Shown here: piece after piece, positions 1 through 64,000 of the stretch
Layout of the letters: the number at the start of each line of letters is the position of its first letter
How positions within the stretch are numbered: the first letter of the stretch is position 1
Origin: Gemmatimonadaceae bacterium
Lineage (GTDB): Bacteria; Gemmatimonadota; Gemmatimonadetes; Gemmatimonadales; Gemmatimonadaceae
DNA: 64,000 bases
Reading direction: 5' to 3'
NCBI GenBank assembly: GCA_035606695.1
Contig: DATNEW010000027.1
Coordinates: forward strand, 1-64,000
Program-made: the position numbers and the translations under genes
The notes under the pieces: model-generated
Databases searched by the model: none
Seen by the model: only the letters and a program-made list of their open reading frames with translations
What the model was told of the DNA's origin: nothing

Positions 1-1165
<1,165 letters not shown>

Positions 1166-1168
1166 TCG

Positions 1169-1837
1169 ATGGCTCAGGCGGCGAGCAGTAGTGGTCCTCC
1201 GACGGCGGCGCTCGCGGGCATTCCCGCCGGGTTGCAGTCGCAGGGCGTGTGGGCCGGACGTCGCCAGCTGTTCGTGCGCTTTGCCGCCGAGGCGGAGACG
1301 GCGACCATGTACACCGCGGACGCGCTCGCGAACGAGTTGCGGCGAAGCACCGGTCGCTCGGCATTTCATTCGATCTCGATCTCGGGGCGCGACCCGCTGG
1401 CGAACGTCGAGTACCTCTGCGCCGCGTTTGCCAAGGCGCCGTCGCCGCTTCCGGTGATGTTGGATTGCGACGGACAGCGGCCGGATGAAATTGCCGAGCT
1501 CAAGGGAATCGTCACGCTGGCGCAGGTGACGCTGGATGGCTCGGCCGTGGATGCGGTGAGCGAGCGCGCATTCGAGTCGGTGCGCGTCGCCGCGACCTCC
1601 GGCATGCAGCACGCGATCGTATTCTGTGTCGACGAGCGCACGACGGACGCGCACGTTCTGCGGATCGTGGAGCGCGCGCATGCGACGAGTGAGGGGGCCA
1701 AAGTGGTGGTGCATCCAGGGGCCGGAACGCCGGTGGATCGCGATCGCCGGTGGACGATGTTGTTCGAGCGGGCGTCGGCGCTGCACGGCGACGTCCGGCT
1801 GGCGCTCAGGTTGCCCCCGCCGACGGGGATGCGCTAA
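1169..1837 (+). CDS. QueE-like protein lacking the radical-SAM cysteines
   Basis: 222 aa, directly behind ddl and probably co-transcribed. The layout recalls 7-carboxy-7-deazaguanine synthase and related radical-SAM proteins: GVWAGRRQLFVRF resembles the N-terminal GxxxGRPxxFVRL strand, SISGRDPLANVEYL resembles the TGGEPLLQ strand, and PVMLDCDGQRPDEI resembles the LETNG segment. Where the CxxxCxxC cluster loop should follow FVR, the sequence reads FAAEAETATMYTADAL, with no cysteine. The protein therefore cannot bind a standard 4Fe-4S cluster there. It is probably a catalytically dead or repurposed paralogue. The family assignment is inference from the fold pattern. QueF, a later enzyme of the same pathway, lies 1.3 kb downstream. 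Confidence 0.5.
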   Translation: MAQAASSSGPPTAALAGIPAGLQSQGVWAGRRQLFVRFAAEAETATMYTADALANELRRSTGRSAFHSISISGRDPLANVEYLCAAFAKAPSPLPVMLDCDGQRPDEIAELKGIVTLAQVTLDGSAVDAVSERAFESVRVAATSGMQHAIVFCVDERTTDAHVLRIVERAHATSEGAKVVVHPGAGTPVDRDRRWTMLFERASALHGDVRLALRLPPPTGMR

Positions 1838-1942
1838 GCCCGTCAGGCGCGGCCCACTCCGAGGAACAATCTCGGTGACCGGAACCGCCGTTTCGCAGTC
1901 GTTTAGAGAGTAGGCCTCACTTCAGAGCATTTCGCGGGATTC

Positions 1943-2881
1943 ATGTCGTCGCAACCGGCCCCAAGTCCTTCACCATCACCCGCACCGTCCGCGGACGCCT
2001 CGTTCGTCACGAGCACCGCCGTACGTGTGCTGATCGCGATCAGCGCGGCCGTGATGTTCTTGCAGTTCGAGGTGTCGAATCACCTCGTCGGTTGGATGGC
2101 GTTCGACTCCAACGCGCTGCCGGGCAAGTGGTTCAGTGCGTTCACCTACATGTTCGCCCACGTCAACGTGTGGCATCTCGCCGCGAACATGTACGGTCTG
2201 TTCGTGTTTGGTCCGCGCGTGGAGCGCGAGTTCGGCGCCCGGAAGTTCGCCTGGTTCTACGTGCTGTGCGGACTCGGCGGCGTCGTGTTTCAGATGTTGC
2301 TGATTCGGAGCGGCACGCTGATCGGTGCGTCCGCCGCCGTGTTCGGTGTGATGACCGCGTATGCCATGCAGTGGCCGGATGACGAGGTCTATCTCTTCTT
2401 CGTGATGCCGTTGCGCGTTCGCACGCTCGTGATCGGCCTGCTCGTGTTCAACCTGGTGTTCGGCATCGCGAGCACTGGTGACGGCGGCGGAGCGAACATC
2501 GCGTACTTCGCGCACCTGGGTGGCGTGATGGCGGCCTACGTGTACATGCGCGTGGCGCTCTCGTCGGGCATCGATCAGGTGCGGCAGCGTGTGGCGAACC
2601 TGCCCGACGCCGACGAACCGCCGCGCGCGATCCCGCGCAACCTTCCGCGCCGCGAGCGCGGCGACGAGGTCGACGACATCGTCGCGAAGAGCAAAGCGAT
2701 CGCGGCCAAGCGTGCGGTATCGCTGACGCCGCCGCGCCGGCGCTCCGGGGAGCAGAAAGCTGACGAGCTCAATCGTGTGCTCGACAAGATCTCGGAGCAG
2801 GGGATTGAGAGTCTCACGAGCGACGAGCGCAAAGTGCTCGAAGAGATGAGCCGGCGTCTTCAGAAAGACGACAACGTCTAG
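1943..2881 (+). CDS. Rhomboid-family intramembrane serine protease
   Basis: 312-aa polytopic membrane protein. The rhomboid core spans roughly residues 25-210: the HVNVWHLAANMYGLFVFG segment holds the conserved His/Asn region of TM2, GASAAVFG holds the nucleophile serine of the GxSx motif (alanine replaces the usual second glycine), and AHLGG carries the catalytic histidine in a later helix. A hydrophilic tail follows and ends in a charged helical segment (DELNRVLDKISEQG and LTSDERKVLEEMSRRL). Such a tail is common in rhomboids of Bacteroidota and Gemmatimonadota. Substrate unknown. A 105-bp gap precedes the gene. Confidence 0.9.
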   Translation: MSSQPAPSPSPSPAPSADASFVTSTAVRVLIAISAAVMFLQFEVSNHLVGWMAFDSNALPGKWFSAFTYMFAHVNVWHLAANMYGLFVFGPRVEREFGARKFAWFYVLCGLGGVVFQMLLIRSGTLIGASAAVFGVMTAYAMQWPDDEVYLFFVMPLRVRTLVIGLLVFNLVFGIASTGDGGGANIAYFAHLGGVMAAYVYMRVALSSGIDQVRQRVANLPDADEPPRAIPRNLPRRERGDEVDDIVAKSKAIAAKRAVSLTPPRRRSGEQKADELNRVLDKISEQGIESLTSDERKVLEEMSRRLQKDDNV

Positions 2882-2892
2882 CACAACGAACG

Positions 2893-2954
2893 CGTCTGAC
2901 AAAACCTGACCAGGTCTGAGCGGCTTATCAGATTTGGTCCGACGTTGTCAGACG
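2893..2954. repeat. Inverted repeat in the rhomboid-queF intergenic region
   Basis: A perfect 10-bp inverted repeat, CGTCTGACAA (2893-2902) and TTGTCAGACG (2945-2954), encloses smaller palindromic pieces (ACCTGACCAGGT, and CTGA with TCAG). It starts 12 bp after the rhomboid stop. It could fold into a branched hairpin in the transcript or act as an operator. No function is assigned. Confidence 0.6.
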
Positions 2955-2986
2955 TGTGTCGCGCCCGAAGGGCGCTAAAGAAAGAG

Positions 2987-3010
2987 CCCCCCTAGGCTTT
3001 GCTAGGGGGG
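2987..3010 (-). terminator. Strong hairpin, candidate terminator
   Basis: Perfect 9-bp stem CCCCCCTAG / CTAGGGGGG with a 6-nt loop. The T-rich tract (CTCTTTCTTT) follows the stem only when read on the minus strand; on the plus strand it is preceded by AAAGAAAGAG and followed by CAAGG. A second small hairpin, GCGCCC-GAA-GGGCGC, lies at 2961-2975. It may block antisense transcription or act bidirectionally. Confidence 0.5.
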
Positions 3011-3177
3011 CAAGGACCGCCGCGCCGTTCTCGCGGCGGCGATGACCGGCGCATAGCACCGGCCCATTCTGAATATGAATTGCGGTACTTCCATTCGCCA
3101 GAGACAGAATGGGCGATGAGTCTGCTTCGGCGCTCATCGCATTGCATCGACGCACCGAACGCGTGCATTCTTTGCCG

Positions 3178-3576
3178 ATGCCAAAGCCAGAACTTCTCGA
3201 AACGTTTTCTAATCCATACGCGGGCCGCGACTACGAGATCGCCATGGAATGCCCGGAGTTCACGTCGCTCTGCCCGCTCGGCGGGATCGAATCCGACGCG
3301 GACGAGTTGCGCGCGCTGAAGGGCGGGGCGCCTGATTTCGGAACGATCTACATCACATACGTGCCGGGCGACATGTGCTTGGAGCTCAAGAGTCTCAAGC
3401 TCTATCTCTGGAGTTTCCGCGACGACGGCATTTTCTACGAGCGTGCGGTAAATCGCATTCTCGAGGATCTCTCTCAAGCCTGCAATCCACGCTGGATGGA
3501 GGTGGTTGGTGATTTCAACATTCGCGGTGGGATCAAGTCCGTCATTCGCGCGCGCGTGGGGGCGAAGAATGCCTAA
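3178..3576 (+). CDS. queF: NADPH-dependent 7-cyano-7-deazaguanine (preQ0) reductase
   Basis: Reduces preQ0 to preQ1 in queuosine biosynthesis. The protein begins MPKPELLETFSNPY and contains the family hallmarks: CPEFTSLCPL with the thioimide-forming cysteine, PDFGTIYITYVP with the catalytic aspartate, the ELKSLKLYLWSFRDDG helix motif and the terminal FNIRGGI. At 132 aa it is a short unimodular (type I) QueF. It is odd in having about 15 extra residues between the catalytic Cys and Asp (GGIESDADELRALKGGA replaces the short TGQ-type linker). An in-frame ATG at 3109 would add 23 non-conserved residues. The stop overlaps the next start by 8 bp. Confidence 0.93.
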   Translation: MPKPELLETFSNPYAGRDYEIAMECPEFTSLCPLGGIESDADELRALKGGAPDFGTIYITYVPGDMCLELKSLKLYLWSFRDDGIFYERAVNRILEDLSQACNPRWMEVVGDFNIRGGIKSVIRARVGAKNA

Positions 3577-5170
3577 GCGCACTCACGGCACGCACAGCAC
3601 GCGCGGCACTCACATCGCGGTCGCGCTGCTGCTGCTCGGCGCGATGCCGGTGTTCGCGCAATCAAAATCCACGCGGCCGCCGGGATTGAAGGACATCAAA
3701 CAAGCCGATCTTCGCCGAGACATGTTTGCGATGGCCGGCGATGCGATGCGCGGTCGCGAAGCCGGCACGCTCGACGAAATGCGCGCAACGGGTTGGGTGG
3801 CCGAGCGTGCGCGCGAAGCGGGACTGTTGCCGGCGGGCGATGACAACACGTACTTCCAGTGGTGGCCGATGCGACGGTCGCGGCTGAGCGAGAACAGCCA
3901 GCTGTCGGTTGGCGGGCGCACGCTCAAGGTGTGGAAGGACGCGGTCGTGCTCAACGCGCAGAATGCGCGCGTGGATCTGCCGATCGTGTTCGTGAGCGAC
4001 ACTAGTGGACTCGCATCGGCCGACGTGAAGGGCAAGGCGGTCGCGATGGTGGTAAACGCACCGGCGAACGTGCAGCCGCTCGATCAATTCACGATTCGCG
4101 GCAACTTTCAGGCGACGATCAGCCAGGCCGTTCGCGCACGCGCCGGCGCGATCGCGGCGGCGGGCGGTGCGGCGGCGATCATCATCTCCGATGACTCGCC
4201 GATCATGAATCAAGCGCTCGATGCGACAGCCGCCGTCTCGTCGCGCGGAACGTACGGCATCGACTCGGCCGGTGCGCCCACGGGCGCATTCGCCCGCGCG
4301 GCGCAGAATGCGCAGGGTCGCGGAGGCAACGGCGCCGGGCGCGGCGGGCGCGGCAACGCGTTCAACACGCTGCCGACGTTCTGGCTGCGGCACGACATGC
4401 TCGACGCGGTACGTGCGTCGAACGCGCGTCTCGACGCGCTGACGTTCAACGAGACGTTCTACTATCCGTCGGGCAACGTGATTGGTTTGGTGAAGGGCAC
4501 CGATCCGAAGCTCGCGAATGAATATGTCATTTTCAGCGGGCATCAGGACCACGACGGCGTTCGCTATCCGGTGAACGGCGATTCAATCTGGAACGGCGCC
4601 GACGACAACGCGTCGGTGAGCGTTGCGTTACTGGCGGCGGCGCGCGCGTTCGTGAAGCATCCCGCCAAGCGTCCGGTGCTGTTCATCTGGCATGGCGCGG
4701 AAGAGCGCGGCTTGCTCGGCTCGCGCTGGTATGTCGGACATCCGACGGTGCCACAGTCGCAGATCGTCGCGGTGTTGAACGGCGACATGATCGGCCGCAA
4801 CAATCCGGACAGCGCGGCCATCCTGGGCGTCCAACCCCCCCACAAGAACTCGAACGCGCTGGTCGACGCGGCGCTTCGCGCGAACGATGAGATCACGCAT
4901 TTCAAGCTCGATACGATTTGGGATCGGCCGACGCATCCGGAAGGATGGTACTATCGCAGCGATCACCTGCCGTACGCGCGCGCGAACATTCCCGCGGTGA
5001 TGTTTTCGACGTTGCTGCACCCGGATTATCACACGCCGCGCGACGAGCCGCAGCGGATCGACATCGCGAAGCTGGCGAAGATGACGCAGTGGATGTACGC
5101 GACGGGGTGGATTATCGCGAATGCCGCGCAGCGGCCGGATGTGATTCCGGGGTTCAAGTTGGAGCGGTAG
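3569..5170 (+). CDS. Exported M28-family zinc metallopeptidase with PA-like domain
   Basis: 533 aa. MPKRTHGTHS followed by a hydrophobic stretch ending VFAQ is a Sec signal peptide, so the enzyme acts in the periplasm or outside. Residues about 110-260 look like a protease-associated insert. The M28 zinc ligands are seen in order: GHQDHDG (His, Asp), NGADDNASV (bridging Asp), HGAEERGLLG (Glu-Glu, catalytic base and ligand), NGDMIGRN (Asp) and LHPDYHTPRDE (His). A Gly/Arg-rich stretch (GRGGNGAGRGGRG) sits in the insert. Likely an aminopeptidase that takes part in peptide scavenging. The ATG at 3569 overlaps the queF stop and gives the signal peptide. Confidence 0.9.
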   Translation: MPKRTHGTHSTRGTHIAVALLLLGAMPVFAQSKSTRPPGLKDIKQADLRRDMFAMAGDAMRGREAGTLDEMRATGWVAERAREAGLLPAGDDNTYFQWWPMRRSRLSENSQLSVGGRTLKVWKDAVVLNAQNARVDLPIVFVSDTSGLASADVKGKAVAMVVNAPANVQPLDQFTIRGNFQATISQAVRARAGAIAAAGGAAAIIISDDSPIMNQALDATAAVSSRGTYGIDSAGAPTGAFARAAQNAQGRGGNGAGRGGRGNAFNTLPTFWLRHDMLDAVRASNARLDALTFNETFYYPSGNVIGLVKGTDPKLANEYVIFSGHQDHDGVRYPVNGDSIWNGADDNASVSVALLAAARAFVKHPAKRPVLFIWHGAEERGLLGSRWYVGHPTVPQSQIVAVLNGDMIGRNNPDSAAILGVQPPHKNSNALVDAALRANDEITHFKLDTIWDRPTHPEGWYYRSDHLPYARANIPAVMFSTLLHPDYHTPRDEPQRIDIAKLAKMTQWMYATGWIIANAAQRPDVIPGFKLER

Positions 5171-5183
5171 CGGTGGGCGGTGG

Positions 5184-5273
5184 GCGATGGGCGCTGGGCG
5201 TGAGAACAGCAAAGGGCGACGGGATGATCTCCGTCGCCCTTTGCTGTTTCGCCCAGCGCCCAGCGCCCATCGC
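5184..5273. terminator. Long bipartite hairpin between convergent genes
   Basis: Two nested perfect inverted repeats lie between the M28 peptidase (plus) and the TonB-like receptor (minus). The inner 18-bp arms are at 5205-5222 and 5231-5248 with an 8-nt loop. The outer 17-bp arms are at 5184-5200 and 5257-5273 and consist of GGGCG-type hexamer repeats. The position suggests a bidirectional terminator, though it is much longer than a usual intrinsic terminator and resembles a mobile palindromic repeat. Confidence 0.75.
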
Positions 5274-5274
5274 G

Positions 5275-8200
5275 CTAGAACGTGTACTTCAACTGCAGCT
5301 GCATGGCGTAGTTCGACGCCGGGTTGCGCGTGTTGAACTGCGTGAACGGCGTGAAGTTGAACACCGGCATTGCACCACTGGCGAGCTTGAGCGGCTGGCC
5401 GGCCGTCGGCTGCACCCACGTGCGGCGGGTGAGGAGCGTCGGGCTGTTGCTGCTTCCCTGATCCTGCGCGCCCCAGTTCTTGTTGAGCAGGTTGAGGAAG
5501 TTGAAGATGTCGAGCTGGAGCAGGAAGTTCTGCCCGCGGATGGTCGGGAGCGACTGGCGCACCGACACGTTCATGACCTTGGTCCACGGCGTGCGGCAGG
5601 AGTTGCGCTGCATGATCGTGCCGCGCGCCGAGTTGAGGCACGAGTGCGACGAGATGAACGCATCGAGCGAGTCCGCCTGATTCGCCGGCGTCAGGTTGCC
5701 GTTCTGCGAGAAGCGGATCTGGGTCGTGTCGTGCGCGTTCGTCGGCACGTATACCAGATCGTTCGCGCCGCCGTTGTCGCCGTTCATGTCGCTGCCGTAG
5801 ACGTACTCGAACGGCACGCCGGACTCGGCGAAGAACGTGGTGGAGATGTCCGTCTTCGTCGGCAGCGTGTACGTGCCCGCGACGACGAAGCGGTGCGGCG
5901 CATCCCACTTCGACAGGCCGAGTTGCTGCGAGTCCTGCGGGCCCGAGTAGGAGCGGCCGAACTGCCAGTTCGAGAGCGCGACCGACGACGTCAGATCCCA
6001 CACGTCGTAGGCGTGGCCGTACGTGTAGGCGAACGAGCCCTCGAAGTTCTCGGCGAAGCGCTTCTCGAGCTTGCCGGTGTAGCTGTACTGATAGTCGTGC
6101 GTGGTCGTGTTGCGAATGTCGATCACGTCGCCGAGCGTGACGGTCTGGCCGGCGGCGTTGGTCGAGGTGCGGCGCGTCGGCGCGACGGTGCTGGTGGCCG
6201 ACGTGATGTCGCCGTAGAGCGTGCGGCCGTTGCGGTCGGTGCCGACAGGCGTCGCCGAGATACCAAGATTCTGATAATAGAACTGGTACAACGAGCGCGT
6301 GTACATCGCCTCGACCGTACCAATGACGTTCCACGGCAGCCGGCGATCGTAGCCGACGGTGCTGCGCCACACTTCGGGGAAGTGCAGGTTCGGATCGACC
6401 GTATTGAGCGTCACCGCCGGTGCGGCCGTCGAGTTCTTGCAGTTCGTCGCGATCGGCGAGCCGGCCGCCTGCATGGCGGGAGCGGCGGCGAAGCCCGAGC
6501 ACGTCAGGTTGCCGTAGCCGTTCACGCCCGAGTTGCCGTACAGGTTGCTGAGCCACACGTAGCCCGGCTGCGCCATGAACACGCCCGAACCGCCGCGCAG
6601 CTGATTGACCTGATCACCCGTCACGTCCCAGTTGAAGCCGACGCGCGGCTGCCACTGCATGACGTTCTTCGGCACTTGCGTCGTATTGCGGCCGAAGTTG
6701 GCGTTGGACACGACCGCGTTGGCGTTCGGCGTGTTGAGGAAGCCCGGCATGTCGAGGCGAAGGCCGAACGTGAAGTTCAACGCGTTGCTGGCCTGCCACT
6801 CGTCCGAGACGTACCCACCGAGCGTGCGCGCGCGGAACCGCGCGGCGCCATCGGCGTTGTCGAGCTTGATGCCAAGCGTCGACGTGTTCGGCGTGTCCTT
6901 GATGAGTGAGTCGAGCGTGCCGAACGTGTAGTTGCCGAAGGAATTCTGCGCGAACAGGTTGCGCACGCGATAGAACTCGTTCTTCGTGCCGATCGTGAAC
7001 CGGTGATTGTGCCACGGAATGGTGTAGTTGTCCGTGAGCTCGAAGATGTCCTGGTCGAGCTGGTTGCCCTGCGACGAGTTCTCGGTGCCGGCCGCGAGCT
7101 GGCCCGTGCCACCGTTCGGGTTCTGCACGCGCTGAATGACGACGAACGGCGCATTGATCGGGATGATGCGCTGATCGCGAATGCCCGTGAAGCCCATGAG
7201 CAACTCGTTCGAGTTGCCGTTCGCGAAGTTCGAGTACAACTGCGCGAAGCCGCTGTTCGTCTTCGACTGGAAGTTGTAGCCGTTGTTCGAGAGACTGACG
7301 CGCGTCGCGCTGCGGCTGAAGATGTCCTGCTGCGCGTTGACGTAGTTCCAGCGCGCCATCAGGCGGCTGTTCATCGGCAGGTTGATGAGGTCGAAGCGCG
7401 CGAACATGTTGGTCAGCGGATTGTCGTCGTTGACCTTCTGCGCCGTGCCGGGATCGCTGAAGTTGTACTTCGTCTTGAGGATGTTGACGAAGCTGTCCAC
7501 TGCGGCTTGCGTCGCCGGTGCGGGCTGGGGTGAGCCGGCGCCGATGTACGGGCCGCTGGCCGGCGCCGTCTGCTGCTGGAACTCCGGCGCGATCGAGAAC
7601 AAGAGCTTGTCCTTGATGATCGGGCCGCCGATCCAGAAGCCTTCCTGCTTCTGCGAGAACGGCGAGGCGCGGAGATAGTCGACGTTGCGCTCAAACTTTT
7701 CGTTGCGGAACGCATACGTACCCGAGCCGTGGAATTCATTCGAGCCGCTCTTCGTGACGGCGTTGAGCAGGAAGCCCGAGAAGTACCCCTGACGCACGTC
7801 ATACGGCGACAGCAGCACCTGGTATTCCTTCACCGCCTCGAGCGAGATCTGCTTTGCGCCGGCTTGCGCGCCCGGCTGATTGGTCGAGCCGAGGCCGAAC
7901 AGGTCGCTCGCGATCGCGCCGTCGATCTGGATGGCGTTGAAGCGATTGTTCTGGCCGCCGCCCGAGTTCCCCGGGCCCTTCGTCGAGATCTGCGGTGTGA
8001 GGACGACGAAGTCGGTGAAGTTGCGGTTCAGGGTTGGCAGTCGCGCGATGGCCGAATCGGTCACCGTCGTCGAGACGCCCTTGTGCGACGGTGAGATCAC
8101 CGCGCTGGTGGTCGTCGACACGACTTGCACGCCCTGGAGCTGTGCCGCCTGCTGCGACATGGCGAAGTCGACGCGCAGGTTCTGGCCGAGTGAAAGATTG

Positions 8201-8499
8201 CTGATGACGCTGTCGCGCGGCGCGAAACCGATACGACGAACGCTGATGACGTATGGGCCACCGACTTCCAGCGACGAGACGTAGTAGCGGCCGTCGCCGC
8301 GGGTAATGGCGCCGGCACGCGCACCGGTGGAGCGGTTGGTGACTTGCACCTGTGCGCCTTCGAGCGCCTGGCCCTGCGGATTCGATACAGTGCCGCTGAT
8401 GGCGGCTGTCGTGACACCTTGCGCGGCGAGCCGGGTGGCTCCGCCGAAGAGCGCCGTCATCAGCACGGCGCCACGCAGCGTCAAGCGTGGGAGATTCAT
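5275..8499 (-). CDS. Oar-like TonB-dependent outer-membrane receptor with carboxypeptidase regulatory-like domain
   Basis: About 1074 aa from the ATG at 8499. A signal peptide (MNLPRLTLRGAVLMTALFGG...LAAQ) is followed by a carboxypeptidase-regulatory-like beta-sandwich (ISGTVSNPQGQALEGAQVQV, with GDGRYYVSSL), a plug region (VVSTTTSAVISPSHKGVSTT, NRFNAIQIDG, GAQAGAKQISLEAVKEYQV) and a long beta-barrel. It ends in YTF, the aromatic C-terminus recognised by the BAM complex. This architecture matches Oar/OmpA-related TonB receptors, expanded in Gemmatimonadota and Acidobacteriota, which probably import oligomeric nutrients. A longer reading from 8550 adds 17 residues before the signal peptide and is unlikely. 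Confidence 0.92.
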   Translation of the reverse strand: MNLPRLTLRGAVLMTALFGGATRLAAQGVTTAAISGTVSNPQGQALEGAQVQVTNRSTGARAGAITRGDGRYYVSSLEVGGPYVISVRRIGFAPRDSVISNLSLGQNLRVDFAMSQQAAQLQGVQVVSTTTSAVISPSHKGVSTTVTDSAIARLPTLNRNFTDFVVLTPQISTKGPGNSGGGQNNRFNAIQIDGAIASDLFGLGSTNQPGAQAGAKQISLEAVKEYQVLLSPYDVRQGYFSGFLLNAVTKSGSNEFHGSGTYAFRNEKFERNVDYLRASPFSQKQEGFWIGGPIIKDKLLFSIAPEFQQQTAPASGPYIGAGSPQPAPATQAAVDSFVNILKTKYNFSDPGTAQKVNDDNPLTNMFARFDLINLPMNSRLMARWNYVNAQQDIFSRSATRVSLSNNGYNFQSKTNSGFAQLYSNFANGNSNELLMGFTGIRDQRIIPINAPFVVIQRVQNPNGGTGQLAAGTENSSQGNQLDQDIFELTDNYTIPWHNHRFTIGTKNEFYRVRNLFAQNSFGNYTFGTLDSLIKDTPNTSTLGIKLDNADGAARFRARTLGGYVSDEWQASNALNFTFGLRLDMPGFLNTPNANAVVSNANFGRNTTQVPKNVMQWQPRVGFNWDVTGDQVNQLRGGSGVFMAQPGYVWLSNLYGNSGVNGYGNLTCSGFAAAPAMQAAGSPIATNCKNSTAAPAVTLNTVDPNLHFPEVWRSTVGYDRRLPWNVIGTVEAMYTRSLYQFYYQNLGISATPVGTDRNGRTLYGDITSATSTVAPTRRTSTNAAGQTVTLGDVIDIRNTTTHDYQYSYTGKLEKRFAENFEGSFAYTYGHAYDVWDLTSSVALSNWQFGRSYSGPQDSQQLGLSKWDAPHRFVVAGTYTLPTKTDISTTFFAESGVPFEYVYGSDMNGDNGGANDLVYVPTNAHDTTQIRFSQNGNLTPANQADSLDAFISSHSCLNSARGTIMQRNSCRTPWTKVMNVSVRQSLPTIRGQNFLLQLDIFNFLNLLNKNWGAQDQGSSNSPTLLTRRTWVQPTAGQPLKLASGAMPVFNFTPFTQFNTRNPASNYAMQLQLKYTF

Positions 8500-8942
8500 A
8501 CGGTGGGGGATTCCTCGTGGAGTGTGATGCCGGACCTCGACATCGTCCAATCGCCCGCGCCGCCTCGGAGGTGAAGCGTGCGGGTAGTCCAGATAATCTG
8601 TCGGTGGGTTTCGCCGCGACCGCCGTGTGGTAACGAACGTGTCACCGTCGAAACGGGTGCGGGACCGAACACGAAATTGCAGGTCGGATGAGCGACCACA
8701 ATGTACGCTCTATGAGCGGAGTTTGCGAGCCAAATGTGGCGCGCCGCGCCTATGAAACGCACGCAATCGTCGTGAGCGTCACATTGCATCGAAATGCGAC
8801 GGGCGTTGCGCGACGGGGCGAAGGCGACGGAGTCGAGTGCGATTCGGCGTGTGCAGCGCCGTTCGCTCGCGCGGGCACACGGCACGTCGATTGACTTCGC
8901 CCGAGTAACTCGAATAAATTGAAAGACTTGACGTTGTTTTGG
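8500..8942. other. Intergenic region between the receptor and tRNA-Phe
   Basis: 443 bp between divergent units. It holds the upstream region of the minus-strand receptor and, at its right end, the tRNA promoter. Open frames here are short, lack ribosome binding sites and have no recognisable product. I see nothing else. Confidence 0.6.
8891..8920 (+). promoter_or_regulatory. Predicted sigma-70-type promoter of tRNA-Phe
   Basis: TTGACT (8891-8896) and TAAATT (8915-8920) with an 18-bp spacer, ending 22 bp before the tRNA 5' end. Position and match are good for a housekeeping promoter. Inferred from sequence only. Confidence 0.55.
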
Positions 8943-9015
<73 letters not shown>

Positions 9016-9057
9016 CTTTTGGTAAGTTGTTGGTAGCGCATAACTCGACGAGCGACG

Positions 9058-9081
9058 ACGGCCACCCGAGAGGGTGGCCGT
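9058..9081 (+). terminator. Terminator-like hairpin after tRNA-Phe (island copy)
   Basis: 10-bp stem ACGGCCACCC / GGGTGGCCGT with a GAGA loop, 42 bp downstream of the tRNA 3' end. A sister hairpin with identical stem lies at the same distance beyond attR (33070-33093). The island therefore supplies the tRNA gene with a replacement terminator. Confidence 0.75.
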
Positions 9082-9091
9082 TCGTGTAGAA

Positions 9092-9110
9092 AAACCCCAA
9101 AAAAACCCCA
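9092..9110 (+). promoter_or_regulatory. Candidate integrase arm-type site (left)
   Basis: AAACCCCAAAAAAACCCCA: two AACCCCA heptamers on an 11-bp pitch, 77 bp inside the left att core. Near-identical copies occur upstream of the integrase gene (25008-25026, opposite strand) and near attR (32847-32865). This pattern fits arm sites bound by the integrase N-terminal domain. The binding itself is inferred. Confidence 0.55.
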
Positions 9111-9127
9111 ATTCGTTCGACGGCTCC

Positions 9128-9613
9128 ATGGACGACGCCAACCCGAACAGAGCGATGACCAACTTTCAGCGGATCGGCGCGATCTCGAACACCCACGTGG
9201 GCGTCGACTTCGAGGCGTTGGCCGTGCTCTCTTTGGAAGCGGCTGGCATCAAGGTTCATCCTCGATTTGCTGTCCCAGTCGGCATCGGGCAACGGAAGAA
9301 GGGGCACACGTTCGACTTCGGGAGCGACGATCCGCCGGTGTTGGTGGAATGCAAGTGTCATCGATGGACAGCGGGCGGCAACGCCCCGAGTGCTAAGCTC
9401 ACGGTCTGGAACGAGGCGATGTATTACTTCTCTCTCGCGCCGGTCAAATACAGGCGAATCTTCTTCGTGCTCCGCGACTACTCCACTCGACGCCGGCAGA
9501 CTCTCGCTGAGCACTATCTCACCCGCTACTCGCACCTCGTACCAGACGGCGTGGAAATATGGGAGTTCGACGAAATCGAGAAGTCGTGTCGAATCCTCAC
9601 GGCCGCCAAATAG
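9128..9613 (+). CDS. PD-(D/E)XK nuclease-like protein
   Basis: 161 aa, first gene of the island. After GVDFEALAVLSLEAAG (a Glu in helix 1), the segment HTFDFGSDDPPVLVECKC gives D63 and E74-x-K76, the arrangement of the PD-(D/E)XK nuclease core; helices and strands follow in the expected order. Likely a small restriction-endonuclease-like or repair nuclease. It could also be a non-catalytic member. The start at 9128 was chosen because the upstream in-frame start at 9074 lies in the tRNA terminator hairpin; 9155 is an alternative. It is convergent with the RES gene, with a 9-bp gap. Confidence 0.5.
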   Translation: MDDANPNRAMTNFQRIGAISNTHVGVDFEALAVLSLEAAGIKVHPRFAVPVGIGQRKKGHTFDFGSDDPPVLVECKCHRWTAGGNAPSAKLTVWNEAMYYFSLAPVKYRRIFFVLRDYSTRRRQTLAEHYLTRYSHLVPDGVEIWEFDEIEKSCRILTAAK

Positions 9614-9622
9614 CTGGGAGCG

Positions 9623-10783
9623 TTAAGGAATGCTGATCGGCTGGTGAGCCACGAGCGACAAGCGTACGGGGGACTCGGGCTCCGTGAATTCAGGCGGCTC
9701 GATATCGTCATAGCCGACGAACAGCGCGATGTTCGCTCCCAACTCTCTCCGAGCACTAGCATAGCGAAGGCCTTGCACGGGCCCTCGCCTCGTACGGAAC
9801 CGGTAGCGAAGATACTCGGTCACCACTTGCGTGGGGACGTACTCGATGTGTTCCCGGTCATCTCGCTCGATCGGTCGACTGATCTCTCTTGCGAACGCGT
9901 GGACGAAGTGGAGCGCGGCTCGCTCGTCCGGCATCGTGTCCGGAGTAAAGATCGTCGGAGATGCAGGAAGTCGGACGAAATCGACAACGCGGACATCCGT
10001 TTCGAGGCGGAGCGTCGCAAGAGTTCCCTGAAGACGTCCCGTCTTCGGGTCAATGCTTTCGGCAATAGCCGTCTCAGGGCTCGTAGCCGCATAGAGCATC
10101 GAAATACCCGCCGGGCTCATGCGGTTGGGCCGGATCGCACGGTCGGCTGGTGGCGGACCAAGCTCCGACAATGTGCTCGGTGAAATTGCCGCGTCGTGGG
10201 GCCGAACTCTGTACAGCATCCTCCCTGCGCGCAGGCGCTTGATCAGCCTCGTACCACGAATCAATCGTCCCAACCGGTCGAGCATATCTTCGGGGCGAAT
10301 CGACTCGTTGTCGGTGGGCCACTGGGCCTTCGGGCGCGGCGGAAAGAAGAGGTACCGCGTCCGATGCTTGATAGCTTCGGCAAACTCTTCCCAGCCGTAC
10401 GTGAGCACATCATAGGGGTGAAGGCTGAAGAAATTCTTCTGGACCCACCCTTTATCGGATACGTGGGCGACGATGTAGTCGAACGCTGCCTCATTCGTTT
10501 CGTCCACATCCAGCTCTTCTTCGAGAACTTCACGCGTGGATTTGAATCCGAAGACGTACTCGCCTCCTTCCACTGGCACCATCTCCGACGCGTCCTCATA
10601 CTCCTGATCCAAGCAGGATTCAACTTCGGCGACAACCGCGTCGGCGTCGGCAGCGATTGCTTGTGATGAAGAACGCCCGCAGAAACTACAGGTCATCGCA
10701 TCCGCGGTCGCGCGGATGAAGGCCTTCAGTGCGCTGTCGGCCACGCACTCGTCGCACATGGCAGCTGAGTCAAACTCGACCAC
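9623..10783 (-). CDS. HEPN/RES-type N-terminal domain plus RES domain protein (toxin-like)
   Basis: 386 aa from a GTG at 10783. The N-terminus has a zinc-finger-like pair (CDEC and CSFCG) and then an alpha-helical region that matches HEPN/RES N-terminal domains by architecture. The C-terminal half (about 205-370) is a RES domain: LYRVRP (invariant Arg), SPETAIAES (invariant Glu) and a Ser near NIALFVGYDD. RES proteins degrade NAD+ or ADP-ribosylate a target and usually act as toxins. No Xre/MbcA-type antitoxin gene is adjacent on the same strand, so this larger form may be controlled in another way, for example as an abortive-infection effector. Confidence 0.75.
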   Translation of the reverse strand: MVEFDSAAMCDECVADSALKAFIRATADAMTCSFCGRSSSQAIAADADAVVAEVESCLDQEYEDASEMVPVEGGEYVFGFKSTREVLEEELDVDETNEAAFDYIVAHVSDKGWVQKNFFSLHPYDVLTYGWEEFAEAIKHRTRYLFFPPRPKAQWPTDNESIRPEDMLDRLGRLIRGTRLIKRLRAGRMLYRVRPHDAAISPSTLSELGPPPADRAIRPNRMSPAGISMLYAATSPETAIAESIDPKTGRLQGTLATLRLETDVRVVDFVRLPASPTIFTPDTMPDERAALHFVHAFAREISRPIERDDREHIEYVPTQVVTEYLRYRFRTRRGPVQGLRYASARRELGANIALFVGYDDIEPPEFTEPESPVRLSLVAHQPISIP

Positions 10784-10824
10784 GAACTGTTTTCACTCCT
10801 TGCTCCACCGTGTTGGAGGTAACC

Positions 10825-10998
10825 ATGCAGCTCGATCTAACCCCAGGCGACCTGGAAACCCTGCTCACCTCGCTCGCATACTCCAAGCAACGCGTACGGG
10901 ACTCGGCTGACTCGACGCGCGAATTGCGAAACGAAACTCTTGGTCGCCTCGATGCAGTCGAGGCCAAGCTCAGAGCGGCCAAGAAACAAGTCGGTTGA
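10825..10998 (+). CDS. Small helical protein, function unknown
   Basis: 57 aa beginning MQLDLTPGDLETLLTSLAYS and ending in a basic, probably coiled-coil helix (RLDAVEAKLRAAKKQVG). A strong Shine-Dalgarno, GGAGGT, lies 4 bp before the ATG, which makes a real gene likely. It is divergent from the RES gene with about 40 bp between start codons, so the two share a promoter region. An antitoxin-like or regulatory role is possible but not shown. Confidence 0.65.
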   Translation: MQLDLTPGDLETLLTSLAYSKQRVRDSADSTRELRNETLGRLDAVEAKLRAAKKQVG

Positions 10999-11402
10999 GG
11001 TCCGACCTCTGCGCGGGTTGACAACGCATCCTGACTGACCATGTTTCAGGTAGTGAGTTGGACCACATGGGTTCGACTGCACTGACCGAAGGAACTTGTG
11101 GGAGCGGCGAAGGCGGTTCAAGGCGTGTGTTGGGGTGCATCACCTCGACAAGCAGCACGCTCGGGACTAACGAAGCCGAGTAGACGCCGAGGAACGACTC
11201 GACGTTCGCTTTTTCTCTCAATCGTCGCTGCGATCCTCGCAGCGGCTCGGCCAGCGCATCGGACCCCTGCGGATCTATCCGTCGGGGCTTTTTTGTGTCT
11301 GCGGACTCAGAAGGCCACTCACCTCATCGCTCGCCGGCCGACGGACGCGCGCATTCTCAGCTTTCTCGCCCGGCGAGAGAGCACATCGAGGAACCAGGTC
11401 AA
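10999..11402. other. Gene-free 404-bp leader with promoter-like, hairpin and terminator elements
   Basis: TTGACA at 11018-11023 is followed 17 bp later by a weak -10 (ATGTTT). Downstream there is a hairpin GAACG/CGTTC with a T5 run (11192-11214), a perfect 7-bp hairpin GCTGCGA-TCC-TCGCAGC (11227-11243) and a strong intrinsic terminator (11264-11294). The block could encode a small RNA of about 240 nt or be an attenuated leader of the GHKL operon. No convincing reading frame is present. Confidence 0.45.
11264..11294 (+). terminator. Intrinsic terminator upstream of the GHKL operon
   Basis: Stem CCCCTGCGGA / TCCGTCGGGG (one mismatch, one G-T pair) with a TCTA loop, followed by C and six T (11289-11294). 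This is the clearest Rho-independent terminator in the window. It lies 108 bp before the first GHKL start, so transcription of that operon must either begin after it or read through. Confidence 0.8.
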
Positions 11403-13277
11403 ATGAGACACGCAGTTCGCAGTAACCAGGATCGGCCTACAGGACGGCCGTCCATCCTTGCCACCGCTGCCACGAGCGGGGCCCCGAGGAAACTCGAGCT
11501 TCGGATTTCTGATCCGATTTCGCTGCTCAACGAGATCGCACGGCGCTACGAGTCGCCCGAGCGGATTCTCATGGAGTACGTGGACAACGCGCTCGATGAC
11601 GTCGAAGCGATGTACCGCGCCAACGCCGACGCGTACCCGTACGCCGTAGTGATCGAGATTCTCATCGACTCAAACGCACGGTCTGTCACGATCCGCGACA
11701 ACTGCCGCGGCATGCTGCCCGAAACGTTGGAACGCATTGTTGTTAACGTCGGCGAGTCTCGAAAGCGCGGCCTCACATGGGTCAACGGCCGATTTGGCTT
11801 CGGCGTTCACGCGTTCCGCGCCGCGGCGCAACGAATCCGCTTTCGCACTCGCCATCAGAGTAGCGCGTACTGCGAGCTGGAGCTTGATCGGAACGAGCCG
11901 ACCGGCACCATCACGCCGACGACGTCGGGGAGCTTCCCCACAAACACCGGTACTGGCACCGAAGTGATGGTCGGCCCGTTCGACCCGGAGTGGCAGGATG
12001 TTCTCACGGTGGCCGCGGTAAAGGCCGAGATCGAGCGCCACTTCGAGCATCTGCTTGCGAGGCCAAACTTGTCCATTTTCGTTCGCGACTCGAATGGCAT
12101 CACGGAGCGCTGCATGCCCTTCGACTATGCGAGCGTTGGCGGATACGCCATCACACGTACTCTGTGTGCGGAAGTAGGCGGACGCATCTATCCAGTCGAT
12201 GTCAACCTTCGCGTCGCCAATGTCTCGATCCCTGGGCGCCAAGCGCGCTTTTTCGCTCGGGGCCGGCGCATCAACGAGGTTGCGGAGATCAAGAGCTTCC
12301 TACGAAAGTCGACCCGCCGCAGCGCGGTGTGGGCGCATCCGCAACTTCTCGGCTTCATCGAAGTCGGAGAACTCGCCCGGCCGGTCATCACTCGCGACGA
12401 CTTCGACCGTTCCGCCGGACGCACTGCCCTCTACGACCTTCTGCTAACGATCGAGGCTGAGCTAGCCGAAGCGCTCGACGAGGTGAACGCCGCACAGCGC
12501 GACAACAGCCTCACGCGGCTTGAGGACGTCATGCGTGACGTCCTCAACGACCTCGCTCGCGAGGACAGGCTGCGCCTTCGTACGCAGCTTGTGCCGGGAA
12601 CGGAAACTGGCACTCCGGTTCCCGCTGACACTGGCCCGGTGCCGGACACAACTTACCCGACGGCCGATCCGCCAACGTCAGTCGTGTCGGAGCCGGCAAC
12701 GGTCGAGCCGGCGGAGGTCGAACCTGTCGCTGAACCCACGGTCGACGAGGAGCATCCTGACAGTCCAGACGAGGACGCCGCCGAGCCGGAGACCCCAGAG
12801 AGCGCGACGCCGCCCGCGGCGATCAACGATGACCCTATGGATACGCAGGGTGCGCGACAGCGCAAAACCGGCTTCGATGTGAGTTTCGGTGATTTCCCGG
12901 CCGATGCCGAAGGTCGCATCGTTCGCTCCCGCCTAATCGAGGGCACGATCTATGTGAACACGTCGCACCCGGATTTCCGCGAACGAATGGCGCTTACCCG
13001 CCAAGGCCGGCCGCGCTTCACCGATCGCTTGGCCGCCTACCTCGCGGCCACGGTTGCGATCCACTACAAGGACCAGTTCTACGCCCGGTACGGGCGACAG
13101 CCAGATCGTCGCGATCAGCTGTTCGATGAGATGGTAGCGTTCTCCTGCCGCTTGGAATCGGCGCTACGGCCCCACTTTCCGCTGCTCCAGCGGGAGCTGG
13201 GCGGGAGCCTCGACGAAAGCGATGTGGAATTGATCGCGACGGTCGGTGCACCCGGCGTGGCCGCGCAGGCCTCTTGA
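11403..13277 (+). CDS. GHKL-type ATPase, first gene of the Dnd-adjacent module
   Basis: 624 aa. Residues about 35-250 form a GHKL (gyrase/Hsp90/MutL) ATPase: N-box LMEYVDNALDD (E58, N62), DNCRGM at 99-104 in the place of DxGxG, and the lid glycines GRFGFG at 129-134. A second domain (about 250-400) resembles the MutL-type transducer by position. An acidic, Pro/Thr-rich linker (about 405-480) leads to a C-terminal domain with YVNTSHPDFRERM. A similar segment, DWNVDHPFYERV, is found in the MORC-like ATPase two genes downstream. The ATG at 11403 was chosen over the upstream frame start at 11295, which overlaps the terminator. Followed by the helical gene after 11 bp. No close named family recognised. 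Confidence 0.75.
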   Translation: MRHAVRSNQDRPTGRPSILATAATSGAPRKLELRISDPISLLNEIARRYESPERILMEYVDNALDDVEAMYRANADAYPYAVVIEILIDSNARSVTIRDNCRGMLPETLERIVVNVGESRKRGLTWVNGRFGFGVHAFRAAAQRIRFRTRHQSSAYCELELDRNEPTGTITPTTSGSFPTNTGTGTEVMVGPFDPEWQDVLTVAAVKAEIERHFEHLLARPNLSIFVRDSNGITERCMPFDYASVGGYAITRTLCAEVGGRIYPVDVNLRVANVSIPGRQARFFARGRRINEVAEIKSFLRKSTRRSAVWAHPQLLGFIEVGELARPVITRDDFDRSAGRTALYDLLLTIEAELAEALDEVNAAQRDNSLTRLEDVMRDVLNDLAREDRLRLRTQLVPGTETGTPVPADTGPVPDTTYPTADPPTSVVSEPATVEPAEVEPVAEPTVDEEHPDSPDEDAAEPETPESATPPAAINDDPMDTQGARQRKTGFDVSFGDFPADAEGRIVRSRLIEGTIYVNTSHPDFRERMALTRQGRPRFTDRLAAYLAATVAIHYKDQFYARYGRQPDRRDQLFDEMVAFSCRLESALRPHFPLLQRELGGSLDESDVELIATVGAPGVAAQAS

Positions 13278-13288
13278 CGAGGAGATCG

Positions 13289-14212
13289 ATGATGAAGAAG
13301 AGCAACACTGAGACTGCTGGCCGCCGTACGCGGCCAGCAGTCACGCTCGAAGCCGATCTAGGTACGCTGATCGAACGCCTCGGTCCATTGAACAACAGTT
13401 GGCGCTCAGCCTCGGCTTCCGAGAAGGTGCTTCTCTTGTGGGACATTGGTGACGCGCTCGAAGCGGCTGCACCTGGCGGTAACGACACCCTGCTGTGGGA
13501 GGTTCAGCGCCGCAGCTATATCACTCGCTCACTGCTTCGCTACGCACTCATCGTTCGTCGTGGCTGGGCGAAACGTGACGATCTTGAGCGGCTAACGCGC
13601 GGCCTCTGGAGCTACACGGTCTTCCGCGAGGCGCTTCCCTTTCTGAAGGGCGATCGCGAAGGCATCGACACGGCTACGTTCGACCGCGTAGGCGCCGCGC
13701 TGCGGCAGCAGGATTCAGGCGCGGCGATCAAATACCTGAAGGGTCTTAAGCGGGAGCATATCGGCCGTACCCAGGCGCGCGGGTTGAGCGCAGAGCGGGC
13801 ACGGCCACTCGCAACGAAGTTTCGCCTGGCCGTCGGCCGGCTTGCCGACATCGCGCGTGGCTCCACGACGGAGGTCACTAGCGATACAGCCGCTCTCGCG
13901 GCGGCGCAGTGGGCTGGCGGGGTGGCTCTGACGGCGGCTTCGGCGGAGGCGCTTTCTCCAGAGCCCGCGCCACCAACTGCAACCGTCTCCACGCCGGAGG
14001 TTCGTGAAATAGTGGAGATCCTCCGGGAAGTCGCCACCGAGTCGCGCAGCGGGCAAACCGCCTTCCGCAAATTGGCAGGCGCTCAGTTCCTGATGGAAAC
14101 ATCCGAGTTGTTGAATGCCATCCGGACACCCGGCTCCCTCGCAGCGTGGCGGGATCGCCACGCAGGTGAATCCCTGCGCGCGCCGCACGTCCCCTCCCTT
14201 CGCTCCAACTAG
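13289..14212 (+). CDS. Unknown helical protein between two GHKL ATPases
   Basis: 307 aa, mostly charged helices. An N-terminal half with SASEKVLLLWDIGDAL, SLLRYALIVRRGW and SYTVFREALPFLKGD looks like a helical bundle. An Ala/Pro-rich linker (about 210-240) and a short helical C-terminus (VREIVEILREVATES) follow. No catalytic motif or known domain recognised. Start at ATG 13289 (a second ATG follows at 13292) with GAGGAG 4-10 bp upstream; the TTG at 13274 overlaps the previous stop and is less likely. It ends 6 bp before the next start, so the three genes form one operon. It probably serves as a specificity or bridging subunit, by inference from position only. Confidence 0.7.
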   Translation: MMKKSNTETAGRRTRPAVTLEADLGTLIERLGPLNNSWRSASASEKVLLLWDIGDALEAAAPGGNDTLLWEVQRRSYITRSLLRYALIVRRGWAKRDDLERLTRGLWSYTVFREALPFLKGDREGIDTATFDRVGAALRQQDSGAAIKYLKGLKREHIGRTQARGLSAERARPLATKFRLAVGRLADIARGSTTEVTSDTAALAAAQWAGGVALTAASAEALSPEPAPPTATVSTPEVREIVEILREVATESRSGQTAFRKLAGAQFLMETSELLNAIRTPGSLAAWRDRHAGESLRAPHVPSLRSN

Positions 14213-14218
14213 CGACCG

Positions 14219-15751
14219 ATGACCAAGAACCGATCAGGCACGAGCAAGGTCGCAGAGCGCGATCCACTGGACAACCGACCGAACGCGCGCAAGCTCCTGG
14301 ACTCGCTACGGTACCTCGGCTACGACAACTACTACGCGATCAGCGACATCGTGGATAACGCGTTGGACGCCGAGGCACGAAACGTCTGGATCAATGTTCA
14401 TCGCGAGACCGACACCGATATCATGATTGATATCGCTGATGACGGTATCGGGATGAACGAGGCTGTTCTTGATCAAGCATCACGCCTTGGCAGCGAGGTC
14501 CAGCGCAATGCCTCGACTGACTTGGGCCGGTTTGGCATGGGGCTGGTAACGGCGTCACTGAGTCTGGGCAGGCGTTTGACCATCGTGACTCGCGCGAAAA
14601 AAGGACCCATCTTAGCGAACATCACAGACGTTGACACGATGACGAAGAGGAACGCCTTCGTCCGCGACTTCTTCGGAGAGGCCAGCCAGCCGCTGTTAAA
14701 CTTGTATCATGAGTACCTGGGCAATGCCCAAAGCGGTACGGTAATTCGAATCAGCAAGAGCGACGGCTTCAAGCGCCGGTACGTGGGGGCATTCGAAGGC
14801 ACCTTGAGCAAACAGCTCGGCCAAACGTATCGAATGTTCATCCGCGCCGGCAAACACTTCTATGTCAACGGCACCGAAGTTCCAATCCACGATCCGTTGT
14901 GGATAGAGGATAAGCCATCAGCAAGGGTGTACAGCGATGAAGAATTCGCCATCAAGTACATGGATGAAAGGACCGGAGAAATCGTTACGGACATGGTCCG
15001 GGCCCGCCTGGTAATCCTACCGGACCACGGTAGCCGTAAGGAGAATGGCAAGAAGGGCTACAGGGCCGAGAAGTCGGGCTTCTACGTGATGCGCAACAAC
15101 CGGGAGATTGCTGAGGCTCAACTTCTTGGCCTTGCAAATCTCAGCCGACATCCTGACCTAATTCGGTTCAGGGGCGAGCTATTCATCAGTGGGAAGCTCG
15201 ACGACGCCTTCGGTATCGAATTCACAAAGCGAGATGTCAAGCCGACTCAAAGCGTCAAAGACCAGTTGGATGCCGAACTGGGATCCACCATTCGCTCCCT
15301 ACGAACACAGATTCAGCAAAAGGAAGCGAAGCAAGAAGGGGAGGGCGTAAACCACGAGACGTCTGAACAGTTTATCAACCGTCAGTCGAGCTTACTGATT
15401 CGACCGCCGGCAAAAGAACAACCCGGCGGCGACTCGGCGCCAGGAGAATCTGGGAGTTCGACGCCGCTTGGAACAGTGAAGTTCGGTATTCGCAACTTCG
15501 GACGGGAGGGGCCTGTCTACGCCGCCGAGCAGCGCGGCAGAACAACATTTATTGATTGGAACGTCGATCATCCGTTCTATGAACGAGTGGTTCTCACGGC
15601 GCGAAACGATCGAGAGAAGCTCAACTCAGTGGACGCATTAATTTTTTGCATTGCTGCAGCGGAGCTCCGCGTTTTCGACGACGACCATCGCGACTTCGTC
15701 GATAGCTGGAAGGCGATCCTGTCCTCGAACCTTCGTATTCTCTTGTCGTAA
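14219..15751 (+). CDS. MORC-like GHKL ATPase
   Basis: 510 aa. The ATPase domain occupies about residues 25-230: N-box AISDIVDNALDAEA (N47, with Asp at the position where MutL and MORC proteins usually have the catalytic Glu), ADDGIGM at 73-79, and LGRFGMGLVTASLSLG at 102-117. The layout matches MORC-type prokaryotic GHKL proteins, which were linked to restriction systems by earlier comparative genomics. A Gln/Lys-rich linker leads to a C-terminal domain with FIDWNVDHPFYERVVLTA, similar to the C-terminus of the first GHKL gene. Its stop is 14 bp from the dndA stop on the other strand. Confidence 0.8.
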   Translation: MTKNRSGTSKVAERDPLDNRPNARKLLDSLRYLGYDNYYAISDIVDNALDAEARNVWINVHRETDTDIMIDIADDGIGMNEAVLDQASRLGSEVQRNASTDLGRFGMGLVTASLSLGRRLTIVTRAKKGPILANITDVDTMTKRNAFVRDFFGEASQPLLNLYHEYLGNAQSGTVIRISKSDGFKRRYVGAFEGTLSKQLGQTYRMFIRAGKHFYVNGTEVPIHDPLWIEDKPSARVYSDEEFAIKYMDERTGEIVTDMVRARLVILPDHGSRKENGKKGYRAEKSGFYVMRNNREIAEAQLLGLANLSRHPDLIRFRGELFISGKLDDAFGIEFTKRDVKPTQSVKDQLDAELGSTIRSLRTQIQQKEAKQEGEGVNHETSEQFINRQSSLLIRPPAKEQPGGDSAPGESGSSTPLGTVKFGIRNFGREGPVYAAEQRGRTTFIDWNVDHPFYERVVLTARNDREKLNSVDALIFCIAAAELRVFDDDHRDFVDSWKAILSSNLRILLS

Positions 15752-15765
15752 AGGCGGGCGATTCC

Positions 15766-16944
15766 CTACTTCGACGCCGGTTCGGTGAGACTGACCCTGC
15801 GGAGGTGGTGCACCTCGCCGGCGAAGGCTTCCACGGCACGATCGATATCGTCCAAGGTCGTGAACCGCCCGAGGCCAAGGCGAAAGGCGTTCCTCGCTCT
15901 CCAGCCATCACCGAACATCGCGAGTAAAACCGGTGACGTCTTGACGTCGTGTGCGGCGCAGGCACTAGATGCCGAGAAGCTCACCTGATCGCGCATCGTC
16001 CGCATTAGTGCATGCGGCTCAACATCGCGGATGGAAATCGACAGATTGTTCGGCAGACGCTCCGTCGGATGGCCGTTAAGAGCAAGATCTGGAGCCGCTG
16101 CCTGAAGACCAGCAAACAACCTGTCGCGCAGAGGCTGGAGCCGTGCTGTGTCGTCTGACCGAACCAAACGCACGCGAGCGAATGCAGCGCCGAGCCCGAC
16201 GATGAGGGGGACATTGAGCGTACCTGGACGCAAACCGCGCTCTTGTCCGCCGCCGAAAAGCAGGGCGGCCAGTCGAATTCTCGGACGGCGACTCCGGATG
16301 TAAAGCGCGCCGATTCCCTTAGGACCGTACGCCTTGTGCGCGGATAGGCTTGCCAGTCCTAGCCGAAGTCGATTCACATCGATCGGAGCGTAAGCAGCAG
16401 CTTGCGCGAGATCGCTATGAAAAAGGACTCCTCGCGACTCGCAGGCCGCGCCGATCGCTTCAAGCGGCTGGACCGTTCCCACCTCGTTGTTCGCCGCCAT
16501 TACGGACACGAGCAACGTGTCTTCCTCAATCGCTGCTGCGACCTCTTCAGCTTTGACCTGCCCCGTTTCATCTACACCGACATACGTGACTCGATGCCCC
16601 TCGCGCTCCAAAATCCGAAACGGCTCTGTGATGGAGGGATGTTCAATCGCGCAGCTTACGAAGTGTCGCGGACGGTCAGCTGCTCGAGCAATACCGAGGA
16701 TGGCCAGATTATTCGCCTCTGTGCAGCTCCCGGTGAAGATGATCTCTTCCGGGCGAGCTCCGATCAGTTCAGCAATCTGCTGACGCGATCGTTCGACGGC
16801 AGTAGCGGCGTCATTGCCGTAGACGTGACTAACGCTGGATGGATTGCCGTACCTCGTCGTGAAGAACGGCAGCATCGCCTCCAACACTTCCGGATCAATC
16901 GGTGTCGTGGCGTTGTGATCCAGGTATACCGGCGCGCTCGTCAT
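15766..16944 (-). CDS. dndA: Cysteine desulfurase for DNA phosphorothioation
   Basis: 392-aa class V aminotransferase fold. YLDHNATTP opens the protein, the PLP lysine is in SLSAHKAYGPKG, and the persulfide-forming cysteine loop is SASSACAAHDVKTSP. It supplies sulfur, and assembles the Fe-S cluster, for DndC. Assignment as DndA rather than housekeeping IscS rests on its place as last gene of the dnd operon, 2 bp after dndE. In many bacteria dndA is divergent or replaced by an unlinked IscS, so this B-C-D-E-A order is compact. Confidence 0.9.
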   Translation of the reverse strand: MTSAPVYLDHNATTPIDPEVLEAMLPFFTTRYGNPSSVSHVYGNDAATAVERSRQQIAELIGARPEEIIFTGSCTEANNLAILGIARAADRPRHFVSCAIEHPSITEPFRILEREGHRVTYVGVDETGQVKAEEVAAAIEEDTLLVSVMAANNEVGTVQPLEAIGAACESRGVLFHSDLAQAAAYAPIDVNRLRLGLASLSAHKAYGPKGIGALYIRSRRPRIRLAALLFGGGQERGLRPGTLNVPLIVGLGAAFARVRLVRSDDTARLQPLRDRLFAGLQAAAPDLALNGHPTERLPNNLSISIRDVEPHALMRTMRDQVSFSASSACAAHDVKTSPVLLAMFGDGWRARNAFRLGLGRFTTLDDIDRAVEAFAGEVHHLRRVSLTEPASK

Positions 16945-16946
16945 GT

Positions 16947-17318
16947 TCAGCCTACTCGTGCCAGACGAGCAATCTCAAGCGGGTTGCGGCCTTTCACGGA
17001 TAGCGTGCCAACGCCACGGTGGATGTGACCTCGGAATCGATCAACTAATTCTTCGTTCGTCAGCGGCTCGTCCGAGGTTGGCTCCTCAACGAACCGAAGG
17101 AGTGCGGTGAACAGCACTTCATATTCACCGGTAAGGGTGTACGCATTGAATTCTGAGCCGTCTTCATCCGGGGCGCCCTGAGTGCCGATGGGCCCTTCTT
17201 CCATGGAAAGCATCGCAGCGGCCCGGCAAAGAAGGTTCGGCGTCAGACCGGTGTGTTGCTTCAGGTAGCGAAGCTTGCTGGTAGCCTCGCTGGATATCCG
17301 GAGTTTACTAAACTGCAT
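16947..17318 (-). CDS. dndE: DNA sulfur modification protein DndE
   Basis: 123 aa, typical length. Begins MQFSKLRISSEATSKL, continues with KQHTGLTPNLLCRAA (a ribbon-helix-helix-like helix pair), and ends with RFRGHIHRGVGTLSVKG, the conserved basic region of DndE. DndE tetramers bind nicked DNA and are needed for phosphorothioation with DndC and DndD. The ATG at 17318 overlaps the end of dndD by 11 bp. An upstream extension to 17444 is a dndD shadow. Confidence 0.9.
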   Translation of the reverse strand: MQFSKLRISSEATSKLRYLKQHTGLTPNLLCRAAAMLSMEEGPIGTQGAPDEDGSEFNAYTLTGEYEVLFTALLRFVEEPTSDEPLTNEELVDRFRGHIHRGVGTLSVKGRNPLEIARLARVG

Positions 17319-19359
17319 CGACCACCTCGCGCGGTGCGTTCGTGCCACGTGATCCGGCGGAGTCCCAGAAGTAGCCTGTTGCCACACGTGTGTGACCGGC
17401 CACGGGATCATATTCCAGATGATATGAGTGAGACACACTCGCACTCAGTGACGCCAACAGGGGAGCATCAACTTCGGTATCGGTTGACAGCATGATCACT
17501 TGATGGCTCACCGATGGGAAGTAGCGCTGCACCAGGTTGGATCGGTGATCGGAATCGAGCCTAGCAAGCGGTGTATCGATAATCATTGGCAGCGCCCTTC
17601 CACTCGTCCGCGCCAAAGCCCAAAGAATCGCGATGGCGTAGACTTGCTTTTCGCCCGCTGACAGATCGGCCTTTGGAATGGCGCGCCCGGCCTTGTCTAT
17701 CAGCGTGACGCCGAACGATTCCTCGTCGATCCGGATGTCAGCGACGACGTCGCCTTTTCGCGCTAGACGGTTGAAGCACTGAACAAACTCGCCCCGAAGC
17801 TGGCCGAGCTTGTGAGTTAGTAGTCGATGTTCGTACTCAGCCAGCACGCGCGATGCTCTGATCGCCAGACTAGCACGTTGTTCAGCGGCCGACAGCTCGG
17901 TCTGTTCGCGTAGGAGTCGCTCGCGTTCGCGCTCCAAGGTGGCCTGCTGGGCTCGGAGTTTCTTTAGATCTTCTTCGCGCCGCCGCAACGTCGCCTCGGT
18001 CGCGCCAACGCGTTGCTCAGCGTGACGCAAGTCGTCGAGCAGAACGCTGCTTTCCCCGCCATCCGCTCGCAGGAGCAAGGCGCGAAAATCCCGCTCACGT
18101 GCGTAGAGAGCCTCCAGTTCATTTGCTAGGAACTCAAGCCGTGGACGAATCGTGGTATCGGCCTCGTCAAGCCAAGCAACCAATGCGGCGCCGTCGCCAA
18201 CGGATTCAAAGGCACGGCCTGCCAGCGCCGCAGTCTCGGCACCCAGGGCCGCCCACGTCTTGAGGAACGACGTTAGATCCTTCCAGTGCGCCGCTGCCCA
18301 GTCAGCAGAGCGCTCCTCGCGACCCGTCTTCCGCCACTCCTTTAGCGCGGCCGTCAGTGCCGAGACCATCTGCTTTCTATGGGAGGCCTCAGCGAAAGCC
18401 GCTGACTCCTGCAGCGCCTGGCGGAACGCCCGTGCGAGACGCGGTGCAACGGCAAACGGAAGGAGTCCCCCGGCAAGCTCTCGCAGGTCCGCCTCACGCC
18501 GGCCAATAACGCGCTTTACCTCATCGGCCTCGCTTGCAAGCTGAGTGCGTCTTACGGCTAGTTCTCCACCCTCGGCAACGAACCGACGACGGGCATGCTC
18601 GGCCACCCGCGCTTGAGAGTCTCGATCCGCCGAAATCTGTCCCAGGTCCTCCGTCGCCTCTGCAATCTGATCTTCCAGTAAGGCAAGATCACGCACGATG
18701 CCTTCAAGACGCGTGGCGATTGCTTGGTGCTGTCCCTGTTCACGCCGAGCTAGAAAGAGTCCAAGGTCCGTGCGAAGGCGGGAGATCAGCTCAACGCCAA
18801 GGAGGCCGCGGACAGCCAACGCTAGATGCTCTTCGTCGTGATCGCCGTCAGCGATTTCCTGAATCTTCTCGCCGTCGAAGAAAAACAGTTGCGAGACGCC
18901 AGGAGGAATCAGATCGTGCAGAAACAGATGCCATTCGTCGCGCGGAACGTCTTCGACGATGACACCGTCCTTCTCCAGAAGAAGAGATTCGGAGACGCTG
19001 CGGCCGCGCGCCGTCCAGCTCCGCCGAACTCTGTAGTTGCGAAGAACACCGTCTTCGGCGTAGCTGAACTCAAGACCGACGGCGGCGCCGTGGGGTGTCA
19101 TCTGTTGAGCCACCGGCCGATGAATCCGACTCCGGAGATACTCATCATATTGCGCCTGGCCGACGCGAGAGCCCAACGCACGCCGCCCATATAGCGCCAG
19201 ACGCACAGCCTCTAGAAGCGTCGTCTTGCCGACGCCATTCTTCCCACCGATCAGAACGATGGGATGCGTTACGCCTCGACGTACACGCGGAGCAAGGTCG
19301 AGTTCTAGCCTGCCATGATAAAGCCCGAAGTTCTCCAAAAGAATGCTTCGAAGGATCAC
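17308..19359 (-). CDS. dndD: DNA sulfur modification ATPase DndD
   Basis: 683-aa SMC/Rad50-like ATPase. Walker A GGKNGVGKTT (38-47) lies near the N-terminus, with a long coiled-coil middle section (for example LRRREEDLKKLRAQQATLE). The signature LSAGEKQVYAIAI and Walker B LPMIIDTPLARLD come near the C-terminus, followed by the D-loop and H-loop region (VIMLSTDTEV). DndD ATPase activity is thought to nick or remodel DNA for sulfur insertion. The start overlaps the dndC stop by 4 bp, so the genes are translationally coupled. Confidence 0.93.
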   Translation of the reverse strand: MILRSILLENFGLYHGRLELDLAPRVRRGVTHPIVLIGGKNGVGKTTLLEAVRLALYGRRALGSRVGQAQYDEYLRSRIHRPVAQQMTPHGAAVGLEFSYAEDGVLRNYRVRRSWTARGRSVSESLLLEKDGVIVEDVPRDEWHLFLHDLIPPGVSQLFFFDGEKIQEIADGDHDEEHLALAVRGLLGVELISRLRTDLGLFLARREQGQHQAIATRLEGIVRDLALLEDQIAEATEDLGQISADRDSQARVAEHARRRFVAEGGELAVRRTQLASEADEVKRVIGRREADLRELAGGLLPFAVAPRLARAFRQALQESAAFAEASHRKQMVSALTAALKEWRKTGREERSADWAAAHWKDLTSFLKTWAALGAETAALAGRAFESVGDGAALVAWLDEADTTIRPRLEFLANELEALYARERDFRALLLRADGGESSVLLDDLRHAEQRVGATEATLRRREEDLKKLRAQQATLERERERLLREQTELSAAEQRASLAIRASRVLAEYEHRLLTHKLGQLRGEFVQCFNRLARKGDVVADIRIDEESFGVTLIDKAGRAIPKADLSAGEKQVYAIAILWALARTSGRALPMIIDTPLARLDSDHRSNLVQRYFPSVSHQVIMLSTDTEVDAPLLASLSASVSHSYHLEYDPVAGHTRVATGYFWDSAGSRGTNAPREVVDAV

Positions 19360-20840
19360 TGGCCATCCTCCGGACTCGATGCCGTCAGCAAATCCAAGTG
19401 AGCACGGCGCTCCGCGACCACCTCATGCTCATCTCGCCATTCCTGCTTCAGTACATCCTCAATGCGAGAATGAACGGCATGTCGGCGCTTGAGTCCGTGA
19501 GCGGCTCGTTCCACATCGATAAGCCGAACAATCAGCTCTGTCGGGACGGAATGCTCGTCGCAGATGCTCTTAAGGAGCTGCCCATCCTGGCTCGTAAAGG
19601 TGACGTGGTCTTCCATCACCCACGCGAGGTCGCGTCCTAAAACCTCGCGCACGATGGCTGGAACGGAATCTTCCCAGTCCCCACGCTCGCTCCTCCATAT
19701 CCGTCGTATCTCGTGCAGCTCCGCTTCGTGGATCAAAGTTGGAGCTTCCTCTAGCGGCGCTTCCTTCGCGACTCGGACTTGCGTTTCCAAGAGGCGCCGT
19801 AGGAAATCCTTGCACACCGCGAGGGTATATGGACCCGGAACTGGTTTCGCGGTGTCGCCGATGAAAGCGACGTGGCCGCTCTTGCGACGAAAATCCCGGT
19901 ATAGGCGCTTCTTGTCGGGATCCTGCGTTGCGGAAAGGAGATCTCGAAACTCCAGCAGCGGCTCAAGCCAATCCTCGCCTGAGTCGACCATTGCCTCCAT
20001 TGCCGAATCTTTCTCCACGACGGTGCACACCCAACACCCGAAGCGCGAGTTGCCGCAGGTCGGCGTCGTCGTGTCTACAACCAAAGGGCACTCGCCCGCT
20101 TGAGCGCTCTTGTACATGGCGACGAGATCGCGGTTGTCGTTGCCCCACGGCGACGGCACCTGCAGCAAGTACGTCCAAACGTCATCCACCGAAAACGCCT
20201 CAATTGGCGGATAGACGAATGCGTTCAGCAAGCTCGAATGACGAGCGAGCCGTGAGCCCTTGATGCGGTGCAGAGACATAACCTGCGCTCGCGTTGCGCT
20301 TTCCGCAGAGCGAACACCTAGGACCATCACAACCTCTCCGAACTCTGCAACGCGAGCCCGGATGAACTCGTTTGCGGGTTCGATCTTCAGACGCTCTGTG
20401 CACCAGCGAAAACGCTTGGACGGCGCCGGGTATCCCTTTCCAATGAGGTTTACCCAAAAACTGCGGTCGACGGGGGGCGTTACCTTGTGTGCGCGAAACG
20501 GAAGGCTCTGCTGCTGTGCGGCAATGTTGATGCGTTCAAGTGTCGTATCGATGTAATGGACGATTACCGGCGTCTCTACAAGCGTATCGGAGCTGATGAC
20601 GTAAACAGGCTTCTGACGGGCCTCGACGGGTAACTCGGATAGTGCGTACCATATGAGCTGGAGGGCACAGGTAGAGTCCTTGCCGCCGCTGTAGCCGATT
20701 ACCCACGGCCTTGCGTCCGCTTGGTAGATCGCTCGGATCTCCTCATGAAGTGACGCGATCGGCCGAGTATCAAAAACGGACTTCGGCTTGCCGCGCTGAG
20801 TCACCGGCGCAGGAACATCGATGGTTGGCAGGTTACGCAT
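19356..20840 (-). CDS. dndC: DNA sulfur modification protein DndC (PAPS-reductase-like ATP pyrophosphatase)
   Basis: 494 aa. The PP-loop VIGYSGGKDSTCALQ (motif at 51-57) activates the DNA backbone phosphate with ATP. A cysteine cluster CPLV...TPTCGNSRFGCWVC supplies ligands for the 4Fe-4S centre. DndC is the core sulfurtransferase that acts with DndD and DndE. The start at ATG 20840 overlaps the dndB stop by 8 bp. Length is within the usual range for DndC. Confidence 0.94.
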   Translation of the reverse strand: MRNLPTIDVPAPVTQRGKPKSVFDTRPIASLHEEIRAIYQADARPWVIGYSGGKDSTCALQLIWYALSELPVEARQKPVYVISSDTLVETPVIVHYIDTTLERINIAAQQQSLPFRAHKVTPPVDRSFWVNLIGKGYPAPSKRFRWCTERLKIEPANEFIRARVAEFGEVVMVLGVRSAESATRAQVMSLHRIKGSRLARHSSLLNAFVYPPIEAFSVDDVWTYLLQVPSPWGNDNRDLVAMYKSAQAGECPLVVDTTTPTCGNSRFGCWVCTVVEKDSAMEAMVDSGEDWLEPLLEFRDLLSATQDPDKKRLYRDFRRKSGHVAFIGDTAKPVPGPYTLAVCKDFLRRLLETQVRVAKEAPLEEAPTLIHEAELHEIRRIWRSERGDWEDSVPAIVREVLGRDLAWVMEDHVTFTSQDGQLLKSICDEHSVPTELIVRLIDVERAAHGLKRRHAVHSRIEDVLKQEWRDEHEVVAERRAHLDLLTASSPEDGQ

Positions 20841-21942
20841 TGACCATCACCTCTGATGCGTCGCAAGTGTGCATGCGCTCCAAGCGCTCCCCTTCCGTAG
20901 TGAGTGGTAGCCCGAAATGTTGAAGAATGATGTTGCTGACGAGGATAACGTTGGTGCGGGCCTTGTTGACTCGTCCACCGATAAGGGCACGACCCTCCCA
21001 CAGATCGACGTTGCTTCGCGACCAGTCGAGTTGACGCAGCGCTTCCAACCGAGTGTCCCAGGCTTCGGGGTAGAGGGCGACGAGTTGAGCGCCCGCTATA
21101 GCTATCGCCTGTAATGCAATCCCGTGCGCGTGCACGTAGTCGCGTCGCAGATCCGCGGCGGCGATGCGGCGCTGGGCAACGCTTTGCCAGTCGGGCATGG
21201 CCTTCGCCACTGCGTTCCAGAAACGCACGGAGTGTTCTTCGTCCGCTTGTGTGAGATCCGCGCCCTTCGGCTTACCGATGAACTCCGCCGTGGCTTGGTA
21301 GATAGCGCTCAATGTGAACAGCTTGAGCGACCGATTCGAAATCGTTGTTTTTTCGCGCTCGGTGAAGTCTCGGAAAAGCGGCACGGCACTCACCACGCGG
21401 CGGACTAGCCGAGACATCGGATCACGGTGATCGTACAGCACGCCGATGGATTTCGTTGGTTTGACGGCATGGATGTTCAGGTCGGCGAACATCTGCTGCG
21501 ATCTAAGGAGGCCGCGATCCGCGAAAACAACGACAGAGATCGTTTCGTCACCGAGATAAGGGCGATCGCGCAATGCCTCCTCGATCGCGGCCCGACGGTG
21601 CTGACCATCGTTGATGAGGATGGTCGCCGTCATGGCGATACGTAGACGGCCGACCGACCTCAACGGGCCATCGCCTGCGAGCGGCTCGAAGTCCAGGTCA
21701 CCGTCAACTGAGGCGCAGAGCGACGAGAGGATGTATTCCTTGGGGTTGTCCGCGATGTAACGCGCGATCGCGGGAACACGCGCGCGGTTGAGCAGTCTCT
21801 GCGCTCGAAGGTCGGCGGGAAGTGTCTCGTCGTCGAACCGAAAAAGCCGCGGTATCAGCTTTAGGGGACACATGGCGACGTAGTAGGCCGTTCCGGCCTG
21901 CACGCCACGGATAGCCGTGAACTCGTAGGTGTAGGGCTCCAT
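20833..21942 (-). CDS. dndB: DNA sulfur modification protein DndB (DGQHR domain)
   Basis: 369 aa. The DGQHR motif is at 112-116 (ILINDGQHRRAAIEEAL), with the flanking family pattern RVPAIARYIADNPKEYI. DndB represses the dnd operon and modulates modification frequency in studied systems. It is the first gene of the operon. Its leader carries a predicted promoter and three 22-bp-spaced repeats (21986-22061). Confidence 0.93.
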   Translation of the reverse strand: MEPYTYEFTAIRGVQAGTAYYVAMCPLKLIPRLFRFDDETLPADLRAQRLLNRARVPAIARYIADNPKEYILSSLCASVDGDLDFEPLAGDGPLRSVGRLRIAMTATILINDGQHRRAAIEEALRDRPYLGDETISVVVFADRGLLRSQQMFADLNIHAVKPTKSIGVLYDHRDPMSRLVRRVVSAVPLFRDFTEREKTTISNRSLKLFTLSAIYQATAEFIGKPKGADLTQADEEHSVRFWNAVAKAMPDWQSVAQRRIAAADLRRDYVHAHGIALQAIAIAGAQLVALYPEAWDTRLEALRQLDWSRSNVDLWEGRALIGGRVNKARTNVILVSNIILQHFGLPLTTEGERLERMHTCDASEVMVNA

Positions 21943-21985
21943 CTCAACATCTCGACGACTGGGGAATTGGGAGGCAGATACGGGA

Positions 21986-22061
21986 GGAAGTTTCGCCCAG
22001 GGTCACCGGAAGTTTTGCGCGGCTTCGGTGGAAGTGTATTGCAAAGCCGCGGTCCCGGCAA
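21986..22061 (-). promoter_or_regulatory. dndB promoter with three GGAAGT repeats on an exact 22-bp pitch
   Basis: On the minus strand, TTGCCG (22056-22061) and TACACT (22033-22038) are spaced by 17 bp and make a plausible sigma-70 promoter. On the plus strand GGAAGTTT occurs at 21986 and 22008, and GGAAGTGT at 22030, each exactly 22 bp apart. One repeat overlaps the -10 and two lie in the 5' leader. This is the arrangement of a cooperative repressor operator, for DndB itself or another regulator. Confidence 0.6.
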
Positions 22062-22096
22062 CGCCGGTCGCGTTGCGCTTGAATCATGATGGTCGG

Positions 22097-22372
22097 CTAC
22101 GGACGCCCTGATGTGCCGCGCGGCGGTTGCCGCTTTGATCGCCGACCGGTGGCGTGACGGAGCCACGCGGGCCGTTTCGCATCCGGGTACGTCTGTAGGA
22201 GGAACTCAACCATTGCTCGCGCCGCGTCGTAGGGATTGGCATTCAGGTAGCCAGCAACACGAGGCTTCTCGCGGCTGAACACCAACACGAGCACGCTCTG
22301 ACGTCTCGTGATGCCGCTTGCCTCCACGAGGTCGATCACTCGGCGTGCGTCATCCGCGAACTTCTTAGCCAT
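22097..22372 (-). CDS. Small protein of unknown function
   Basis: 91 aa. MAKKFADDARRVIDLVEASG, then SVLVLVFSREKPRVAGYLNA and a basic C-terminus. The N-terminal half is amphipathic helix, then a short beta segment. Same strand as dndB and upstream of its promoter. No clear Shine-Dalgarno, and no family recognised. Confidence 0.5.
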   Translation of the reverse strand: MAKKFADDARRVIDLVEASGITRRQSVLVLVFSREKPRVAGYLNANPYDAARAMVEFLLQTYPDAKRPAWLRHATGRRSKRQPPRGTSGRP

Positions 22373-22431
22373 GGTTGATTCGAGGGTTTTCGGGTGGAGG
22401 AATCCAGGTCAGGTGTATCTGTTACATCGAC

Positions 22432-22680
22432 TCATCGGGCGCGTCCCTGGCGGGCGTAACCGATGGGCAACCACTCCGACTGGCGGTACATCGTGACTCG
22501 GTCAGCATGGTCGAGGGCAATGACCAGCACGTACCCGAGCGGGGCGAGCGCCATGGTGGCGATCGATGCCTGATCCTCAACGGGTCCGGTCAACTCCTCT
22601 GCGCCATCGAGCACGTGGAGACGGAGCGGCGTCTCCCTTCGTGCTCGCGACTTTGACTTATTGATCGATGGCCTCGGCAT
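22432..22680 (-). CDS. Small unknown protein coupled to the zinc-ribbon gene
   Basis: 82 aa. A basic N-terminus is followed by LRLHVLDGAEELTGPVEDQ and APLGYVLVIALDHADRVTMY. The start codon shares its A with the upstream stop (TGATG), the arrangement of translational coupling, which is the main reason to accept it. No family recognised. Confidence 0.45.
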   Translation of the reverse strand: MPRPSINKSKSRARRETPLRLHVLDGAEELTGPVEDQASIATMALAPLGYVLVIALDHADRVTMYRQSEWLPIGYARQGRAR

Positions 22681-23222
22681 CAGCCCACGACGAGGTTCGT
22701 GACCGTGCAGGACGACTGGGTCGCCTGGCTACGGATGAAGCCCATGTTGAATTGGTTGACACGCTTCGTGCCCTTGGGTTCGACGATTTCGTAGATCGTC
22801 TTCACGTTGCTGTCGATCTTGGTTCCACTCGGGCCGAAGTGGTCGCAGGTGATTTCGAGATCCTTGACGCGCCAGGGTGACGGGTTGGTGATGACGAAAT
22901 CCACGATCATCGCCGTCTCGAATCCGCCCTTTCGCCACGTGAAATCCAGCTTGATTTGTGAGAGCGCCTGATTTCGAGGCGAGTCGGTGCGTTCTTCGCG
23001 CGATAGGGCGGGCGGTGACGCGACCTCGGACGCGGAACGCTCCGTGGACTCAGGAAGACGTTCCATGTTGAAAGCCGTGTAGATGGAGAAGGCCAGGACG
23101 CCGATCAACACGATACCAAGTCGCGTCGTGCGCCTGGTCGGACCTCCCTTGCCGCAGTGTGGGCATGTCTTCGCGTCGGTGCTCACCTCTCGCCCGCATT
23201 CTCTGCACGGTTTAAGTGCCAT
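22680..23222 (-). CDS. Zinc-ribbon membrane-anchored protein
   Basis: 180 aa. MALKPCRECGREVSTDAKTC plus PHCG forms a four-cysteine zinc ribbon at residues 6-26. One transmembrane helix follows (GIVLIGVLAFSIYTAF), then a Ser/Glu-rich linker. The C-terminal domain, with beta strands (LSQIKLDFTWRKGGF, MIVDFVITNPSP, DLEITCDHFG), resembles an immunoglobulin-like fold. The start was chosen because GAGGAGA precedes the ATG by 7 bp. The zinc-ribbon-TM-beta plan recurs in bacterial proteins of unknown role. It is divergent from the HTH gene at 23497. Confidence 0.65.
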   Translation of the reverse strand: MALKPCRECGREVSTDAKTCPHCGKGGPTRRTTRLGIVLIGVLAFSIYTAFNMERLPESTERSASEVASPPALSREERTDSPRNQALSQIKLDFTWRKGGFETAMIVDFVITNPSPWRVKDLEITCDHFGPSGTKIDSNVKTIYEIVEPKGTKRVNQFNMGFIRSQATQSSCTVTNLVVG

Positions 23223-23496
23223 CGTCAGTTCTCCTCGGTTTTGGGACGGCATGGGTCGCCGGCGCCATCCTGGTTGCCTATCTTCGAGGGCCCGGCGGAA
23301 TGCCGGCCATCGTCGTCCTGCGTGCGTTTTCACATCCGACCGCCCTACCATGACCTCGCGGTCTCACGCCCGGCCGGAGCCCGCTCGGAGTGCCCGAGCG
23401 CCGCTTACCGGAACGCTCTGATCCGCTCCGCCGCCCAATCGGGCGGTCAACTTCCGGACGAACGGCTGGTGTACTGGTAATCACCGCTGGTGGCGC

Positions 23497-23727
23497 GTGA
23501 AAACTCGCCTCCAGCTTCGATTACGTGAATGCCTCGCCCTCCATGAGCGGCGAACCGGGCACCGGCTCACCTATCGGGACTTGGCCAAGAAGGCCGGGCT
23601 TGGCTACGACACCGTGAAGGCAATCGGCAGTCGGCCCGGATACAACGCATCGCTGCGAGCGATCGAGAAGCTCTGCGACGCGCTCGGCGTCGAACCGTTC
23701 GAGCTGATCGGCGTGAAGCGTCGGTAG
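23497..23727 (+). CDS. Cro/C1-type helix-turn-helix regulator
   Basis: 76 aa from GTG. The HTH occupies about residues 23-68: LTYRDLAKKAGLGYDTVKAI, then LRAIEKLCDALGVEPFELI. This is the compact HTH_26-type regulator seen next to phage and island integrases, and it may control excision or the divergent zinc-ribbon gene. It is convergent with the integrase (34-bp gap). Confidence 0.85.
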   Translation: MKTRLQLRLRECLALHERRTGHRLTYRDLAKKAGLGYDTVKAIGSRPGYNASLRAIEKLCDALGVEPFELIGVKRR

Positions 23728-23761
23728 CTCGACTGAAGGCTGGGACGCCGCGCTGTGCGGT

Positions 23762-24922
23762 CTATGCATTCGCCGTCACCACAGCTCGCGAGGGAGACAG
23801 CAAATCACTGAGCCGTTGGCTCGCGCGCTCCTGCATCCCTGGCACCACGTGCGAGTAGATATCCAACGTAAGCGTGATGCTCGCGTGACCAAGCCGCTCC
23901 TGAACGACCTTCGGGTGCTCACCACTGGCCATGAGCAGCGTAGCGTGCGTGTGCCGAAGGTCGTATAGCCGAAGGTCCCGAAGACCGGCAGCCTTGAGGA
24001 TCGGTTTGAAGTGCCTGCCGGTGATGTTGTGTAGGTCCGCGAAGCCGCCCTCTTCGTTGGCGAAGATCAGTCCGCGATCGCGATACGCTCCGCCGAGTCG
24101 AAGACGCCACTCGACTTGGGTTCGACGATGGCGTTGTAGCGCGTCCATGGCTTCTGGCGCGAGCGGGATAACCCGCCGTCCACGCGGCGTCTTGGTATCC
24201 TCCAGAAACGCCTCTTGGCCCGGCACCCGAACGAGCGAGCGCCGCACACGCAGAACACTGCCATCAAGGTCGGACCACAGTAAGCCGAGTGCTTCGCTCG
24301 GCCGCAGGCCCGAGTAAACCATGAGGATGAAGAACGCTTCCCACTTGTCGCCCAACACCGCGTCGCAAAACCGCCGCGCCTCGTCAGGGCCGAAGACCAC
24401 GCGCTCGGTGTGCTTCTTCCGAGGCAGTTCGGCATCCCGTGCGACGTTGCGCGGCACCTTGCCGAGCTTCACCGCTTTGGTCAGACATGCGCGGATGGCC
24501 CCATGCGCCATCGCGACTGTTCGCGGTCCCAGCCCCGCCGCGACAAGATCGTTCACATAGTGCTGAACGTCGGCCGCGGTGAGCTCGGAGAGTTTCCTAG
24601 CCCTGAGTTCCGGGGTCAAGTAACGCCTAAAGATTCCCTCGTAGTCGGCGCGTGTTCTCGGGGCCATGCGGTTGCACCATGTGGTCAGCCACTCGTCCAC
24701 CCATGCGCCCAGCGCCTGCCGGCTCAACACCACAGCGTCGTTCTGCTCGCGTCGCCGGACGGCAGCATTCAGGTAACGCTCCGCATCCGCCTTCGAACCG
24801 TAGATGATCTTGCTCAGACGGCGCCGCTGCTTTCCCTCGGCGCCGAAGGAGAGGCGAACACGCCAGCGGCCTGGACCCCAGGGTTCGACACTTCCCCGTC
24901 TGCGACTACTTCTGCCTGCCAT
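23762..24922 (-). CDS. Tyrosine recombinase (island integrase)
   Basis: 386 aa from the ATG at 24922, preceded by AAGGAG at 7-bp spacing. An Arm/AP2-like DNA-binding N-terminus (PGRWRVRLSFGAEGKQRRR) is followed by a SAM-like core-binding domain (about 75-160) and the catalytic domain. The catalytic residues are all visible: Arg in MVYSGLRPSEALGL, His-x-x-Arg in LYDLRHTHATLL, His in LGHASI and the nucleophile Tyr in LDIYSHV. It presumably recombines the tRNA-Phe att cores. It lies mid-island, 8 kb from attR and 15 kb from attL. Confidence 0.95.
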   Translation of the reverse strand: MAGRSSRRRGSVEPWGPGRWRVRLSFGAEGKQRRRLSKIIYGSKADAERYLNAAVRRREQNDAVVLSRQALGAWVDEWLTTWCNRMAPRTRADYEGIFRRYLTPELRARKLSELTAADVQHYVNDLVAAGLGPRTVAMAHGAIRACLTKAVKLGKVPRNVARDAELPRKKHTERVVFGPDEARRFCDAVLGDKWEAFFILMVYSGLRPSEALGLLWSDLDGSVLRVRRSLVRVPGQEAFLEDTKTPRGRRVIPLAPEAMDALQRHRRTQVEWRLRLGGAYRDRGLIFANEEGGFADLHNITGRHFKPILKAAGLRDLRLYDLRHTHATLLMASGEHPKVVQERLGHASITLTLDIYSHVVPGMQERASQRLSDLLSPSRAVVTANA

Positions 24923-25007
24923 GATAACGCTCCTTGAACCAGACCCTCGAACGATTAGGGCAGTCGCGGGAAAAGTAAAGGAACTCTCATTCAAAAACTC
25001 TCAAAAC

Positions 25008-25026
25008 TGGGGTTTTTCTGGGGTTC
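25008..25026 (-). promoter_or_regulatory. AACCCCA repeat pair upstream of the integrase
   Basis: On the minus strand this reads GAACCCCAGAAAAACCCCA, differing at one position from the copy near attR and at two from the copy near attL. It lies 86 bp upstream of the integrase start, where integrase binding would autoregulate the gene, or where an ancestral attP arm may persist. Confidence 0.55.
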
Positions 25027-25184
25027 CATTAGAGGGGGCGAACGGACGAGTAATCCGGGAGTCGCAAGCGTCGCGTTCGACGAGCATGAGAAGACCCCCG
25101 CCGTGGTAAAGCCTCGTTAAGTTGTTTCCTCCACACAGCTTCCAGTGCGGGCCCCGGTTATGGTCCTCCGCGGCCCTCCGCTCC

Positions 25185-25295
25185 CGTCGTTCCCGTCGGT
25201 TCCAGCGCCCCCCTGCGGCGTTTTGCCCCCCCCCCGTCCGTTCTCTTCGGGGGGGGCATTCTTGCACGATGCCGACGAGACCGACGGGAACGACG
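25185..25295. repeat. Nested inverted repeats with C10/G8 core between integrase and primase
   Basis: Outer perfect 16-bp arms CGTCGTTCCCGTCGGT (25185-25200) and its complement (25280-25295) enclose an inner hairpin of a C10 run (25226-25235) and a G8 run (25249-25256). It sits in the 513-bp gene-free stretch 24923-25435. Neither side has a convincing T tract, so a simple terminator is not the obvious reading; a replication or single-strand origin is possible. Confidence 0.55.
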
Positions 25296-25435
25296 TGGGG
25301 CCGTAGGAGGGGCGTAACTGGATGGGCGATAGAACTATCCACGCCGTCCGAGTGTAGCCCGTCGAAAGGAAGAGACGTGGATAGGAACGGTCGTCGTACC
25401 GAGACGACGTGGTTTCCCGCGACCAGTTCTTCAGT

Positions 25436-27946
25436 TCAAAAGCCATCGTCGCGGGGGTCATAGGCCGGCAACTCCGGACTTGCCGTGATCTCGATCCATC
25501 GCGCGTCACTACGACCGCATTCGACGACTACGCCGACTCGTCGAAGGTCCGGGATCGCTCGCCGGACACGGTCCGAGAATTTCCGCACCGTATCGGGCCA
25601 CTCTGGGCTCCACTGAGTTCGCTGGCTCACCTCAGACGTCAGAAGCTCCAAGAGAGCGGTCGGCGTTCCAATCCAGTGACGTTGCTTAATCGCGTACGCA
25701 TGAATTGCCGACGCCACGGCGTCGTGCTCGATGGCCTGCAACACCTCCGACGCACGACTCCGAGCCAGAGCGCTCACGAAGGTTCCGCGCGGCCACCCCA
25801 AAGCGGGCTCGGCGGCCGCAACCCATCTTGCGACATCCGCCATTCGGGGTGACTTGGAGATGCTGGTGTGCCGAAAGTCCCGAAGCGCCATCGCGAGGGC
25901 GTCGAACACGGCTCCCATTATTCCTGGCAGATCCGCATTGACCCTATCCCAGACTTCGTCTTCCGTGCGCCGCGACTCCTCATCAATGGCGGGCAGGTTG
26001 AGCTTGAAACTTCGATCCCGCAGGTCCGATCGCGTCGCGAGTTCCGTGATTCCGTTCAGGATGAGAGGACGCGCTTGATCGAACACGATCTCGTCCTCGT
26101 CCGTGTACAGCTGTCGTGTTCCGAACCCACTGCCTGTCGACATCCGGCACAACGCGTCCGACAGCCACGCCGCCACAATGGAGAGGTTGTCGAGAGCGAC
26201 GACGTGAGTCTGACGAGCCGCGATTGCAAGCGAGCGTTCATCGGCCGGCGCCGAACGCATCGGGGGGCTGGCGGGATCAACGCACTGCCGCGCGAGCAAC
26301 GTATGCGTCGACTTCGCGGCGCCGTGCTCTCCTTCGATGATGAGAATTGGATAAGGCTTGCGGCCTCTGAGTGCGGCAAGAATCCACGCGACGAACAACA
26401 CGAAGTTGTCGTCATCGTTGCGGAAGGTGCCAAGGGCTCGAAGAGACTCCACTGAGCTGCCCCGAGTCGGTGTCGGAACCGGACGGTGATTCGGCGGTCG
26501 GTGAAAGCGTATGGGTGCCGTCTTCGTGATGTGCCAGCCCTCACTCGTGATCTCGACGATCTCTCGCTCAGCGTTGCCGAGGTCGTAGTAGATCGTGTCG
26601 CCGACACGCCCAAGCCGAACGGCAACTTCGATTTGTTGTCCTCGCTCGAGAGCAAAAGCCTCGAGTGCTTCAATCGCGTTGGCCAGCGCACCACCGTTCG
26701 GCACACGTCCGTAGGCACGTCGGTACGCATCACTCAACCATGTTCGGAACGGCTTGCTCTTTATTCGTAGATGCTCATCGCTGTTCCGCCGACGGACCGT
26801 CGCGAATCCACGACCATCCGGTGTCCGCCAAAGAGCGCGCTCAGTATGCTCAACGAGCTCATAGAGCTTTTCGGATTCTGGTTTGTCGCTCCGACGCTTC
26901 CGGCCGATGCGTTGTGGGTCGTCTTGATCTGCCCATGCCTCTAGGTGATCGAGTGTCCGACCGCCGTCGGCATGAAATCCCTGCCACTTCTCGGCGCATT
27001 CGCCCTCGCGGAACTTTTTGCTCTGGCGACTCCACTTTTCCCACTCCTGTAGCTGAGTCTCACTAGCGTCAACGGCGTGGAGTGCCTGGCCCACAGCAAT
27101 CCACGTGTCGTAGTTATCTGCGCGCTCAAGGCGGAGACGCCTAAGCGCTGCGACAGATGGTGAAGCGTCGTCTGCGTTGGGTCTCGCCGCCGGTTGGCGT
27201 GACGCAGACGGCAGATCGATTGCTTCCAGGATCGCCGGATCATTCGGAACGAACGCGAGCAGGTAGTCGATGGCTTCTTGGCCTTCGAGCCAGCGTTTAC
27301 CATCCCAGAATCTGCTCCAGTGTTCACGCCCGTCGTGGTGCCTACCGAAAAGGCGCAACCAGTTGCCAGGGTGGCCTTCGGAGACGCTGGGCTGTTTAGG
27401 AAATGCTTCGATTTCTTCGCCGCCCACCTGATTCTTGACGTGCTTGACGAGTTGATACACACGCTCAGTCGGAACGGCCGTGGCGAACAAGCACGTCACA
27501 TGGTAGCCGCCGTTGCCGTTGCTGTCCTCTATGATCGTTCGAAGGCCCAGGTCGTTCAGTCTGGCGCTGAGGGCTTTCGCCCGTTCCCAGCGCTCCGCAA
27601 GAACATCACTCGGCGCGACGCCTTCAAGGTGAACGTCGACATCCAGCGAGCCCCAGAGGGACGTGTTGTCGGGGCTCGTCGAAAAGAGCCCGATGGTGGT
27701 CTCCGGGCGTTGAAGCCTGAAATGGCGTGCGATTGTCTCCGGCGTGAGTTTGTGTTTGCCAAGATTCTCCTCGAAGGGCAGGATCCACGCATTGCTCTTG
27801 GCGCGCCGATGGAGAGGGCGGAACAGTCCCCATCGATCGACACGATTCACGAGGTGGACGAGGCACCATGTCGCGAGCGGGACACAGTTCTCACGCCATG
27901 CCTTCGCGACTTCACTGCTCCGCCGCTGAGTCGGTTGCTCAGACAT
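25436..27946 (-). CDS. Island primase-helicase (archaeo-eukaryotic-type primase plus SF3-like ATPase)
   Basis: 836 aa. The N-terminal third resembles an AEP primase: GSLDVDVH carries the metal-binding Asp pair and SNGNGGYHVTCLF the catalytic strand, as in TOTE/PrimPol-type primases. A PriCT-like helical motif follows (RADNYDTWIAVGQALHAVD). The C-terminal part is a P-loop ATPase with Walker A IIEGEHGAAKSTHT and Walker B-like THVVALDNLS, in the manner of phage and plasmid SF3 helicases. It most likely initiates replication of the excised island. Its start overlaps the excisionase stop by 8 bp. Confidence 0.8.
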   Translation of the reverse strand: MSEQPTQRRSSEVAKAWRENCVPLATWCLVHLVNRVDRWGLFRPLHRRAKSNAWILPFEENLGKHKLTPETIARHFRLQRPETTIGLFSTSPDNTSLWGSLDVDVHLEGVAPSDVLAERWERAKALSARLNDLGLRTIIEDSNGNGGYHVTCLFATAVPTERVYQLVKHVKNQVGGEEIEAFPKQPSVSEGHPGNWLRLFGRHHDGREHWSRFWDGKRWLEGQEAIDYLLAFVPNDPAILEAIDLPSASRQPAARPNADDASPSVAALRRLRLERADNYDTWIAVGQALHAVDASETQLQEWEKWSRQSKKFREGECAEKWQGFHADGGRTLDHLEAWADQDDPQRIGRKRRSDKPESEKLYELVEHTERALWRTPDGRGFATVRRRNSDEHLRIKSKPFRTWLSDAYRRAYGRVPNGGALANAIEALEAFALERGQQIEVAVRLGRVGDTIYYDLGNAEREIVEITSEGWHITKTAPIRFHRPPNHRPVPTPTRGSSVESLRALGTFRNDDDNFVLFVAWILAALRGRKPYPILIIEGEHGAAKSTHTLLARQCVDPASPPMRSAPADERSLAIAARQTHVVALDNLSIVAAWLSDALCRMSTGSGFGTRQLYTDEDEIVFDQARPLILNGITELATRSDLRDRSFKLNLPAIDEESRRTEDEVWDRVNADLPGIMGAVFDALAMALRDFRHTSISKSPRMADVARWVAAAEPALGWPRGTFVSALARSRASEVLQAIEHDAVASAIHAYAIKQRHWIGTPTALLELLTSEVSQRTQWSPEWPDTVRKFSDRVRRAIPDLRRVGVVVECGRSDARWIEITASPELPAYDPRDDGF

Positions 27947-28187
27947 CGGTCGGCTCCTCGGAGCGTGTATCCCTGCCCTGAATGCCGTTTGCGATGAACA
28001 ACTCGACGTCCGACGGAATGAACCGGTGCCGGCGACCGATTCGCACTGAGCGAAGCTCGCCTCGCCGAAGCAGTTCGTAGAGGTGCAGCCGCCGAATGCT
28101 CAGGATTCGGCACACCTCGTCGCTGGTGAGTAGCCGGTCTTGGGGAACGAGTGGCGGAATTCCGTCCGCCGTGCGGGTATTTGACAT
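27939..28187 (-). CDS. AlpA/excisionase-like helix-turn-helix protein
   Basis: 82 aa. A MerR-like winged HTH (LLTSDEVCRILSIRRLHLYE, then ELRSVRIGRRHRFIPSDVE) is typical of excisionases and AlpA regulators. The ATG at 28187 was chosen because GGGAGG lies 10 bp upstream; the open frame upstream to 28298 is not needed. It is the first gene of the minus-strand replication unit and overlaps the primase gene by 8 bp. Probably directs excision and regulates the unit. Confidence 0.85.
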   Translation of the reverse strand: MSNTRTADGIPPLVPQDRLLTSDEVCRILSIRRLHLYELLRRGELRSVRIGRRHRFIPSDVELFIANGIQGRDTRSEEPTDV

Positions 28188-28312
28188 CGCCTTGCCCTCC
28201 CTGCGTACAGAGGGCGGCGAGTCGATCGCCTGGTGGTGTACACGCCGCCCCCCGTCCGATGACATCTCGGACATCGCGAGGGCGCTTACACCTCCCATCG
28301 GGACTCAACGGT

Positions 28313-28368
28313 CCCGACCGCGGACGGCGCCTATGCCCTGACGGTACTAGCGGTCGGGTACGTCAGGG
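28313..28368. repeat. Two interleaved 8-bp inverted repeats (pseudoknot topology)
   Basis: CCCGACCG (28313-28320) pairs with CGGTCGGG (28351-28358), and CCCTGACG (28336-28343) pairs with CGTCAGGG (28361-28368). The order A-B-A'-B' is that of an H-type pseudoknot in RNA, or of overlapping operators in DNA. Confidence 0.6.
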
Positions 28369-28562
28369 GGCCGTGTCACGCGGTACCCATCGCTTCCCCC
28401 ATTTCAGAGGGTCTCAGGGCGATTCACTCGCAGGCGATGAGTAGCGCGTAGCGGGAGAATAGGAATTGGCGCGCCTCGACGCAAGATCAACGTGTGTCGA
28501 TGGAAGCGACGTCCAACAAGAGCTGAGTAACTCAGAGGGCTTCGCTGATGCTCACGGAGGTT

Positions 28563-28602
28563 CAACGATTCTCAACGATGTCCAGCGATGCCGACGAATG
28601 AT
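28563..28602 (+). repeat. Iteron-like 10-bp repeats
   Basis: Four consecutive 10-bp blocks, CAACGATTCT, CAACGATGTC, CAGCGATGCC and GACGAATGAT. The first two share seven leading bases and the third differs by one. Tandem repeats at one helical turn, in the control region of a primase gene, resemble replication iterons. The array is short, so chance is not excluded. Confidence 0.4.
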
Positions 28603-28626
28603 AGTGTATTTCTGCCATTGCCATCT

Positions 28627-28644
28627 GATAGTAGAGTTACTATC
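28627..28644. promoter_or_regulatory. Palindrome, candidate operator of the IetA/IetS operon
   Basis: GATAGTA-GAGT-TACTATC, a perfect 7-bp inverted repeat, with a further GATAGT half-site about 20 bp upstream (within AATGATAGTG). It lies about 190 bp before ietA in an unusually AT-rich patch. Confidence 0.45.
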
Positions 28645-28832
28645 ATCTTCCCGGGCGACCCACGCGTTCGCGAACTCCCATCAACAGGCGCGCGGTGAGA
28701 CGGTTCAAGGCACAATCTCCGAGGGCTGTTTCGCGCGCGCTGTCTCGGGTACGAGGTAGCGCTTGCCGTCCCGGCCGGTAAATTTTGAGGGTCGAACCCG
28801 GCTCGACGCTTTATCCCTTCCTCTAAACGACC

Positions 28833-29819
28833 ATGGCCAAGGCCGATCAGGTCAAAGCGTTAATTCGTACTCACGCGGAAGGGGATGACGAGCGCTTTTA
28901 TGCGATCGCCATGCAGGTGGCGGCCGCCGCAGCTCGCCAGGGTCACGGCAAGTTTGCACAGGAACTCAGGGATCTCATAGACCAAGCGCGCGCGACTCGT
29001 GCAGCCGCACGAGGACAACAAACGCGCGCTGTTCCGATTGTTCAGCCGCGGGGCGAGTTGGCCGGATTGCTGTCGGCCAATTATCCAAAGACTCGGTTCG
29101 CTGATATGACACTGGGCGAGGGCCTTCGGGTCCGACTCGACCGAGTGTTGGTGGAACAGCGCGGTCGCGCCCGGATTCGAGAGCATGGACTTTCGCCAAT
29201 GCGAAAGCTGCTTCTCATTGGACCGCCGGGAACCGGCAAGACGATGACTGCCGCCGCTCTCGCCGGCGAGTTGGGCTTGCCGCTCTTTTCGATTCAGCTC
29301 GATGCGCTGATTACGAAATTTCTCGGAGAAACCGCAGCCAAACTTCGGTTGATCTTTGACGCCATTCGTGAAACACGCGCGGTCTATCTCTTTGATGAAT
29401 TCGATGCGCTAGGCGCCGAACGAGGCGCGAAGAACGAGGTCGGCGAGATCCGGCGGGTTCTCAACTCGTTCCTCCAGTTCATGGAGCAAGATGATTCCGA
29501 CAGCCTGATCATCGCCGCCACCAACCATCCTCGGTTGTTAGATCGCGCGCTGCTCCGTCGATTTGATGCTGTACTTCGATACGAGTTGCCGAGTCACGCA
29601 GAGGCAGAGCGAGTAGTCCAAGACAGACTCGCCTTGCTGGATACTTCCACGATATCATGGCAAGCTATTGTTGATGCCTCTGCTGGCCTGAGCCACGCCG
29701 AGCTTTCGCGGGCGGCACAGCAAGCCGCGAAGCACGCAATTCTTGAGCACCGATCGGCTGTTTGGACTGACGAGCTTGTACAAGCGCTCCATGATCGGCG
29801 ATCCGCACACAGCGAATAA
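28833..29819 (+). CDS. ietA: AAA ATPase of an IetAS-type defence pair
   Basis: 328 aa. An N-terminal helical region (about 1-85) is followed by a classical AAA module: Walker A LIGPPGTGKT (128-137), Walker B VYLFDEFDAL (about 187-196), sensor AATNHP and arginine finger LLRRFDAV. Pairing with a subtilisin-like protease 14 bp downstream is the hallmark of IetAS, a two-gene antiphage system reported from systematic defence screens. The ATPase presumably senses or remodels a phage target and controls the protease. Assignment rests on domain pairing. Confidence 0.8.
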   Translation: MAKADQVKALIRTHAEGDDERFYAIAMQVAAAAARQGHGKFAQELRDLIDQARATRAAARGQQTRAVPIVQPRGELAGLLSANYPKTRFADMTLGEGLRVRLDRVLVEQRGRARIREHGLSPMRKLLLIGPPGTGKTMTAAALAGELGLPLFSIQLDALITKFLGETAAKLRLIFDAIRETRAVYLFDEFDALGAERGAKNEVGEIRRVLNSFLQFMEQDDSDSLIIAATNHPRLLDRALLRRFDAVLRYELPSHAEAERVVQDRLALLDTSTISWQAIVDASAGLSHAELSRAAQQAAKHAILEHRSAVWTDELVQALHDRRSAHSE

Positions 29820-29833
29820 GGGTGAGTTGACGC

Positions 29834-32380
29834 GTGCCAGCGCCGAGGAACAGACGACACCTTATAGTCGACGCCGCGCCTGAAACGCAGGCGTTTCGTC
29901 CGCATCCGCGTAAGGTTGATCCCCGCCCATTTCAACGACCACAGGATCGGCAGGCCCACGCGGCGGCACTGACAGGAGCGCTCGCACAGGCTCAGAGTGA
30001 GGCCGAGCGCAGTCGTCCCACTGCTCCGAGGGTAGACGGAGCCCAAGAGGGTCTATACGTACAGTTCGTTAGCTCACCCGGCGTCGATTTGCAATTAGAG
30101 TCTTTAGAAAATCGCCGCTTGGGGATTGAGCTACTGAGCGTCCAGCGAGCACCTGAAGAAATCGAAGGGACTGGACCCAGCCAGTTGGCGACAGTGTTTG
30201 TGCCAGACAACGCGGTCAAGCACTTTGTTTCCCGCTTCGAGGAGTACGCGACACAAGTAACTCCCAAGAAGGGCGAGCCGAAGCACCGCGAACTTGTCGA
30301 TCGGATTTCATCGCTCCGTCGTGCCACTCTCCGGGCTCTTTGGACTGACGATCCAAGTGTCTATCCTAGACACGACGAGCGGATCTGGTGGGAAGTTTGG
30401 CTACGACGCGACGAAGGGCAGGAGCTAGTCCGTTTTGCGGAATTCGCTGCCGCTGCCAGGGTTCGCGTGGCGGAACAACGATTGGCATTCGATGATCGTA
30501 CCGTCATACTTGCACATGCATCCCCGGACGAGTTAGCGATCTCGCTCGACGTCTTACAGGACCTTGCTGAGCTTCGCGCGGCTAAAGAATCCTCTGCGCC
30601 GTTCATCAATTCGCCCAGGGTCGAGCAAGCTGAATGGATCGAGGATTTGCAGCGGCGGACAATCATGCCCCCGCGCGATGCGCCCGCAGTGTGCATCCTA
30701 GATACCGGAGTGAATCGGGGCCATCCATTGCTCGCCCCACTCATCGACGCCGTCGATGCAACGGCCGTAGATGCAGCGTGGGGTTCGCACGATGATGGAG
30801 GCGGTCCAGGATGTCGCGGTCACGGTACCTCGATGGCTGGCCTAGCGGCGTATGGTGATCTCGTCTCGTTGCTCGCGGGCAATCACCCTGTTCGTGTTCG
30901 AAATCGTCTTGAATCAGTCAAGATCCTGCCACCTACGGGGCAAAACGAGCCGCAACTGTACGGTGCCGTAACTGCTGCCGCGGTTGCGCAGCCTGAGATC
31001 ACCGCGCCCCGAAGGCCCCGCGTCTTTTCTTTGGCGGTCTCGGCCTGTGATCAGAGGGATCGCGGCTTACCGACGTCCTGGTCTTCCGCGCTCGATGCTC
31101 TCGCTGCCGGACGGACCTTCGATGCTGCTGACGGCGGGCTCCGTTACCTAGGGGAAGAGGATCGTGGAACGCCGCGTCTTTTCGTTGTGAGCGGCGGCAA
31201 TGTTCTGATTCACGACTCAGACCACCTCGCACGAAGTGACGTCGAGTGTGTGCACGATCCGGCGCAGGCGTGGAACGTTCTGACAGTAGGTGCGTTCACT
31301 GACAAAGCGCTCATCACAGACCCAGCTTTCCATGGCTGGAATCCGTTGGCTCGCCCGGGAGAATTGTCGCCCTGGAGTACGACGTCGGTTCCTTTCGTCC
31401 AGGGTTGGCCGACGAAACCCGAACTGGTGTGCGAGGGAGGTAATCTCGCGACGGACGGTACAAACATCGATTCGGGCCTGCCTGATCTCTGTCTCCTTTC
31501 CACGTCGGCTGAGCTGAATCAGTCTCTGTTTACGCTGGTCGATGGTACCAGCCCAGGGTCTGCGGAAGTCGCGAGAATGGCTGCCAACGTGAACGTGGAG
31601 TATCCGGGCTTTTGGCCGGAAACGGTTCGTGCCCTCGTTGTCCATTCGGCGCGCTGGACCGCGTCCATGCAAACCCAGTTTGGGAGGGCGAATGGCCGGC
31701 GTGCGAAGGTGATGATGCTTCGCCGATATGGCTACGGCGTTCCTAGCATCGATCGCGCGCTGCGAAGCGCGCGCGATTCGCTAACCCTCGTTTTTCAGGG
31801 GGAGATTCATCCATACGCGAAGGGAGCCATGCGAGAAATGCATATGCATTCTCTACCATGGCCGGTCGATGCATTGCGCGAACTCGGAGCGGCAGGCGCA
31901 CAAGTCCACATGCGCGTAACGCTCTCGTATTTTGTGGAACCCAATCCCAGCCGACGGGGTTGGCGTCGGCGGCACAGGTATGCGTCGCACGGCTTACGGT
32001 TCAAAATGAACGAGCCCGGTGAGTCTCAGGAAGATTTCTCGAAGAGACTCAACAAGCTGGCGCTTGAGGAGGACGAAGAGCGTCCGCAGCCGGAGCGCGA
32101 GACAGACCACTGGCTCCTGGGAGAAGAGGCTCGAACGCGCGGCTCCATTCATTCCGACGTGTGGCAGGGCCCGGCAAGCGATCTCGCGGATTGCGGAATC
32201 ATCGGGATCTATCCCGTATCAGGCTGGTGGAAGGATCAGCCCAAACGCGATCGAAGCCGGTTAGGTGCACGCTACGGGTTGGTCGTGAGTATCGAGACGG
32301 ATGCAGTCGATGTGGACGTTTGGACGCCTGTGGCAAATGAGCTCCACATCCCCGCGATCGAGGTAGAAGTCCCGTGGTAG
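29834..32380 (+). CDS. ietS: Subtilisin-like (S8) protease of an IetAS-type defence pair
   Basis: 848 aa from GTG. The S8 catalytic triad is complete: Asp in AVCILDTGVNRGHPLL (about residue 288), His in CRGHGTSMAGLAAYG (about 331) and Ser in VDGTSPGSAEVARMAAN (about 571). The N-terminal 280 residues and the C-terminal 250 are family-specific extensions. No signal peptide, so it is cytoplasmic and acts inside the cell, which suits a defence protease rather than a secreted one. Co-transcribed with ietA. Confidence 0.85.
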   Translation: MPAPRNRRHLIVDAAPETQAFRPHPRKVDPRPFQRPQDRQAHAAALTGALAQAQSEAERSRPTAPRVDGAQEGLYVQFVSSPGVDLQLESLENRRLGIELLSVQRAPEEIEGTGPSQLATVFVPDNAVKHFVSRFEEYATQVTPKKGEPKHRELVDRISSLRRATLRALWTDDPSVYPRHDERIWWEVWLRRDEGQELVRFAEFAAAARVRVAEQRLAFDDRTVILAHASPDELAISLDVLQDLAELRAAKESSAPFINSPRVEQAEWIEDLQRRTIMPPRDAPAVCILDTGVNRGHPLLAPLIDAVDATAVDAAWGSHDDGGGPGCRGHGTSMAGLAAYGDLVSLLAGNHPVRVRNRLESVKILPPTGQNEPQLYGAVTAAAVAQPEITAPRRPRVFSLAVSACDQRDRGLPTSWSSALDALAAGRTFDAADGGLRYLGEEDRGTPRLFVVSGGNVLIHDSDHLARSDVECVHDPAQAWNVLTVGAFTDKALITDPAFHGWNPLARPGELSPWSTTSVPFVQGWPTKPELVCEGGNLATDGTNIDSGLPDLCLLSTSAELNQSLFTLVDGTSPGSAEVARMAANVNVEYPGFWPETVRALVVHSARWTASMQTQFGRANGRRAKVMMLRRYGYGVPSIDRALRSARDSLTLVFQGEIHPYAKGAMREMHMHSLPWPVDALRELGAAGAQVHMRVTLSYFVEPNPSRRGWRRRHRYASHGLRFKMNEPGESQEDFSKRLNKLALEEDEERPQPERETDHWLLGEEARTRGSIHSDVWQGPASDLADCGIIGIYPVSGWWKDQPKRDRSRLGARYGLVVSIETDAVDVDVWTPVANELHIPAIEVEVPW

Positions 32381-32409
32381 TGCAACGCAGCTGCTGGGTC
32401 TCATTCAGT

Positions 32410-32783
32410 ATGACCAAGCATAAGCAGCTGGACCATCAGAATCGCGGCCAGGACAAAGGACAGGTGATGTGGGGCACGGGTAATGTTTTCCGTGACCTGA
32501 ATTGACAGATGCAGAGGAGTTGTCGGCGAAAGCCGACCTCGTTCATGCAATTCAGGCACTCCTTCGCGAACGAGACGTCTCACAGAGGGCAGCAGCGGCA
32601 ATACTCGGCGTCGCTCAGCCCGATCTCTCGAAGCTTCTTCGTGGGCGCCTGGAAGGGTTTTCAATCGAGCGCCTAGTGCGGATGCTCAATGCGCTCGACC
32701 AAGACGTGCGAATCGTGGTGCAACCGAAGCCTGCTTCCCGCCGCCGAGGGACGCTCCGGACCATGCTCCGAAAGTCGGCCTGA
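32410..32783 (+). pseudogene. Xre-family HTH antitoxin gene with a frameshift near its N-terminus
   Basis: Reading from ATG 32410 gives MTKHKQLDHQNRGQDKGQVM and then WGTGNVFRDLN before a stop at 32503. The next frame, from about 32502, continues with LTDAEELSAKADLVHAIQAL, SQRAAAAILGVAQPDLSKLL and ERLVRMLNALDQDVRIVVQP. Together these match the usual layout of HigA-like Xre proteins (SGNVFADLG-type start, then DAEELLAKA). One missing base near 32500 explains the break. A truncated protein from TTG 32502 could still carry the HTH. No RelE-like partner toxin is seen beside it. Confidence 0.65.
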
Positions 32784-32846
32784 GCGTGGGACTCAACGGC
32801 GCCATCCGCTCCTGCGGCGGAGAATCGGATCGCGGTCCCGATTTCA

Positions 32847-32865
32847 GAACCCCAGAAGAACCCCA
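32847..32865 (+). promoter_or_regulatory. Candidate integrase arm-type site (right)
   Basis: GAACCCCAGAAGAACCCCA, two AACCCCA heptamers on an 11-bp pitch, 120 bp left of the attR core. It has the same orientation as the left copy at 9092-9110. The surrounding 32784-32985 is otherwise gene-free. Confidence 0.55.
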
Positions 32866-32985
32866 AACTCTCCGAATTCAGGAGATCTTCACAAAGTTCA
32901 GATGATCGTGCCTCCGTGCGGAAATCCTGCGCCGGCCACAGCTTACCGATGTTCAACAATGTTAAGCGTTTACACCAGGTTCGGC

Positions 32986-33027
32986 CTGAAAATCCGCGTG
33001 TCGGCGGTTCGATTCCGTCCCTAGCCA
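32986..33027 (+). repeat. attR: 42-bp tRNA-Phe 3' fragment
   Basis: Identical over 42 bp to 8974-9015 of the intact tRNA gene. The 5' half of the tRNA is absent, so this is an attachment-site remnant, not a second gene. It marks the right edge of the island. Confidence 0.95.
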
Positions 33028-33069
33028 TGTTGCACAAATTCCTAAATTCGACCGATACGCCGAAACGCG

Positions 33070-33093
33070 ACGGCCACCCATGCGGGTGGCCGT
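33070..33093 (+). terminator. Original tRNA-Phe terminator hairpin, now beyond attR
   Basis: ACGGCCACCC-ATGC-GGGTGGCCGT, 42 bp downstream of the tRNA 3' fragment. The stem is identical to the island-borne hairpin at 9058-9081. Before the insertion this would have terminated the host tRNA-Phe transcript. The rest of 33028-33264 holds nothing I recognise. Confidence 0.7.
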
Positions 33094-33264
33094 TCGTGCA
33101 ACTATACGCGAACCGTTTGCGCGGGTTGGCTTTGGCGACAATCGATTGCCAAACATGCCAATCGAGGTATCTTCGCGGACGAAAGGGCTCAGCGAAATCG
33201 GTCTCCACCCGCCGCGACCGCGAACAAAGCCCGCCGCTCGACGCCACCGCTGCTGCGAGGACGC

Positions 33265-34086
33265 ATGCCGCCATACACGGCCACACTGGACCCCGCATCC
33301 GACATCGTCGGACGCACGCGAGATCACTTCGGTGTCGGCGAGGTCGTCGAAATCGCGGCATTCGACCGTGGCGTCGCGGTCGGCGCGGGATTCAGTTGGC
33401 GAATCCACACCGGAGGCGGCTCGATTACGGCGACCGCCGGCGGGGTCGCCACCTACACCGCCGGACCAATCACGGCCGAGGTGAAACTTCACTTGGTACG
33501 CGCTCAGCCGTTCAGCGTCGTCATGACCAAGCGACTCTGGGTCAAAGCCCCAACGACCGTACGCATGGTGCGCGCGAACAACACCATTCGCCACACGAAC
33601 GGCATGGCGGGCGCCGGCTTCCTGGCGCACATGCGATTGCAACCGACCGGCGTTTCGTTCTCGAACATCGAGGTTCGCGAGGGAAAATTCCGCGGCGTCG
33701 CCTCGGGCTCGTTCGCGCACGAGAACGGTCGCGAACACCAGACGGGCCCGTGGCTCGCCGTCGACGCGCCGAACGAAGTGCTCGGAACCGATCACATCGA
33801 TTCAGGCGACGTCGACGCTCCGTTCGTCAGCGGGCGATTCGACTGGAACATCCCGTGGGAGTACCGCGTCGGCGGAGGGGGCACCGTTCGACACATCGAT
33901 TACATCGTCCACTGGCAAACGATCAACGCCGCGGGCTTCGTGACGATCGAAAAGGGCGGCGTCCAGGTGTCCAAAGCGGTGACCGACGGAGATTCTCCGC
34001 TGGTACCTCCACCTCCGCCGGTCGTCGCGGTTGTTGCAGCGCCCGTGGGAGCCCCAGTTGCCGCGGCGGCAGTCGGCGGCGGCTGA
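33265..34086 (+). CDS. Conserved-looking protein of unknown function with Pro/Ala-rich tail
   Basis: 273 aa, first host gene after the island. Predicted beta-rich: ATLDPASDIVGRTRDHFGVG, GFSWRIHTGGGSITATAGG and AGFLAHMRLQPTGVSFSNIE, followed by NIPWEYRVGGGG. The tail reads PLVPPPPPVVAVVAAPVGAP. No signal peptide or transmembrane helix, no catalytic motif recognised. GAGG precedes the ATG. I cannot name the family. Confidence 0.65.
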   Translation: MPPYTATLDPASDIVGRTRDHFGVGEVVEIAAFDRGVAVGAGFSWRIHTGGGSITATAGGVATYTAGPITAEVKLHLVRAQPFSVVMTKRLWVKAPTTVRMVRANNTIRHTNGMAGAGFLAHMRLQPTGVSFSNIEVREGKFRGVASGSFAHENGREHQTGPWLAVDAPNEVLGTDHIDSGDVDAPFVSGRFDWNIPWEYRVGGGGTVRHIDYIVHWQTINAAGFVTIEKGGVQVSKAVTDGDSPLVPPPPPVVAVVAAPVGAPVAAAAVGGG

Positions 34087-34139
34087 CGAAGGGCGAATGC
34101 GTCGAACCCCGGGTCGCGGAATGTGTACGCGGGCGGGAC

Positions 34140-36125
34140 TCAATCTCCGCGCGCCATACTGTGGACGGCCGCGGCGATCCGCTCCGCCAACACCGACGCC
34201 TCCGCGCGACTGAACCGGGCGGTGAGATGATCGCCGTCGCGGAACACGACGTTGCCGCGCTGCACGACTGAACAACGCGCGCTCGCGCACACGCGATCGG
34301 TGATATCGACGAACGCGATGCGCGGCAGTCCGCGCGCCGCATCCGTCTGCGCGCGGATGGCGGCTGGATGTAGCGCGTCGCGCAAGTCGTACTCGCACGG
34401 ACCCGCGAACGGCAACTCCGCCTCACGCCGCGACAAACACGCCGGCGCGTCGAATCCCGCGTCGGGTACGTCGCGAATGACGACGGTGCGAAGCCCCGCC
34501 GACGAAAGCAGCGAGTAGGTGCGACGCAGCGCATCGCGCCACGCCGCTGGTGTCACTCGCCATTCGGGCGTCGTCTCTTCCTTCGACACGTAGTGGTCGT
34601 AGCTCGATAAAATCACGAGCGCGGGGCGCGTCGCGAGAATGCGGCGCAGCATCTCGCGACGCCACTCGCCGCACTCCGAGTATTCGCGCTTGAGCCGGCG
34701 ACTCACGAAATCGCGGAGATCCGCGACGGGACAGGCGGGCTTGATCATCGCGACGACTTTCCACCCGCGCTCTCGTCCAATGCGATCGACCGCCGGAAGC
34801 CAATGCTCGGCGTGCGAGTCACCAAGGAGCATGACGATCGTGCTCGCGCTTCGATCGCCGAACACACACGGTCCCTTGGGATTCGCGAGCATCGATCCCC
34901 AGCAGTCGTGCGGCATGAGGTCGCCGCGCGCGTCGGCGAACACGCGCTGCGCCGGCGCCGATGCACGCTGCGTCGCGGCCATCAAGACGGTGAACGCGAG
35001 TGCCACCGCCCCGATCGTCGCGCCGAACGCGGCGAGTGGGATGCGTGACGCGTCGAGCCAACGCCACTCGCCACGGCGAACAGGCTCCTCGACGTAGCGC
35101 GTCGTGAGCACCGCCAGCACAAGCGCGATCGCGGACCATGCGAGCTTACCGCCGACGCCAATTCTCGAGTCGAGCACGACGCCGACGCCCACCAACGGCC
35201 AATGCCACAAGTACCATGCGTACGAATAGCGGCCGAACCAACGAAGCAGCGGCGCGCCCAGTGCAGTGCTCACGATGCCGTCGCGCGCCCGCGCGCCGCC
35301 AACGAGCACGCCGACCGCACCGAGCGCGGGAAGAAGGGCCGCCGTACCCGGATAGGGCGTCGCGCCGTGATAGGCGATGACGCCAACCGCGATTGCCGCG
35401 AGCCCCGCGATCTGAATCAACGTTCCATCGATCGACCAACGCGAACCGCCCGCTTCCTCGCCAAGACTCGAGAGCGCCACCACGCCGCCGAGCGCGAACT
35501 CCCAGATCCGCGTCGGCATGCCGAAGAACGCCCACGGCTGCGCGATACGCGTGGCCCACAACGAAAGCCCGAGCGACGCAACTCCAACGATCACCACCCA
35601 GCGCAGCATCCGCGCGCGCGTCGCACCCGCGCTGCCGTAGGTACGGCCAATCAGCGCGAACAGGAACGGCCACACGAGATAGAACTGCTGCTCGACCGCG
35701 AGCGACCAGGTGTGCAGCAGCGGATTGCCGTCGGAGGCGTGATAGTCCAACGCCGATTGCGCGAACAGTACGTTGCCCGCGTGCACCGCGATCCACCGCG
35801 CATCGCTCGCGATCGACGGCTGATCGATCGGCGCGTACAGCCACGCGACCGCAAGCATCGTCGTGACGAAAACGACCAGGAACGCCGGCAGCAGGCGCTG
35901 CGCGCGCCGCGCGTAGAACGACTGAACGTCGACATCGCCGCGCGCGGCAACCTCGCGCGCGAGGGTCGCGGTGATGAAGTATCCCGAGAGGACGAAGAAG
36001 ACGTCGACGCCGACGAAGCCGCCGGCGAGCCACGTCACGCCCGCGTGAAAGGCCACGACGAGCAGAATCGCGGCGCCGCGCAGACCTTCGATATCGGATC
36101 GGAACCCGTGACGGTCGGGCGTCAT
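34140..36125 (-). CDS. Acyltransferase-3 (OafA/YrhL-like) fused to a C-terminal SGNH domain
   Basis: 661 aa. The N-terminal ~370 residues form about ten transmembrane helices of the AT3 family: DIEGLRGAAILLVVAFHAG (catalytic His), GFVGVDVFFVLSGYFIT and SFYARRAQRLLPAF. A periplasmic SGNH domain follows: block I VMLLGDSHAEHWLPA (nucleophile Ser) and block V GDHLTARFSRAEA. Such fusions O-acetylate cell-surface polysaccharides such as O-antigen or peptidoglycan-linked glycans. Same strand as, and 66 bp after, the ADOP permease gene, but probably independent. Confidence 0.93.
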   Translation of the reverse strand: MTPDRHGFRSDIEGLRGAAILLVVAFHAGVTWLAGGFVGVDVFFVLSGYFITATLAREVAARGDVDVQSFYARRAQRLLPAFLVVFVTTMLAVAWLYAPIDQPSIASDARWIAVHAGNVLFAQSALDYHASDGNPLLHTWSLAVEQQFYLVWPFLFALIGRTYGSAGATRARMLRWVVIVGVASLGLSLWATRIAQPWAFFGMPTRIWEFALGGVVALSSLGEEAGGSRWSIDGTLIQIAGLAAIAVGVIAYHGATPYPGTAALLPALGAVGVLVGGARARDGIVSTALGAPLLRWFGRYSYAWYLWHWPLVGVGVVLDSRIGVGGKLAWSAIALVLAVLTTRYVEEPVRRGEWRWLDASRIPLAAFGATIGAVALAFTVLMAATQRASAPAQRVFADARGDLMPHDCWGSMLANPKGPCVFGDRSASTIVMLLGDSHAEHWLPAVDRIGRERGWKVVAMIKPACPVADLRDFVSRRLKREYSECGEWRREMLRRILATRPALVILSSYDHYVSKEETTPEWRVTPAAWRDALRRTYSLLSSAGLRTVVIRDVPDAGFDAPACLSRREAELPFAGPCEYDLRDALHPAAIRAQTDAARGLPRIAFVDITDRVCASARCSVVQRGNVVFRDGDHLTARFSRAEASVLAERIAAAVHSMARGD

Positions 36126-36191
36126 GGGTATCCGATACGTAAGACGGCCGTCGGAAGTTACGAACGAGGTCCGCGGCTCCTCTGCCCGCGA

Positions 36192-38843
36192 CTACTCGCC
36201 GCGGAGTGCCTCGAGCGGATCGACTCGCGTCGCCCGGCGGGCCGGCAGCGACGCCGCGATGAACGTTACAGCGCCCAGCACCACCGCCACCGCGGCGAAC
36301 GTGAACGCGTCCGTCGGCGCGACGCCGAACAGCTCCCCGGCCACGAAGCGGCCAACCGCAACCGCCGCCGCGGAGCCCACCAACGCGCCGACGCCGAACA
36401 GCGAAGCGCTCTGGCGCCAGACGAGATTCATCAAATCCGTGCGCTGGGCGCCGAGTGCGGCGCGAATGCCGAATTCATGGATGCGTTGCGCGACCGCGTA
36501 GCTCACTACGCCGTACAGTCCAATGCCCGCAAGCAGTAGCGCGACGCCGGCGAAGACGATCAGAATCGTCGTCGTGAGGCGTGGCCCTGCCACGTCGGTC
36601 GCGATGATGTCGTCGAACGTGCGAATGTCGATGACGGGCAAGCGAGGATCGATCGCCTTGACGGTTGCGCGAATGATGCGCGGCACCGCGGCGGCGTCGG
36701 TCGACGTTCGCACGACGAGAGACAGCGCATCGGCGGGGCGCTGGTCGAGCGGTACATACATGGCCGGCTGGCCCGGCTGCCTGAGGGAGCCTTCGCGCAC
36801 GTCGGCGACGACGCCGACGATCGTCTGCAGCCCCGTGGTGCCCCAGAGAAATTCCACGCGCTTGCCGATCGGCGATTCGTTCGGGAACCACTTTCGCACG
36901 AACGCTTCGTTCACGATGGCGACCGACTGCTGCCCGGCGACGTCGCGCGCATCGAAGAATCGTCCGGCGGCGAGCGAACTGCCGAGGGTCTCAAAATACC
37001 CCGCGCTCACGATGCGCTTCTCGACCACCGGACGCGACGTACCGCTCAGCGTGCGGCCCTCGATGTTCACATCACCGTTCACGCCGCCCTCGATCGGCAG
37101 GCTGCTGGTCAGCGCGACGGACGTCAGGGCCGGCGCCCCACGAAGCGATTGTAATAGATCTCTAAAGAACGCCAGGCGACGCGTGTCGTCGGGGTAGCTC
37201 GTCGGCGGCAGCGCGATCCCCGCCGTCGTCATGCGTGACGAATCGAATCCCCTCGGCACCGTGAGCACGTTGTGCAGGCTGCGCACGAGCAGTCCGGCTT
37301 CGACCAACAGTACGAACGACAGCGCGATCTCCGCGACCATGAGCAAACGGCGAACGCGATCATGGCCGCCGGACGATGCGCCGCGCCCGTCCCGGAGCGC
37401 GTCCGAGCCGACGCCGCCGGCCGCGTGCAGCGCGGGCGCGAGACCGAACAGGAGGCCAGTGAGGACCGAGGCGGCAATCGCGAATGTGAGCACACGCGCG
37501 TCGATCGACACCAACTCGAAGCGCGGCAACCGTACCGACAATCGGTGACGCAGCCACCACGACGCCCCGATCGCCACCCCTACACCGAGTGTACCGCCCG
37601 ATACCGCGTGCACGATGCTTTCGGCCAGCAGTTGCGCGAGAAGCCGGCCACGACCGGCGCCGATCGCCAGGCGAATGGCGAACTCGCGTCGGCGCACGGC
37701 GGCGCGCGCGAGCAGCAAATTCGCGACGTTTGCGCATGCGATGAGCAGCAACAATGCGACGGCGGCCAACAACAACGTCAGCGGCCGGCGCGCGTTCCCA
37801 ATGATATCGTCGGCCAACGGCGCGACGACGATTCCATTCGTCGTCGCATGCTCGGCATTGAGCGTGCGCGCGACGGTTTGGACCGCCGCGTCGGCCCGGG
37901 AAAAATTCACGCCGTCGCGAAGGCGCGCCATCGCGTACATGAAGTGCAGGTCGGCCGGGACGGCCTGCGCGTTCAGTCGCAGCGGGAACCAGAAGCTCAC
38001 TTGGCGCCCCGTAGCGAGCTCGGTGGGCAGGCGGCTCGCGGCTGTCGACGCGAACACGCCGACGACGGTGACGGGTTGTCCGCTGAACTGCAGCGTACGT
38101 CCGACGATATTGCGATCGCCGCCGAAGCGCTCGCGCCAAAAACGCTCGCTCAACACGACGGTGCGAGGCGCCGACAGATCATCTTCCGCATCCGTGAACA
38201 ACCGCCCAATGACCGGGCGCGCTCCGAGCATGCGCGGTACGCTCGCGCTCATGCGTTCGCCGAGGAGGAACTCGGCTCGATCGCCCTCGGTGAGCACCGC
38301 GCCGTTCTGAAACCACGCGCCGATCTCGTCGAACGCGGCGGGCGTGCGCAGCTTCCAACTGCGATATTCGAGGAACGACGCCACTGTCGGTTCCTGCGTG
38401 CTGGCGCTGCGCGTCTCGAGTGCCACGAGACGCTCGGCGTTCGCGTACGGCAGCGGCCGAAGCAAGACGCCGTCGACTACACTGTACATCGTCGTGGTGG
38501 CGCCGATGCCCAAGGCGACGGTCAGCGCAACGACCAGCGAGAAACCGGGCGCGCGGCGAATCCCGCGCACGGCGTAGCGAAGATCTTGAATGATAGTATG
38601 CATACGATCCGCCAGCGCGACGCGCCGCCGGCGCCGCTTGTCGATGGTGAGACACACGTCGCGCACGACCGGGATTGGTCCGAACCGCCGTTTCGCTTCG
38701 GCACGCGCCGCCGAGGGCGGCCAGCCGGCGTCGATCAGCTCGTTCACGAGCATCTCGAGGTGAAACGCGAACTCCGCGTCGACGTCGGCGCGCAGACTGG
38801 TCCGCGCCGGCCGGACGTAGCGCCGCCACCGCGCGCCGCCCAC
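36192..38843 (-). CDS. ADOP-family ABC transporter permease (MacB/FtsX domains)
   Basis: 883 aa. A cytoplasmic N-terminus with the ADOP signature (DVDAEFAFHLEMLVNELIDA, EAKRRFG) is followed by MacB-type periplasmic domains and FtsX permease units: LVVALTVALGIGATTTMYSV (TM1), LLLAAVALLLLIACANVANL, then the second repeat and a final FtsX core ending DPLEALRGE. The start is a GTG at 38843, 2 bp after the padR stop. The longer frame to 39125 lies inside padR. The PadR-ADOP pairing is typical of Acidobacteriota and Gemmatimonadota. Substrate unknown; an ATPase is needed in trans. Confidence 0.92.
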   Translation of the reverse strand: MGGARWRRYVRPARTSLRADVDAEFAFHLEMLVNELIDAGWPPSAARAEAKRRFGPIPVVRDVCLTIDKRRRRRVALADRMHTIIQDLRYAVRGIRRAPGFSLVVALTVALGIGATTTMYSVVDGVLLRPLPYANAERLVALETRSASTQEPTVASFLEYRSWKLRTPAAFDEIGAWFQNGAVLTEGDRAEFLLGERMSASVPRMLGARPVIGRLFTDAEDDLSAPRTVVLSERFWRERFGGDRNIVGRTLQFSGQPVTVVGVFASTAASRLPTELATGRQVSFWFPLRLNAQAVPADLHFMYAMARLRDGVNFSRADAAVQTVARTLNAEHATTNGIVVAPLADDIIGNARRPLTLLLAAVALLLLIACANVANLLLARAAVRRREFAIRLAIGAGRGRLLAQLLAESIVHAVSGGTLGVGVAIGASWWLRHRLSVRLPRFELVSIDARVLTFAIAASVLTGLLFGLAPALHAAGGVGSDALRDGRGASSGGHDRVRRLLMVAEIALSFVLLVEAGLLVRSLHNVLTVPRGFDSSRMTTAGIALPPTSYPDDTRRLAFFRDLLQSLRGAPALTSVALTSSLPIEGGVNGDVNIEGRTLSGTSRPVVEKRIVSAGYFETLGSSLAAGRFFDARDVAGQQSVAIVNEAFVRKWFPNESPIGKRVEFLWGTTGLQTIVGVVADVREGSLRQPGQPAMYVPLDQRPADALSLVVRTSTDAAAVPRIIRATVKAIDPRLPVIDIRTFDDIIATDVAGPRLTTTILIVFAGVALLLAGIGLYGVVSYAVAQRIHEFGIRAALGAQRTDLMNLVWRQSASLFGVGALVGSAAAVAVGRFVAGELFGVAPTDAFTFAAVAVVLGAVTFIAASLPARRATRVDPLEALRGE

Positions 38844-38845
38844 CG

Positions 38846-39193
38846 TCAGCCCGGTTGCTCGGTGGTACTCAGGACTTTCGCGATCGCGTCGACGAACCGC
38901 CCCCACGACGCGGTCTCGGCGCGCAGCTGCTGGCGTCCGCGCGCGGTCAGCCGGTAGAACTTCGCTTTGCGATTGTGCTCCGAGAGCCGCCACTCGGACT
39001 CGATCCAGCCGCGTTCCTCGAGCCGGTGCAGGGAGGGATAGAGCGACCCTTCGCCGACGGTGAGCACCTCGCCGGTGATCTGCTGGATCCAGCGCGCGAT
39101 GGCGTACCCATGCGCCGGCCCCCACGTGAGCGTCTTGAGCACGAGGAGGTCGAGCGTGCCCTGGAGGAGATCGAGAGACGACGGTCGAGGCAT
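38846..39193 (-). CDS. PadR-family transcriptional regulator
   Basis: 115 aa. A winged HTH: LDLLQGTLDLLVLKTLTWGP, HGYAIARWIQQI, LTVGEGSLYPSLHRLEERG and KFYRLTARGRQQL, the standard PadR motif series. It probably represses itself and the ADOP permease 2 bp downstream. AGGAG is 4 bp before the ATG. A repeat-rich candidate operator lies just upstream at 39205-39230. Confidence 0.94.
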   Translation of the reverse strand: MPRPSSLDLLQGTLDLLVLKTLTWGPAHGYAIARWIQQITGEVLTVGEGSLYPSLHRLEERGWIESEWRLSEHNRKAKFYRLTARGRQQLRAETASWGRFVDAIAKVLSTTEQPG

Positions 39194-39204
39194 GCCACTC
39201 CTAT

Positions 39205-39230
39205 CGACATTCGATGTAACGACAATCGAT
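39205..39230 (-). promoter_or_regulatory. Candidate PadR operator
   Basis: CGACATTCGAT (39205-39215) is repeated as CGACAATCGAT (39220-39230), on a 15-bp pitch. The first copy overlaps the palindrome ACAT-TCG-ATGT (39207-39217). It lies 12 bp upstream of the padR start, where repressor binding would block transcription. Confidence 0.5.
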
Positions 39231-39290
39231 GCATAGGATGTCGCCTCGAGACAGATCCGTCAAGAGGCGGCGTACGGCTCCGACACCGCG

Positions 39291-39929
39291 TCAGGTTGAA
39301 CGGATGTACTGGCAGCCCGCTTCCTGGGCGCGCGTCACGGCGAAAATGCCGGACGGCATGAGCGTGACGAACGGCAACACCGCCGCGCGCGTCTCCGCCT
39401 GTACGGCTTCGACCGGCTGTCCGGCGGATTGCGCCATGATCTGGCCAAGGCTCAGCAACGCCTTGTTGCAGCCGATGATGATGACGCCGCGCGCGTGCAG
39501 CTGCTCGAGCGTCGTGAGGTCGGCGACAGGATGCGCCCCGGTTGCGGCGAAATAGTTGCGCGTCGTCGGACCGCCGGTCGCGGGATCGTTCAACCGCAGA
39601 CGGCTGCCGAGTTGATACTTCTGCCAGAACACGTCGCTCAGAAGCATTGGCACCGCCTCGTGCCGAACGACGAGCACCGCGCGCATGTCCTTCTCGTCGG
39701 TGTCGTAGACCTCTTTATAGTTCTTCAAATAGAGGTCGACGTGTCCGGCGGACAGTCCGCTCGTGATCATCGTCGCATCGAAGACGGCTTTGTGCTTCGC
39801 CGTCGCCAGCTGATCGACCCACGACATGTCCCACGCGGCCTGGGGTGTGGGGAGTGGCGATGGGCGCATCAGCGACGGAGCCGCAGCGAAGGCTGCCGCT
39901 TGCGCGAGAAATTTTCGACGATCCGGCAT
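39291..39929 (-). CDS. Tat-exported DsrE-like protein, function unknown
   Basis: 212 aa. MPDRRKFLAQAAAFAAAPSL is a twin-arginine signal peptide. The mature part has a DsrE-like order of strands and helices: KAVFDATMITSG, DMRAVLVVRHEAVPMLLS and LHARGVIIIGCNKALLSLGQ, where the single Cys sits in the DsrE cysteine position. The family call is tentative. It follows the next gene upstream by 11 bp on the same strand, and the two look like an operon. Confidence 0.55.
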   Translation of the reverse strand: MPDRRKFLAQAAAFAAAPSLMRPSPLPTPQAAWDMSWVDQLATAKHKAVFDATMITSGLSAGHVDLYLKNYKEVYDTDEKDMRAVLVVRHEAVPMLLSDVFWQKYQLGSRLRLNDPATGGPTTRNYFAATGAHPVADLTTLEQLHARGVIIIGCNKALLSLGQIMAQSAGQPVEAVQAETRAAVLPFVTLMPSGIFAVTRAQEAGCQYIRST

Positions 39930-39940
39930 GCAATCCGTTC

Positions 39941-40930
39941 CTACTGATATTGTATGTAGAGCGGCCTGGGATTGAGCGAGAGCACGTCCGCCGGTGTCAT
40001 GAGGGTGCTGCCCTTCTTCTTCGTGTCGTTGTGATAGAAGAGCTTGAACCCCGTGTATTCGACCGGATACTTCCAGACGTACGCCCGGTAGGACTCGCGC
40101 TTGAGAGCGGGCGGGCCCCACCCATCCATGTTGATCACGATCTGTACCCGCGGGTCGAGCTTGATGCGCTTGTATCCCGTGAGCATGTCGCGCGTGAACC
40201 GGTGCACGATCAGGACCTTGGGCGGCAGATGCTCCTTCGTCACGAGGTCCTGGAGCAGCGACGACGCGTAGTTGATGTCCGCGGCGTCGTAGGTGCCGAT
40301 CTTCGTGCCCGGCACCTCGCCGTGCTTCATCGAGAACTCGGGGTCGATCGCGAGATGCACGTCAGGATTCTTCAGCCACGGCAAGAGACGCGGCAGCTCT
40401 TCCTGAAGCGTTCCCTGTCCCACCAGTACGTCCAGGAACAGGAGCGCGTGCTTCATCTTCGCCCAGTTGTACACCCGGCGGATGACCGTACTGTCCATGC
40501 GCGTGCGATACTTCCCGGCCGTGCCCGGCTCACGTGAGGCGACGACGGCGATGAGATGCAGCGCGGGCTGCACCGGATGGTCGGGATCGGCCTTGTTCCA
40601 TGCCGCGACCTCGCGATCGAGCTTCGCCAACATCGTCGCGGAGTCGACTTCGCCGAGAATGCCCATGCGCTTCGAGAGGGGGTTGCCGTAGAACGCGACG
40701 ATGCGCTTCGCCGGAAGAATGGACCCCGGGAGCGGATCCGGGACATTAGGGACCGGCCACACGGGCCCGCCGGCAGCGGGCGATTTCTCCTCCGCACGTT
40801 TCCTGGCGGACGTCTTCTTCGCCTGCTTCTTGGCCGGTGCCGCCTGCTTCGCCGGATGTCTCACCGAACCGGAGTCCTGCGCAGCGGCCCGATGCGTATA
40901 GCCGAGGACGGCAAAGACGGCCATTATCAT
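39941..40930 (-). CDS. Exported protein of unknown function
   Basis: 329 aa from ATG 40930 (a second ATG at 40924). The signal peptide MIMAVFAVLGYTHRAAAQD is followed by a Lys/Ala-rich linker (KQAAPAKKQAKKTSARKRAE). The globular domain has motifs such as RIVAFYGNPLSKRMGILGE, ALLFLDVLVGQGTLQEELP, HLAIDPEFSMKHGEVPG and VQIVINMDGWGPPA. Conserved acidic residues on strand ends suggest a TIM-barrel glycosidase-like fold, but this is inference. It is followed after 11 bp by the Tat-exported gene. Confidence 0.6.
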   Translation of the reverse strand: MIMAVFAVLGYTHRAAAQDSGSVRHPAKQAAPAKKQAKKTSARKRAEEKSPAAGGPVWPVPNVPDPLPGSILPAKRIVAFYGNPLSKRMGILGEVDSATMLAKLDREVAAWNKADPDHPVQPALHLIAVVASREPGTAGKYRTRMDSTVIRRVYNWAKMKHALLFLDVLVGQGTLQEELPRLLPWLKNPDVHLAIDPEFSMKHGEVPGTKIGTYDAADINYASSLLQDLVTKEHLPPKVLIVHRFTRDMLTGYKRIKLDPRVQIVINMDGWGPPALKRESYRAYVWKYPVEYTGFKLFYHNDTKKKGSTLMTPADVLSLNPRPLYIQYQ

Positions 40931-41047
40931 CGCCGCCTGATGGACTGATCTGATCAACGCTGGCTCGTTCGTGTGTGGGTGGTTCTCGAAAGTTACCGCT
41001 GGACGCCCGGCGCCAACCGCCCGCAAGCGGGCACCCGCCCAACGCAA

Positions 41048-42667
41048 ATGCCTTGGTCGCAAAGCTACGATCCACTGCACGGACCGCTGTCGACGCTCGC
41101 GGCGGCGACTCCACTCGTCGTCTTGCTTGGACTACTCGCAATGCGGCGTGTTCCCGCGTACGCGGCGGCGCTTTGCGGTTTGGGGATGGCGCTCGCCGTG
41201 GCGATCGGTGTCATCGGCATGCCGGTCGACATGGCGTCGCGCGCCGCGCTGCTCGGCGCGGCATACGGATTGTTGCCGATCGGTTGGATCGTGCTGAACG
41301 TGATGTTCCTCTATCGCCTCACCGCGGACCGCGGCGTGTTCGTGGCGCTACAGCGGGGCATCACCGGCATTACCGACGACCGGCGACTGCAATTACTGCT
41401 GATCGCGTTCTGCTTCGGTGCGTTTTTCGAGGGAGCAGCGGGATTTGGAACACCGGTGGCCGTCACCGGCGCCATTCTCATCGGCCTTGGATTTCCACCA
41501 TTCGAAGCGTCGGCGTTGTCGCTCATCGCCAACACCGCACCTGTCGCCTTCGGCGCACTCGGCACGCCGATCATCGCGCTGCAAGGAGTCTCTGGTCTCG
41601 ACCTCAATGCATTGAGCGCGATGGTCGGGCGGCAGTTGCCCTTCTTCTCGCTCATCGTGCCGTTCTGGTTGATGGCGGCGTACTCGGGGCTTCGCGGCGT
41701 GCGCGAAGTGTGGCCGGCGCTGCTCGTGGCGGGCGTGTCGTTCGCGGTGCCGCAATTCCTCGTGTCGAACTATCACGGGCCGTGGCTCGTGGACATCGTG
41801 GCGGCCGGATGCTCGATGGTGTGCGTCGCGTTGTTCCTGAAAGTTTGGAAGCCGCGGCGCGGCGCGACGGTGACTGTGCCGCCGGCGAGCGACGCCGAAC
41901 CAGTGAGTGTCACGCCGTTCCGCATCGCCGTGCTGCCGTGGGTGATTCTCACGGTCATCGTGTTCGCGTGGGGCACGCCACAGGTGAAGGGGTTTCTCAA
42001 TCACCTGTCCGCGCCGACGTTCGCGATGCCCGGTCTCGACAAGATGGTGCTGCGCGTCCCCCCGGTATTGGCCAAGCCGACCCCCGAGCCGGCGGTGTTC
42101 CTGTTCAACTGGCTGTCGGCGTCCGGCACGGCGATTCTTCTCACCGCCATCGTGTCGGGATTAGTGTTACGATATTCAATAACTGAGATGATCCGCCAAT
42201 ACGCCGCGACGTGCGCCATGATCTGGCGGTCGCTCCTCACCATCGCGGCGATGCTTGCCCTCGGGTACACGACACGCTACTCGGGCGAGGACGCGATTCT
42301 CGGCCTGGCCTTCGCGCACACCGGCGTCATGTATCCCTTCTTCGCCGCGATGCTCGGCTGGCTCGGCGTGGCGCTCACCGGAAGCGACACGTCATCGAAC
42401 GTGTTGTTCGGCAGTCTACAGCGCATCACCGCCCAGCGGTTGGGTCTGAGTCCGGTGTTGATGGCGGCGGCGAACAGCTCGGGCGGCGTGATGGGAAAGA
42501 TGATCGACGCGCAGAGCATCGTCGTCGCGAGCACCGCGACACGGTGGGAGGGACACGAGTGGCGCATCCTGCGCTTCGTGTTCTTCCACTCGATCGCGCT
42601 GGCGTCGCTCGTCGGGCTCCTGGTGCTCGCGCAGCAGTACTGGTGGCCGTGGATGTTGGTTCGCTGA
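41048..42667 (+). CDS. lctP: L-lactate permease
   Basis: 539 aa, about 12-14 transmembrane helices. Begins WSQSYDPLHGPLSTLAAATP as LldP/LctP proteins do, and contains FFEGAAGFGTPVAVTGAILI, NTAPVAFGALGTPIIALQGV and ALTGSDTSSNVLFGSLQ, which are family signatures. Imports L-lactate (and glycolate) with protons. The start at 41048 matches the family N-terminus; the frame upstream to 40973 overlaps the leader of the divergent gene. Convergent with the YceI gene (14-bp gap). Confidence 0.95.
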   Translation: MPWSQSYDPLHGPLSTLAAATPLVVLLGLLAMRRVPAYAAALCGLGMALAVAIGVIGMPVDMASRAALLGAAYGLLPIGWIVLNVMFLYRLTADRGVFVALQRGITGITDDRRLQLLLIAFCFGAFFEGAAGFGTPVAVTGAILIGLGFPPFEASALSLIANTAPVAFGALGTPIIALQGVSGLDLNALSAMVGRQLPFFSLIVPFWLMAAYSGLRGVREVWPALLVAGVSFAVPQFLVSNYHGPWLVDIVAAGCSMVCVALFLKVWKPRRGATVTVPPASDAEPVSVTPFRIAVLPWVILTVIVFAWGTPQVKGFLNHLSAPTFAMPGLDKMVLRVPPVLAKPTPEPAVFLFNWLSASGTAILLTAIVSGLVLRYSITEMIRQYAATCAMIWRSLLTIAAMLALGYTTRYSGEDAILGLAFAHTGVMYPFFAAMLGWLGVALTGSDTSSNVLFGSLQRITAQRLGLSPVLMAAANSSGGVMGKMIDAQSIVVASTATRWEGHEWRILRFVFFHSIALASLVGLLVLAQQYWWPWMLVR

Positions 42668-42681
42668 CGAAGCGCAGCGAA

Positions 42682-43635
42682 TCAACGAGGGGTTGGGCGC
42701 GGCCGAAGCCGGCGCTCGAGCTCGATGGCGCGGGTATCGAGCGAATCCAGCGCGAGCGCGCGGCGTGTCTGCTCGACGGCGAGCTCCGGTTTGCCCGCCA
42801 CTTCATACGCTCGCGCAAGCGCGGCGTGCATCGTGGCGTCGCCGTCGAGGCGCGCCGTCATTGCCTCGAGCAGCGCGAGACCATCGGCCGAGCGTCCGCG
42901 GCTCTGCAACAGGCGTGCGACCTCTTCGATGTCCCACGCTTGCGAGCGGAGCGTGTCGGCGCCGATCGAGTGAATGCGCATGAGCACCGCGGCGATTCCG
43001 CCGGCGTCAATCCGCTCCAACTCATCGGTGTAGCGCGGTATCCGAGCGGGAACGTGATCGTAGCCGGTAATTTCGAGGGTGATGTCGACGCTATCGGCCA
43101 TGGTCGCGCTGCGCAGCTCGTCGAACCAGCTGTTGTACCTGCTGCCGCCGAGGATGCCGAAGTCCTTGCGCGCCAGGCGGAGCGTGCCGCTGAAAAATAC
43201 GAGATCAGTACCGTGCGGGTCGGCGAGCAGCGGCTGCGTTTGCTCGAAGGCAATGGCAACCGTGCGCGTGATGCCGTGCATCGTCAGCGGCCCCGTGGCG
43301 ACGAATTCCTTCCCGCGCGCAACGATGCCGGTGCTGTGAAAGGTGATGACCGGATAGCGCGACACGTCGAAGAAATCGGGGCTGCGAAGATGTTCGTCGC
43401 GATGGGCTGACCCCGTCGAAACGCTCGGGGCCGCGATGACGACCGCTACTCCGTTCGCCGCGGGACTGCCTTCGGCGTACGTGATCGTGCCGCGGACGTC
43501 GTCGAAGCGGCCGTGGACTGGATGGCCGAGGAACCCGATGGAGAACCCGACCTCGGAGTGTCCGGCGTCGATGCGAAATTCGCGAACCGGGCCCGGCGGG
43601 ACGATGAGACACACGACCATCAAAAGTGTATTCAT
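42682..43635 (-). CDS. YceI-domain protein with C-terminal TPR-like region
   Basis: 317 aa. A short signal peptide (MNTLLMVVCLIVPPGP) leads into a YceI lipocalin-like barrel: FRIDAGHSEVGFSIGFLGHP, VHGRFDDVRGTI, SPDFFDVSRYPVITFHST and GPLTMHGITRTVAIAFE. From about residue 205 the sequence turns helical with TPR-like repeats (RGRSADGLALLEAMTARL, ARAYEVAGKPELAVEQTRRA). YceI proteins bind polyisoprenoids in the periplasm; the TPR tail is unusual. It starts 10 bp after the putative anti-sigma gene, so it belongs to that operon. Confidence 0.88.
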   Translation of the reverse strand: MNTLLMVVCLIVPPGPVREFRIDAGHSEVGFSIGFLGHPVHGRFDDVRGTITYAEGSPAANGVAVVIAAPSVSTGSAHRDEHLRSPDFFDVSRYPVITFHSTGIVARGKEFVATGPLTMHGITRTVAIAFEQTQPLLADPHGTDLVFFSGTLRLARKDFGILGGSRYNSWFDELRSATMADSVDITLEITGYDHVPARIPRYTDELERIDAGGIAAVLMRIHSIGADTLRSQAWDIEEVARLLQSRGRSADGLALLEAMTARLDGDATMHAALARAYEVAGKPELAVEQTRRALALDSLDTRAIELERRLRPRPTPR

Positions 43636-43645
43636 ATTATACTCA

Positions 43646-44683
43646 TTAAAAAACAGTTAACTCCAATCGGCGGATGCCGCGGAGGGTGGCTGGAGCGCCA
43701 TCGACGCGCAGCGCGAGCCCGTCGGACTTGCGGACCCACTCGGTGCGGCGAATGCCCCGCGCGTCGACCGCGAGCTTCCAGCAGTCGAATACGCCGCGTG
43801 GCGTCGTCAGGCGCTCGTCGCCGACTACGCGGAGCGACACCGGGAAGTAGACGTCGGATGCGATCACGCCCCAGCCGAGCACCGACACGCTCGCCCGCCA
43901 GTCCGGCGCCAGTCGCACGCCGGCAAGTGCCATCGCCGCGATCGCGTCGGGAATGAACGGACCGTAGTTGGCGGGAAGTCGCCGCGCGATCGAGCGGTGA
44001 ATCCCGTCGTCGGTGGTCATCTGTCCCAGCAGGCTGTCGCTCACGATCCGCTGCGCGATGTTGATCTCGCTGAAGCGGCGATAGGGACGAACGTGCACGA
44101 CGCGAGAGCGCACGCTGAGATCGGCCAGCGCCACAACGAGCGACTCGGCCTCCGTACGACGTTGCCCGTCGTCCGCCGTGAGCGACGCGACGTGCGCAAT
44201 GCTGAGCGTGGCCGTACCGCCCGACGTCGCGCGTGTGATGTCGATGGTGCCCTCGCCATCAGGCGTCGCGTTGCCGGCGGAATCCACGTATCGAATTCGA
44301 TACTGGTATCGCCCCGGTCGGATCAGCACGCCGGTGAGTCCGTGCAGCGGCGGGTACGCCGGTCCACGCGCGCCCTGCTCGGCGAACGCGCGGCTGACGA
44401 AGAAGTCATCGCTGGATGAAACCGAGTCTGCCGCGGCGTCGCCCCGCATGCGGCGAACTGCATGAGGGAGCGCCATCACGATCGCGAGCGCGGCGGCCAC
44501 GGCCATCACCCAGCCGATTCGCGCGACGCGACTGAATCGTGACGACGGCGTGCTCGTCGGCAGGATGATTCGCTTGCCGGCGGCACGCTCGGCAATGACG
44601 CGCGCGATGAGATCGGGCGGCGCGGCCGGGGAGGACAACGAACGCATTGCCGTTTGCAAACGATTTTCGAACACGTCGTTCAT
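43646..44683 (-). CDS. Membrane protein in anti-sigma position
   Basis: 345 aa. A short cytoplasmic N-terminus (MNDVFENRLQTAMRSLSSPA) and one transmembrane helix (RIGWVMAVAAALAIVMALP, about 50-70) are followed by a large periplasmic beta-rich domain (YQYRIRYVDSAGNATPDGEG to the C-terminus). The start overlaps the sigma-factor stop (ATGA), so the pair is translationally coupled, as sigma/anti-sigma pairs are. No zinc-type HxxxCxxC motif is present. The periplasmic part may sense envelope signals. Confidence 0.65.
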   Translation of the reverse strand: MNDVFENRLQTAMRSLSSPAAPPDLIARVIAERAAGKRIILPTSTPSSRFSRVARIGWVMAVAAALAIVMALPHAVRRMRGDAAADSVSSSDDFFVSRAFAEQGARGPAYPPLHGLTGVLIRPGRYQYRIRYVDSAGNATPDGEGTIDITRATSGGTATLSIAHVASLTADDGQRRTEAESLVVALADLSVRSRVVHVRPYRRFSEINIAQRIVSDSLLGQMTTDDGIHRSIARRLPANYGPFIPDAIAAMALAGVRLAPDWRASVSVLGWGVIASDVYFPVSLRVVGDERLTTPRGVFDCWKLAVDARGIRRTEWVRKSDGLALRVDGAPATLRGIRRLELTVF

Positions 44684-45258
44684 GGTTTGACTCCGAGCAG
44701 CGAACGCAGCGCGCGGATCGCGCGATGCAGGCGCACCTCTGATGCATTCGTACTGATGCCGAGCAACTCGGCGATCTCGCTGTGTGAGTATCCCTCGAGC
44801 TCGCGAAGCACGACCACGGTTCGCAGCGAGTGCGGCAGCGTTTCGATCGCTTCTCGTACCGCGACGAAATCGGCCAACCGATCTGGTGCCGAGGGTTCGC
44901 CGAGTGGCAAATCGTCTGGAAGATCGATCTCGCCTTGGCGCGTTCGTGCGCGCAATCGCGACAAGGCGACGCGCGCGGTAATTCGCTTGAGCCATGACTC
45001 GAGCGAACCGCGCTCCTCGTAGCGCCGCAACGCTTCGGGAAGCCCAAGAAAGACGTCGTGCAGCACGTCCTCGGCGTCGGCGCGCGACGCCGTGAGGCGA
45101 AACGCGAGCGCCATCAGTGAATCGCCGAAGGTCGCGTAAAGCGCGGTCAGCGCATCGGGGTCGCCTGTTCGCGCACGTGCGACGAGATCCGCTGGCGAGG
45201 ACGCTGGCATCAGCGAGGAAAGTTGAATGGCGCGCATGGTCGTGTACCAAACGCGCAT
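44680..45258 (-). CDS. ECF-type RNA polymerase sigma factor
   Basis: 192 aa. Region 2: DALTALYATFGDSLMALAFR and ADAEDVLHDVFLGLPEAL (the -10 binding helix). Region 4: LPHSLRTVVVLRELEGYSHS and EIAELLGISTNASEVRLHRA (the -35 HTH). The start is uncertain: ATGs at 45258, 45237 and 45210 are all in frame without strong Shine-Dalgarno, and 45210 would suit the family length. Regulated by the coupled membrane protein. Confidence 0.93.
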   Translation of the reverse strand: MRVWYTTMRAIQLSSLMPASSPADLVARARTGDPDALTALYATFGDSLMALAFRLTASRADAEDVLHDVFLGLPEALRRYEERGSLESWLKRITARVALSRLRARTRQGEIDLPDDLPLGEPSAPDRLADFVAVREAIETLPHSLRTVVVLRELEGYSHSEIAELLGISTNASEVRLHRAIRALRSLLGVKP

Positions 45259-45502
45259 CGAGTCACAAACCTTACATGGTCGTGGACGCGTTCAGCAGCG
45301 ACCGCACAATCCCATTATCGGACACATTCGCGACCCGGTCTAAAGGCCGCCGAGGACGCTAAGTAACTTCTCGCCAACGCGTTCCGTAGGGATCGAGAGA
45401 GGCACGGCACTTCCTTAGGCAAACCCTTCGTGCGAATGCCGTGTCTCAAGAAATACAAGAAGTAGTTGAGTGCTTCGTCTTCGATTCCCTGTTAGGTCTG
45501 TC

Positions 45503-46546
45503 ATGAGTCCCGCGTCTTTCCTCGTCGACCCCTACGCTGACACGCTCGAGATGCCGATTGCCGGCGCGCTCGAGACCGTGCCGGCCGACTGGGAGCGCGA
45601 GCAAATCATCAATCATCTTGGCGCCCAGTATCAGGTCGTTCGCGAGATCGGTCGCGGCGGCATGGGCGTTGTTTTTCTTGCGCGCGACATCGCGCTGCAT
45701 CGGCTCGTGGCCGTCAAGGTGCTGCGGTACGAATTCGCGTCGTCCGAGGAGCATCGCGAGCGCTTCCGTCGCGAAGCGCGGATGACGGCGCGCCTGAGCC
45801 ATTCGAACATCGTTCCGGTGCACACCTTCGGCGAAGCCGACGACTTCGTGTACATCGTGATGAAGTACGTGCACGGCCAGTCGCTGGCCGAGCGCATGCG
45901 GCGCGACCGGAAGCTCCCTGCCGGTGACGTGCGGCGCATCCTCCGCGATCTGGCGCAGGCGCTGGACTCCGCGCATCAGGACGGCGTCGTTCACCGCGAT
46001 CTCAAGGCCGAGAACATCCTCCTCGAGGGTGCGAGCGGCCGTGCCATGCTCACCGATTTTGGAGTAGCGCTCCTTCGTTCCCTCGATCCGGTGCGTGCCG
46101 ATTCGTCGCGCGCCTTCGGGACGCCGCATTACATGTCGCCTGAACAGGCGGCCGGCGAGCTCGATATCGACGGCCGCAGCGATCTCTATTCGGTCGGTGT
46201 GCTTGGCTATTACATGCTCTCGGGCCGATTGCCGTTCGAGGCGCACAGCTTCGAGGCGCTGGCGGCGAAGCACATCGCGGAGACACACACGCCGCTCGCC
46301 GAGCTCGAGCCTCGCGCGCCGGAGGCGCTGTGCGAGATCGTCGAGCAATGCCTGCAGAAGGACCGGCAGGCGCGTTTCCGTAACGCGCACGAGTTGGCCA
46401 CGGCGCTGGAAGCCCTGCCGGTGAAGCGGCGGTGGCTGAGCCGCGCCGCGCATGCGACGGGCGGTCTGTTTCGCACGAGCGTCGCCGCCGAGCTGACGTT
46501 GGTGGCCGCCGTCGTGAAGGCGGCGTTCCGGTGGACGATGATCTGA
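45503..46546 (+). CDS. Serine/threonine protein kinase
   Basis: 347 aa. Hanks-type kinase domain at about 43-310: glycine loop IGRGGMGVVFLA, Lys in LVAVKVLR, catalytic loop VHRDLKAENILL (Ala replaces the usual Pro), DFG in LTDFGVALLR, GTPHYMSPEQ and DLYSVGVLGYYMLSG. A hydrophobic C-terminal stretch (AAELTLVAAVVKAAF) may anchor it to the membrane, with no PASTA or other sensor domain outside. The 244-bp gap upstream (45259-45502) holds no gene, only an imperfect inverted repeat GGCACGGCA/TGCCGTGTC (45401-45445). Confidence 0.95.
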   Translation: MSPASFLVDPYADTLEMPIAGALETVPADWEREQIINHLGAQYQVVREIGRGGMGVVFLARDIALHRLVAVKVLRYEFASSEEHRERFRREARMTARLSHSNIVPVHTFGEADDFVYIVMKYVHGQSLAERMRRDRKLPAGDVRRILRDLAQALDSAHQDGVVHRDLKAENILLEGASGRAMLTDFGVALLRSLDPVRADSSRAFGTPHYMSPEQAAGELDIDGRSDLYSVGVLGYYMLSGRLPFEAHSFEALAAKHIAETHTPLAELEPRAPEALCEIVEQCLQKDRQARFRNAHELATALEALPVKRRWLSRAAHATGGLFRTSVAAELTLVAAVVKAAFRWTMI

Positions 46547-46559
46547 CGCCAGGCAGCCG

Positions 46560-46589
46560 ATAGGGGAGGGGGGTATATTATCCCCCTAT
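46560..46589 (+). promoter_or_regulatory. Candidate CsoR operator overlapping the copA start
   Basis: ATAGGGG (46560-46566) and CCCCTAT (46583-46589) form a perfect 7-bp inverted repeat around an inner GGGG-TATATTAT-CCCC. G/C-tract palindromes around an AT centre are the usual CsoR recognition pattern. A CsoR-type repressor is encoded directly after copA. Confidence 0.55.
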
Positions 46590-48789
46590 GAGCAATCGAA
46601 CCACGATCACGCTTCCCATCGGCGGCATGACCTGCGCGGCGTGTCAGGCGCGCGTGCAGCGCGCGCTCACGAAGGCCGACGGCGTGAGCGAGGCCTCCGT
46701 CAACCTGATGACGAATAGCGCGAGCGTCACCTACGACGACGCCGCAACGACTCCCGACCGTCTCGTGGCCGTGGTGCGTTCCGTCGGCTACGAGGCCGAC
46801 GTGCCGGCAGCCCCGCTCAGCGCGATGGAGTCACAGCGTGAGCTCGACGACGAACGCGACGCGGAATATCGCGCGCTGCGCATTCGGGCCGGCGTCACAT
46901 TCGCCATTGGGATCGCCGCCATGTTCGCGCCGATGACCGTGCCGGTGTGGCGCGTGCTGCTCGTGGCGACGACGATCGTCATGGCGTGGGCGGGGCGCGA
47001 CTTCTACGTACGCGCCGCGCGAGCGTTGCGACACGGCAGCGCCGATATGAATACGCTCATCAGCGTCGGAACGGGAGCCGCATATCTGTTCTCGCTCGTC
47101 GCGACGCTCGATCCCGGCCTGTTCGAGCGTCATGGTGTGAAACCCGAGGTGTACTACGAAGCGGTCATTCTGATCATTGCGTTCATTCTCGCGGGGCGTG
47201 CGCTCGAGGCGCGGGCAAAGGCTCGAACGTCGCGCGCGCTCAGCCGGCTGATCGACCTGCAACCACAACTGGCGCGCGTGATCGTCGGCGGCGTCGAGCG
47301 CGAAGTCGCCGTGTCCAGCGTCCGGCTCGGCGACACGATCAGCGTGCGGCCGGGCGAGCGCATTCCGGTAGACGCGGATGTGGTCGAGGGTGAGAGCGCG
47401 GTGGATGAGTCGATGCTCACCGGTGAATCGATGCCGGTGACGAAGACGACGGACGATCGCGTGTTCGGCGGCACGATCAATCGCACCGGCGCGTTCCGCG
47501 CGCGCGCCGCGGCGCTTGGCGAGCAGAGTGCGTTGGCGCGCATCGTCAAGTTGATGCGCGATGCGCAGGCGACGCGCGCGCCGATCCAGAATTTGGCCGA
47601 TCGCGTGAGCGCGGTATTCGTGCCGACGGTCATGACCATCGCGCTGGTCACGTTCGTTGCGTGGCTGGCGATCGGTGGCACACAGACCATCGGGCACGCG
47701 ATCGCGGCGAGTGTGTCCGTGTTGATCATTGCCTGCCCGTGCGCGATGGGCCTGGCCGTGCCCACGGCCGTGATGGTCGCAACGGGCAAAGGTGCCGAGC
47801 TCGGGTTGCTGATCAAAGGTGGTGAGGCGCTCGAGCGCGCGGGGAAGATCGACACCGTGTTCCTCGACAAGACGGGAACGGTGACGGAAGGTCAGCCGTC
47901 CGTCGTCTCGGTGATTCCAGCAACCGGCGTGGACGAAGGAACCGTGCTGACGATCGCGGCCGCGGCGGAGCGGTGGTCCGAACATCCCATCGCTCATGCG
48001 ATATCCCGTCAGGCGCGCGAGCTTGGTTTGGCGCAGCCTGAATCGAGTGACTTCGTATCGCTCACGGGCAGCGGCGTCAGCGCGCGCGTCGATGGGCGAT
48101 TGGTTACTGTTGGGCGCGAATCACATGATACGCTCGCGCCGATCGTCGATCGTCTCGCGGGTGATGGGGTCACGGCCGTGAGCGTGCTGCGTGACGGTGC
48201 GCCGATCGGCGTGATCGGCGTCGCCGATCGACTGCGTGCAACGTCGGCGGCCGGCATCGCGCGCTTGCATGCGATCGGCGTGCGAGTGGTGATGTTGACC
48301 GGAGACAACGCGCGCACCGCCGAAGCGATCGCTCGTTCGGCGGGCATCGATGAAGTGCGGGCGCGTCTGATGCCCGCCGACAAGGTGGCCGAGATCGAGC
48401 GGCGTCAGCGCGAAGGCGCGGGTCATGTGACGGCGATGGTCGGCGACGGCATCAATGACGCGCCGGCGCTCGCGCAGGCGGACATCGGCGTCGCGATCGG
48501 CACGGGCACCGACATCGCGATCGAAGCGAGCGACGTCACGCTGATGCGCCCGGATTTGGGCGCGGTCGCGGACGCGATCACGCTCTCGCGCCGGACGATG
48601 CGCACGATGCGCGAGAATCTGTTTTGGGCATTTGCGTACAACGTGATCGGCATTCCGCTCGCGGCGGGCGTGTTGTATCCGCGCTTCGGCATTCTGCTCA
48701 ACCCGGTCATCGCGAGCGGTGCCATGGCGCTCAGTTCCGTGAGTGTGCTCACCAACAGTCTGCGACTTCGTCGCTGGAGGCCGGCATGA
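46588..48789 (+). CDS. copA: Copper-translocating P1B-type ATPase
   Basis: 733 aa. The N-terminal heavy-metal-associated domain [12 protein letters not shown] carries the CxxC copper ligand. The transmembrane CPC motif is in [15 protein letters not shown], the phosphorylation site is DKTGTVTEG, the actuator loop is MLTGESMPV, and the hinge is [10 protein letters not shown]. Exports Cu(I) from the cytoplasm. The stop overlaps the csoR start (ATGA). Confidence 0.95.
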
Positions 48790-49079
48790 GCCGAAAGGCG
48801 GTCGCCGTGGACGCCCCGGCACGCGAGCGAAACCTGAAGCGCTTGCGGCGCATCGAGGGACAGATTCGCGGCATTCAGAAAATGGTGGAAGAGGATCGAT
48901 ATTGCGCCGACGTTATGACGCAGATTTCATCGGTCCACGAAGCGTTGCGTTCGGTGGGGCGCGAGCTCATGCGCAATCACTTGCGCCATTGCGCCACCAC
49001 AGCGATCAAGGCTGGTGCGGAAGACGCCGACGCGATGTACGATGAGCTGGTCGAGATGATGTACCGACATGCCCGCTGA
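48786..49079 (+). CDS. csoR: CsoR-family metal-sensing repressor
   Basis: 97 aa, all-helical DUF156 protein. [20 protein letters not shown] is the family core; the ligands Cys in RYCADVM, and His-Cys in LRHCATTAI, fit the Cu(I) C-H-C set. It represses copA until copper binds, probably by way of the palindrome at 46560-46589. Coupled to copA by ATGA overlap. Confidence 0.92.
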
Positions 49080-49092
49080 CATCCCAAGGCTC

Positions 49093-49647
49093 ATGAGATA
49101 CCTATCGTCGCTTCTTCTCGTCCTGGCCGCCGCGCTCGCGATTCCCGTCACGGCCCGGGCACAGCAACCGTCGAGCACCGTCGTCGTTCTCGTGCGCCAC
49201 GCTGAAAAGGCGGCGACGCCGGCCGATGATCCACCGCTCACGCGCGAGGGCGAAGCGCGCGCGCTCGCGCTGTGGACGACGTTACGCTATTCGGGCGTCG
49301 ATGCCGCGATCACGACCAATTTCGCCCGCACGCGAATGACGGCCGCGCCAACCATTGCCGAGCGTGGAATCACGCCCGAGGTCTTGCAGGCGCGCAATCC
49401 GAATCACGTGCAGGAAGTCGTGGCGGCGATCAAGCGGTACAGCGGCCACACCGTGCTCGTGGTCGGTCATTCGAACACCGTGCCCGCGATCATCGCCGCG
49501 CTTGGCGCTGAACAACCATCGAACATCTGCGACGAGACCTACGACGACCTGTTCATCGTGACGCTGCGGGACGGACGCAAACCCGAGCTGGTGCACGGCC
49601 GCTACGGCGCGCCGTCGCCCGTGGCGACGTGCGCGTCGATGAAGTAG
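49093..49647 (+). CDS. Exported histidine-phosphatase superfamily protein
   Basis: 184 aa. The signal peptide MRYLSSLLLVLAAALAIPVT...RAQ is followed by the RHG-type motif LVRHAEKAATPADDPPLT (phosphorylated His), SGVDAAITTNFARTRMTAAP and the second catalytic His in VVGHSNTVPAIIAAL. Periplasmic phosphatase of unknown substrate. The start at 49093 gives the signal peptide; an upstream ATG at 49069 overlapping csoR is possible. Likely co-transcribed with copA-csoR. Confidence 0.85.
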   Translation: MRYLSSLLLVLAAALAIPVTARAQQPSSTVVVLVRHAEKAATPADDPPLTREGEARALALWTTLRYSGVDAAITTNFARTRMTAAPTIAERGITPEVLQARNPNHVQEVVAAIKRYSGHTVLVVGHSNTVPAIIAALGAEQPSNICDETYDDLFIVTLRDGRKPELVHGRYGAPSPVATCASMK

Positions 49648-49668
49648 CGCGGGTGTGAATCCGACGCG

Positions 49669-51243
49669 TTATTCCGAAACCTTTTCCAGATCGGTGAGCG
49701 CGGGACCGGTGATCACCTTGCCGTACGGGTCGAATCGCGACCCGTGACACGGACAGTCCCACGTCTTTTCGGCACTGTTCCAGCCCACGATGCACTTGAG
49801 ATGCGTACACACCGCCGAGCATTCGTGGAGCTCTCCGTCGTCGTCGCGATAGGCGGCAATCTTGTGCACGCCACGCCGAACGACGCGGCCCTCGCCCGGC
49901 GTTAGATCGTTCGCGTCAGTCGGGTCGGGCCGCAGGTAATCCTTCACGTACTGCAACGCGACGTCGGCGTTTTCCTTCACGAATTGCTCGATCGGTCGCG
50001 CGCGCAGGGACACGCGGTGCGGATCGTAAAGCGTTTCCCAATCGTTGAGCCGTCCCGTGATCATGTCCGTCAGCAGCATGCCGGCGATGGTGCCGTGCGT
50101 CATGCCCTGTCCGGAATCCCCCGTGGCGATGTACACGTTCTCGGCGCCATCGGGATTGCGGCCGATGAAGGCGATGAAATCGTTCGGCTCGAAGACCTGG
50201 CCGGACCATTTGTAGATGACTTCACGCGCCTCGGGGAATCGCCGCCGCGTCCACTGCTCGAGGCGGTCCCAGCGTTCTTCGGCATCGTCGGCGTGCATGG
50301 TTTTGTGGTCTTCTCCGCCGACGATCAACGCGTCGTACAGTTGGTCGCCCGTGAGGACGCCCGGCGCCGGCTCATCCAACCGCTGCAAGCGCACGTAGTG
50401 GTACGGGTCCGGCGTGTCCCAATAGAGACCCGTCGGAACGGAGCCGCGCGGAACGACGAGCGAAACCACATAGGTGCGATAGGGAGCCTGCTTCGTGTGC
50501 GTGCGGTACATGTCCGTGATCGGCGAGTTCGTGCACACGCACACGGCATCGCAGGTGATGGTGTGTTTGTTGTCCGTCTCGACCTTGCACGGCGCGCCGC
50601 CCTCGACGCCCGCGACATGCGTATCGCAGTAAATGCGGCCGCCGCCGCGGACGATCGCCTGCGCCACGCCGGCGAGGTATTTGAGAATGTGAAACTGTGC
50701 CTGGTTCGGAAAGCGGAGACACGGCCCGCTGTCGAACGACAGATTTGGAATCGCCGGCAGCTTCTGGACGCCGGAAATGCCGGCACGTTGCGCGGCCGCG
50801 AGCTCTTCATCGAGCACGGTTTCGGTGTCGGCGCCGCCGAGAAACAAGTAGCCATCGAGGCGCTCGAAGTCGCAGTCGATTTTCTCGTCGCGCACGATCT
50901 GCTCGATGCGATCGATCGCGGCGCCGTGACTTTGCACGATGCGCCGTGCGCCATCCTCGCCGTGCACGTGCTCGAGCACGTAGATGCGATCGTCCATCGC
51001 GTTGGCGAGATGCGCCGTCGTTCGGCCGGACTCGCCGCCGCCCAGCGGCCCGTCATCGAGGACGATGACCTTCTTTCCAGCCTTGAGAAGCATGTACGCC
51101 GTGGACAACCCGGCGATGCCGGCACCGATGACACATACGTCCGTGCGCGCGTTGCCGCCGAGTGCGGGAAAGGTGGGAACGTCGAACGTTCCCATCCATA
51201 CAGACGCCGTTTCGCCGCCGGGATTGGTGTTCTGCTCTTTCAT
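49669..51243 (-). CDS. FAD-dependent oxidoreductase with C-terminal Rieske domain
   Basis: 524 aa. Rossmann motif [20 protein letters not shown] (about 33-52), a DAO-type FAD domain ([35 protein letters not shown]), then a Rieske [2Fe-2S] domain with CTHLKC and CPCHG as the CxH...CxxH ligand set. Such fusions occur widely in soil bacteria, with unclear substrates. ATG 51243 chosen at the natural N-terminus; upstream sequence lies in the shared promoter region with the epimerase. Confidence 0.93.
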
Positions 51244-51352
51244 GGTTCCGTTTTGGTGGACGTGAGCAGCGAAGGCTTTGCACAGCGCGCACCAGTGCGT
51301 TCCGCCCGAGGCCGCCACTTCCAATGGCCCCGTCCGTACGCGAACCTACGGA

Positions 51353-52273
51353 ATGATCGTCGCCATCACGGGCGCCAACGGGTTCATCGGCCGGCATCTC
51401 TGCGAGCGCTTCGCCGTCGCCGGGTCCGAAGCGCGTCCGGTCGTTCGCGCAGACTACGAGCACGGTCGACTGGCCGAGAAGCTGCGCGGCGCCGATGTGA
51501 TCGTCCACGCGGCGGGCGCGACCCGCGCGGCGACGCGCGCAGGTCTCGTGCGGTCCAACGTCGACCTGACCGCGGCGACGCTGCGCGCGGCCGAAGCGGC
51601 GAAGGTCGAACGATTCGTCTTCGTGTCCTCGCAAGCGGCGGCCGGGCCCGCATCGTCTCGAGACGTTCCCGTCGACGAAGACGACGCGCCCGCGCCGATC
51701 GAGACGTACGGCCGCGCCAAACTCGCGGCGGAGTCCCGTGTGCGATCGTCGGCGATTCCGTGGACGATCGTACGGCCGGCGGCCGTGTACGGCCCGCGCG
51801 ATCGCGACTTTCTCGCGCTGTTCCGATTTGCGAGTCACGGCATCGCGATTCATCCAGGGAACCGCGAGCATTGGATTTCGATCGCGCACGTAACCGATGT
51901 CGCGAACGGAATTTTCTGCGCCGCGACGAGTCCCGCGGCGGAGAGCGGCACGTACTTCATCGCCAACGACGAACCAGTACAGTGGCGTGGGCTGTTTGCA
52001 CTCGCGGCCAACGCAGCAGGTCGCGAGATCGCCGCCGACGCCGAGATACCGTCGGCGGTGGTCGGCCTCGGGGCGGCGCTCGGCGACGTGATCGCGAAGA
52101 TTCGTGGACGCGCCGGATTGCTGACTTCGGAGAAAGTCGCGCTGAGCCGCGCTCCGTTCTGGATCTGCTCGAATGCGCGCGCGCGAAGCGAGCTTGGATT
52201 TGGCCCGGCCGTCTCGCTTCATGACGGGCTCCGCGAGACTTACGTTTGGTACCGGCAGGCCGGTTGGCTCTGA
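51353..52273 (+). CDS. NAD-dependent epimerase/dehydratase (SDR)
   Basis: 306 aa extended SDR. MIVAITGANGFIGRHLCERF is the GxxGxxG cofactor site; the Tyr-x-x-x-Lys catalytic pair is in IETYGRAKLAAE, and VHAAGATRAA and IVRPAAVYGPRD complete the pattern. Substrate unknown: a nucleotide sugar, or possibly the keto-sphinganine step, since a serine palmitoyltransferase operon lies 4 kb away. First of a run of envelope genes. Confidence 0.85.
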   Translation: MIVAITGANGFIGRHLCERFAVAGSEARPVVRADYEHGRLAEKLRGADVIVHAAGATRAATRAGLVRSNVDLTAATLRAAEAAKVERFVFVSSQAAAGPASSRDVPVDEDDAPAPIETYGRAKLAAESRVRSSAIPWTIVRPAAVYGPRDRDFLALFRFASHGIAIHPGNREHWISIAHVTDVANGIFCAATSPAAESGTYFIANDEPVQWRGLFALAANAAGREIAADAEIPSAVVGLGAALGDVIAKIRGRAGLLTSEKVALSRAPFWICSNARARSELGFGPAVSLHDGLRETYVWYRQAGWL

Positions 52274-52307
52274 CTCGATCTTTGATCATTCTCGAAATTC
52301 TGCATCC

Positions 52308-53930
52308 ATGAGATTCACTCGCCGGTGTGCGTGCGGCGCGACCACCATGCTGCTGGGCTTCGCCGCGGCGGGCACGCTGCGCGCGCAAGCATCACCGCCG
52401 ATCGATCCACTCGAACGGGTGTATCGCGACGTGGAGCGGCTCGCCGCGATCGGCGTCATCGACGATGTGGTGCTCGGCCAGCGCCCGTTTTCGCGGCGCG
52501 AAATCATTCGGCTGTTGACCGAAGCGCAGAACAATCTCGCGACGCGCGGGCCGAGCGGCGGTGGTGAATGGATGCGCCAGGTCATCGCGGCGGATCTCGC
52601 GCGCATCGCGTCGTACGGGACGAGCTATCTCGATCGCGCGGACGTGGAGCAGTCGGTCATGGACAGTCCCGACCGACGGGCGCCGAGCGATTTGAACGGC
52701 TCGATCGACGCGCGCATCAATCCGCTGACGTCGTATCGCGAAGGGCGTCCCCTGTATGACGGCTCGACGACGATTGTCGAGACGCATCATTCCGTGAACG
52801 TGGGACGTCATCTCGCCGTATGGGCCGCGCCGATCTTCAGCGTCGGTGCGCGTCGCGGCGACGGTGCGACGAGCCAGCTCGCGCTGCAATCGGGCGGCGC
52901 GCGCGGGGAGTTCGGCAACTTCGTGGTGCAGCTCGCGCGAGATTATGAAATGTTCGGAGAATCGCCGACTGGCGGGTCGGTGGTCTCCACCAACGCGCCC
53001 GCACTCGACGCGTTGACGATCACGAACGATCGGCCGGCGCGGCTCCCGTTTTTCGGCTGGCTCGGGCCCATGCGCGGCACGTTGTTCGTCGCCGATCTTG
53101 GCCCGCATCAGAACTTTCCGCACGCCAAGCTCGCGGGCTGGAAAGTCTCGATTCTGCCACATCCGAACTTCGAGTTTGCGTTGCACGTGGAGAGTCAGAC
53201 GGGGGGCGACGGCGGGCCGGCGGCGAGCTTCGTCGATCGTGCGCTCGACCTGGTGCCGCCAATTGGCGGTCTTCGGAACCTGTTCAGCAACGGCGCCGGC
53301 AATACCGATTTCTCGAACAAGTTCGCGGGCTTCGACGTGCGCCTTCGGATTCCGCGCGCGCGTGGCCTCGACATCTATGGCAATGCCGCGGACGACGACT
53401 TCGACGCGCGCCGGCTGGGGAGCTCGCTGTTTTCCGACGGCGGCGTCGTGGCCGGCGTCTCGATGTCGTGCCTGCTGGAGTGCGGGCGTCTCGGTGTGCG
53501 GGCCGAATATCATCTCACCGGCATTCGTTACTACACCCACACGCAATTCACGAGCGGTTACGCGCTGAACGGCACACTCCTCGGCGACCCGCTCGGTCCG
53601 CGCGGCAACGCCGGCACCGTGGCGGTCGATGGCGAGAGCGAGCGCTTCGGCACACTCGCGTTGGAGGGAGCGTTCGAGATCCGTTCCGGAAATCGCTACG
53701 CCGGCACAGCCGACCAGCCCAACGATCGCAACTTCCATTTCGTGCTGATCGAGCAACGCCCGGGTGAGAAGCGAACGCGTGCGACGCTCACATGGATTCC
53801 GACGCGTCGCGACGCCCGCATTGGCTGGCGCATGAGCGCGGCCGCGGAGCGCGCGATCAACTATGCCTTCGTCGCGGGTCACGATCGCACCAACGCGCTC
53901 GCGCAGATCCAGGTGGAGTTTCGGCCGTGA
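52308..53930 (+). CDS. Wzi-like capsule assembly outer-membrane protein
   Basis: 540 aa. The signal peptide MRFTRRCACGATTMLLGFAA...LRAQ precedes a helical segment (RVYRDVERLAAIGVIDDV, FSRREIIRLLTEAQNN) and a beta-barrel with alternating strands (WAAPIFSVGARRG, FEFALHVESQTGG, FDVRLRIPRARGLDIYG) ending QVEFRP. The plan matches the Wzi/Caps_assemb_Wzi family, which binds capsule or exopolysaccharide at the surface. The next start overlaps its stop (GTGA). Confidence 0.8.
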   Translation: MRFTRRCACGATTMLLGFAAAGTLRAQASPPIDPLERVYRDVERLAAIGVIDDVVLGQRPFSRREIIRLLTEAQNNLATRGPSGGGEWMRQVIAADLARIASYGTSYLDRADVEQSVMDSPDRRAPSDLNGSIDARINPLTSYREGRPLYDGSTTIVETHHSVNVGRHLAVWAAPIFSVGARRGDGATSQLALQSGGARGEFGNFVVQLARDYEMFGESPTGGSVVSTNAPALDALTITNDRPARLPFFGWLGPMRGTLFVADLGPHQNFPHAKLAGWKVSILPHPNFEFALHVESQTGGDGGPAASFVDRALDLVPPIGGLRNLFSNGAGNTDFSNKFAGFDVRLRIPRARGLDIYGNAADDDFDARRLGSSLFSDGGVVAGVSMSCLLECGRLGVRAEYHLTGIRYYTHTQFTSGYALNGTLLGDPLGPRGNAGTVAVDGESERFGTLALEGAFEIRSGNRYAGTADQPNDRNFHFVLIEQRPGEKRTRATLTWIPTRRDARIGWRMSAAAERAINYAFVAGHDRTNALAQIQVEFRP

Positions 53931-54643
53931 CGGCGCACGAAGCGCTCACGGTGGCGTTCACGATCGATCTCGAACCCGATTGTCCGCCGTTTCTTCAGGG
54001 CTTTCGCGGTGTCGAGCATGGATTGCCGAAGCTGCTCGACGCACTCGCCGCGCGCGGCATTCGCGCGACGTTGTTCACGACCGGCGAAGTCGCCGAGCGG
54101 TATCCGTCGCACATCGAGCGACTGGTCGCCGAAGGACACGAGCTCGCGTGTCACGGGATGACGCATCGCGCGTTCACCGAGCTTTCAGCCGATGAAGCGC
54201 GACGCGAAATCGAAGAGTCCGCGCAAATCCTTCGGCGCTTCGCGCCGGTGACGTCGTTTCGCGCGCCGTATCTCAAGTTTCCGGCGGCGTTTTTGCCCAT
54301 TCTCGAGGCGAATGGTTTTCGACTCGATTCCTCGCATGCGCGATACAAACTCGCGTATTATCGCGACCGCGCGACGACGCGACTCACGCGCATTCCCGCG
54401 TCCGTAACGTCATCGGTGCTGCGCATCGCGCGGCCGCTGCGTGCGGCATATCTGTCGCTGCTCTCGTCGCCGGTCGTGCTGTTCGTGCATCCGTGGGAAT
54501 TCGTCGATCTTCGTCACGAGCAACTCCGATTGGACTGCCGCTTCAAGACGGGCGACGTCGCCCTCGCGTGCGTGTCCGAGGTGCTCGACAAGTACCGCGC
54601 ACGCGGCGCGCGCTTCGTGACGATGGGAGAACTGGGCGCGTGA
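53927..54643 (+). CDS. Polysaccharide deacetylase (NodB domain, CE4)
   Basis: 238 aa from GTG overlapping the previous stop. CE4 motif 1 FTIDLEPD (catalytic Asp), motif 2 LACHGMTHRAF (two metal His), motif 3 FRAPYLKFP, and a late motif VVLFVHPWEF. No signal peptide, so it acts in the cytoplasm or on a lipid-linked intermediate. Probably de-N-acetylates a sugar of the surface polysaccharide. The stop overlaps the next start (GTGA). Confidence 0.88.
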   Translation: MTAHEALTVAFTIDLEPDCPPFLQGFRGVEHGLPKLLDALAARGIRATLFTTGEVAERYPSHIERLVAEGHELACHGMTHRAFTELSADEARREIEESAQILRRFAPVTSFRAPYLKFPAAFLPILEANGFRLDSSHARYKLAYYRDRATTRLTRIPASVTSSVLRIARPLRAAYLSLLSSPVVLFVHPWEFVDLRHEQLRLDCRFKTGDVALACVSEVLDKYRARGARFVTMGELGA

Positions 54644-55530
54644 GCACCGCGCGACGATTCGCGGTCGTCGGAGCCTGGATCGTCGCGACGGTCCTCGTGG
54701 TGTTGTGCGCGCGAACCATCGACTGGTCGCACGCCGGCGCGGTCTTCGCGGCCGCGAATCCATGGTGGCTCATTCCCGCGCTCGCCGCCAATGCCGCGGT
54801 GCTGGTGTGCTGGGCGGGTTTCTGGCGCGCGCTCGTTCCGCACGGCGAGCCGCGCGTCACGCTCCGCCGGATGTTCGAGATTGTCTCAACGGCATCGTCG
54901 TTGATGAACACGGTGCCGTTCGGCGGCGGCCACGCCGCAAGCGTCGCACTGTTGAATCGGCGCGCGGGACTCAGTATGCGCGGCGCGCTCGCGGTGCTCG
55001 CGCTCGATCAACTTGGCGAGGGGCTGATCAAGGTCACGATCTTCCTCGGCGTCGCGGCGATGGATCCGTTGCCGACGTGGATGCGCGCGGGCGTCGCAAC
55101 GGCTTCGATCGGCGTCGCGGTGTGGTTGGTCGCGCTGCTGGTGATGTCGCGCCGCGCGCGCGAGCTGAGTCTTCTCAAGGACGCGGGCCGCTCGTTGAGC
55201 GCGTTCGCCTACATCGCGGCGATGAAAGGCATCGAACTATTGGCAATCGTCGCCGTACAGCGCGCGTTCGGCGTCACCATATCGCCGGGCGGCACGCTGC
55301 TCGTGTTGGCGGCGCTCATTCTCGCCACGATGTTGCCGGTTGCTCCGGGCAACCTCGGCACGTACGAAGCCGCTGTGTTTCTGGCGTATCGCTATCTCGG
55401 ACTCGGGCCCGCGCAGGCGTTGAGTCTCGCCATCGTGCAGCATCTCGCGTTCTTGCTGCCTGCCGTTGGCGTCGGCTACTCGTTCGTTTCCGCGCGCACT
55501 TTCTCGCGCAGCGCGATCGCGTCGCGATAA
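54640..55530 (+). CDS. Lysylphosphatidylglycerol synthase TM / UPF0104-type flippase
   Basis: 296 aa, about eight transmembrane helices. FAVVGAWIVATVLVVLCART, SSLMNTVPFGGGHAASVALL (typical conserved loop), LDQLGEGLIKV and MLPVAPGNLGTYEAAVFLAY. Proteins of this family move lipid-linked substrates across the inner membrane. The last 55 bp overlap the convergent glycosyltransferase gene. Confidence 0.85.
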   Translation: MSTARRFAVVGAWIVATVLVVLCARTIDWSHAGAVFAAANPWWLIPALAANAAVLVCWAGFWRALVPHGEPRVTLRRMFEIVSTASSLMNTVPFGGGHAASVALLNRRAGLSMRGALAVLALDQLGEGLIKVTIFLGVAAMDPLPTWMRAGVATASIGVAVWLVALLVMSRRARELSLLKDAGRSLSAFAYIAAMKGIELLAIVAVQRAFGVTISPGGTLLVLAALILATMLPVAPGNLGTYEAAVFLAYRYLGLGPAQALSLAIVQHLAFLLPAVGVGYSFVSARTFSRSAIASR

Positions 55531-56606
55531 ACAGCGAGGTGCGTGTCGATGACGCGCGGCCAATCATGTGGGGGCGCTGTGCGCGCGTTGAATTCAGCCA
55601 TCTCGCGCAGCCGACCGCGATCGCGCGCGAGCGCTGCAACGTGCGCCGCGAGCTCTTCGTCGGATTGCGCCAACAAGCCTTCGCGTCCGTGTGTGATCAG
55701 CTCAGCGACGCCGGACGCCGCCATCGCGACGACCGGCACTCCGGCGCATCGCGCTTCGAGCGCCGCGAGCCCGAACGACTCGCGCACCGTCGGCAACACG
55801 AACACATGACTTTCGGCGAGTAATTCACGAATGCGCGCGCGGCTGCATCGGCCGAGCAGCTCGACGTGCCGCTCGAGGCCGGCCCGCGACACCGCTCGAG
55901 TAAGCGCGCCGAGCTCCGGCCCGTCGCCGACAATTCGCAGTCGAATGGAAAAGTCGTCGCCGAGTCGCGAGCGTACGTCACGCAGCATGCGCACGAGCGC
56001 GAGTGGGCGCTTCTTCGGATTGAGTCGCATCACGCTGATCAACTCGAGCCGGCCGTCGGGGCTCGTCACGGTCGCCGTTCGCCATGCCTTCGCGTCGATG
56101 CCGTTGGACAACACGGAAACTTCGCGCTCTCCCGCGAACGGCTGCACTTCGCCGGCGACGCGCGCGCTCACCGCGGTAAACACCGCCGGCCATCGCGCGG
56201 AGCCGAGCATCGTACCGACTGCGCGCGCGAGGAGCGGTGTTTGCGGGACGATTGAATGGAACGTGAGCACGGTGGGAATGCCGCGCCGCACGCTGTGCAG
56301 CGCGCCGCCGAGTGCCGTGGGCGAAACGATGCTGACGTGGCAGTGCGCGACGTCGGGCGCCTCGTCGGCGATCGCGTGGCCGACGGCGCGAATGCCGGCT
56401 CGTGTGATGAGAAAGCCGAATCGCGGCGCGCGCGGCGCATCGATGCGCCGCACGCGAATGCCGTCACACACCGGCTCGCCGGGCGTGGCCGTGATGGCGA
56501 CGACGTCGTGTCCGGCGTCGACGAGACGTTTCGCCAGATCCTGAAGGTGAAGCTCGATGCCGCCGATCCGCGGGCGATACCAGTCGCAGACCAGCGCGAC
56601 TTTCAC
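55476..56606 (-). CDS. Glycosyltransferase family 4
   Basis: 376 aa, GT-B fold. N-terminal DWYRPRIGGIELHLQDLAKR, VLTFHSIVPQ and SNGIDAKAWR; the nucleotide-sugar site LISVMRLNPKKRPLALVRML and ESFGLAALEARCAGVPVVAM with the EX7E motif. Third gene of the operon GNAT-Spt-GT4 (1-bp gap after spt), which suggests glycosylation of a sphingoid lipid. It overlaps the convergent flippase gene by 55 bp. Confidence 0.92.
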   Translation of the reverse strand: MKVALVCDWYRPRIGGIELHLQDLAKRLVDAGHDVVAITATPGEPVCDGIRVRRIDAPRAPRFGFLITRAGIRAVGHAIADEAPDVAHCHVSIVSPTALGGALHSVRRGIPTVLTFHSIVPQTPLLARAVGTMLGSARWPAVFTAVSARVAGEVQPFAGEREVSVLSNGIDAKAWRTATVTSPDGRLELISVMRLNPKKRPLALVRMLRDVRSRLGDDFSIRLRIVGDGPELGALTRAVSRAGLERHVELLGRCSRARIRELLAESHVFVLPTVRESFGLAALEARCAGVPVVAMAASGVAELITHGREGLLAQSDEELAAHVAALARDRGRLREMAEFNARTAPPHDWPRVIDTHLAVYRDAIALREKVRAETNE

Positions 56607-56607
56607 G

Positions 56608-57789
56608 TCACGCGGCGACCACTAACTTGGCGACGCGCGCGAACGCCTCGAGCACACGCTCGACTTGTTCATCGGAGTGTTCGGCCGTCATCGACACGCG
56701 GAGCCGGCACGAGTTGGCGGCTACCGCCGGTGGCGCGATCGTATGCGTGAAGACCCCGGCGTCGAACAGCGTGCGCCAGACGTGGAGCGTCGGCAGGAGC
56801 TCGCCGATCACGACGGGAATGATCGGCGATTCACCGGGCCCTACCTCGAAGCCCAACGAGCGCAGGCCCTCGGCGACGCGAAGGGTATTGGACCACAGCC
56901 GCTCGCGGCGCTCCGGCTCCTCCGCCATGATGTCGAGCGCCGCCAGCACGCCCGCGACGGACGACGGCGGCATGCTCGCCGTGAAGACGAATGGCCGGCT
57001 ATGGTGCCGCAGCCAGTGAATGACGGACTCCGGACCGGCGATCACGCCGCCGATCGAAGCGAGCGACTTCGAAAACGTGCCCATGATCAAGTCGATCTGA
57101 TCGGAGAGTCCGAAGTGTTCGGCGGTGCCGGCGCCATTCGCTCCGAACACACCGACGGCATGCGCCTCGTCGACGAGCACTGTCGCGTCGTGCGCTTTCG
57201 CGGCGGCGACGATCGCCGGGAGCTCGGCGACGGTGCCTTCCATCGAGAACACACCATCCGTCACGACGAGTTTGCCCTGATGCGCCGGCACCATTCCCAG
57301 CTGGCGGTCGAGCGCCGCCGCGTCATGGTGCGGAAACCGGTGAATCTGACCATACGACAGGCGCGCCGCGTCCACGATGGACGCGTGATTCAAGCGATCG
57401 AGAAACACGTGCTCGTCCCGTCCGACGAGCGAGCCGATGATGCCGAGGTTCGCCTGGTAGCCGGTCGAGTAGACGATGGCGTCCTCCTTGTGGAAGAGCG
57501 CCGCCAGCCGCCGCTCGAGTGTCTCGTGCAGCGCGAGCGTTCCGTTGAGGAGACGACTTCCGGTGGATCCGCTGCCGAACTTCGTCAGCGCCCCTCGTGC
57601 CGCCTCGAGAATGCGCGGATGATGCGTCAGCCCGAGGTAGTTGTTCGAGCCAACCATGATCTTCCACGCACCGCCGATGAGCGCCTCGGTGGCGGTGGAT
57701 TGCTCGATCGGCATGAAGCAGGGATAGATCCCCGCCGCCTGCGTTTCCCGGGCAAGCGTGTAGCCATCGCACTTTTTGAGGATGCTCAT
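56608..57789 (-). CDS. spt: Serine palmitoyltransferase-like alpha-oxoamine synthase
   Basis: 393-aa PLP enzyme. The N-terminal pattern AAGIYPCFMPIEQSTATEAL then IMVGSNNYLGLTHHPRI, and GSGSTGSRLLNGTLALHETL, is closer to bacterial serine palmitoyltransferases than to AONS or KBL. The PLP lysine is in TFSKSLASIGG; the Asp/His pair in VDEAHAVGVFG. Condenses serine with an acyl thioester to give 3-keto-sphinganine in the cytoplasm. Start overlaps the GNAT stop (ATGA). AONS remains possible, but no bio genes are nearby. Confidence 0.82.
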   Translation of the reverse strand: MSILKKCDGYTLARETQAAGIYPCFMPIEQSTATEALIGGAWKIMVGSNNYLGLTHHPRILEAARGALTKFGSGSTGSRLLNGTLALHETLERRLAALFHKEDAIVYSTGYQANLGIIGSLVGRDEHVFLDRLNHASIVDAARLSYGQIHRFPHHDAAALDRQLGMVPAHQGKLVVTDGVFSMEGTVAELPAIVAAAKAHDATVLVDEAHAVGVFGANGAGTAEHFGLSDQIDLIMGTFSKSLASIGGVIAGPESVIHWLRHHSRPFVFTASMPPSSVAGVLAALDIMAEEPERRERLWSNTLRVAEGLRSLGFEVGPGESPIIPVVIGELLPTLHVWRTLFDAGVFTHTIAPPAVAANSCRLRVSMTAEHSDEQVERVLEAFARVAKLVVAA

Positions 57790-58922
57790 CCGACCGCTCG
57801 ATCGTAGATGCGCCAGCGGCGATACTCCGTCGCGCCCATCCCCCGCAAGGGCCGATTGAGCTTGTCGTTATCCTCGAGAATCCACGAGGCTTCTCCGCCG
57901 ATCATCCCCTCCTCCTTGCCGCGGCGGTACATCTCGTCGGCAAACAGTCCGAAGATCCCGCGATTCTGATACTCCGGCTTGGCGCCCAGGATCATGATCC
58001 GGCAGGATTTGAGACGGGTCTTGGCGGCCAGGATCTTGAAAATGCCCGTCGGAAGCAGTCGTCCGTTGCCGATCTGCTTGAACACGCGATGGTAGTCGGG
58101 CACGATGATCATGAAGCCCGCCGGCTCGCCGTTCACTTCCGCCACGAACGCGAACCGCTGCCAGATGAGGTACTTGAGGACCTGCGCCTCGTGCTGGAAG
58201 CTCTCACGCGACATCGGGACGAATCCCCAGTTCGCTTCCCAAGCTGAGTTATAGACCTCCCAGCAGCGCTCGACTTCGGCGCCGAAGTTCTTGAGGTCGA
58301 GATCCCGGAAGACCAGGTTCTTGCCCTTGAACGCGCGCTCGGCGATGTGGCGAACGCGCTCGGGCAGCTCGAACCGGTGCTCGCCTTCCATGCCGAAATA
58401 GTAGGCGATGAGGTCTTTCGCCTTGGTGAATCCCGCGTTCTCGATGAGCGTGGAATAGTACTGCGGATTCCACGTCGTCATGATCATGGGGTGTTGCTCG
58501 AATCCGTCCACGAGCAACCCGCATTCATGATTCGTCGAGGGATTCATCGGCCCGCGCACGGTGTCCAGCCCGCGCGTGCGCAACCAGGACGCGGCCGAAG
58601 CGAACAGTCCGTTCGCCGCTTCCTGATCCTGCCCACACTCGAAGAAGCCGAAGAAGCCGACCTTGTCTTTGTGGAAGTCGTTGTGCGCGCGATTTTCGAT
58701 CGCGGCGATGCGGCCGACGGGCTTGCCGTTGCGCATCGCCAGAAAGAGTTGGCGGTCCGCCGTGCGGTAGAACGGGTTCTTCTTGCTCAACGCATCGGCA
58801 ACCGCGATGCGGAGCGGCGGAACCCACTGTGGGTGATCGACCGGGTTGTAGATCTGCCACGGCAGCCCGATGAACCGGCGCAGATCACGCGAGGAGTCGA
58901 CAGAGACGATATCCAATGCCAC
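57786..58922 (-). CDS. GNAT-like N-acyltransferase (possible ceramide synthase role)
   Basis: 378 aa. WVPPLRIAVADALSKKNPFY, KPVGRIAAIENRAHNDFH, GFFGFFECGQDQEAA and RGPMNPSTNHECGLLVDG belong to a large conserved family with a C-terminal GNAT-type acyl-CoA site (IMILGAKPEYQNRGIFGLF). First gene of the operon that also contains spt and a glycosyltransferase. The context suggests acylation of the sphingoid base, as in bacterial ceramide synthesis. That role is inference. Confidence 0.75.
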   Translation of the reverse strand: MALDIVSVDSSRDLRRFIGLPWQIYNPVDHPQWVPPLRIAVADALSKKNPFYRTADRQLFLAMRNGKPVGRIAAIENRAHNDFHKDKVGFFGFFECGQDQEAANGLFASAASWLRTRGLDTVRGPMNPSTNHECGLLVDGFEQHPMIMTTWNPQYYSTLIENAGFTKAKDLIAYYFGMEGEHRFELPERVRHIAERAFKGKNLVFRDLDLKNFGAEVERCWEVYNSAWEANWGFVPMSRESFQHEAQVLKYLIWQRFAFVAEVNGEPAGFMIIVPDYHRVFKQIGNGRLLPTGIFKILAAKTRLKSCRIMILGAKPEYQNRGIFGLFADEMYRRGKEEGMIGGEASWILEDNDKLNRPLRGMGATEYRRWRIYDRAVG

Positions 58923-59046
58923 GGTGCGAATCTAACACGCGACGTCCCTCTGGATAGGCCCCCGTCCCGAGTGCGGCTGGTCCTGTACGGCTCACAATCT
59001 TAATTTGGGCTCGAGCGATCGCTCATTCCTCAACGATCGAGCCACA

Positions 59047-60105
59047 TTGAGCATTCGAACGCTGCTGGTCACCGGTGGGGCAGGCTTCATCGGATCCGCC
59101 GTCGTGCGTCAGGCGGTGAAGGCCGGTTTCACCGTGTTGAACTACGACAAGCTCACGTACGCCGCGAGCCTGGAGTCGCTGCGCGACGTCGAGGATCACC
59201 CGCTCTACCAGTTCGTGCACGGCGACATCTGCGACGCCGAGCTGGTGCGCCGCACGATCGCCGACTTGCAGCCGGACGCCATCATCCACCTGGCTGCCGA
59301 GTCACACGTCGACCGCTCGATCGACGGGCCCGGCGAGTTCGTGCACACGAACATCCAAGGCACCTTCGTGATGCTGAACGAGGCGCGTCGCTACTGGGCC
59401 GAGCTGTCGGGCGAGGCTCGCGCTCGATTCCGATTCGTGCAGGTGTCCACCGACGAAGTCTTCGGGTCGCTGCATGACGACGGCCTCTTCACCGAGAACT
59501 CGCCATACTCGCCCAACTCGCCGTATTCAGCGAGCAAGGCGGCCGGCGATCACCTCGCGCGCGCGTGGCATGCGACGTACGGCGTGCCGGTCATCGTCAC
59601 CAATTGCTCGAACAACTACGGGCCGTACCAGTTTCCTGAAAAGCTCATCCCGCTCGCGATCCAGCGGGCGCTCGCCGGCGAAGAGATTCCCGTCTATGGC
59701 GACGGTCTGAACGTGCGCGACTGGTTGTACGTCGAGGACCACGCCGCGGGACTGCTCCTCGCCGCGACGCGCGGCACGCCTGGCAGCACCTACCTGTTCG
59801 GTGGCCGCGCGGAGCGGACGAACCTGCAATTGCTCCACACGCTGTGCGCCGCGCTCGACGAGTTCCGTCCCGAAGGCGCTCCGCACGAGCGGCTGAAGTT
59901 CGTGACCGATCGGCCCGGCCACGATCGCCGGTACGCGATCGATCCATCGTCGGCCGAGCACGGTCTGGACTGGAAGGCGGGCCACGACTTCGACTCCGGC
60001 ATGCGCGATACGGTGCGCTGGTATCTCGCCAACCGCGACTGGGCCGAGCGCATTCACCGCGCGCGGTATCGTGGCGAACGTCTGGGCACGGTGGGAATGC
60101 GATGA
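59047..60105 (+). CDS. rfbB: dTDP-glucose 4,6-dehydratase
   Basis: About 352 aa. [20 protein letters not shown] binds NAD+; [58 protein letters not shown] (catalytic Tyr/Lys) and [15 protein letters not shown] are all diagnostic. Second step of dTDP-L-rhamnose synthesis. No ATG fits: TTG 59047 gives the family N-terminus, TTG 59005 is the alternative. The stop overlaps rfbA (ATGA). Confidence 0.95.
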
Positions 60106-60977
60106 AAGGACTGATTCTCGCCGGCGGAGCGGGTACGCGGCTGCATCCGATGACGCGCATCATGAGCAAGCAGCTGCTGCCCGTCTACGACAAGCCGATG
60201 ATCTACTATCCCTTGTCGACGCTGATGCTCGCGGGATTGCGCGACATTCTCATCATCACGACGCCGGAAGACGCACCGCGGTTCTCCGCGCTGCTCGGCG
60301 ACGGATCGGCGTGGGGGATCTGCCTTCACTACGCGGTACAGCCGGCGCCGGAGGGCCTGGCGCAGGCGTTCATCATCGGCCGAGAGTTCATCGGCGGCGA
60401 CGACAGCGCGCTGATCCTGGGCGACAACATCTTCTACTCCGAGAGTTTGTCGGCGCGCCTGCAGACGCTGGCGCGACAGGTATCCGGCGCGACCATTTTC
60501 GGCTATCACGTCCACGATCCCGAGCGCTACGGCGTGGCGGAACTGGACGCCTCAGGCAAGATCATCGGCATCGAGGAGAAGCCGAAGCAGCCCAAGTCGA
60601 ACTTCGCCGTCACCGGGTTGTACTTCTACGACAACGACGTGGTGGACGTCGTGCGCCATCTCAAGCCCTCGGCGCGCGGCGAATTAGAGATTACTGATGT
60701 CAACCGGACGTACCTCGAGCGCGGAACGCTGCGGTTGGAAGTGCTCGGGCGCGGCGCGGCGTGGCTCGACACGGGGACGCCGGAGTCGCTGCACGAGGCC
60801 GCCGCGTTCATTCAGACCATCGAGCGCCGGCAGGGGCTCAAGATCGCGTGTCCGGAAGAGATCGCCTGGCGCATGGGGTTCATCGACGCCGAACGCGTGG
60901 AGCAGCTCGCTCGGCCGATGCGCAATGCCTACGGCGCGTATCTGCTCCAGATGCTGCACCAGTCGCCGCTGGTTTGA
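60102..60977 (+). CDS. rfbA: Glucose-1-phosphate thymidylyltransferase
   Basis: 291 aa. [20 protein letters not shown] is the nucleotide loop; [42 protein letters not shown] and [20 protein letters not shown] are RmlA signatures. First step of dTDP-rhamnose synthesis. Translationally coupled on both sides (ATGA upstream, TGATG downstream). Confidence 0.96.
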
Positions 60978-61528
60978 TGGACGCACGCGCGACGGCGCTC
61001 GACGGGGTGCTCGTCATCGAGCCGAAAGCGTTCCACGACGATCGCGGGTTGTTCTTCGAGGCATGGGAGCTCGAGCGATATGCGGCGCTGGGACTGCCGT
61101 CCGAGTGGCGGCAGGACAACGTCGTGCATTCGCGCCGTGGTGTGTTGCGGGGCATGCACTTTCAGCATCCCAACGGACAGCACAAGCTCGTGTACGCGCT
61201 CGAAGGCGAGATCTTCGACGTCGCGATCGACGTGCGGCGCGGATCGCCGACGTTCGGGCAATGGGTGGGCGAGACGCTGACCGCGGAAAATCGCCGCCAG
61301 CTGTCGGTGGCGCCTGGCTTCGCGCACGGCTATCTCGTCCTGAGCGATTTTGCCGTGGTGGCGTACAAGTGCTCGACGCGGTACGATCCCGCGGCCGAGC
61401 GCGTGATCCGCTGGGACGATCCCGAGCTGGCGATTGCGTGGCCGGGGCGGGCGACGCTCGTGGCGCCCCGCGATGCATCGGCCCGCCGCCTTGGCGAGCT
61501 GGCGCCTCCGGAATTACCAGATTGTTAA
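60977..61528 (+). CDS. rfbC: dTDP-4-dehydrorhamnose 3,5-epimerase
   Basis: 183-aa cupin. FHDDRGLFFEAWE, QDNVVHSRRGVLRGMHFQHP (catalytic His region), GEIFDVAIDVRRGSPTFGQW and APGFAHGYLVLSD are RmlC motifs. The start shares its A with the rfbA stop (TGATG). The C-terminus ends at 61528; a short 25-bp gap leads to rfbD. Confidence 0.95.
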   Translation: MDARATALDGVLVIEPKAFHDDRGLFFEAWELERYAALGLPSEWRQDNVVHSRRGVLRGMHFQHPNGQHKLVYALEGEIFDVAIDVRRGSPTFGQWVGETLTAENRRQLSVAPGFAHGYLVLSDFAVVAYKCSTRYDPAAERVIRWDDPELAIAWPGRATLVAPRDASARRLGELAPPELPDC

Positions 61529-61553
61529 TACTAATTCTGGAAACACCGCCGCC

Positions 61554-62441
61554 GTGAGCCGCCACCGCCCCATCCTGCTGTTCGGCCGCAGCGGTCAGAT
61601 CGGGGACGCGCTGTACGAGCGGCTCGCGGCGCGGCACGACGTCGTCGCGCCGGATCGCGCGAGCGTCGACCTGAACAGCGAGACAGCGGTGCGCGAGGCT
61701 GTGTCGCAACACCAGCCGTGGCTGGTATTGAATGCCGCCGCGTACACCGCCGTAGACGCCGCGGAGTCCGACGAGGCGGCGGCGCATCGGGTAAATGCGG
61801 TCGCTCCGGGCGCGATGGCCGCCGCGGCGCACGCGATCGGCGCGGCGATCGTTCATTTCTCGACCGATTATGTCTTCGACGGAACGAGTGCCACGCCGTA
61901 CGTCGAATCCGACGCACCGGCGCCGCTGGGTGCGTACGGCAGAACGAAGCTCGCGGGCGAACGAGCGGTGCGGCAGTCCGGCGCGCCGCATCTCATTTTC
62001 CGAGCGAGCTGGGTCTACGCGCCACGCGGCCGCAACTTCCTGCTCGCGATTCTGCGCCGCGCGCGCGAGACCGGCCAGCTTCGCGTCGTCGGCGATCAGA
62101 CCGGCGCGCCGACCTCGGCGGCGGCGATCGCGGCTGCCGTGGTCACGATCCTCGAACGCACCGCCTCACCCAACGACATCTCGGCGCATTCCGGCGTGTA
62201 TCACATGACGGCCCGGGGATCGACCACCTGGTTCGACTTTGCGCGCGCGATTCTCGACGGTGCCGGTGTCGGCGCCAACGTCGAATCCATCAGCACGCAC
62301 GAATTCGGAGCGGCCGCGGCGCGCCCGCGGTACTCGTTGCTCGACAACACCAAGCTTCAAACGACATTCGGACTCGAGCTGCCTGACTGGCGTGTGCAGC
62401 TCGCGGATGTGCTGCGCGAGCTTGGACTCGCCGCAACGTGA
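61554..62441 (+). CDS. rfbD: dTDP-4-dehydrorhamnose reductase
   Basis: 295-aa SDR from GTG. ILLFGRSGQIGDALYERLA, VLNAAAYTAVDAAESDEAAA, FSTDYVFDGTSATPYVE and APLGAYGRTKLAGERAV (Tyr/Lys) define RmlD. Completes dTDP-L-rhamnose (order rfbB-rfbA-rfbC-rfbD, all coupled or closely spaced). The stop overlaps the PAP2 gene start (GTGA). Confidence 0.95.
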   Translation: MSRHRPILLFGRSGQIGDALYERLAARHDVVAPDRASVDLNSETAVREAVSQHQPWLVLNAAAYTAVDAAESDEAAAHRVNAVAPGAMAAAAHAIGAAIVHFSTDYVFDGTSATPYVESDAPAPLGAYGRTKLAGERAVRQSGAPHLIFRASWVYAPRGRNFLLAILRRARETGQLRVVGDQTGAPTSAAAIAAAVVTILERTASPNDISAHSGVYHMTARGSTTWFDFARAILDGAGVGANVESISTHEFGAAAARPRYSLLDNTKLQTTFGLELPDWRVQLADVLRELGLAAT

Positions 62442-63277
62442 CCGTGTCCGGCGCGCGCGACACGAATGCGCCGGCGCCGCTCGCGTTGCGCATTCTCGCC
62501 GTCTATCTCGCCGCGACCGTCGTCCCGGCGATTCGTGGCGGCGTACGCGGCGAGGGTGCGTGGCCGTTCGCCGTGGCGCACGTCGTTTTGCTCGCGATCT
62601 CGTTGATGCTCATCTCCAGGCGCGCGAACAGCTCCGCCGCGGCGTGGCTTCCGCTGCTGGCGGTGCCCGTGTTGTACGCGTCGCTTCCCACGCTGATCGC
62701 CGGGCTCGACGGCCGGATGCACGATGGTGTCGTGCAGGGTTGGGAGGGGGGCGTCTTCGGGCAATCGCCCGCCGCGACACTCGCCGGCCGCTATCCGTAT
62801 CGTGGTATTAGCGAGCTCTTACATCTCGCGTACCTGTCCTACTACCCCGTCATCTACCTGCCGCCGCTGCTGCTGTTTCTGCGCGGCCAGCGGCCGGCGT
62901 TTGACCGAACCACAGCCGCGCTCGTCACTACCTATGCGGTGTGCTTCGCGGTATTCGTGGTCTTTCCGGTGGAAGGACCGCGCTTCGCGTGGGCGCCGCC
63001 CGCCGGCATTCCAGATGGTCCGGTGCGCCGATTCACCTTGCGTCTTCTCGCGGCAGGCTCGTCGCGCGGTGCTGCCTTTCCGTCGTCCCATGTCGCCGTC
63101 GCGGTGACGCAGGCCGTAGTGGCGCTTCGGTGCCAACGAGCCGTGGGCATCGTGGTGTCGGTCTGCGCCGCGCTCCTTTCGCTCGGCGCGGTGTACGGAG
63201 GGTTCCACTACGGCATCGACGTCCTGGCCGGCGCCGCTGTCGGCCTGCTGATAGGCTCTGGATTCCTATTGCGTTGA
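62438..63277 (+). CDS. PAP2-family membrane phosphatase
   Basis: 279 aa, multiple transmembrane helices. The phosphatase motifs are GAAFPSSHVAVAV (His in SxxxH) and GGFHYGIDVLAG (second His and Asp); the first motif is less clear, near FPVEGPRFAW. It may dephosphorylate undecaprenyl diphosphate or a lipid phosphate. Coupled to rfbD by GTGA, so its product likely serves the rhamnose-containing polysaccharide pathway. Confidence 0.88.
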   Translation: MTVSGARDTNAPAPLALRILAVYLAATVVPAIRGGVRGEGAWPFAVAHVVLLAISLMLISRRANSSAAAWLPLLAVPVLYASLPTLIAGLDGRMHDGVVQGWEGGVFGQSPAATLAGRYPYRGISELLHLAYLSYYPVIYLPPLLLFLRGQRPAFDRTTAALVTTYAVCFAVFVVFPVEGPRFAWAPPAGIPDGPVRRFTLRLLAAGSSRGAAFPSSHVAVAVTQAVVALRCQRAVGIVVSVCAALLSLGAVYGGFHYGIDVLAGAAVGLLIGSGFLLR

Positions 63278-63342
63278 TCGCTGTGCATTATTCCTAGCTC
63301 GGTCGGCGCACCTTGCTGTAACCTCCTTTGCTTGTTCCTGTT

Positions 63343-64000
63343 ATGACGTTTCGACGACTCGCCGCGCGGCTCGTGCTCGCGGCTCTCATTCTTTTCCATC
63401 CGCTGCATCGGCTGTCGGCCCAAACGCCGACGAAGCCGCCGTCTCCGGCCGACGCCCAGGCCATGCTTCAGAACCGGCCGGATCTCGTCGGAAAGCTTCA
63501 GGCGCAGCTTGCGGCGAGCGGACTCACTCCGGACCAAATCAAAGAGCGCCTGCGCGCCCAGGGTTATCCCGACAGTCTGCTCGACGCCTACATGCCGGGC
63601 GGCAAGGCCGACTCGACAGCCGTGCCGAGCGCTGACGTGTTCGCCGCGATGCGCCTGCTCGGGCTGAGCGATACGACCACGACGGATTCACTGAGTCGCG
63701 TCGCGACCCGACGCCGAAACTTCAAATCGAAGCTGGACTCCGCGTTCATGGACTCGCTGACCCTGGCGGCCCAGAACGACACGATTGCCGATGCGATGCG
63801 CCGCGTGCTGAGGTCGCGCGGGCGAGCGCAAATCGCCGACAGCGGATTTACGGTCTTTGGTCTGAACTTTTTCCATAACCAAACGACGCAGTTCGACGCC
63901 AACACCGCCGGTCCGGTCGATGATAATTACCGGTTTGGCTTGGGCGATCAGTTAGTGCTGATTCTCACCGGCGACGTCGAGACCTCGTATCCGCTCACGG
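63343..64000 (+). CDS. Polysaccharide export protein (Wza-like), truncated by the window end
   Basis: The frame runs open to the window edge (219 codons seen). MTFRRLAARLVLAALILFHP...RLSAQ is a signal peptide. The LTPDQIKERLRAQGYPDSLL helices precede VDDNYRFGLGDQLVLILTGD, which is the beginning of a Poly_export (Wza) domain. Probably the outer-membrane export component for the polysaccharide made by the genes upstream. A 65-bp gap separates it from the PAP2 gene. Confidence 0.8.
   Translation, partial: MTFRRLAARLVLAALILFHPLHRLSAQTPTKPPSPADAQAMLQNRPDLVGKLQAQLAASGLTPDQIKERLRAQGYPDSLLDAYMPGGKADSTAVPSADVFAAMRLLGLSDTTTTDSLSRVATRRRNFKSKLDSAFMDSLTLAAQNDTIADAMRRVLRSRGRAQIADSGFTVFGLNFFHNQTTQFDANTAGPVDDNYRFGLGDQLVLILTGDVETSYPLT

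Follow-up and report, generated by a model that had tools for sequence, protein, structure and literature searches.

The established role of the DndABCDE family is to mark host DNA with phosphorothioate (PT), and the known partners of PT modification are DndFGH, DndI, Pbe and Ssp. What restricts remains open in many genomes in which the modification module lacks DndFGH; decoupling of this module from DndFGH has been argued to be frequent among PT systems (Rakesh et al., PMC10853773). The locus described here raises that question in a Gemmatimonadota genome, where a dnd operon lies tail to tail with an operon of two GHKL ATPases and an orphan helical protein: are these three genes (the triplet) the partner of the dnd operon, or only its neighbours?

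The dnd operon and its island

The window, which is the whole stretch of DNA analysed, comprises 64,000 nt (positions 1–64000 of contig C27) of a 5.9-Mb genome. The locus sits on a 24.0-kb integrative island in tRNA-Phe (8943–33027). The tRNA gene (8943–9016; ARAGORN) contains the left attachment repeat (8974–9015, plus strand), of which a 42-bp exact direct copy at 32986–33027 (plus strand) forms the right attachment repeat. A tyrosine integrase (23762–24994, minus strand; Phage_integrase, 2.7e-17) and a primase-like gene (25436–27946) are also encoded on the island.

The dnd operon occupies the minus strand and consists of dndB (20833–21942; TIGR03233, 469 bits, cut-off 328), the sulfurtransferase gene dndC (19356–20840; TIGR03183, 580 bits, cut-off 290.4), dndD for an ABC-type ATPase (17308–19359; TIGR03185, 506 bits, cut-off 245.85), dndE (16947–17324; TIGR03184, 96 bits, cut-off 71.85) and the cysteine desulfurase gene dndA (15766–16944). 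The product of the last has PADLOC DndA as its best PADLOC match (8e-142) and scores 434 bits against TIGR03235, slightly below the DndA equivalog cut-off of 480, and is classified from these matches as a DndA/IscS-class desulfurase. With DndC, DndD and DndE all present and intact, the operon is by its family matches a Dnd PT modification system. The stop codons of dndA and of the last triplet gene are 14 bp apart. Coordinates and family matches thus confirm the arrangement that a first, sequence-only reading of the window had proposed, namely dndB-C-D-E-A on the minus strand facing a GHKL operon tail to tail across a 14-bp gap.

The usual partners were searched for at different scales. Across all 5.9 Mb of the genome, DptF (TIGR03238) and DptH (TIGR03237) have no match, and the absence of DndFGH homologues claimed by the sequence-only reading is borne out for these two. 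The DptG model (TIGR03236) found nothing in the genome either, yet it was silent in every control too. Open reading frames of the PbeABCD type (CxC ABC ATPase plus HKD helicase) are not found beside dnd within the window. No DUF262 (GmrSD_N) protein is encoded in the window, the GmrSD_N matches of its own genome being confined to another contig (C44).

The island carries further genes of defence type. Together with dnd it encodes an IetA-like AAA ATPase (28833–29819) and an IetS-like subtilase (29834–32380), a pair of a type known from defence, which makes this a defence island with unrelated systems side by side. Between the tRNA and the triplet lie a gene for a possible toxin with HEPN_RES_NTD1 and RES domains (9623–10783, minus strand) and one for a small protein (9074–9613, plus strand) whose D-x(n)-E-C-K pattern hints at a PD-(D/E)xK nuclease. 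Family and PDB searches gave no match for the small protein, which could be a candidate effector acting in trans.

The GHKL1–MID–GHKL2 triplet

The triplet lies on the plus strand and encodes GHKL1 (11403–13277; 624 residues), MID (13289–14212; 307 residues) and GHKL2 (14219–15751; 510 residues). GHKL1 consists of a GHKL and a transducer domain followed by a long helix, a disordered linker and a C-terminal domain. It matches HATPase_c_3 (E = 3.5e-8), and the PDB matches of a profile built from four homologues are Hsp90s (best 9e-6). Its AF2 model resembles Hsp90/GyrB over the GHKL and transducer domains (E = 4e-14), a likeness that extends to the overall fold only, given the modest confidence of the model (pLDDT 61). 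The C-terminal part has no match to Hsp90. In the alignment, the N-box (E58-x-x-x-N62) and the glycine loop (G2, GRFGFG) are kept in the homologues that cover these positions. From profiles and model together, GHKL1 is assigned to the Hsp90-like GHKL ATPases, with GHKL and transducer domains and with Hsp90 as its closest match.

GHKL2 matches HATPase_c_3 more strongly (E = 2e-23), and its profile finds MORC3, MORC4 and MORC2 first in the PDB and MutL after them. Its N-box, in which the Asn is N47, carries Asp43 at the position where Glu is the usual residue, and where Glu is found in the homologue from the acidobacterial genome G422 described below. With the GHKL motifs present, it is classified on its profile matches as a MORC/MutL-like ATPase, and the operon thus combines two different GHKL classes. 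MID had no match in searches of Pfam, NCBIfam, PADLOC and PDB sequences; its AF2 model (pLDDT 75.7, pTM 0.48) is all-helical and found no match in a fold search of the PDB. The identities given by the sequence-only reading, a GHKL ATPase, a helical protein and a MORC-like GHKL ATPase, agree with profiles and models, which further place the first among Hsp90-like proteins. Domain and profile searches of the three proteins found no recognisable nuclease or PT-binding domain.

One named system is approached by sequence. GHKL2 matches the MzaB model of MZA at E = 3e-28, and the triplet might on this ground be taken for a divergent member of such a system; we consider this very improbable, with a score of 98 bits that falls far under the cut-off of 850 and with no match of either remaining triplet protein to any Mza model.

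Relatives of the triplet and their linkage to dnd

A scan of 84,980 species genomes with short exact peptide patterns, which detect close relatives only, returned one further triplet locus, in a Blastocatellia MAG (L027). The gene order is that of the window, with overlapping gene borders or gaps of a few base pairs, and identities to the window are 57% for GHKL1 (over the aligned part), 46% for MID and 64% for GHKL2. The GHKL1 gene is interrupted by a 4.2-kb transposon (3301–7477) with 26-bp inverted ends and a target duplication of about 8 bp, which contains a transposase-like gene and a full GmrSD gene (DUF262+HNH) as passenger. The latter was considered as a second linked nuclease and rejected, the inverted ends and duplicated target site marking it as transposon cargo. 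The contig is 12.4 kb long and lacks dnd; the dnd copies of this MAG sit on other contigs, and an attempt to join the dnd contig to the triplet contig failed, the two having no common 18-mer. A second dnd locus of this MAG (L035, 4522–11825; G395:C34) carries, all on one strand, dndC, dndD and genes for a DndE–HerA fusion, a Methyltransf_35 protein and a different GHKL ATPase, and is a separate case of a GHKL protein beside dnd.

Searching 396 Acidobacteriota genomes with a profile brought in a second genome, G422 (locus L037), the only one of its order, so that no further loci could be drawn from that order. Here GHKL2', GHKL1 (45%), MID (30%) and a gene with a GmrSD_N domain form one minus-strand operon, which ends 52 bp from the second of two plus-strand genes that follow dndCDE; the two gene sets again lie tail to tail. 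The GmrSD/SspE-like product retains DGLQR and DHL...N...N nuclease-type motifs. On a viral contig (L028), GHKL1 (40%) is cut by the contig end and there is no DndC on the record; neither MID nor GHKL2 occurs among the viral contigs searched, and a search of 72,556 plasmids found neither GHKL1 nor MID. Weak matches of P0001/P0002 in Gemmatimonadota were judged to be chance or unrelated Hsp90-like genes. GHKL1–MID–GHKL2 is a real, rare unit, and its conservation across phyla excludes chance as its origin.

Proteins like GHKL2 also occur elsewhere. On three plasmids (L023, L024 and L025) their neighbours are genes for an SF2 helicase, a protein with an EcoRII N-domain, HNH, Dcm and Vsr. On a Roseivivax plasmid (L026, 4421–10647), genes for two MORC-like GHKL ATPases precede one for a DruA-domain protein, adjoining a RES/Xre toxin–antitoxin pair, and this arrangement is possibly an undescribed defence operon. 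A related N-x-x-H-P-x-[FY] motif, read by eye, is found in the domains with which GHKL1 and GHKL2 end, and also in the Roseivivax GHKL pair.

Co-occurrence with dnd bears on whether the triplet is a paraMORC/Hsp90 pair that acts against invaders as a stand-alone system and whose adjacency to dnd reflects only the gathering of defence genes on islands. This explanation is possible, if on the unlikely side. It would account for the IetAS-like pair and the HEPN-RES gene on the same island, for the absence of dnd from the contigs of L027 and L028, and for the occurrence of MORC-like relatives of GHKL2 in restriction–modification contexts that lack dnd (the EcoRII-type/Dcm/Vsr plasmids and the Roseivivax operon); the tendency of defence islands to collect unrelated systems is the main ground for caution about coupling. 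However, DndC is rare, being found in 1–3% of sampled genomes, yet all three cellular genomes with GHKL1 encode it. Among the 396 Acidobacteriota genomes, 13 encode DndC at E <= 1e-40 (above the cut-off in 12) and two have GHKL1, both of which encode DndC (hypergeometric p = 0.001, computed without the window's genome, the discovery case). Adjacency of module and dnd within 10 kb has a chance probability of about 0.003; GHKL1 and dnd are adjacent in G422, and in the Blastocatellia MAG they lie on different contigs, so that adjacency there is undecidable from the assembly. In Gemmatimonadota, four of 395 genomes have DndC, of which only the window's has GHKL1, the other dnd loci having other neighbours. 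The triplet is thus not, as would have spoken against the sequence-only reading, found mostly away from dnd: two of the three cellular genomes with GHKL1 have it next to dnd, while in the third the two lie on separate contigs, in a small sample of four loci in all, with direct linkage at two, one of them the starting point. Recurrence of the tail-to-tail linkage in a genome of another phylum also argues against a stand-alone system.

The DndC tree bears on the same point. The window falls within a clade (98/99 support) with four alphaproteobacterial plasmid systems, the closest DndC being that of Rhizobium sp. NXC14 (74%). In these four relatives the dnd operon neighbours a CxC/Pbe-type module, and in Rhizobium and Methylobacterium the two lie tail to tail. 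The position that a Pbe-type module fills in the closest dnd relatives is taken by the triplet here, and the partner seems, from this comparison, to have been exchanged, in a way that a stand-alone system would not lead one to expect. The G422 DndC lies outside this clade, which indicates that the GHKL module is coupled to dnd operons of two distinct lineages. That closely related dnd operons occur with either a Pbe or a GHKL module, and the GHKL module with two dnd lineages, is stronger evidence of functional coupling than mere inheritance of a neighbourhood would give.

A possible Dnd partner and its comparison with known systems

Comparative genomics supports the coupling of the triplet to dnd. 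We consider it rather probable that the triplet is an undescribed sensor/effector partner of Dnd, exchanged for the usual Pbe or DndFGH and working as a PT-gated two-ATPase DNA clamp; we infer complex formation, DNA clamping, PT sensing and the outcome. In this model MID would bridge GHKL1 and GHKL2 into a clamp that is driven by ATP and closes on DNA. A PT mark close by on host DNA would keep the clamp from closing or make it open again; invading DNA, which lacks the mark, would remain clamped, and replication or transcription would be blocked as by Pbe, without cutting. Versions with a nuclease gene, such as the GmrSD/SspE-like gene of G422, may hand the clamped DNA over for cleavage, and the G422 version probably cuts DNA. 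Either outcome has a precedent among known PT partners, the block in Pbe and the cut in DndI. The window version has no recognisable nuclease, which makes it likelier there that DNA is blocked without being cut, or that a nuclease acts in trans. The sequence-only reading had called the triplet a PT-dependent restriction or antiphage module. Conservation across phyla, linkage to dnd in a second, distant genome and occupation of the place of Pbe speak for such a module, and the lack of a recognisable nuclease leaves restriction in the strict sense uncertain. A more specific version is a doubtful proposition: an Hsp90-like and a MORC-like ATPase in one heteromeric, PT-gated clamp, which would recognise invading DNA by its missing phosphorothioates and entrap rather than cut it. 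Such a clamp would be the bacterial equivalent of MORC silencing, directed by a mark in the DNA backbone.

Hsp90- and MORC-type GHKL proteins remodel protein–DNA complexes, and the triplet could instead aid modification, as a chaperone or topology manager for DndCDE. The window triplet, with its lack of a nuclease, would suit such a helper. However, most sampled dnd operons do without the triplet, close relatives included, and in G422 the operon further includes a nuclease gene of GmrSD type; we regard a helper role as improbable. Under the favoured reading, that of an effector partner, a rare GHKL pair that replaces Pbe next to a dnd operon of close kinship is a directly testable new partner, and, if the role is true, MORC/Hsp90-type clamps would be tied to an epigenetic mark in bacteria.

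Identity of the triplet with an already named Dnd partner, which would have removed its novelty, is not indicated by comparison with the Pbe and Ssp sets, and no curated cut-off of a named partner was passed. Within the open-access literature (subscription journals and preprints lay outside this scope) no link between a GHKL ATPase and Dnd was found, and the main text of the main survey of dnd neighbourhoods mentions neither GHKL nor MORC. DndFGH/DndI systems use PT as a self mark together with an NTPase-driven effector; DndI nicks unmodified DNA, and stimulated ATP hydrolysis releases it from PT DNA (PMC11662687). The triplet shares no domains with them, and DptF and DptH are the members for which the genome-wide search was negative. 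SspE of the Ssp systems is described as a member of the GmrSD family (PMC12137116), and a GmrSD_N (DUF262) protein is present in the G422 operon, whereas the operon of the window has none. Prokaryotic MORC and paraMORC proteins occur in restriction–modification neighbourhoods (Iyer 2008, PMC2292703), which the contexts of the three EcoRII-type plasmids resemble and to which GHKL2 is linked by its MORC-like character. Most of the published neighbourhoods (about 70%) include an SF2 helicase, along with nucleases (PMC2292703), whereas the locus of the window lacks a helicase and combines dnd with MID and an Hsp90-like GHKL protein. Dnd–PbeABCD has the same kind of dnd operon with a partner module beside it, and Pbe blocks replication without cutting and is ineffective against PT-modified virus (PMC6459918). 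The module of the window differs in that the CxC ABC ATPase, the HKD helicase and a PbeB/D-like gene are lacking and two GHKL ATPases and MID are present.

Follow-up and report, generated by a model that had tools for sequence, protein, structure and literature searches.

Three tightly packed genes of a Gemmatimonadota bacterium raise the question of whether this locus builds a ceramide, a lipid familiar chiefly from the membranes of plants and animals, and adds a sugar to it. Within the window (the whole stretch of 64,000 nucleotides analyzed), the minus strand carries, in this order, a GNAT-fold N-acyltransferase gene (positions 57786 to 58922; 378 amino acids; GTG start; Pfam Acetyltransf_1, 1.7e-05), an alpha-oxoamine synthase (AOS) gene of the serine palmitoyltransferase (Spt) clade (56608 to 57789; 393 amino acids; ATG start; Aminotran_1_2, 9.9e-59), and a GT4-family glycosyltransferase gene (55476 to 56606; 376 amino acids; GTG start; Glycos_transf_1, 1.8e-29, and Glyco_transf_4, 5.3e-21). 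The initial annotation had described them as an operon, and the sequence confirmed both the 4 bases (57786 to 57789) in which the GNAT and synthase genes overlap and the single base between the synthase stop and the GT4 start. The arrangement is more than chance: among 150 genomes searched, a close Spt was present in 57 from the Gemmatimonadota, and 54 of these had the synthase and GNAT genes adjacent; a same-genus genome (G167, locus L194) preserves the full gene order (SDR-Wzi-deacetylase-flippase, GT4-Spt-GNAT, PAP2_3). The gene set looks complete for ceramide, and the neighbors probably add sugar and carry the lipid to the cell surface. Judging from the sequences, the ceramide backbone would very probably be made here, and we give a probability of roughly 60% to the full reading, in which the product of the locus is a ceramide-type sphingolipid that the GT4 glycosylates.

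The synthase had been read as an Spt, a reading that a grouping with AONS (BioF) or KBL would have refuted, and its phylogenetic placement agreed with that reading. A tree of 72 rows (open reading frames of 350 to 480 amino acids, a range that left out the closest congener, L086; HemA and CqsA were not among the rows) placed it among the Gemmatimonadota Spt, in a clade of 25 rows (support, 100/97) near the Bacteroidota Spt and the solved SPT of Sphingobacterium (S. multivorum). BioF and KBL of E. coli fell on a separate branch (100/94), together with the BioF-like and KBL-like paralogues encoded in the same genome as the window synthase. Nine of nine S. multivorum SPT residues (N52, S81, H138, S185, D210, H213, T241, S243, and K244; catalytic and serine-contact roles are given in PMC10196870) are conserved, and the motif matching GTFSKS reads GTFSKSLASIGG. 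Tree and motif together ruled out a BioF or KBL identity. Two NCBIfam Spt models, NF047600 (471.8 bits) and NF047599 (408.6 bits), outscored the bioF model (393.4 bits), and NF047603 gave 346.5 bits; the curated equivalog cutoffs (640, 500, and 670, respectively) were all missed, so that the protein is not assigned to any of these three subfamilies and is filed only in the wider Spt clade. Three further synthases of the same genome are distinct: one KBL-like (C9), one BioF-like (C44), and one with an adjoining SDR (C28). We infer that the window synthase is a member of the serine palmitoyltransferase clade with predicted activity on serine and a long-chain acyl thioester; by this placement, it would carry out the first step, the condensation of serine and a fatty acyl thioester to 3-ketosphinganine.

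The same steps could also start from alanine, glycine, or cysteate and lead to 1-deoxysphingolipid- or sulfonolipid-like products, given that a tree cannot reveal substrate choice; alanine use is discussed, and other amino acids are put forward as a hypothesis, in PMC11334938. Such a substrate is nevertheless very improbable here. Over the 25 positions compared, the window synthase differs from S. multivorum SPT at only six (F13, Y27, A79, F83, L249, and M271), none of them catalytic, and its best PDB match was that enzyme (5e-110), far ahead of cysteate-C-fatty acyltransferase (8e-65).

The comparison of the GNAT with the known bacterial ceramide synthase family (YghO/CC_1154), as suggested at the outset, gave good full-length agreement. 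The protein is 29.8% identical to E. coli YghO, with 100% of the query covered, and 31 to 41% identical to GNATs within Spt/CerR clusters. The gene yghO is given as the counterpart of Caulobacter crescentus CC_1154, which dihydroceramide requires (PMC9386255); the family tie of the window GNAT to CC_1154 runs through YghO. Six plasmid-collection records that we opened (E. coli, Sphingomonas, Roseomonas, Rubrobacter, Aureispira, and Streptomyces) have a GNAT near Spt and an epimerase- or NAD(P)-binding-type reductase. A search of the GNAT sequence against solved structures returned nothing below an E value of 0.04. Its AlphaFold model (pLDDT, 88) found tandem GNATs as the best PDB folds, and this generic result supported the GNAT fold and assigned no function. 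From the sequence comparisons, we place the GNAT in the YghO/CC_1154 (bCerS/CerS) family and predict that it puts the second acyl chain onto the sphingoid base; the second step would then be N-acylation of 3-ketosphinganine, as by bCerS in Caulobacter.

For the reduction of the keto group, the initial annotation had pointed to an SDR at 51353 to 52273, and the gene is indeed present on the plus strand (Epimerase, 1.8e-26; open frame from 51278). It is the top match of the genome to a five-sequence CerR profile, at 227.3 bits against 168.9 for the runner-up, in line with the proposed role. In seven other genomes that have either Spt or a fused synthase, the best matches scored 211 to 292 bits, a range that includes the window's 227, and the remaining 12 of the 20 genomes scored at most 180 bits. 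The protein is 33 to 34% identical to CerR-type proteins of the Streptomyces and Rubrobacter clusters. The SDR tree (32 cluster CerR rows; own-genome rows L078, L082, and L083 carry N-terminal extensions) grouped it firmly (100/99) only with SDRs of related modules, and CerR and other extended SDRs are not told apart at its deep nodes. No signal peptide was obvious by eye; Caulobacter CerR has a periplasmic location (PMC11087976). The gene stays beside the operon in the same-genus locus L194, and a module-type CerR-like SDR lies in the same neighborhood in G000, G167, G157, G163, G071, G025, and G087; one was found elsewhere in the genome in G080 and G092 and none in G150. As the best CerR candidate in the genome, the predicted CerR-like ceramide/3-keto reductase would perform the third step.

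Next to these genes lies a polysaccharide deacetylase (53927 to 54643, plus strand; Polysacc_deac_1, 3.2e-21) that is linked in the module loci of relatives, even with GNAT and GT4 in genomes without Spt (L143, L164, and L165). This linkage brings in another reading, in which the product is an N-acylated amino-sugar glycolipid: an N-acetylhexosamine would be transferred by GT4, converted to the free amine by the deacetylase, and then acylated by the GNAT, with Spt as a mere neighbor. NodC, NodB, and NodA work in this manner, and glucosamine N-acetyltransferases were among the nearest PDB folds of the GNAT. We consider this quite unlikely in view of the 4-bp Spt-GNAT overlap and the steady company of the two genes across genomes, the recurrence of the CerR-like SDR in the neighborhoods listed above, and the tie of the GNAT family to dihydroceramide synthesis (PMC9386255).

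The preferred reading, a glycosylated ceramide, depends on the GT4. At an E value of ≤1e-25, this protein matched in 9 of 14 chosen genomes, within ca. 12 kb of GNAT in 8 of the 9, and its own genome had a single match, that is, no close paralogue. With the stricter threshold of ≤1e-40, it was found in 8 of 59 family genomes, near Spt, GNAT, or a fused synthase in 7. Its best solved relatives were BshA and, more weakly, PimA, and a GT4 of Bacteroides fragilis, BF9343_3149, is an alpha-galactosylceramide synthase (PMC9692976). By linkage and by analogy with this enzyme, GT4 would add the sugar in a fourth step, and we regard ceramide as its likely acceptor. Of the glycosphingolipid assignment made in the initial annotation, the ceramide genes are supported and genetic linkage ties the GT4 to the pathway; the sugar step itself stays at the level of a prediction.

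Directly downstream of the locus follow rmlB and a Wza/Wzz/Wzy/Wzx/NeuB-type polysaccharide locus, which the GT4 could serve. Spt, GNAT, and CerR would in that case still make ceramide, with GT4 and its neighbors working for a surface polysaccharide and the sphingolipid either unglycosylated or carrying a phospho head group. Polysaccharide loci often contain Wzi and deacetylase domains, and the window has a Wzi-like outer-membrane barrel protein (52308 to 53930, plus strand; Caps_assemb_Wzi, 1.2e-36; open frame from 52173, with the start placed by eye at a signal-peptide-like N terminus), with homologues in L086, L187, L190, and L194. Moreover, the congener G150/G156 has GNAT-Spt at a locus from which GT4 and SDR are missing (best CerR score, 180). 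A PAP2_3 membrane phosphatase/phosphotransferase-like protein (62438 to 63277, plus strand; PF14378, 4e-18), a candidate head-group enzyme, is also a conserved neighbor of GNAT; seven module copies were aligned, and the gene adjoins GNAT in L134, L194, and L196. Against this division of labor stand the position of GT4 only 1 bp from Spt, its lack of a close paralogue in the genome, and its vicinity to Spt, GNAT, or a fused synthase in nearly all the family genomes that have it, and we hold it to be unlikely.

As for the PAP2_3 protein itself, its profile matched only LpxE (9.1e-05) and YodM (0.0015) in the PDB, a set in which the presence of an inositol phosphorylceramide synthase was unchecked. 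No such solved enzyme having been matched, this identity stays a guess; the inositol-phosphate synthase family was present in 20 of the 20 genomes searched and does not discriminate for or against it. The remaining neighbor is a flippase-like membrane protein (LPG_synthase_TM; 54640 to 55530, plus strand; PF03706, 1.2e-33), also linked in the module loci of relatives, whose 3' end overlaps convergently with that of the GT4 gene. In a speculative fifth step under the glycosylated-ceramide reading, PAP2_3, the deacetylase, the flippase-like protein, and the Wzi-like barrel would complete the lipid, flip it, and display it. These four genes, like the separate histories of Spt and GNAT, go beyond what the initial annotation had described.

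Spt precedes GNAT in 52 of the 54 adjacent pairs, and GNAT comes first only in the window and in G080. Among the genomes with a GNAT match, 24 of 80 had no close Spt. Four genomes (G103, G085, G116, and G118) have GNAT with GT4 and other module genes and lack Spt, a fused synthase, and an SDR in the CerR range, indicating that a sphingoid base is not needed for every part of the module to work. The GNAT tree places the window protein outside the clade of the usual Gemmatimonadota Spt-bCerS-CerR triads and together with the GNATs of loci in which a fatty acyl-AMP ligase (FAAL), an acyl carrier protein (ACP), and an AOS are fused. Judging by the two trees, the histories of Spt and GNAT differ; it looks as though a stand-alone Spt had come into a GT4/PAP2/deacetylase/flippase module, the relatives of which rely on the FAAL-ACP-synthase fusion.

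A more far-reaching, and as a joint claim doubtful, proposal is that of a Gemmatimonadaceae module for surface-glycosphingolipid assembly (GNAT ceramide synthase, GT4, PAP2_3 head-group enzyme, deacetylase, flippase-like protein, Wzi-like barrel, and CerR-like SDR) with an interchangeable entry enzyme, making a new class of ceramide lipid. The window lineage would have taken its stand-alone Spt from the ordinary Spt-bCerS-CerR operon of the phylum, and the sister genera would enter by one FAAL-(acyl-CoA dehydrogenase)-ACP-oxoamine synthase megaenzyme; this protein would handle its own fatty acid throughout, from activation and modification to carriage and condensation. The product would be a glycosylated, possibly phospho-linked ceramide displayed at the cell surface. 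Such a swap within one module type would show how bacteria can change their sphingolipid acyl supply.

For sphingolipids in Gemmatimonadota, the locus offers a genetic basis that experiments can test. A literature search for sphingolipids or ceramides in this phylum, which did not extend to subscription papers or supplements, found no paper on sphingolipids made by Gemmatimonadota, the string "Gemmatimon" is absent from the main text of PMC11334938, and a search for a fatty acyl-AMP ligase with an oxoamine synthase and an acyl carrier protein likewise found no paper. Ceramides rise in dry soil, where the bacterial makers are described as unclear (PMC9969633).

Among known systems, Caulobacter crescentus has spt (CC_1162), cerR (CC_1164), cerS/bCerS (CC_1154), acpR, and aasR, and the window likewise has Spt, an N-acyltransferase of the same family (via YghO), and a CerR-like SDR. 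It differs in its gene order (GNAT-Spt-GT4), in having the reductase on the opposite strand, and in having no fatty acyl-AMP ligase/carrier pair beside these genes; when the FAAL-carrier region from the fused relatives was searched for at an E value of ≤1e-20, 6 of 8 genomes gave a match and the window's own genome gave none. Ceramide glycosylation is also genetically defined in Caulobacter, through Sgt1 and Sgt2 (PMC6445935). Bacteroidota Spt (S. multivorum SPT and Bacteroides Spt) are 45 to 48% identical to the window Spt, form a nearby clade, and have the GTFSKS motif in common with it, although the Parabacteroides and Bacteroides records that we opened do not have their Spt and GNAT genes adjacent. 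The likeness of the window GT4 to the ceramide-glycosylating BF9343_3149 is at the family level. Spt-bCerS-CerR triads also occur elsewhere in the Gemmatimonadota and in other phyla; they have the three enzyme families in common with the window, which differs from them in having GNAT first and a GNAT of another clade. Conversely, the Gemmatimonadaceae FAAL-ACP-AOS fusion loci (L092 and L135 to L137) have a GNAT of the window's clade, and L135/L187 and L136/L190 also have kin of its GT4, PAP2_3, deacetylase, flippase, Wzi, and SDR, but their synthase belongs to another AOS clade and is fused to the fatty acyl-AMP ligase and carrier domain. Finally, Pseudomonas SgaAB consists of an iterative polyketide synthase and a separate AOS protein, a pair that the window lacks; it provides a nonclassic acyl supply to an AOS with SPT activity, leading to sphinganines (PMC12134224), and is relevant to the fused FAAL-ACP-AOS relatives as a case of nonclassic acyl-chain supply to an AOS.

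The GNAT-like acyltransferase (57786-58922), alpha-oxoamine synthase (56608-57789) and GT4-type glycosyltransferase (55476-56606) on the minus strand of the window belong to a real, conserved sphingolipid locus. Reading of the ORFs confirmed the coordinates of the initial annotation, as well as the gene spacing (GNAT and synthase overlap by 4 bases, and 1 base lies between synthase and GT4). Pfam searches gave Aminotran_1_2 for the synthase, glycosyltransferase domains of GT4 type and, weakly, a GNAT domain. The window represents bases 1 to 64000 of contig C27, within a 5.9-Mb genome that is 99% complete.

The synthase scored 471.8 and 408.6 bits against two serine palmitoyltransferase (Spt) models of NCBIfam, 393.4 against bioF and 370.6 and 314.6 against the KBL models, in every case below the curated cut-off. 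Its top solved relatives in the PDB were the Sphingobacterium multivorum SPT entries (5e-110), which outranked Sphingomonas SPT as well as all BioF, KBL, and ALAS entries. In a 72-row maximum-likelihood tree, it was sister to the synthase of genome G080 (100/99), and both fell in a 25-row Gemmatimonadota clade (100/97) close to the branch that carries S. multivorum SPT and the Bacteroidota Spt. Each of the nine S. multivorum SPT residues compared, which are catalytic or contact serine (roles as described in PMC10196870), was conserved, and the lysine motif, GTFSKSLASIGG, was the same as in Bacteroides Spt; the corresponding motif is TLGKA or TFGKG in KBL and BioF. A BioF or KBL identity was rejected, as the E. 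coli BioF and KBL and those of the window's genome were placed elsewhere with one Aquificota row (100/94). The window synthase is an Spt-clade enzyme, and the Spt-type reading proposed initially held in the phylogeny against AONS and KBL. A further alpha-oxoamine synthase of this genome, on contig C28 (locus L008:5223-7402) with an extended SDR directly 3' (4-bp overlap), fell outside both the BioF/KBL branch and the Spt clade.

The GNAT is a member of the ceramide-synthase family. By tblastn, it matched 44 records of a plasmid collection. Six cluster records that were inspected (E. coli, Sphingomonas, Roseomonas, Rubrobacter, Aureispira, and Streptomyces) each had Spt and an epimerase-type or NAD(P)-binding-type reductase within a few kilobases of the GNAT; the seventh, from Bacteroides finegoldii, had it apart from Spt. 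The E. coli cluster, where the GNAT is YghO, also carries an acyl carrier protein and a fatty acyl-AMP ligase. According to PMC9386255, yghO corresponds to Caulobacter CC_1154, which is among the genes needed for dihydroceramide. The AlphaFold model (pLDDT of 88, built from 27 sequences) matched tandem GNAT folds.

With a ceramide reductase (CerR) profile made from five CerR-type proteins of these GNAT/Spt clusters, the plus-strand SDR (51353-52273) ranked first in its genome (227.3 bits; runner-up, 168.9) and is the best CerR candidate there. Among 20 chosen genomes, best matches reached 211 to 292 bits in eight (G000, the window's own, G080, G025, G071, G092, G087, G016, and G026), all holding Spt or the fused synthase described below, and at most 180 bits in the remaining 12, including G150 (180 bits), a genome that carries GNAT-Spt. 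The window SDR grouped with those of related modules (100/99) in a tree with poorly separated deep nodes.

Across 150 Gemmatimonadota genomes, a GNAT match was found in 80 and a close Spt (identity of 52% or more across the aligned region) in 57, one of them a contig-edge fragment. Both genes were same-strand neighbors in 54 of the 57, the exceptions being G043 and two genomes whose Spt lies at the end of a contig (G143 and G076). Spt preceded GNAT in 52 of the 54 pairs, and the opposite order was confined to the window and G080. The triad of Spt, GNAT, and CerR-type SDR occurred together in 23 of 40 stretches examined and in many loci of other phyla.

The window GNAT formed a clade with those of L086 (a Gemmatimonadaceae MAG locus with 73% GNAT identity, the closest named relative of the window among the loci), G080, and the fusion-adjacent GNATs of G025, G071, G092, and G087 (97/89), joined next by GNATs of f5 genomes without close Spt (100/100). 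The Gemmatimonadota triad GNATs formed a separate 26-row branch (96/60) that excluded it, whereas the window Spt lies inside the Gemmatimonadota Spt clade, composed mainly of triad members. The two trees would be most simply explained by the joining of a stand-alone Spt to a GNAT/GT4/PAP2 module, other orders of loss or transfer being possible. The fused synthases are fatty acyl-AMP ligase-carrier-oxoamine synthase (FAAL-ACP-AOS) fusions with AMP-binding, carrier, and oxoamine-synthase domains (by Pfam, except L137, assigned by similarity) and adjoin a bacterial ceramide synthase (bCerS)-like GNAT: L092:6703-10014 (G087), L135:606-5549 (G025, with additional acyl-CoA dehydrogenase domains), L137:4528-8925 (G092), and L136:4108-7760 (G071, in two frames). 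Their oxoamine-synthase parts formed their own clade with a G001 protein (100/100) in the 72-row tree. Such a fusion could possibly provide the first step of sphingolipid synthesis in one protein.

GT4 was present in 9 of 14 chosen genomes (E ≤ 1e-25), with a copy ca. 12 kb or less from GNAT in all except G150. Within the family, it was detected in 8 of 59 genomes (E ≤ 1e-40) and was beside or near Spt, GNAT, or the fused synthase in seven (G000, G167, G157, G080, G163, G071, and G025), the other being G156, identical in sequence to G150. In G163, Spt is near GT4, but GNAT was not found within the 19.9 kb examined; this locus (L197) has two tandem GT4 copies adjoining Spt, PAP2_3, and SDR. G150, of the window's genus, harbors L086, with GNAT-Spt and flippase-deacetylase-Wzi genes and neither GT4 nor SDR; its GT4 adjoins a different SDR on a separate contig (L186). 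The order in congeneric G167 (L194) is FAD oxidoreductase, SDR, Wzi, deacetylase, flippase, GT4-Spt-GNAT, and PAP2_3. In the window, rml genes separate GNAT from PAP2_3; these dTDP-rhamnose-type genes (59050-62441; rmlB by model search, the rest read from sequence) are followed by a Wza/Wzz/Wzy/Wzx/NeuB polysaccharide export locus (L192 and L193). L086 and L194 also keep, next to the module, the FAD oxidoreductase that the window encodes at 49669-51324 and that carries a Rieske domain at its C-terminus.

Close Spt was absent from 24 of the 80 GNAT-bearing genomes. A search of 15 of these with the oxoamine-synthase domain of the fused synthase found the fusion in four, a related stand-alone synthase in G001, and nothing close in 10. 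GNAT was accompanied by GT4 without Spt in G103, G085, G116, and G118, so that the pair may use a different amine in some genomes, and it is less than certain that the module as a whole serves ceramide synthesis. Loci L142, L143, L164, and L165 hold a bCerS-like GNAT with GT4, PAP2_3, flippase-like, and/or deacetylase genes; neither close Spt, fused synthase, nor a CerR-range SDR was found in their genomes.

Of the glycosphingolipid operon initially proposed, the sphingolipid part stands (Spt-GNAT adjacency in 54/57), and ceramide glycosylation by the locus is a likely prediction (GT4 linkage in 7/8). The enzyme families themselves are known; what is new is their arrangement, and sister genera carry an unusual fused counterpart.
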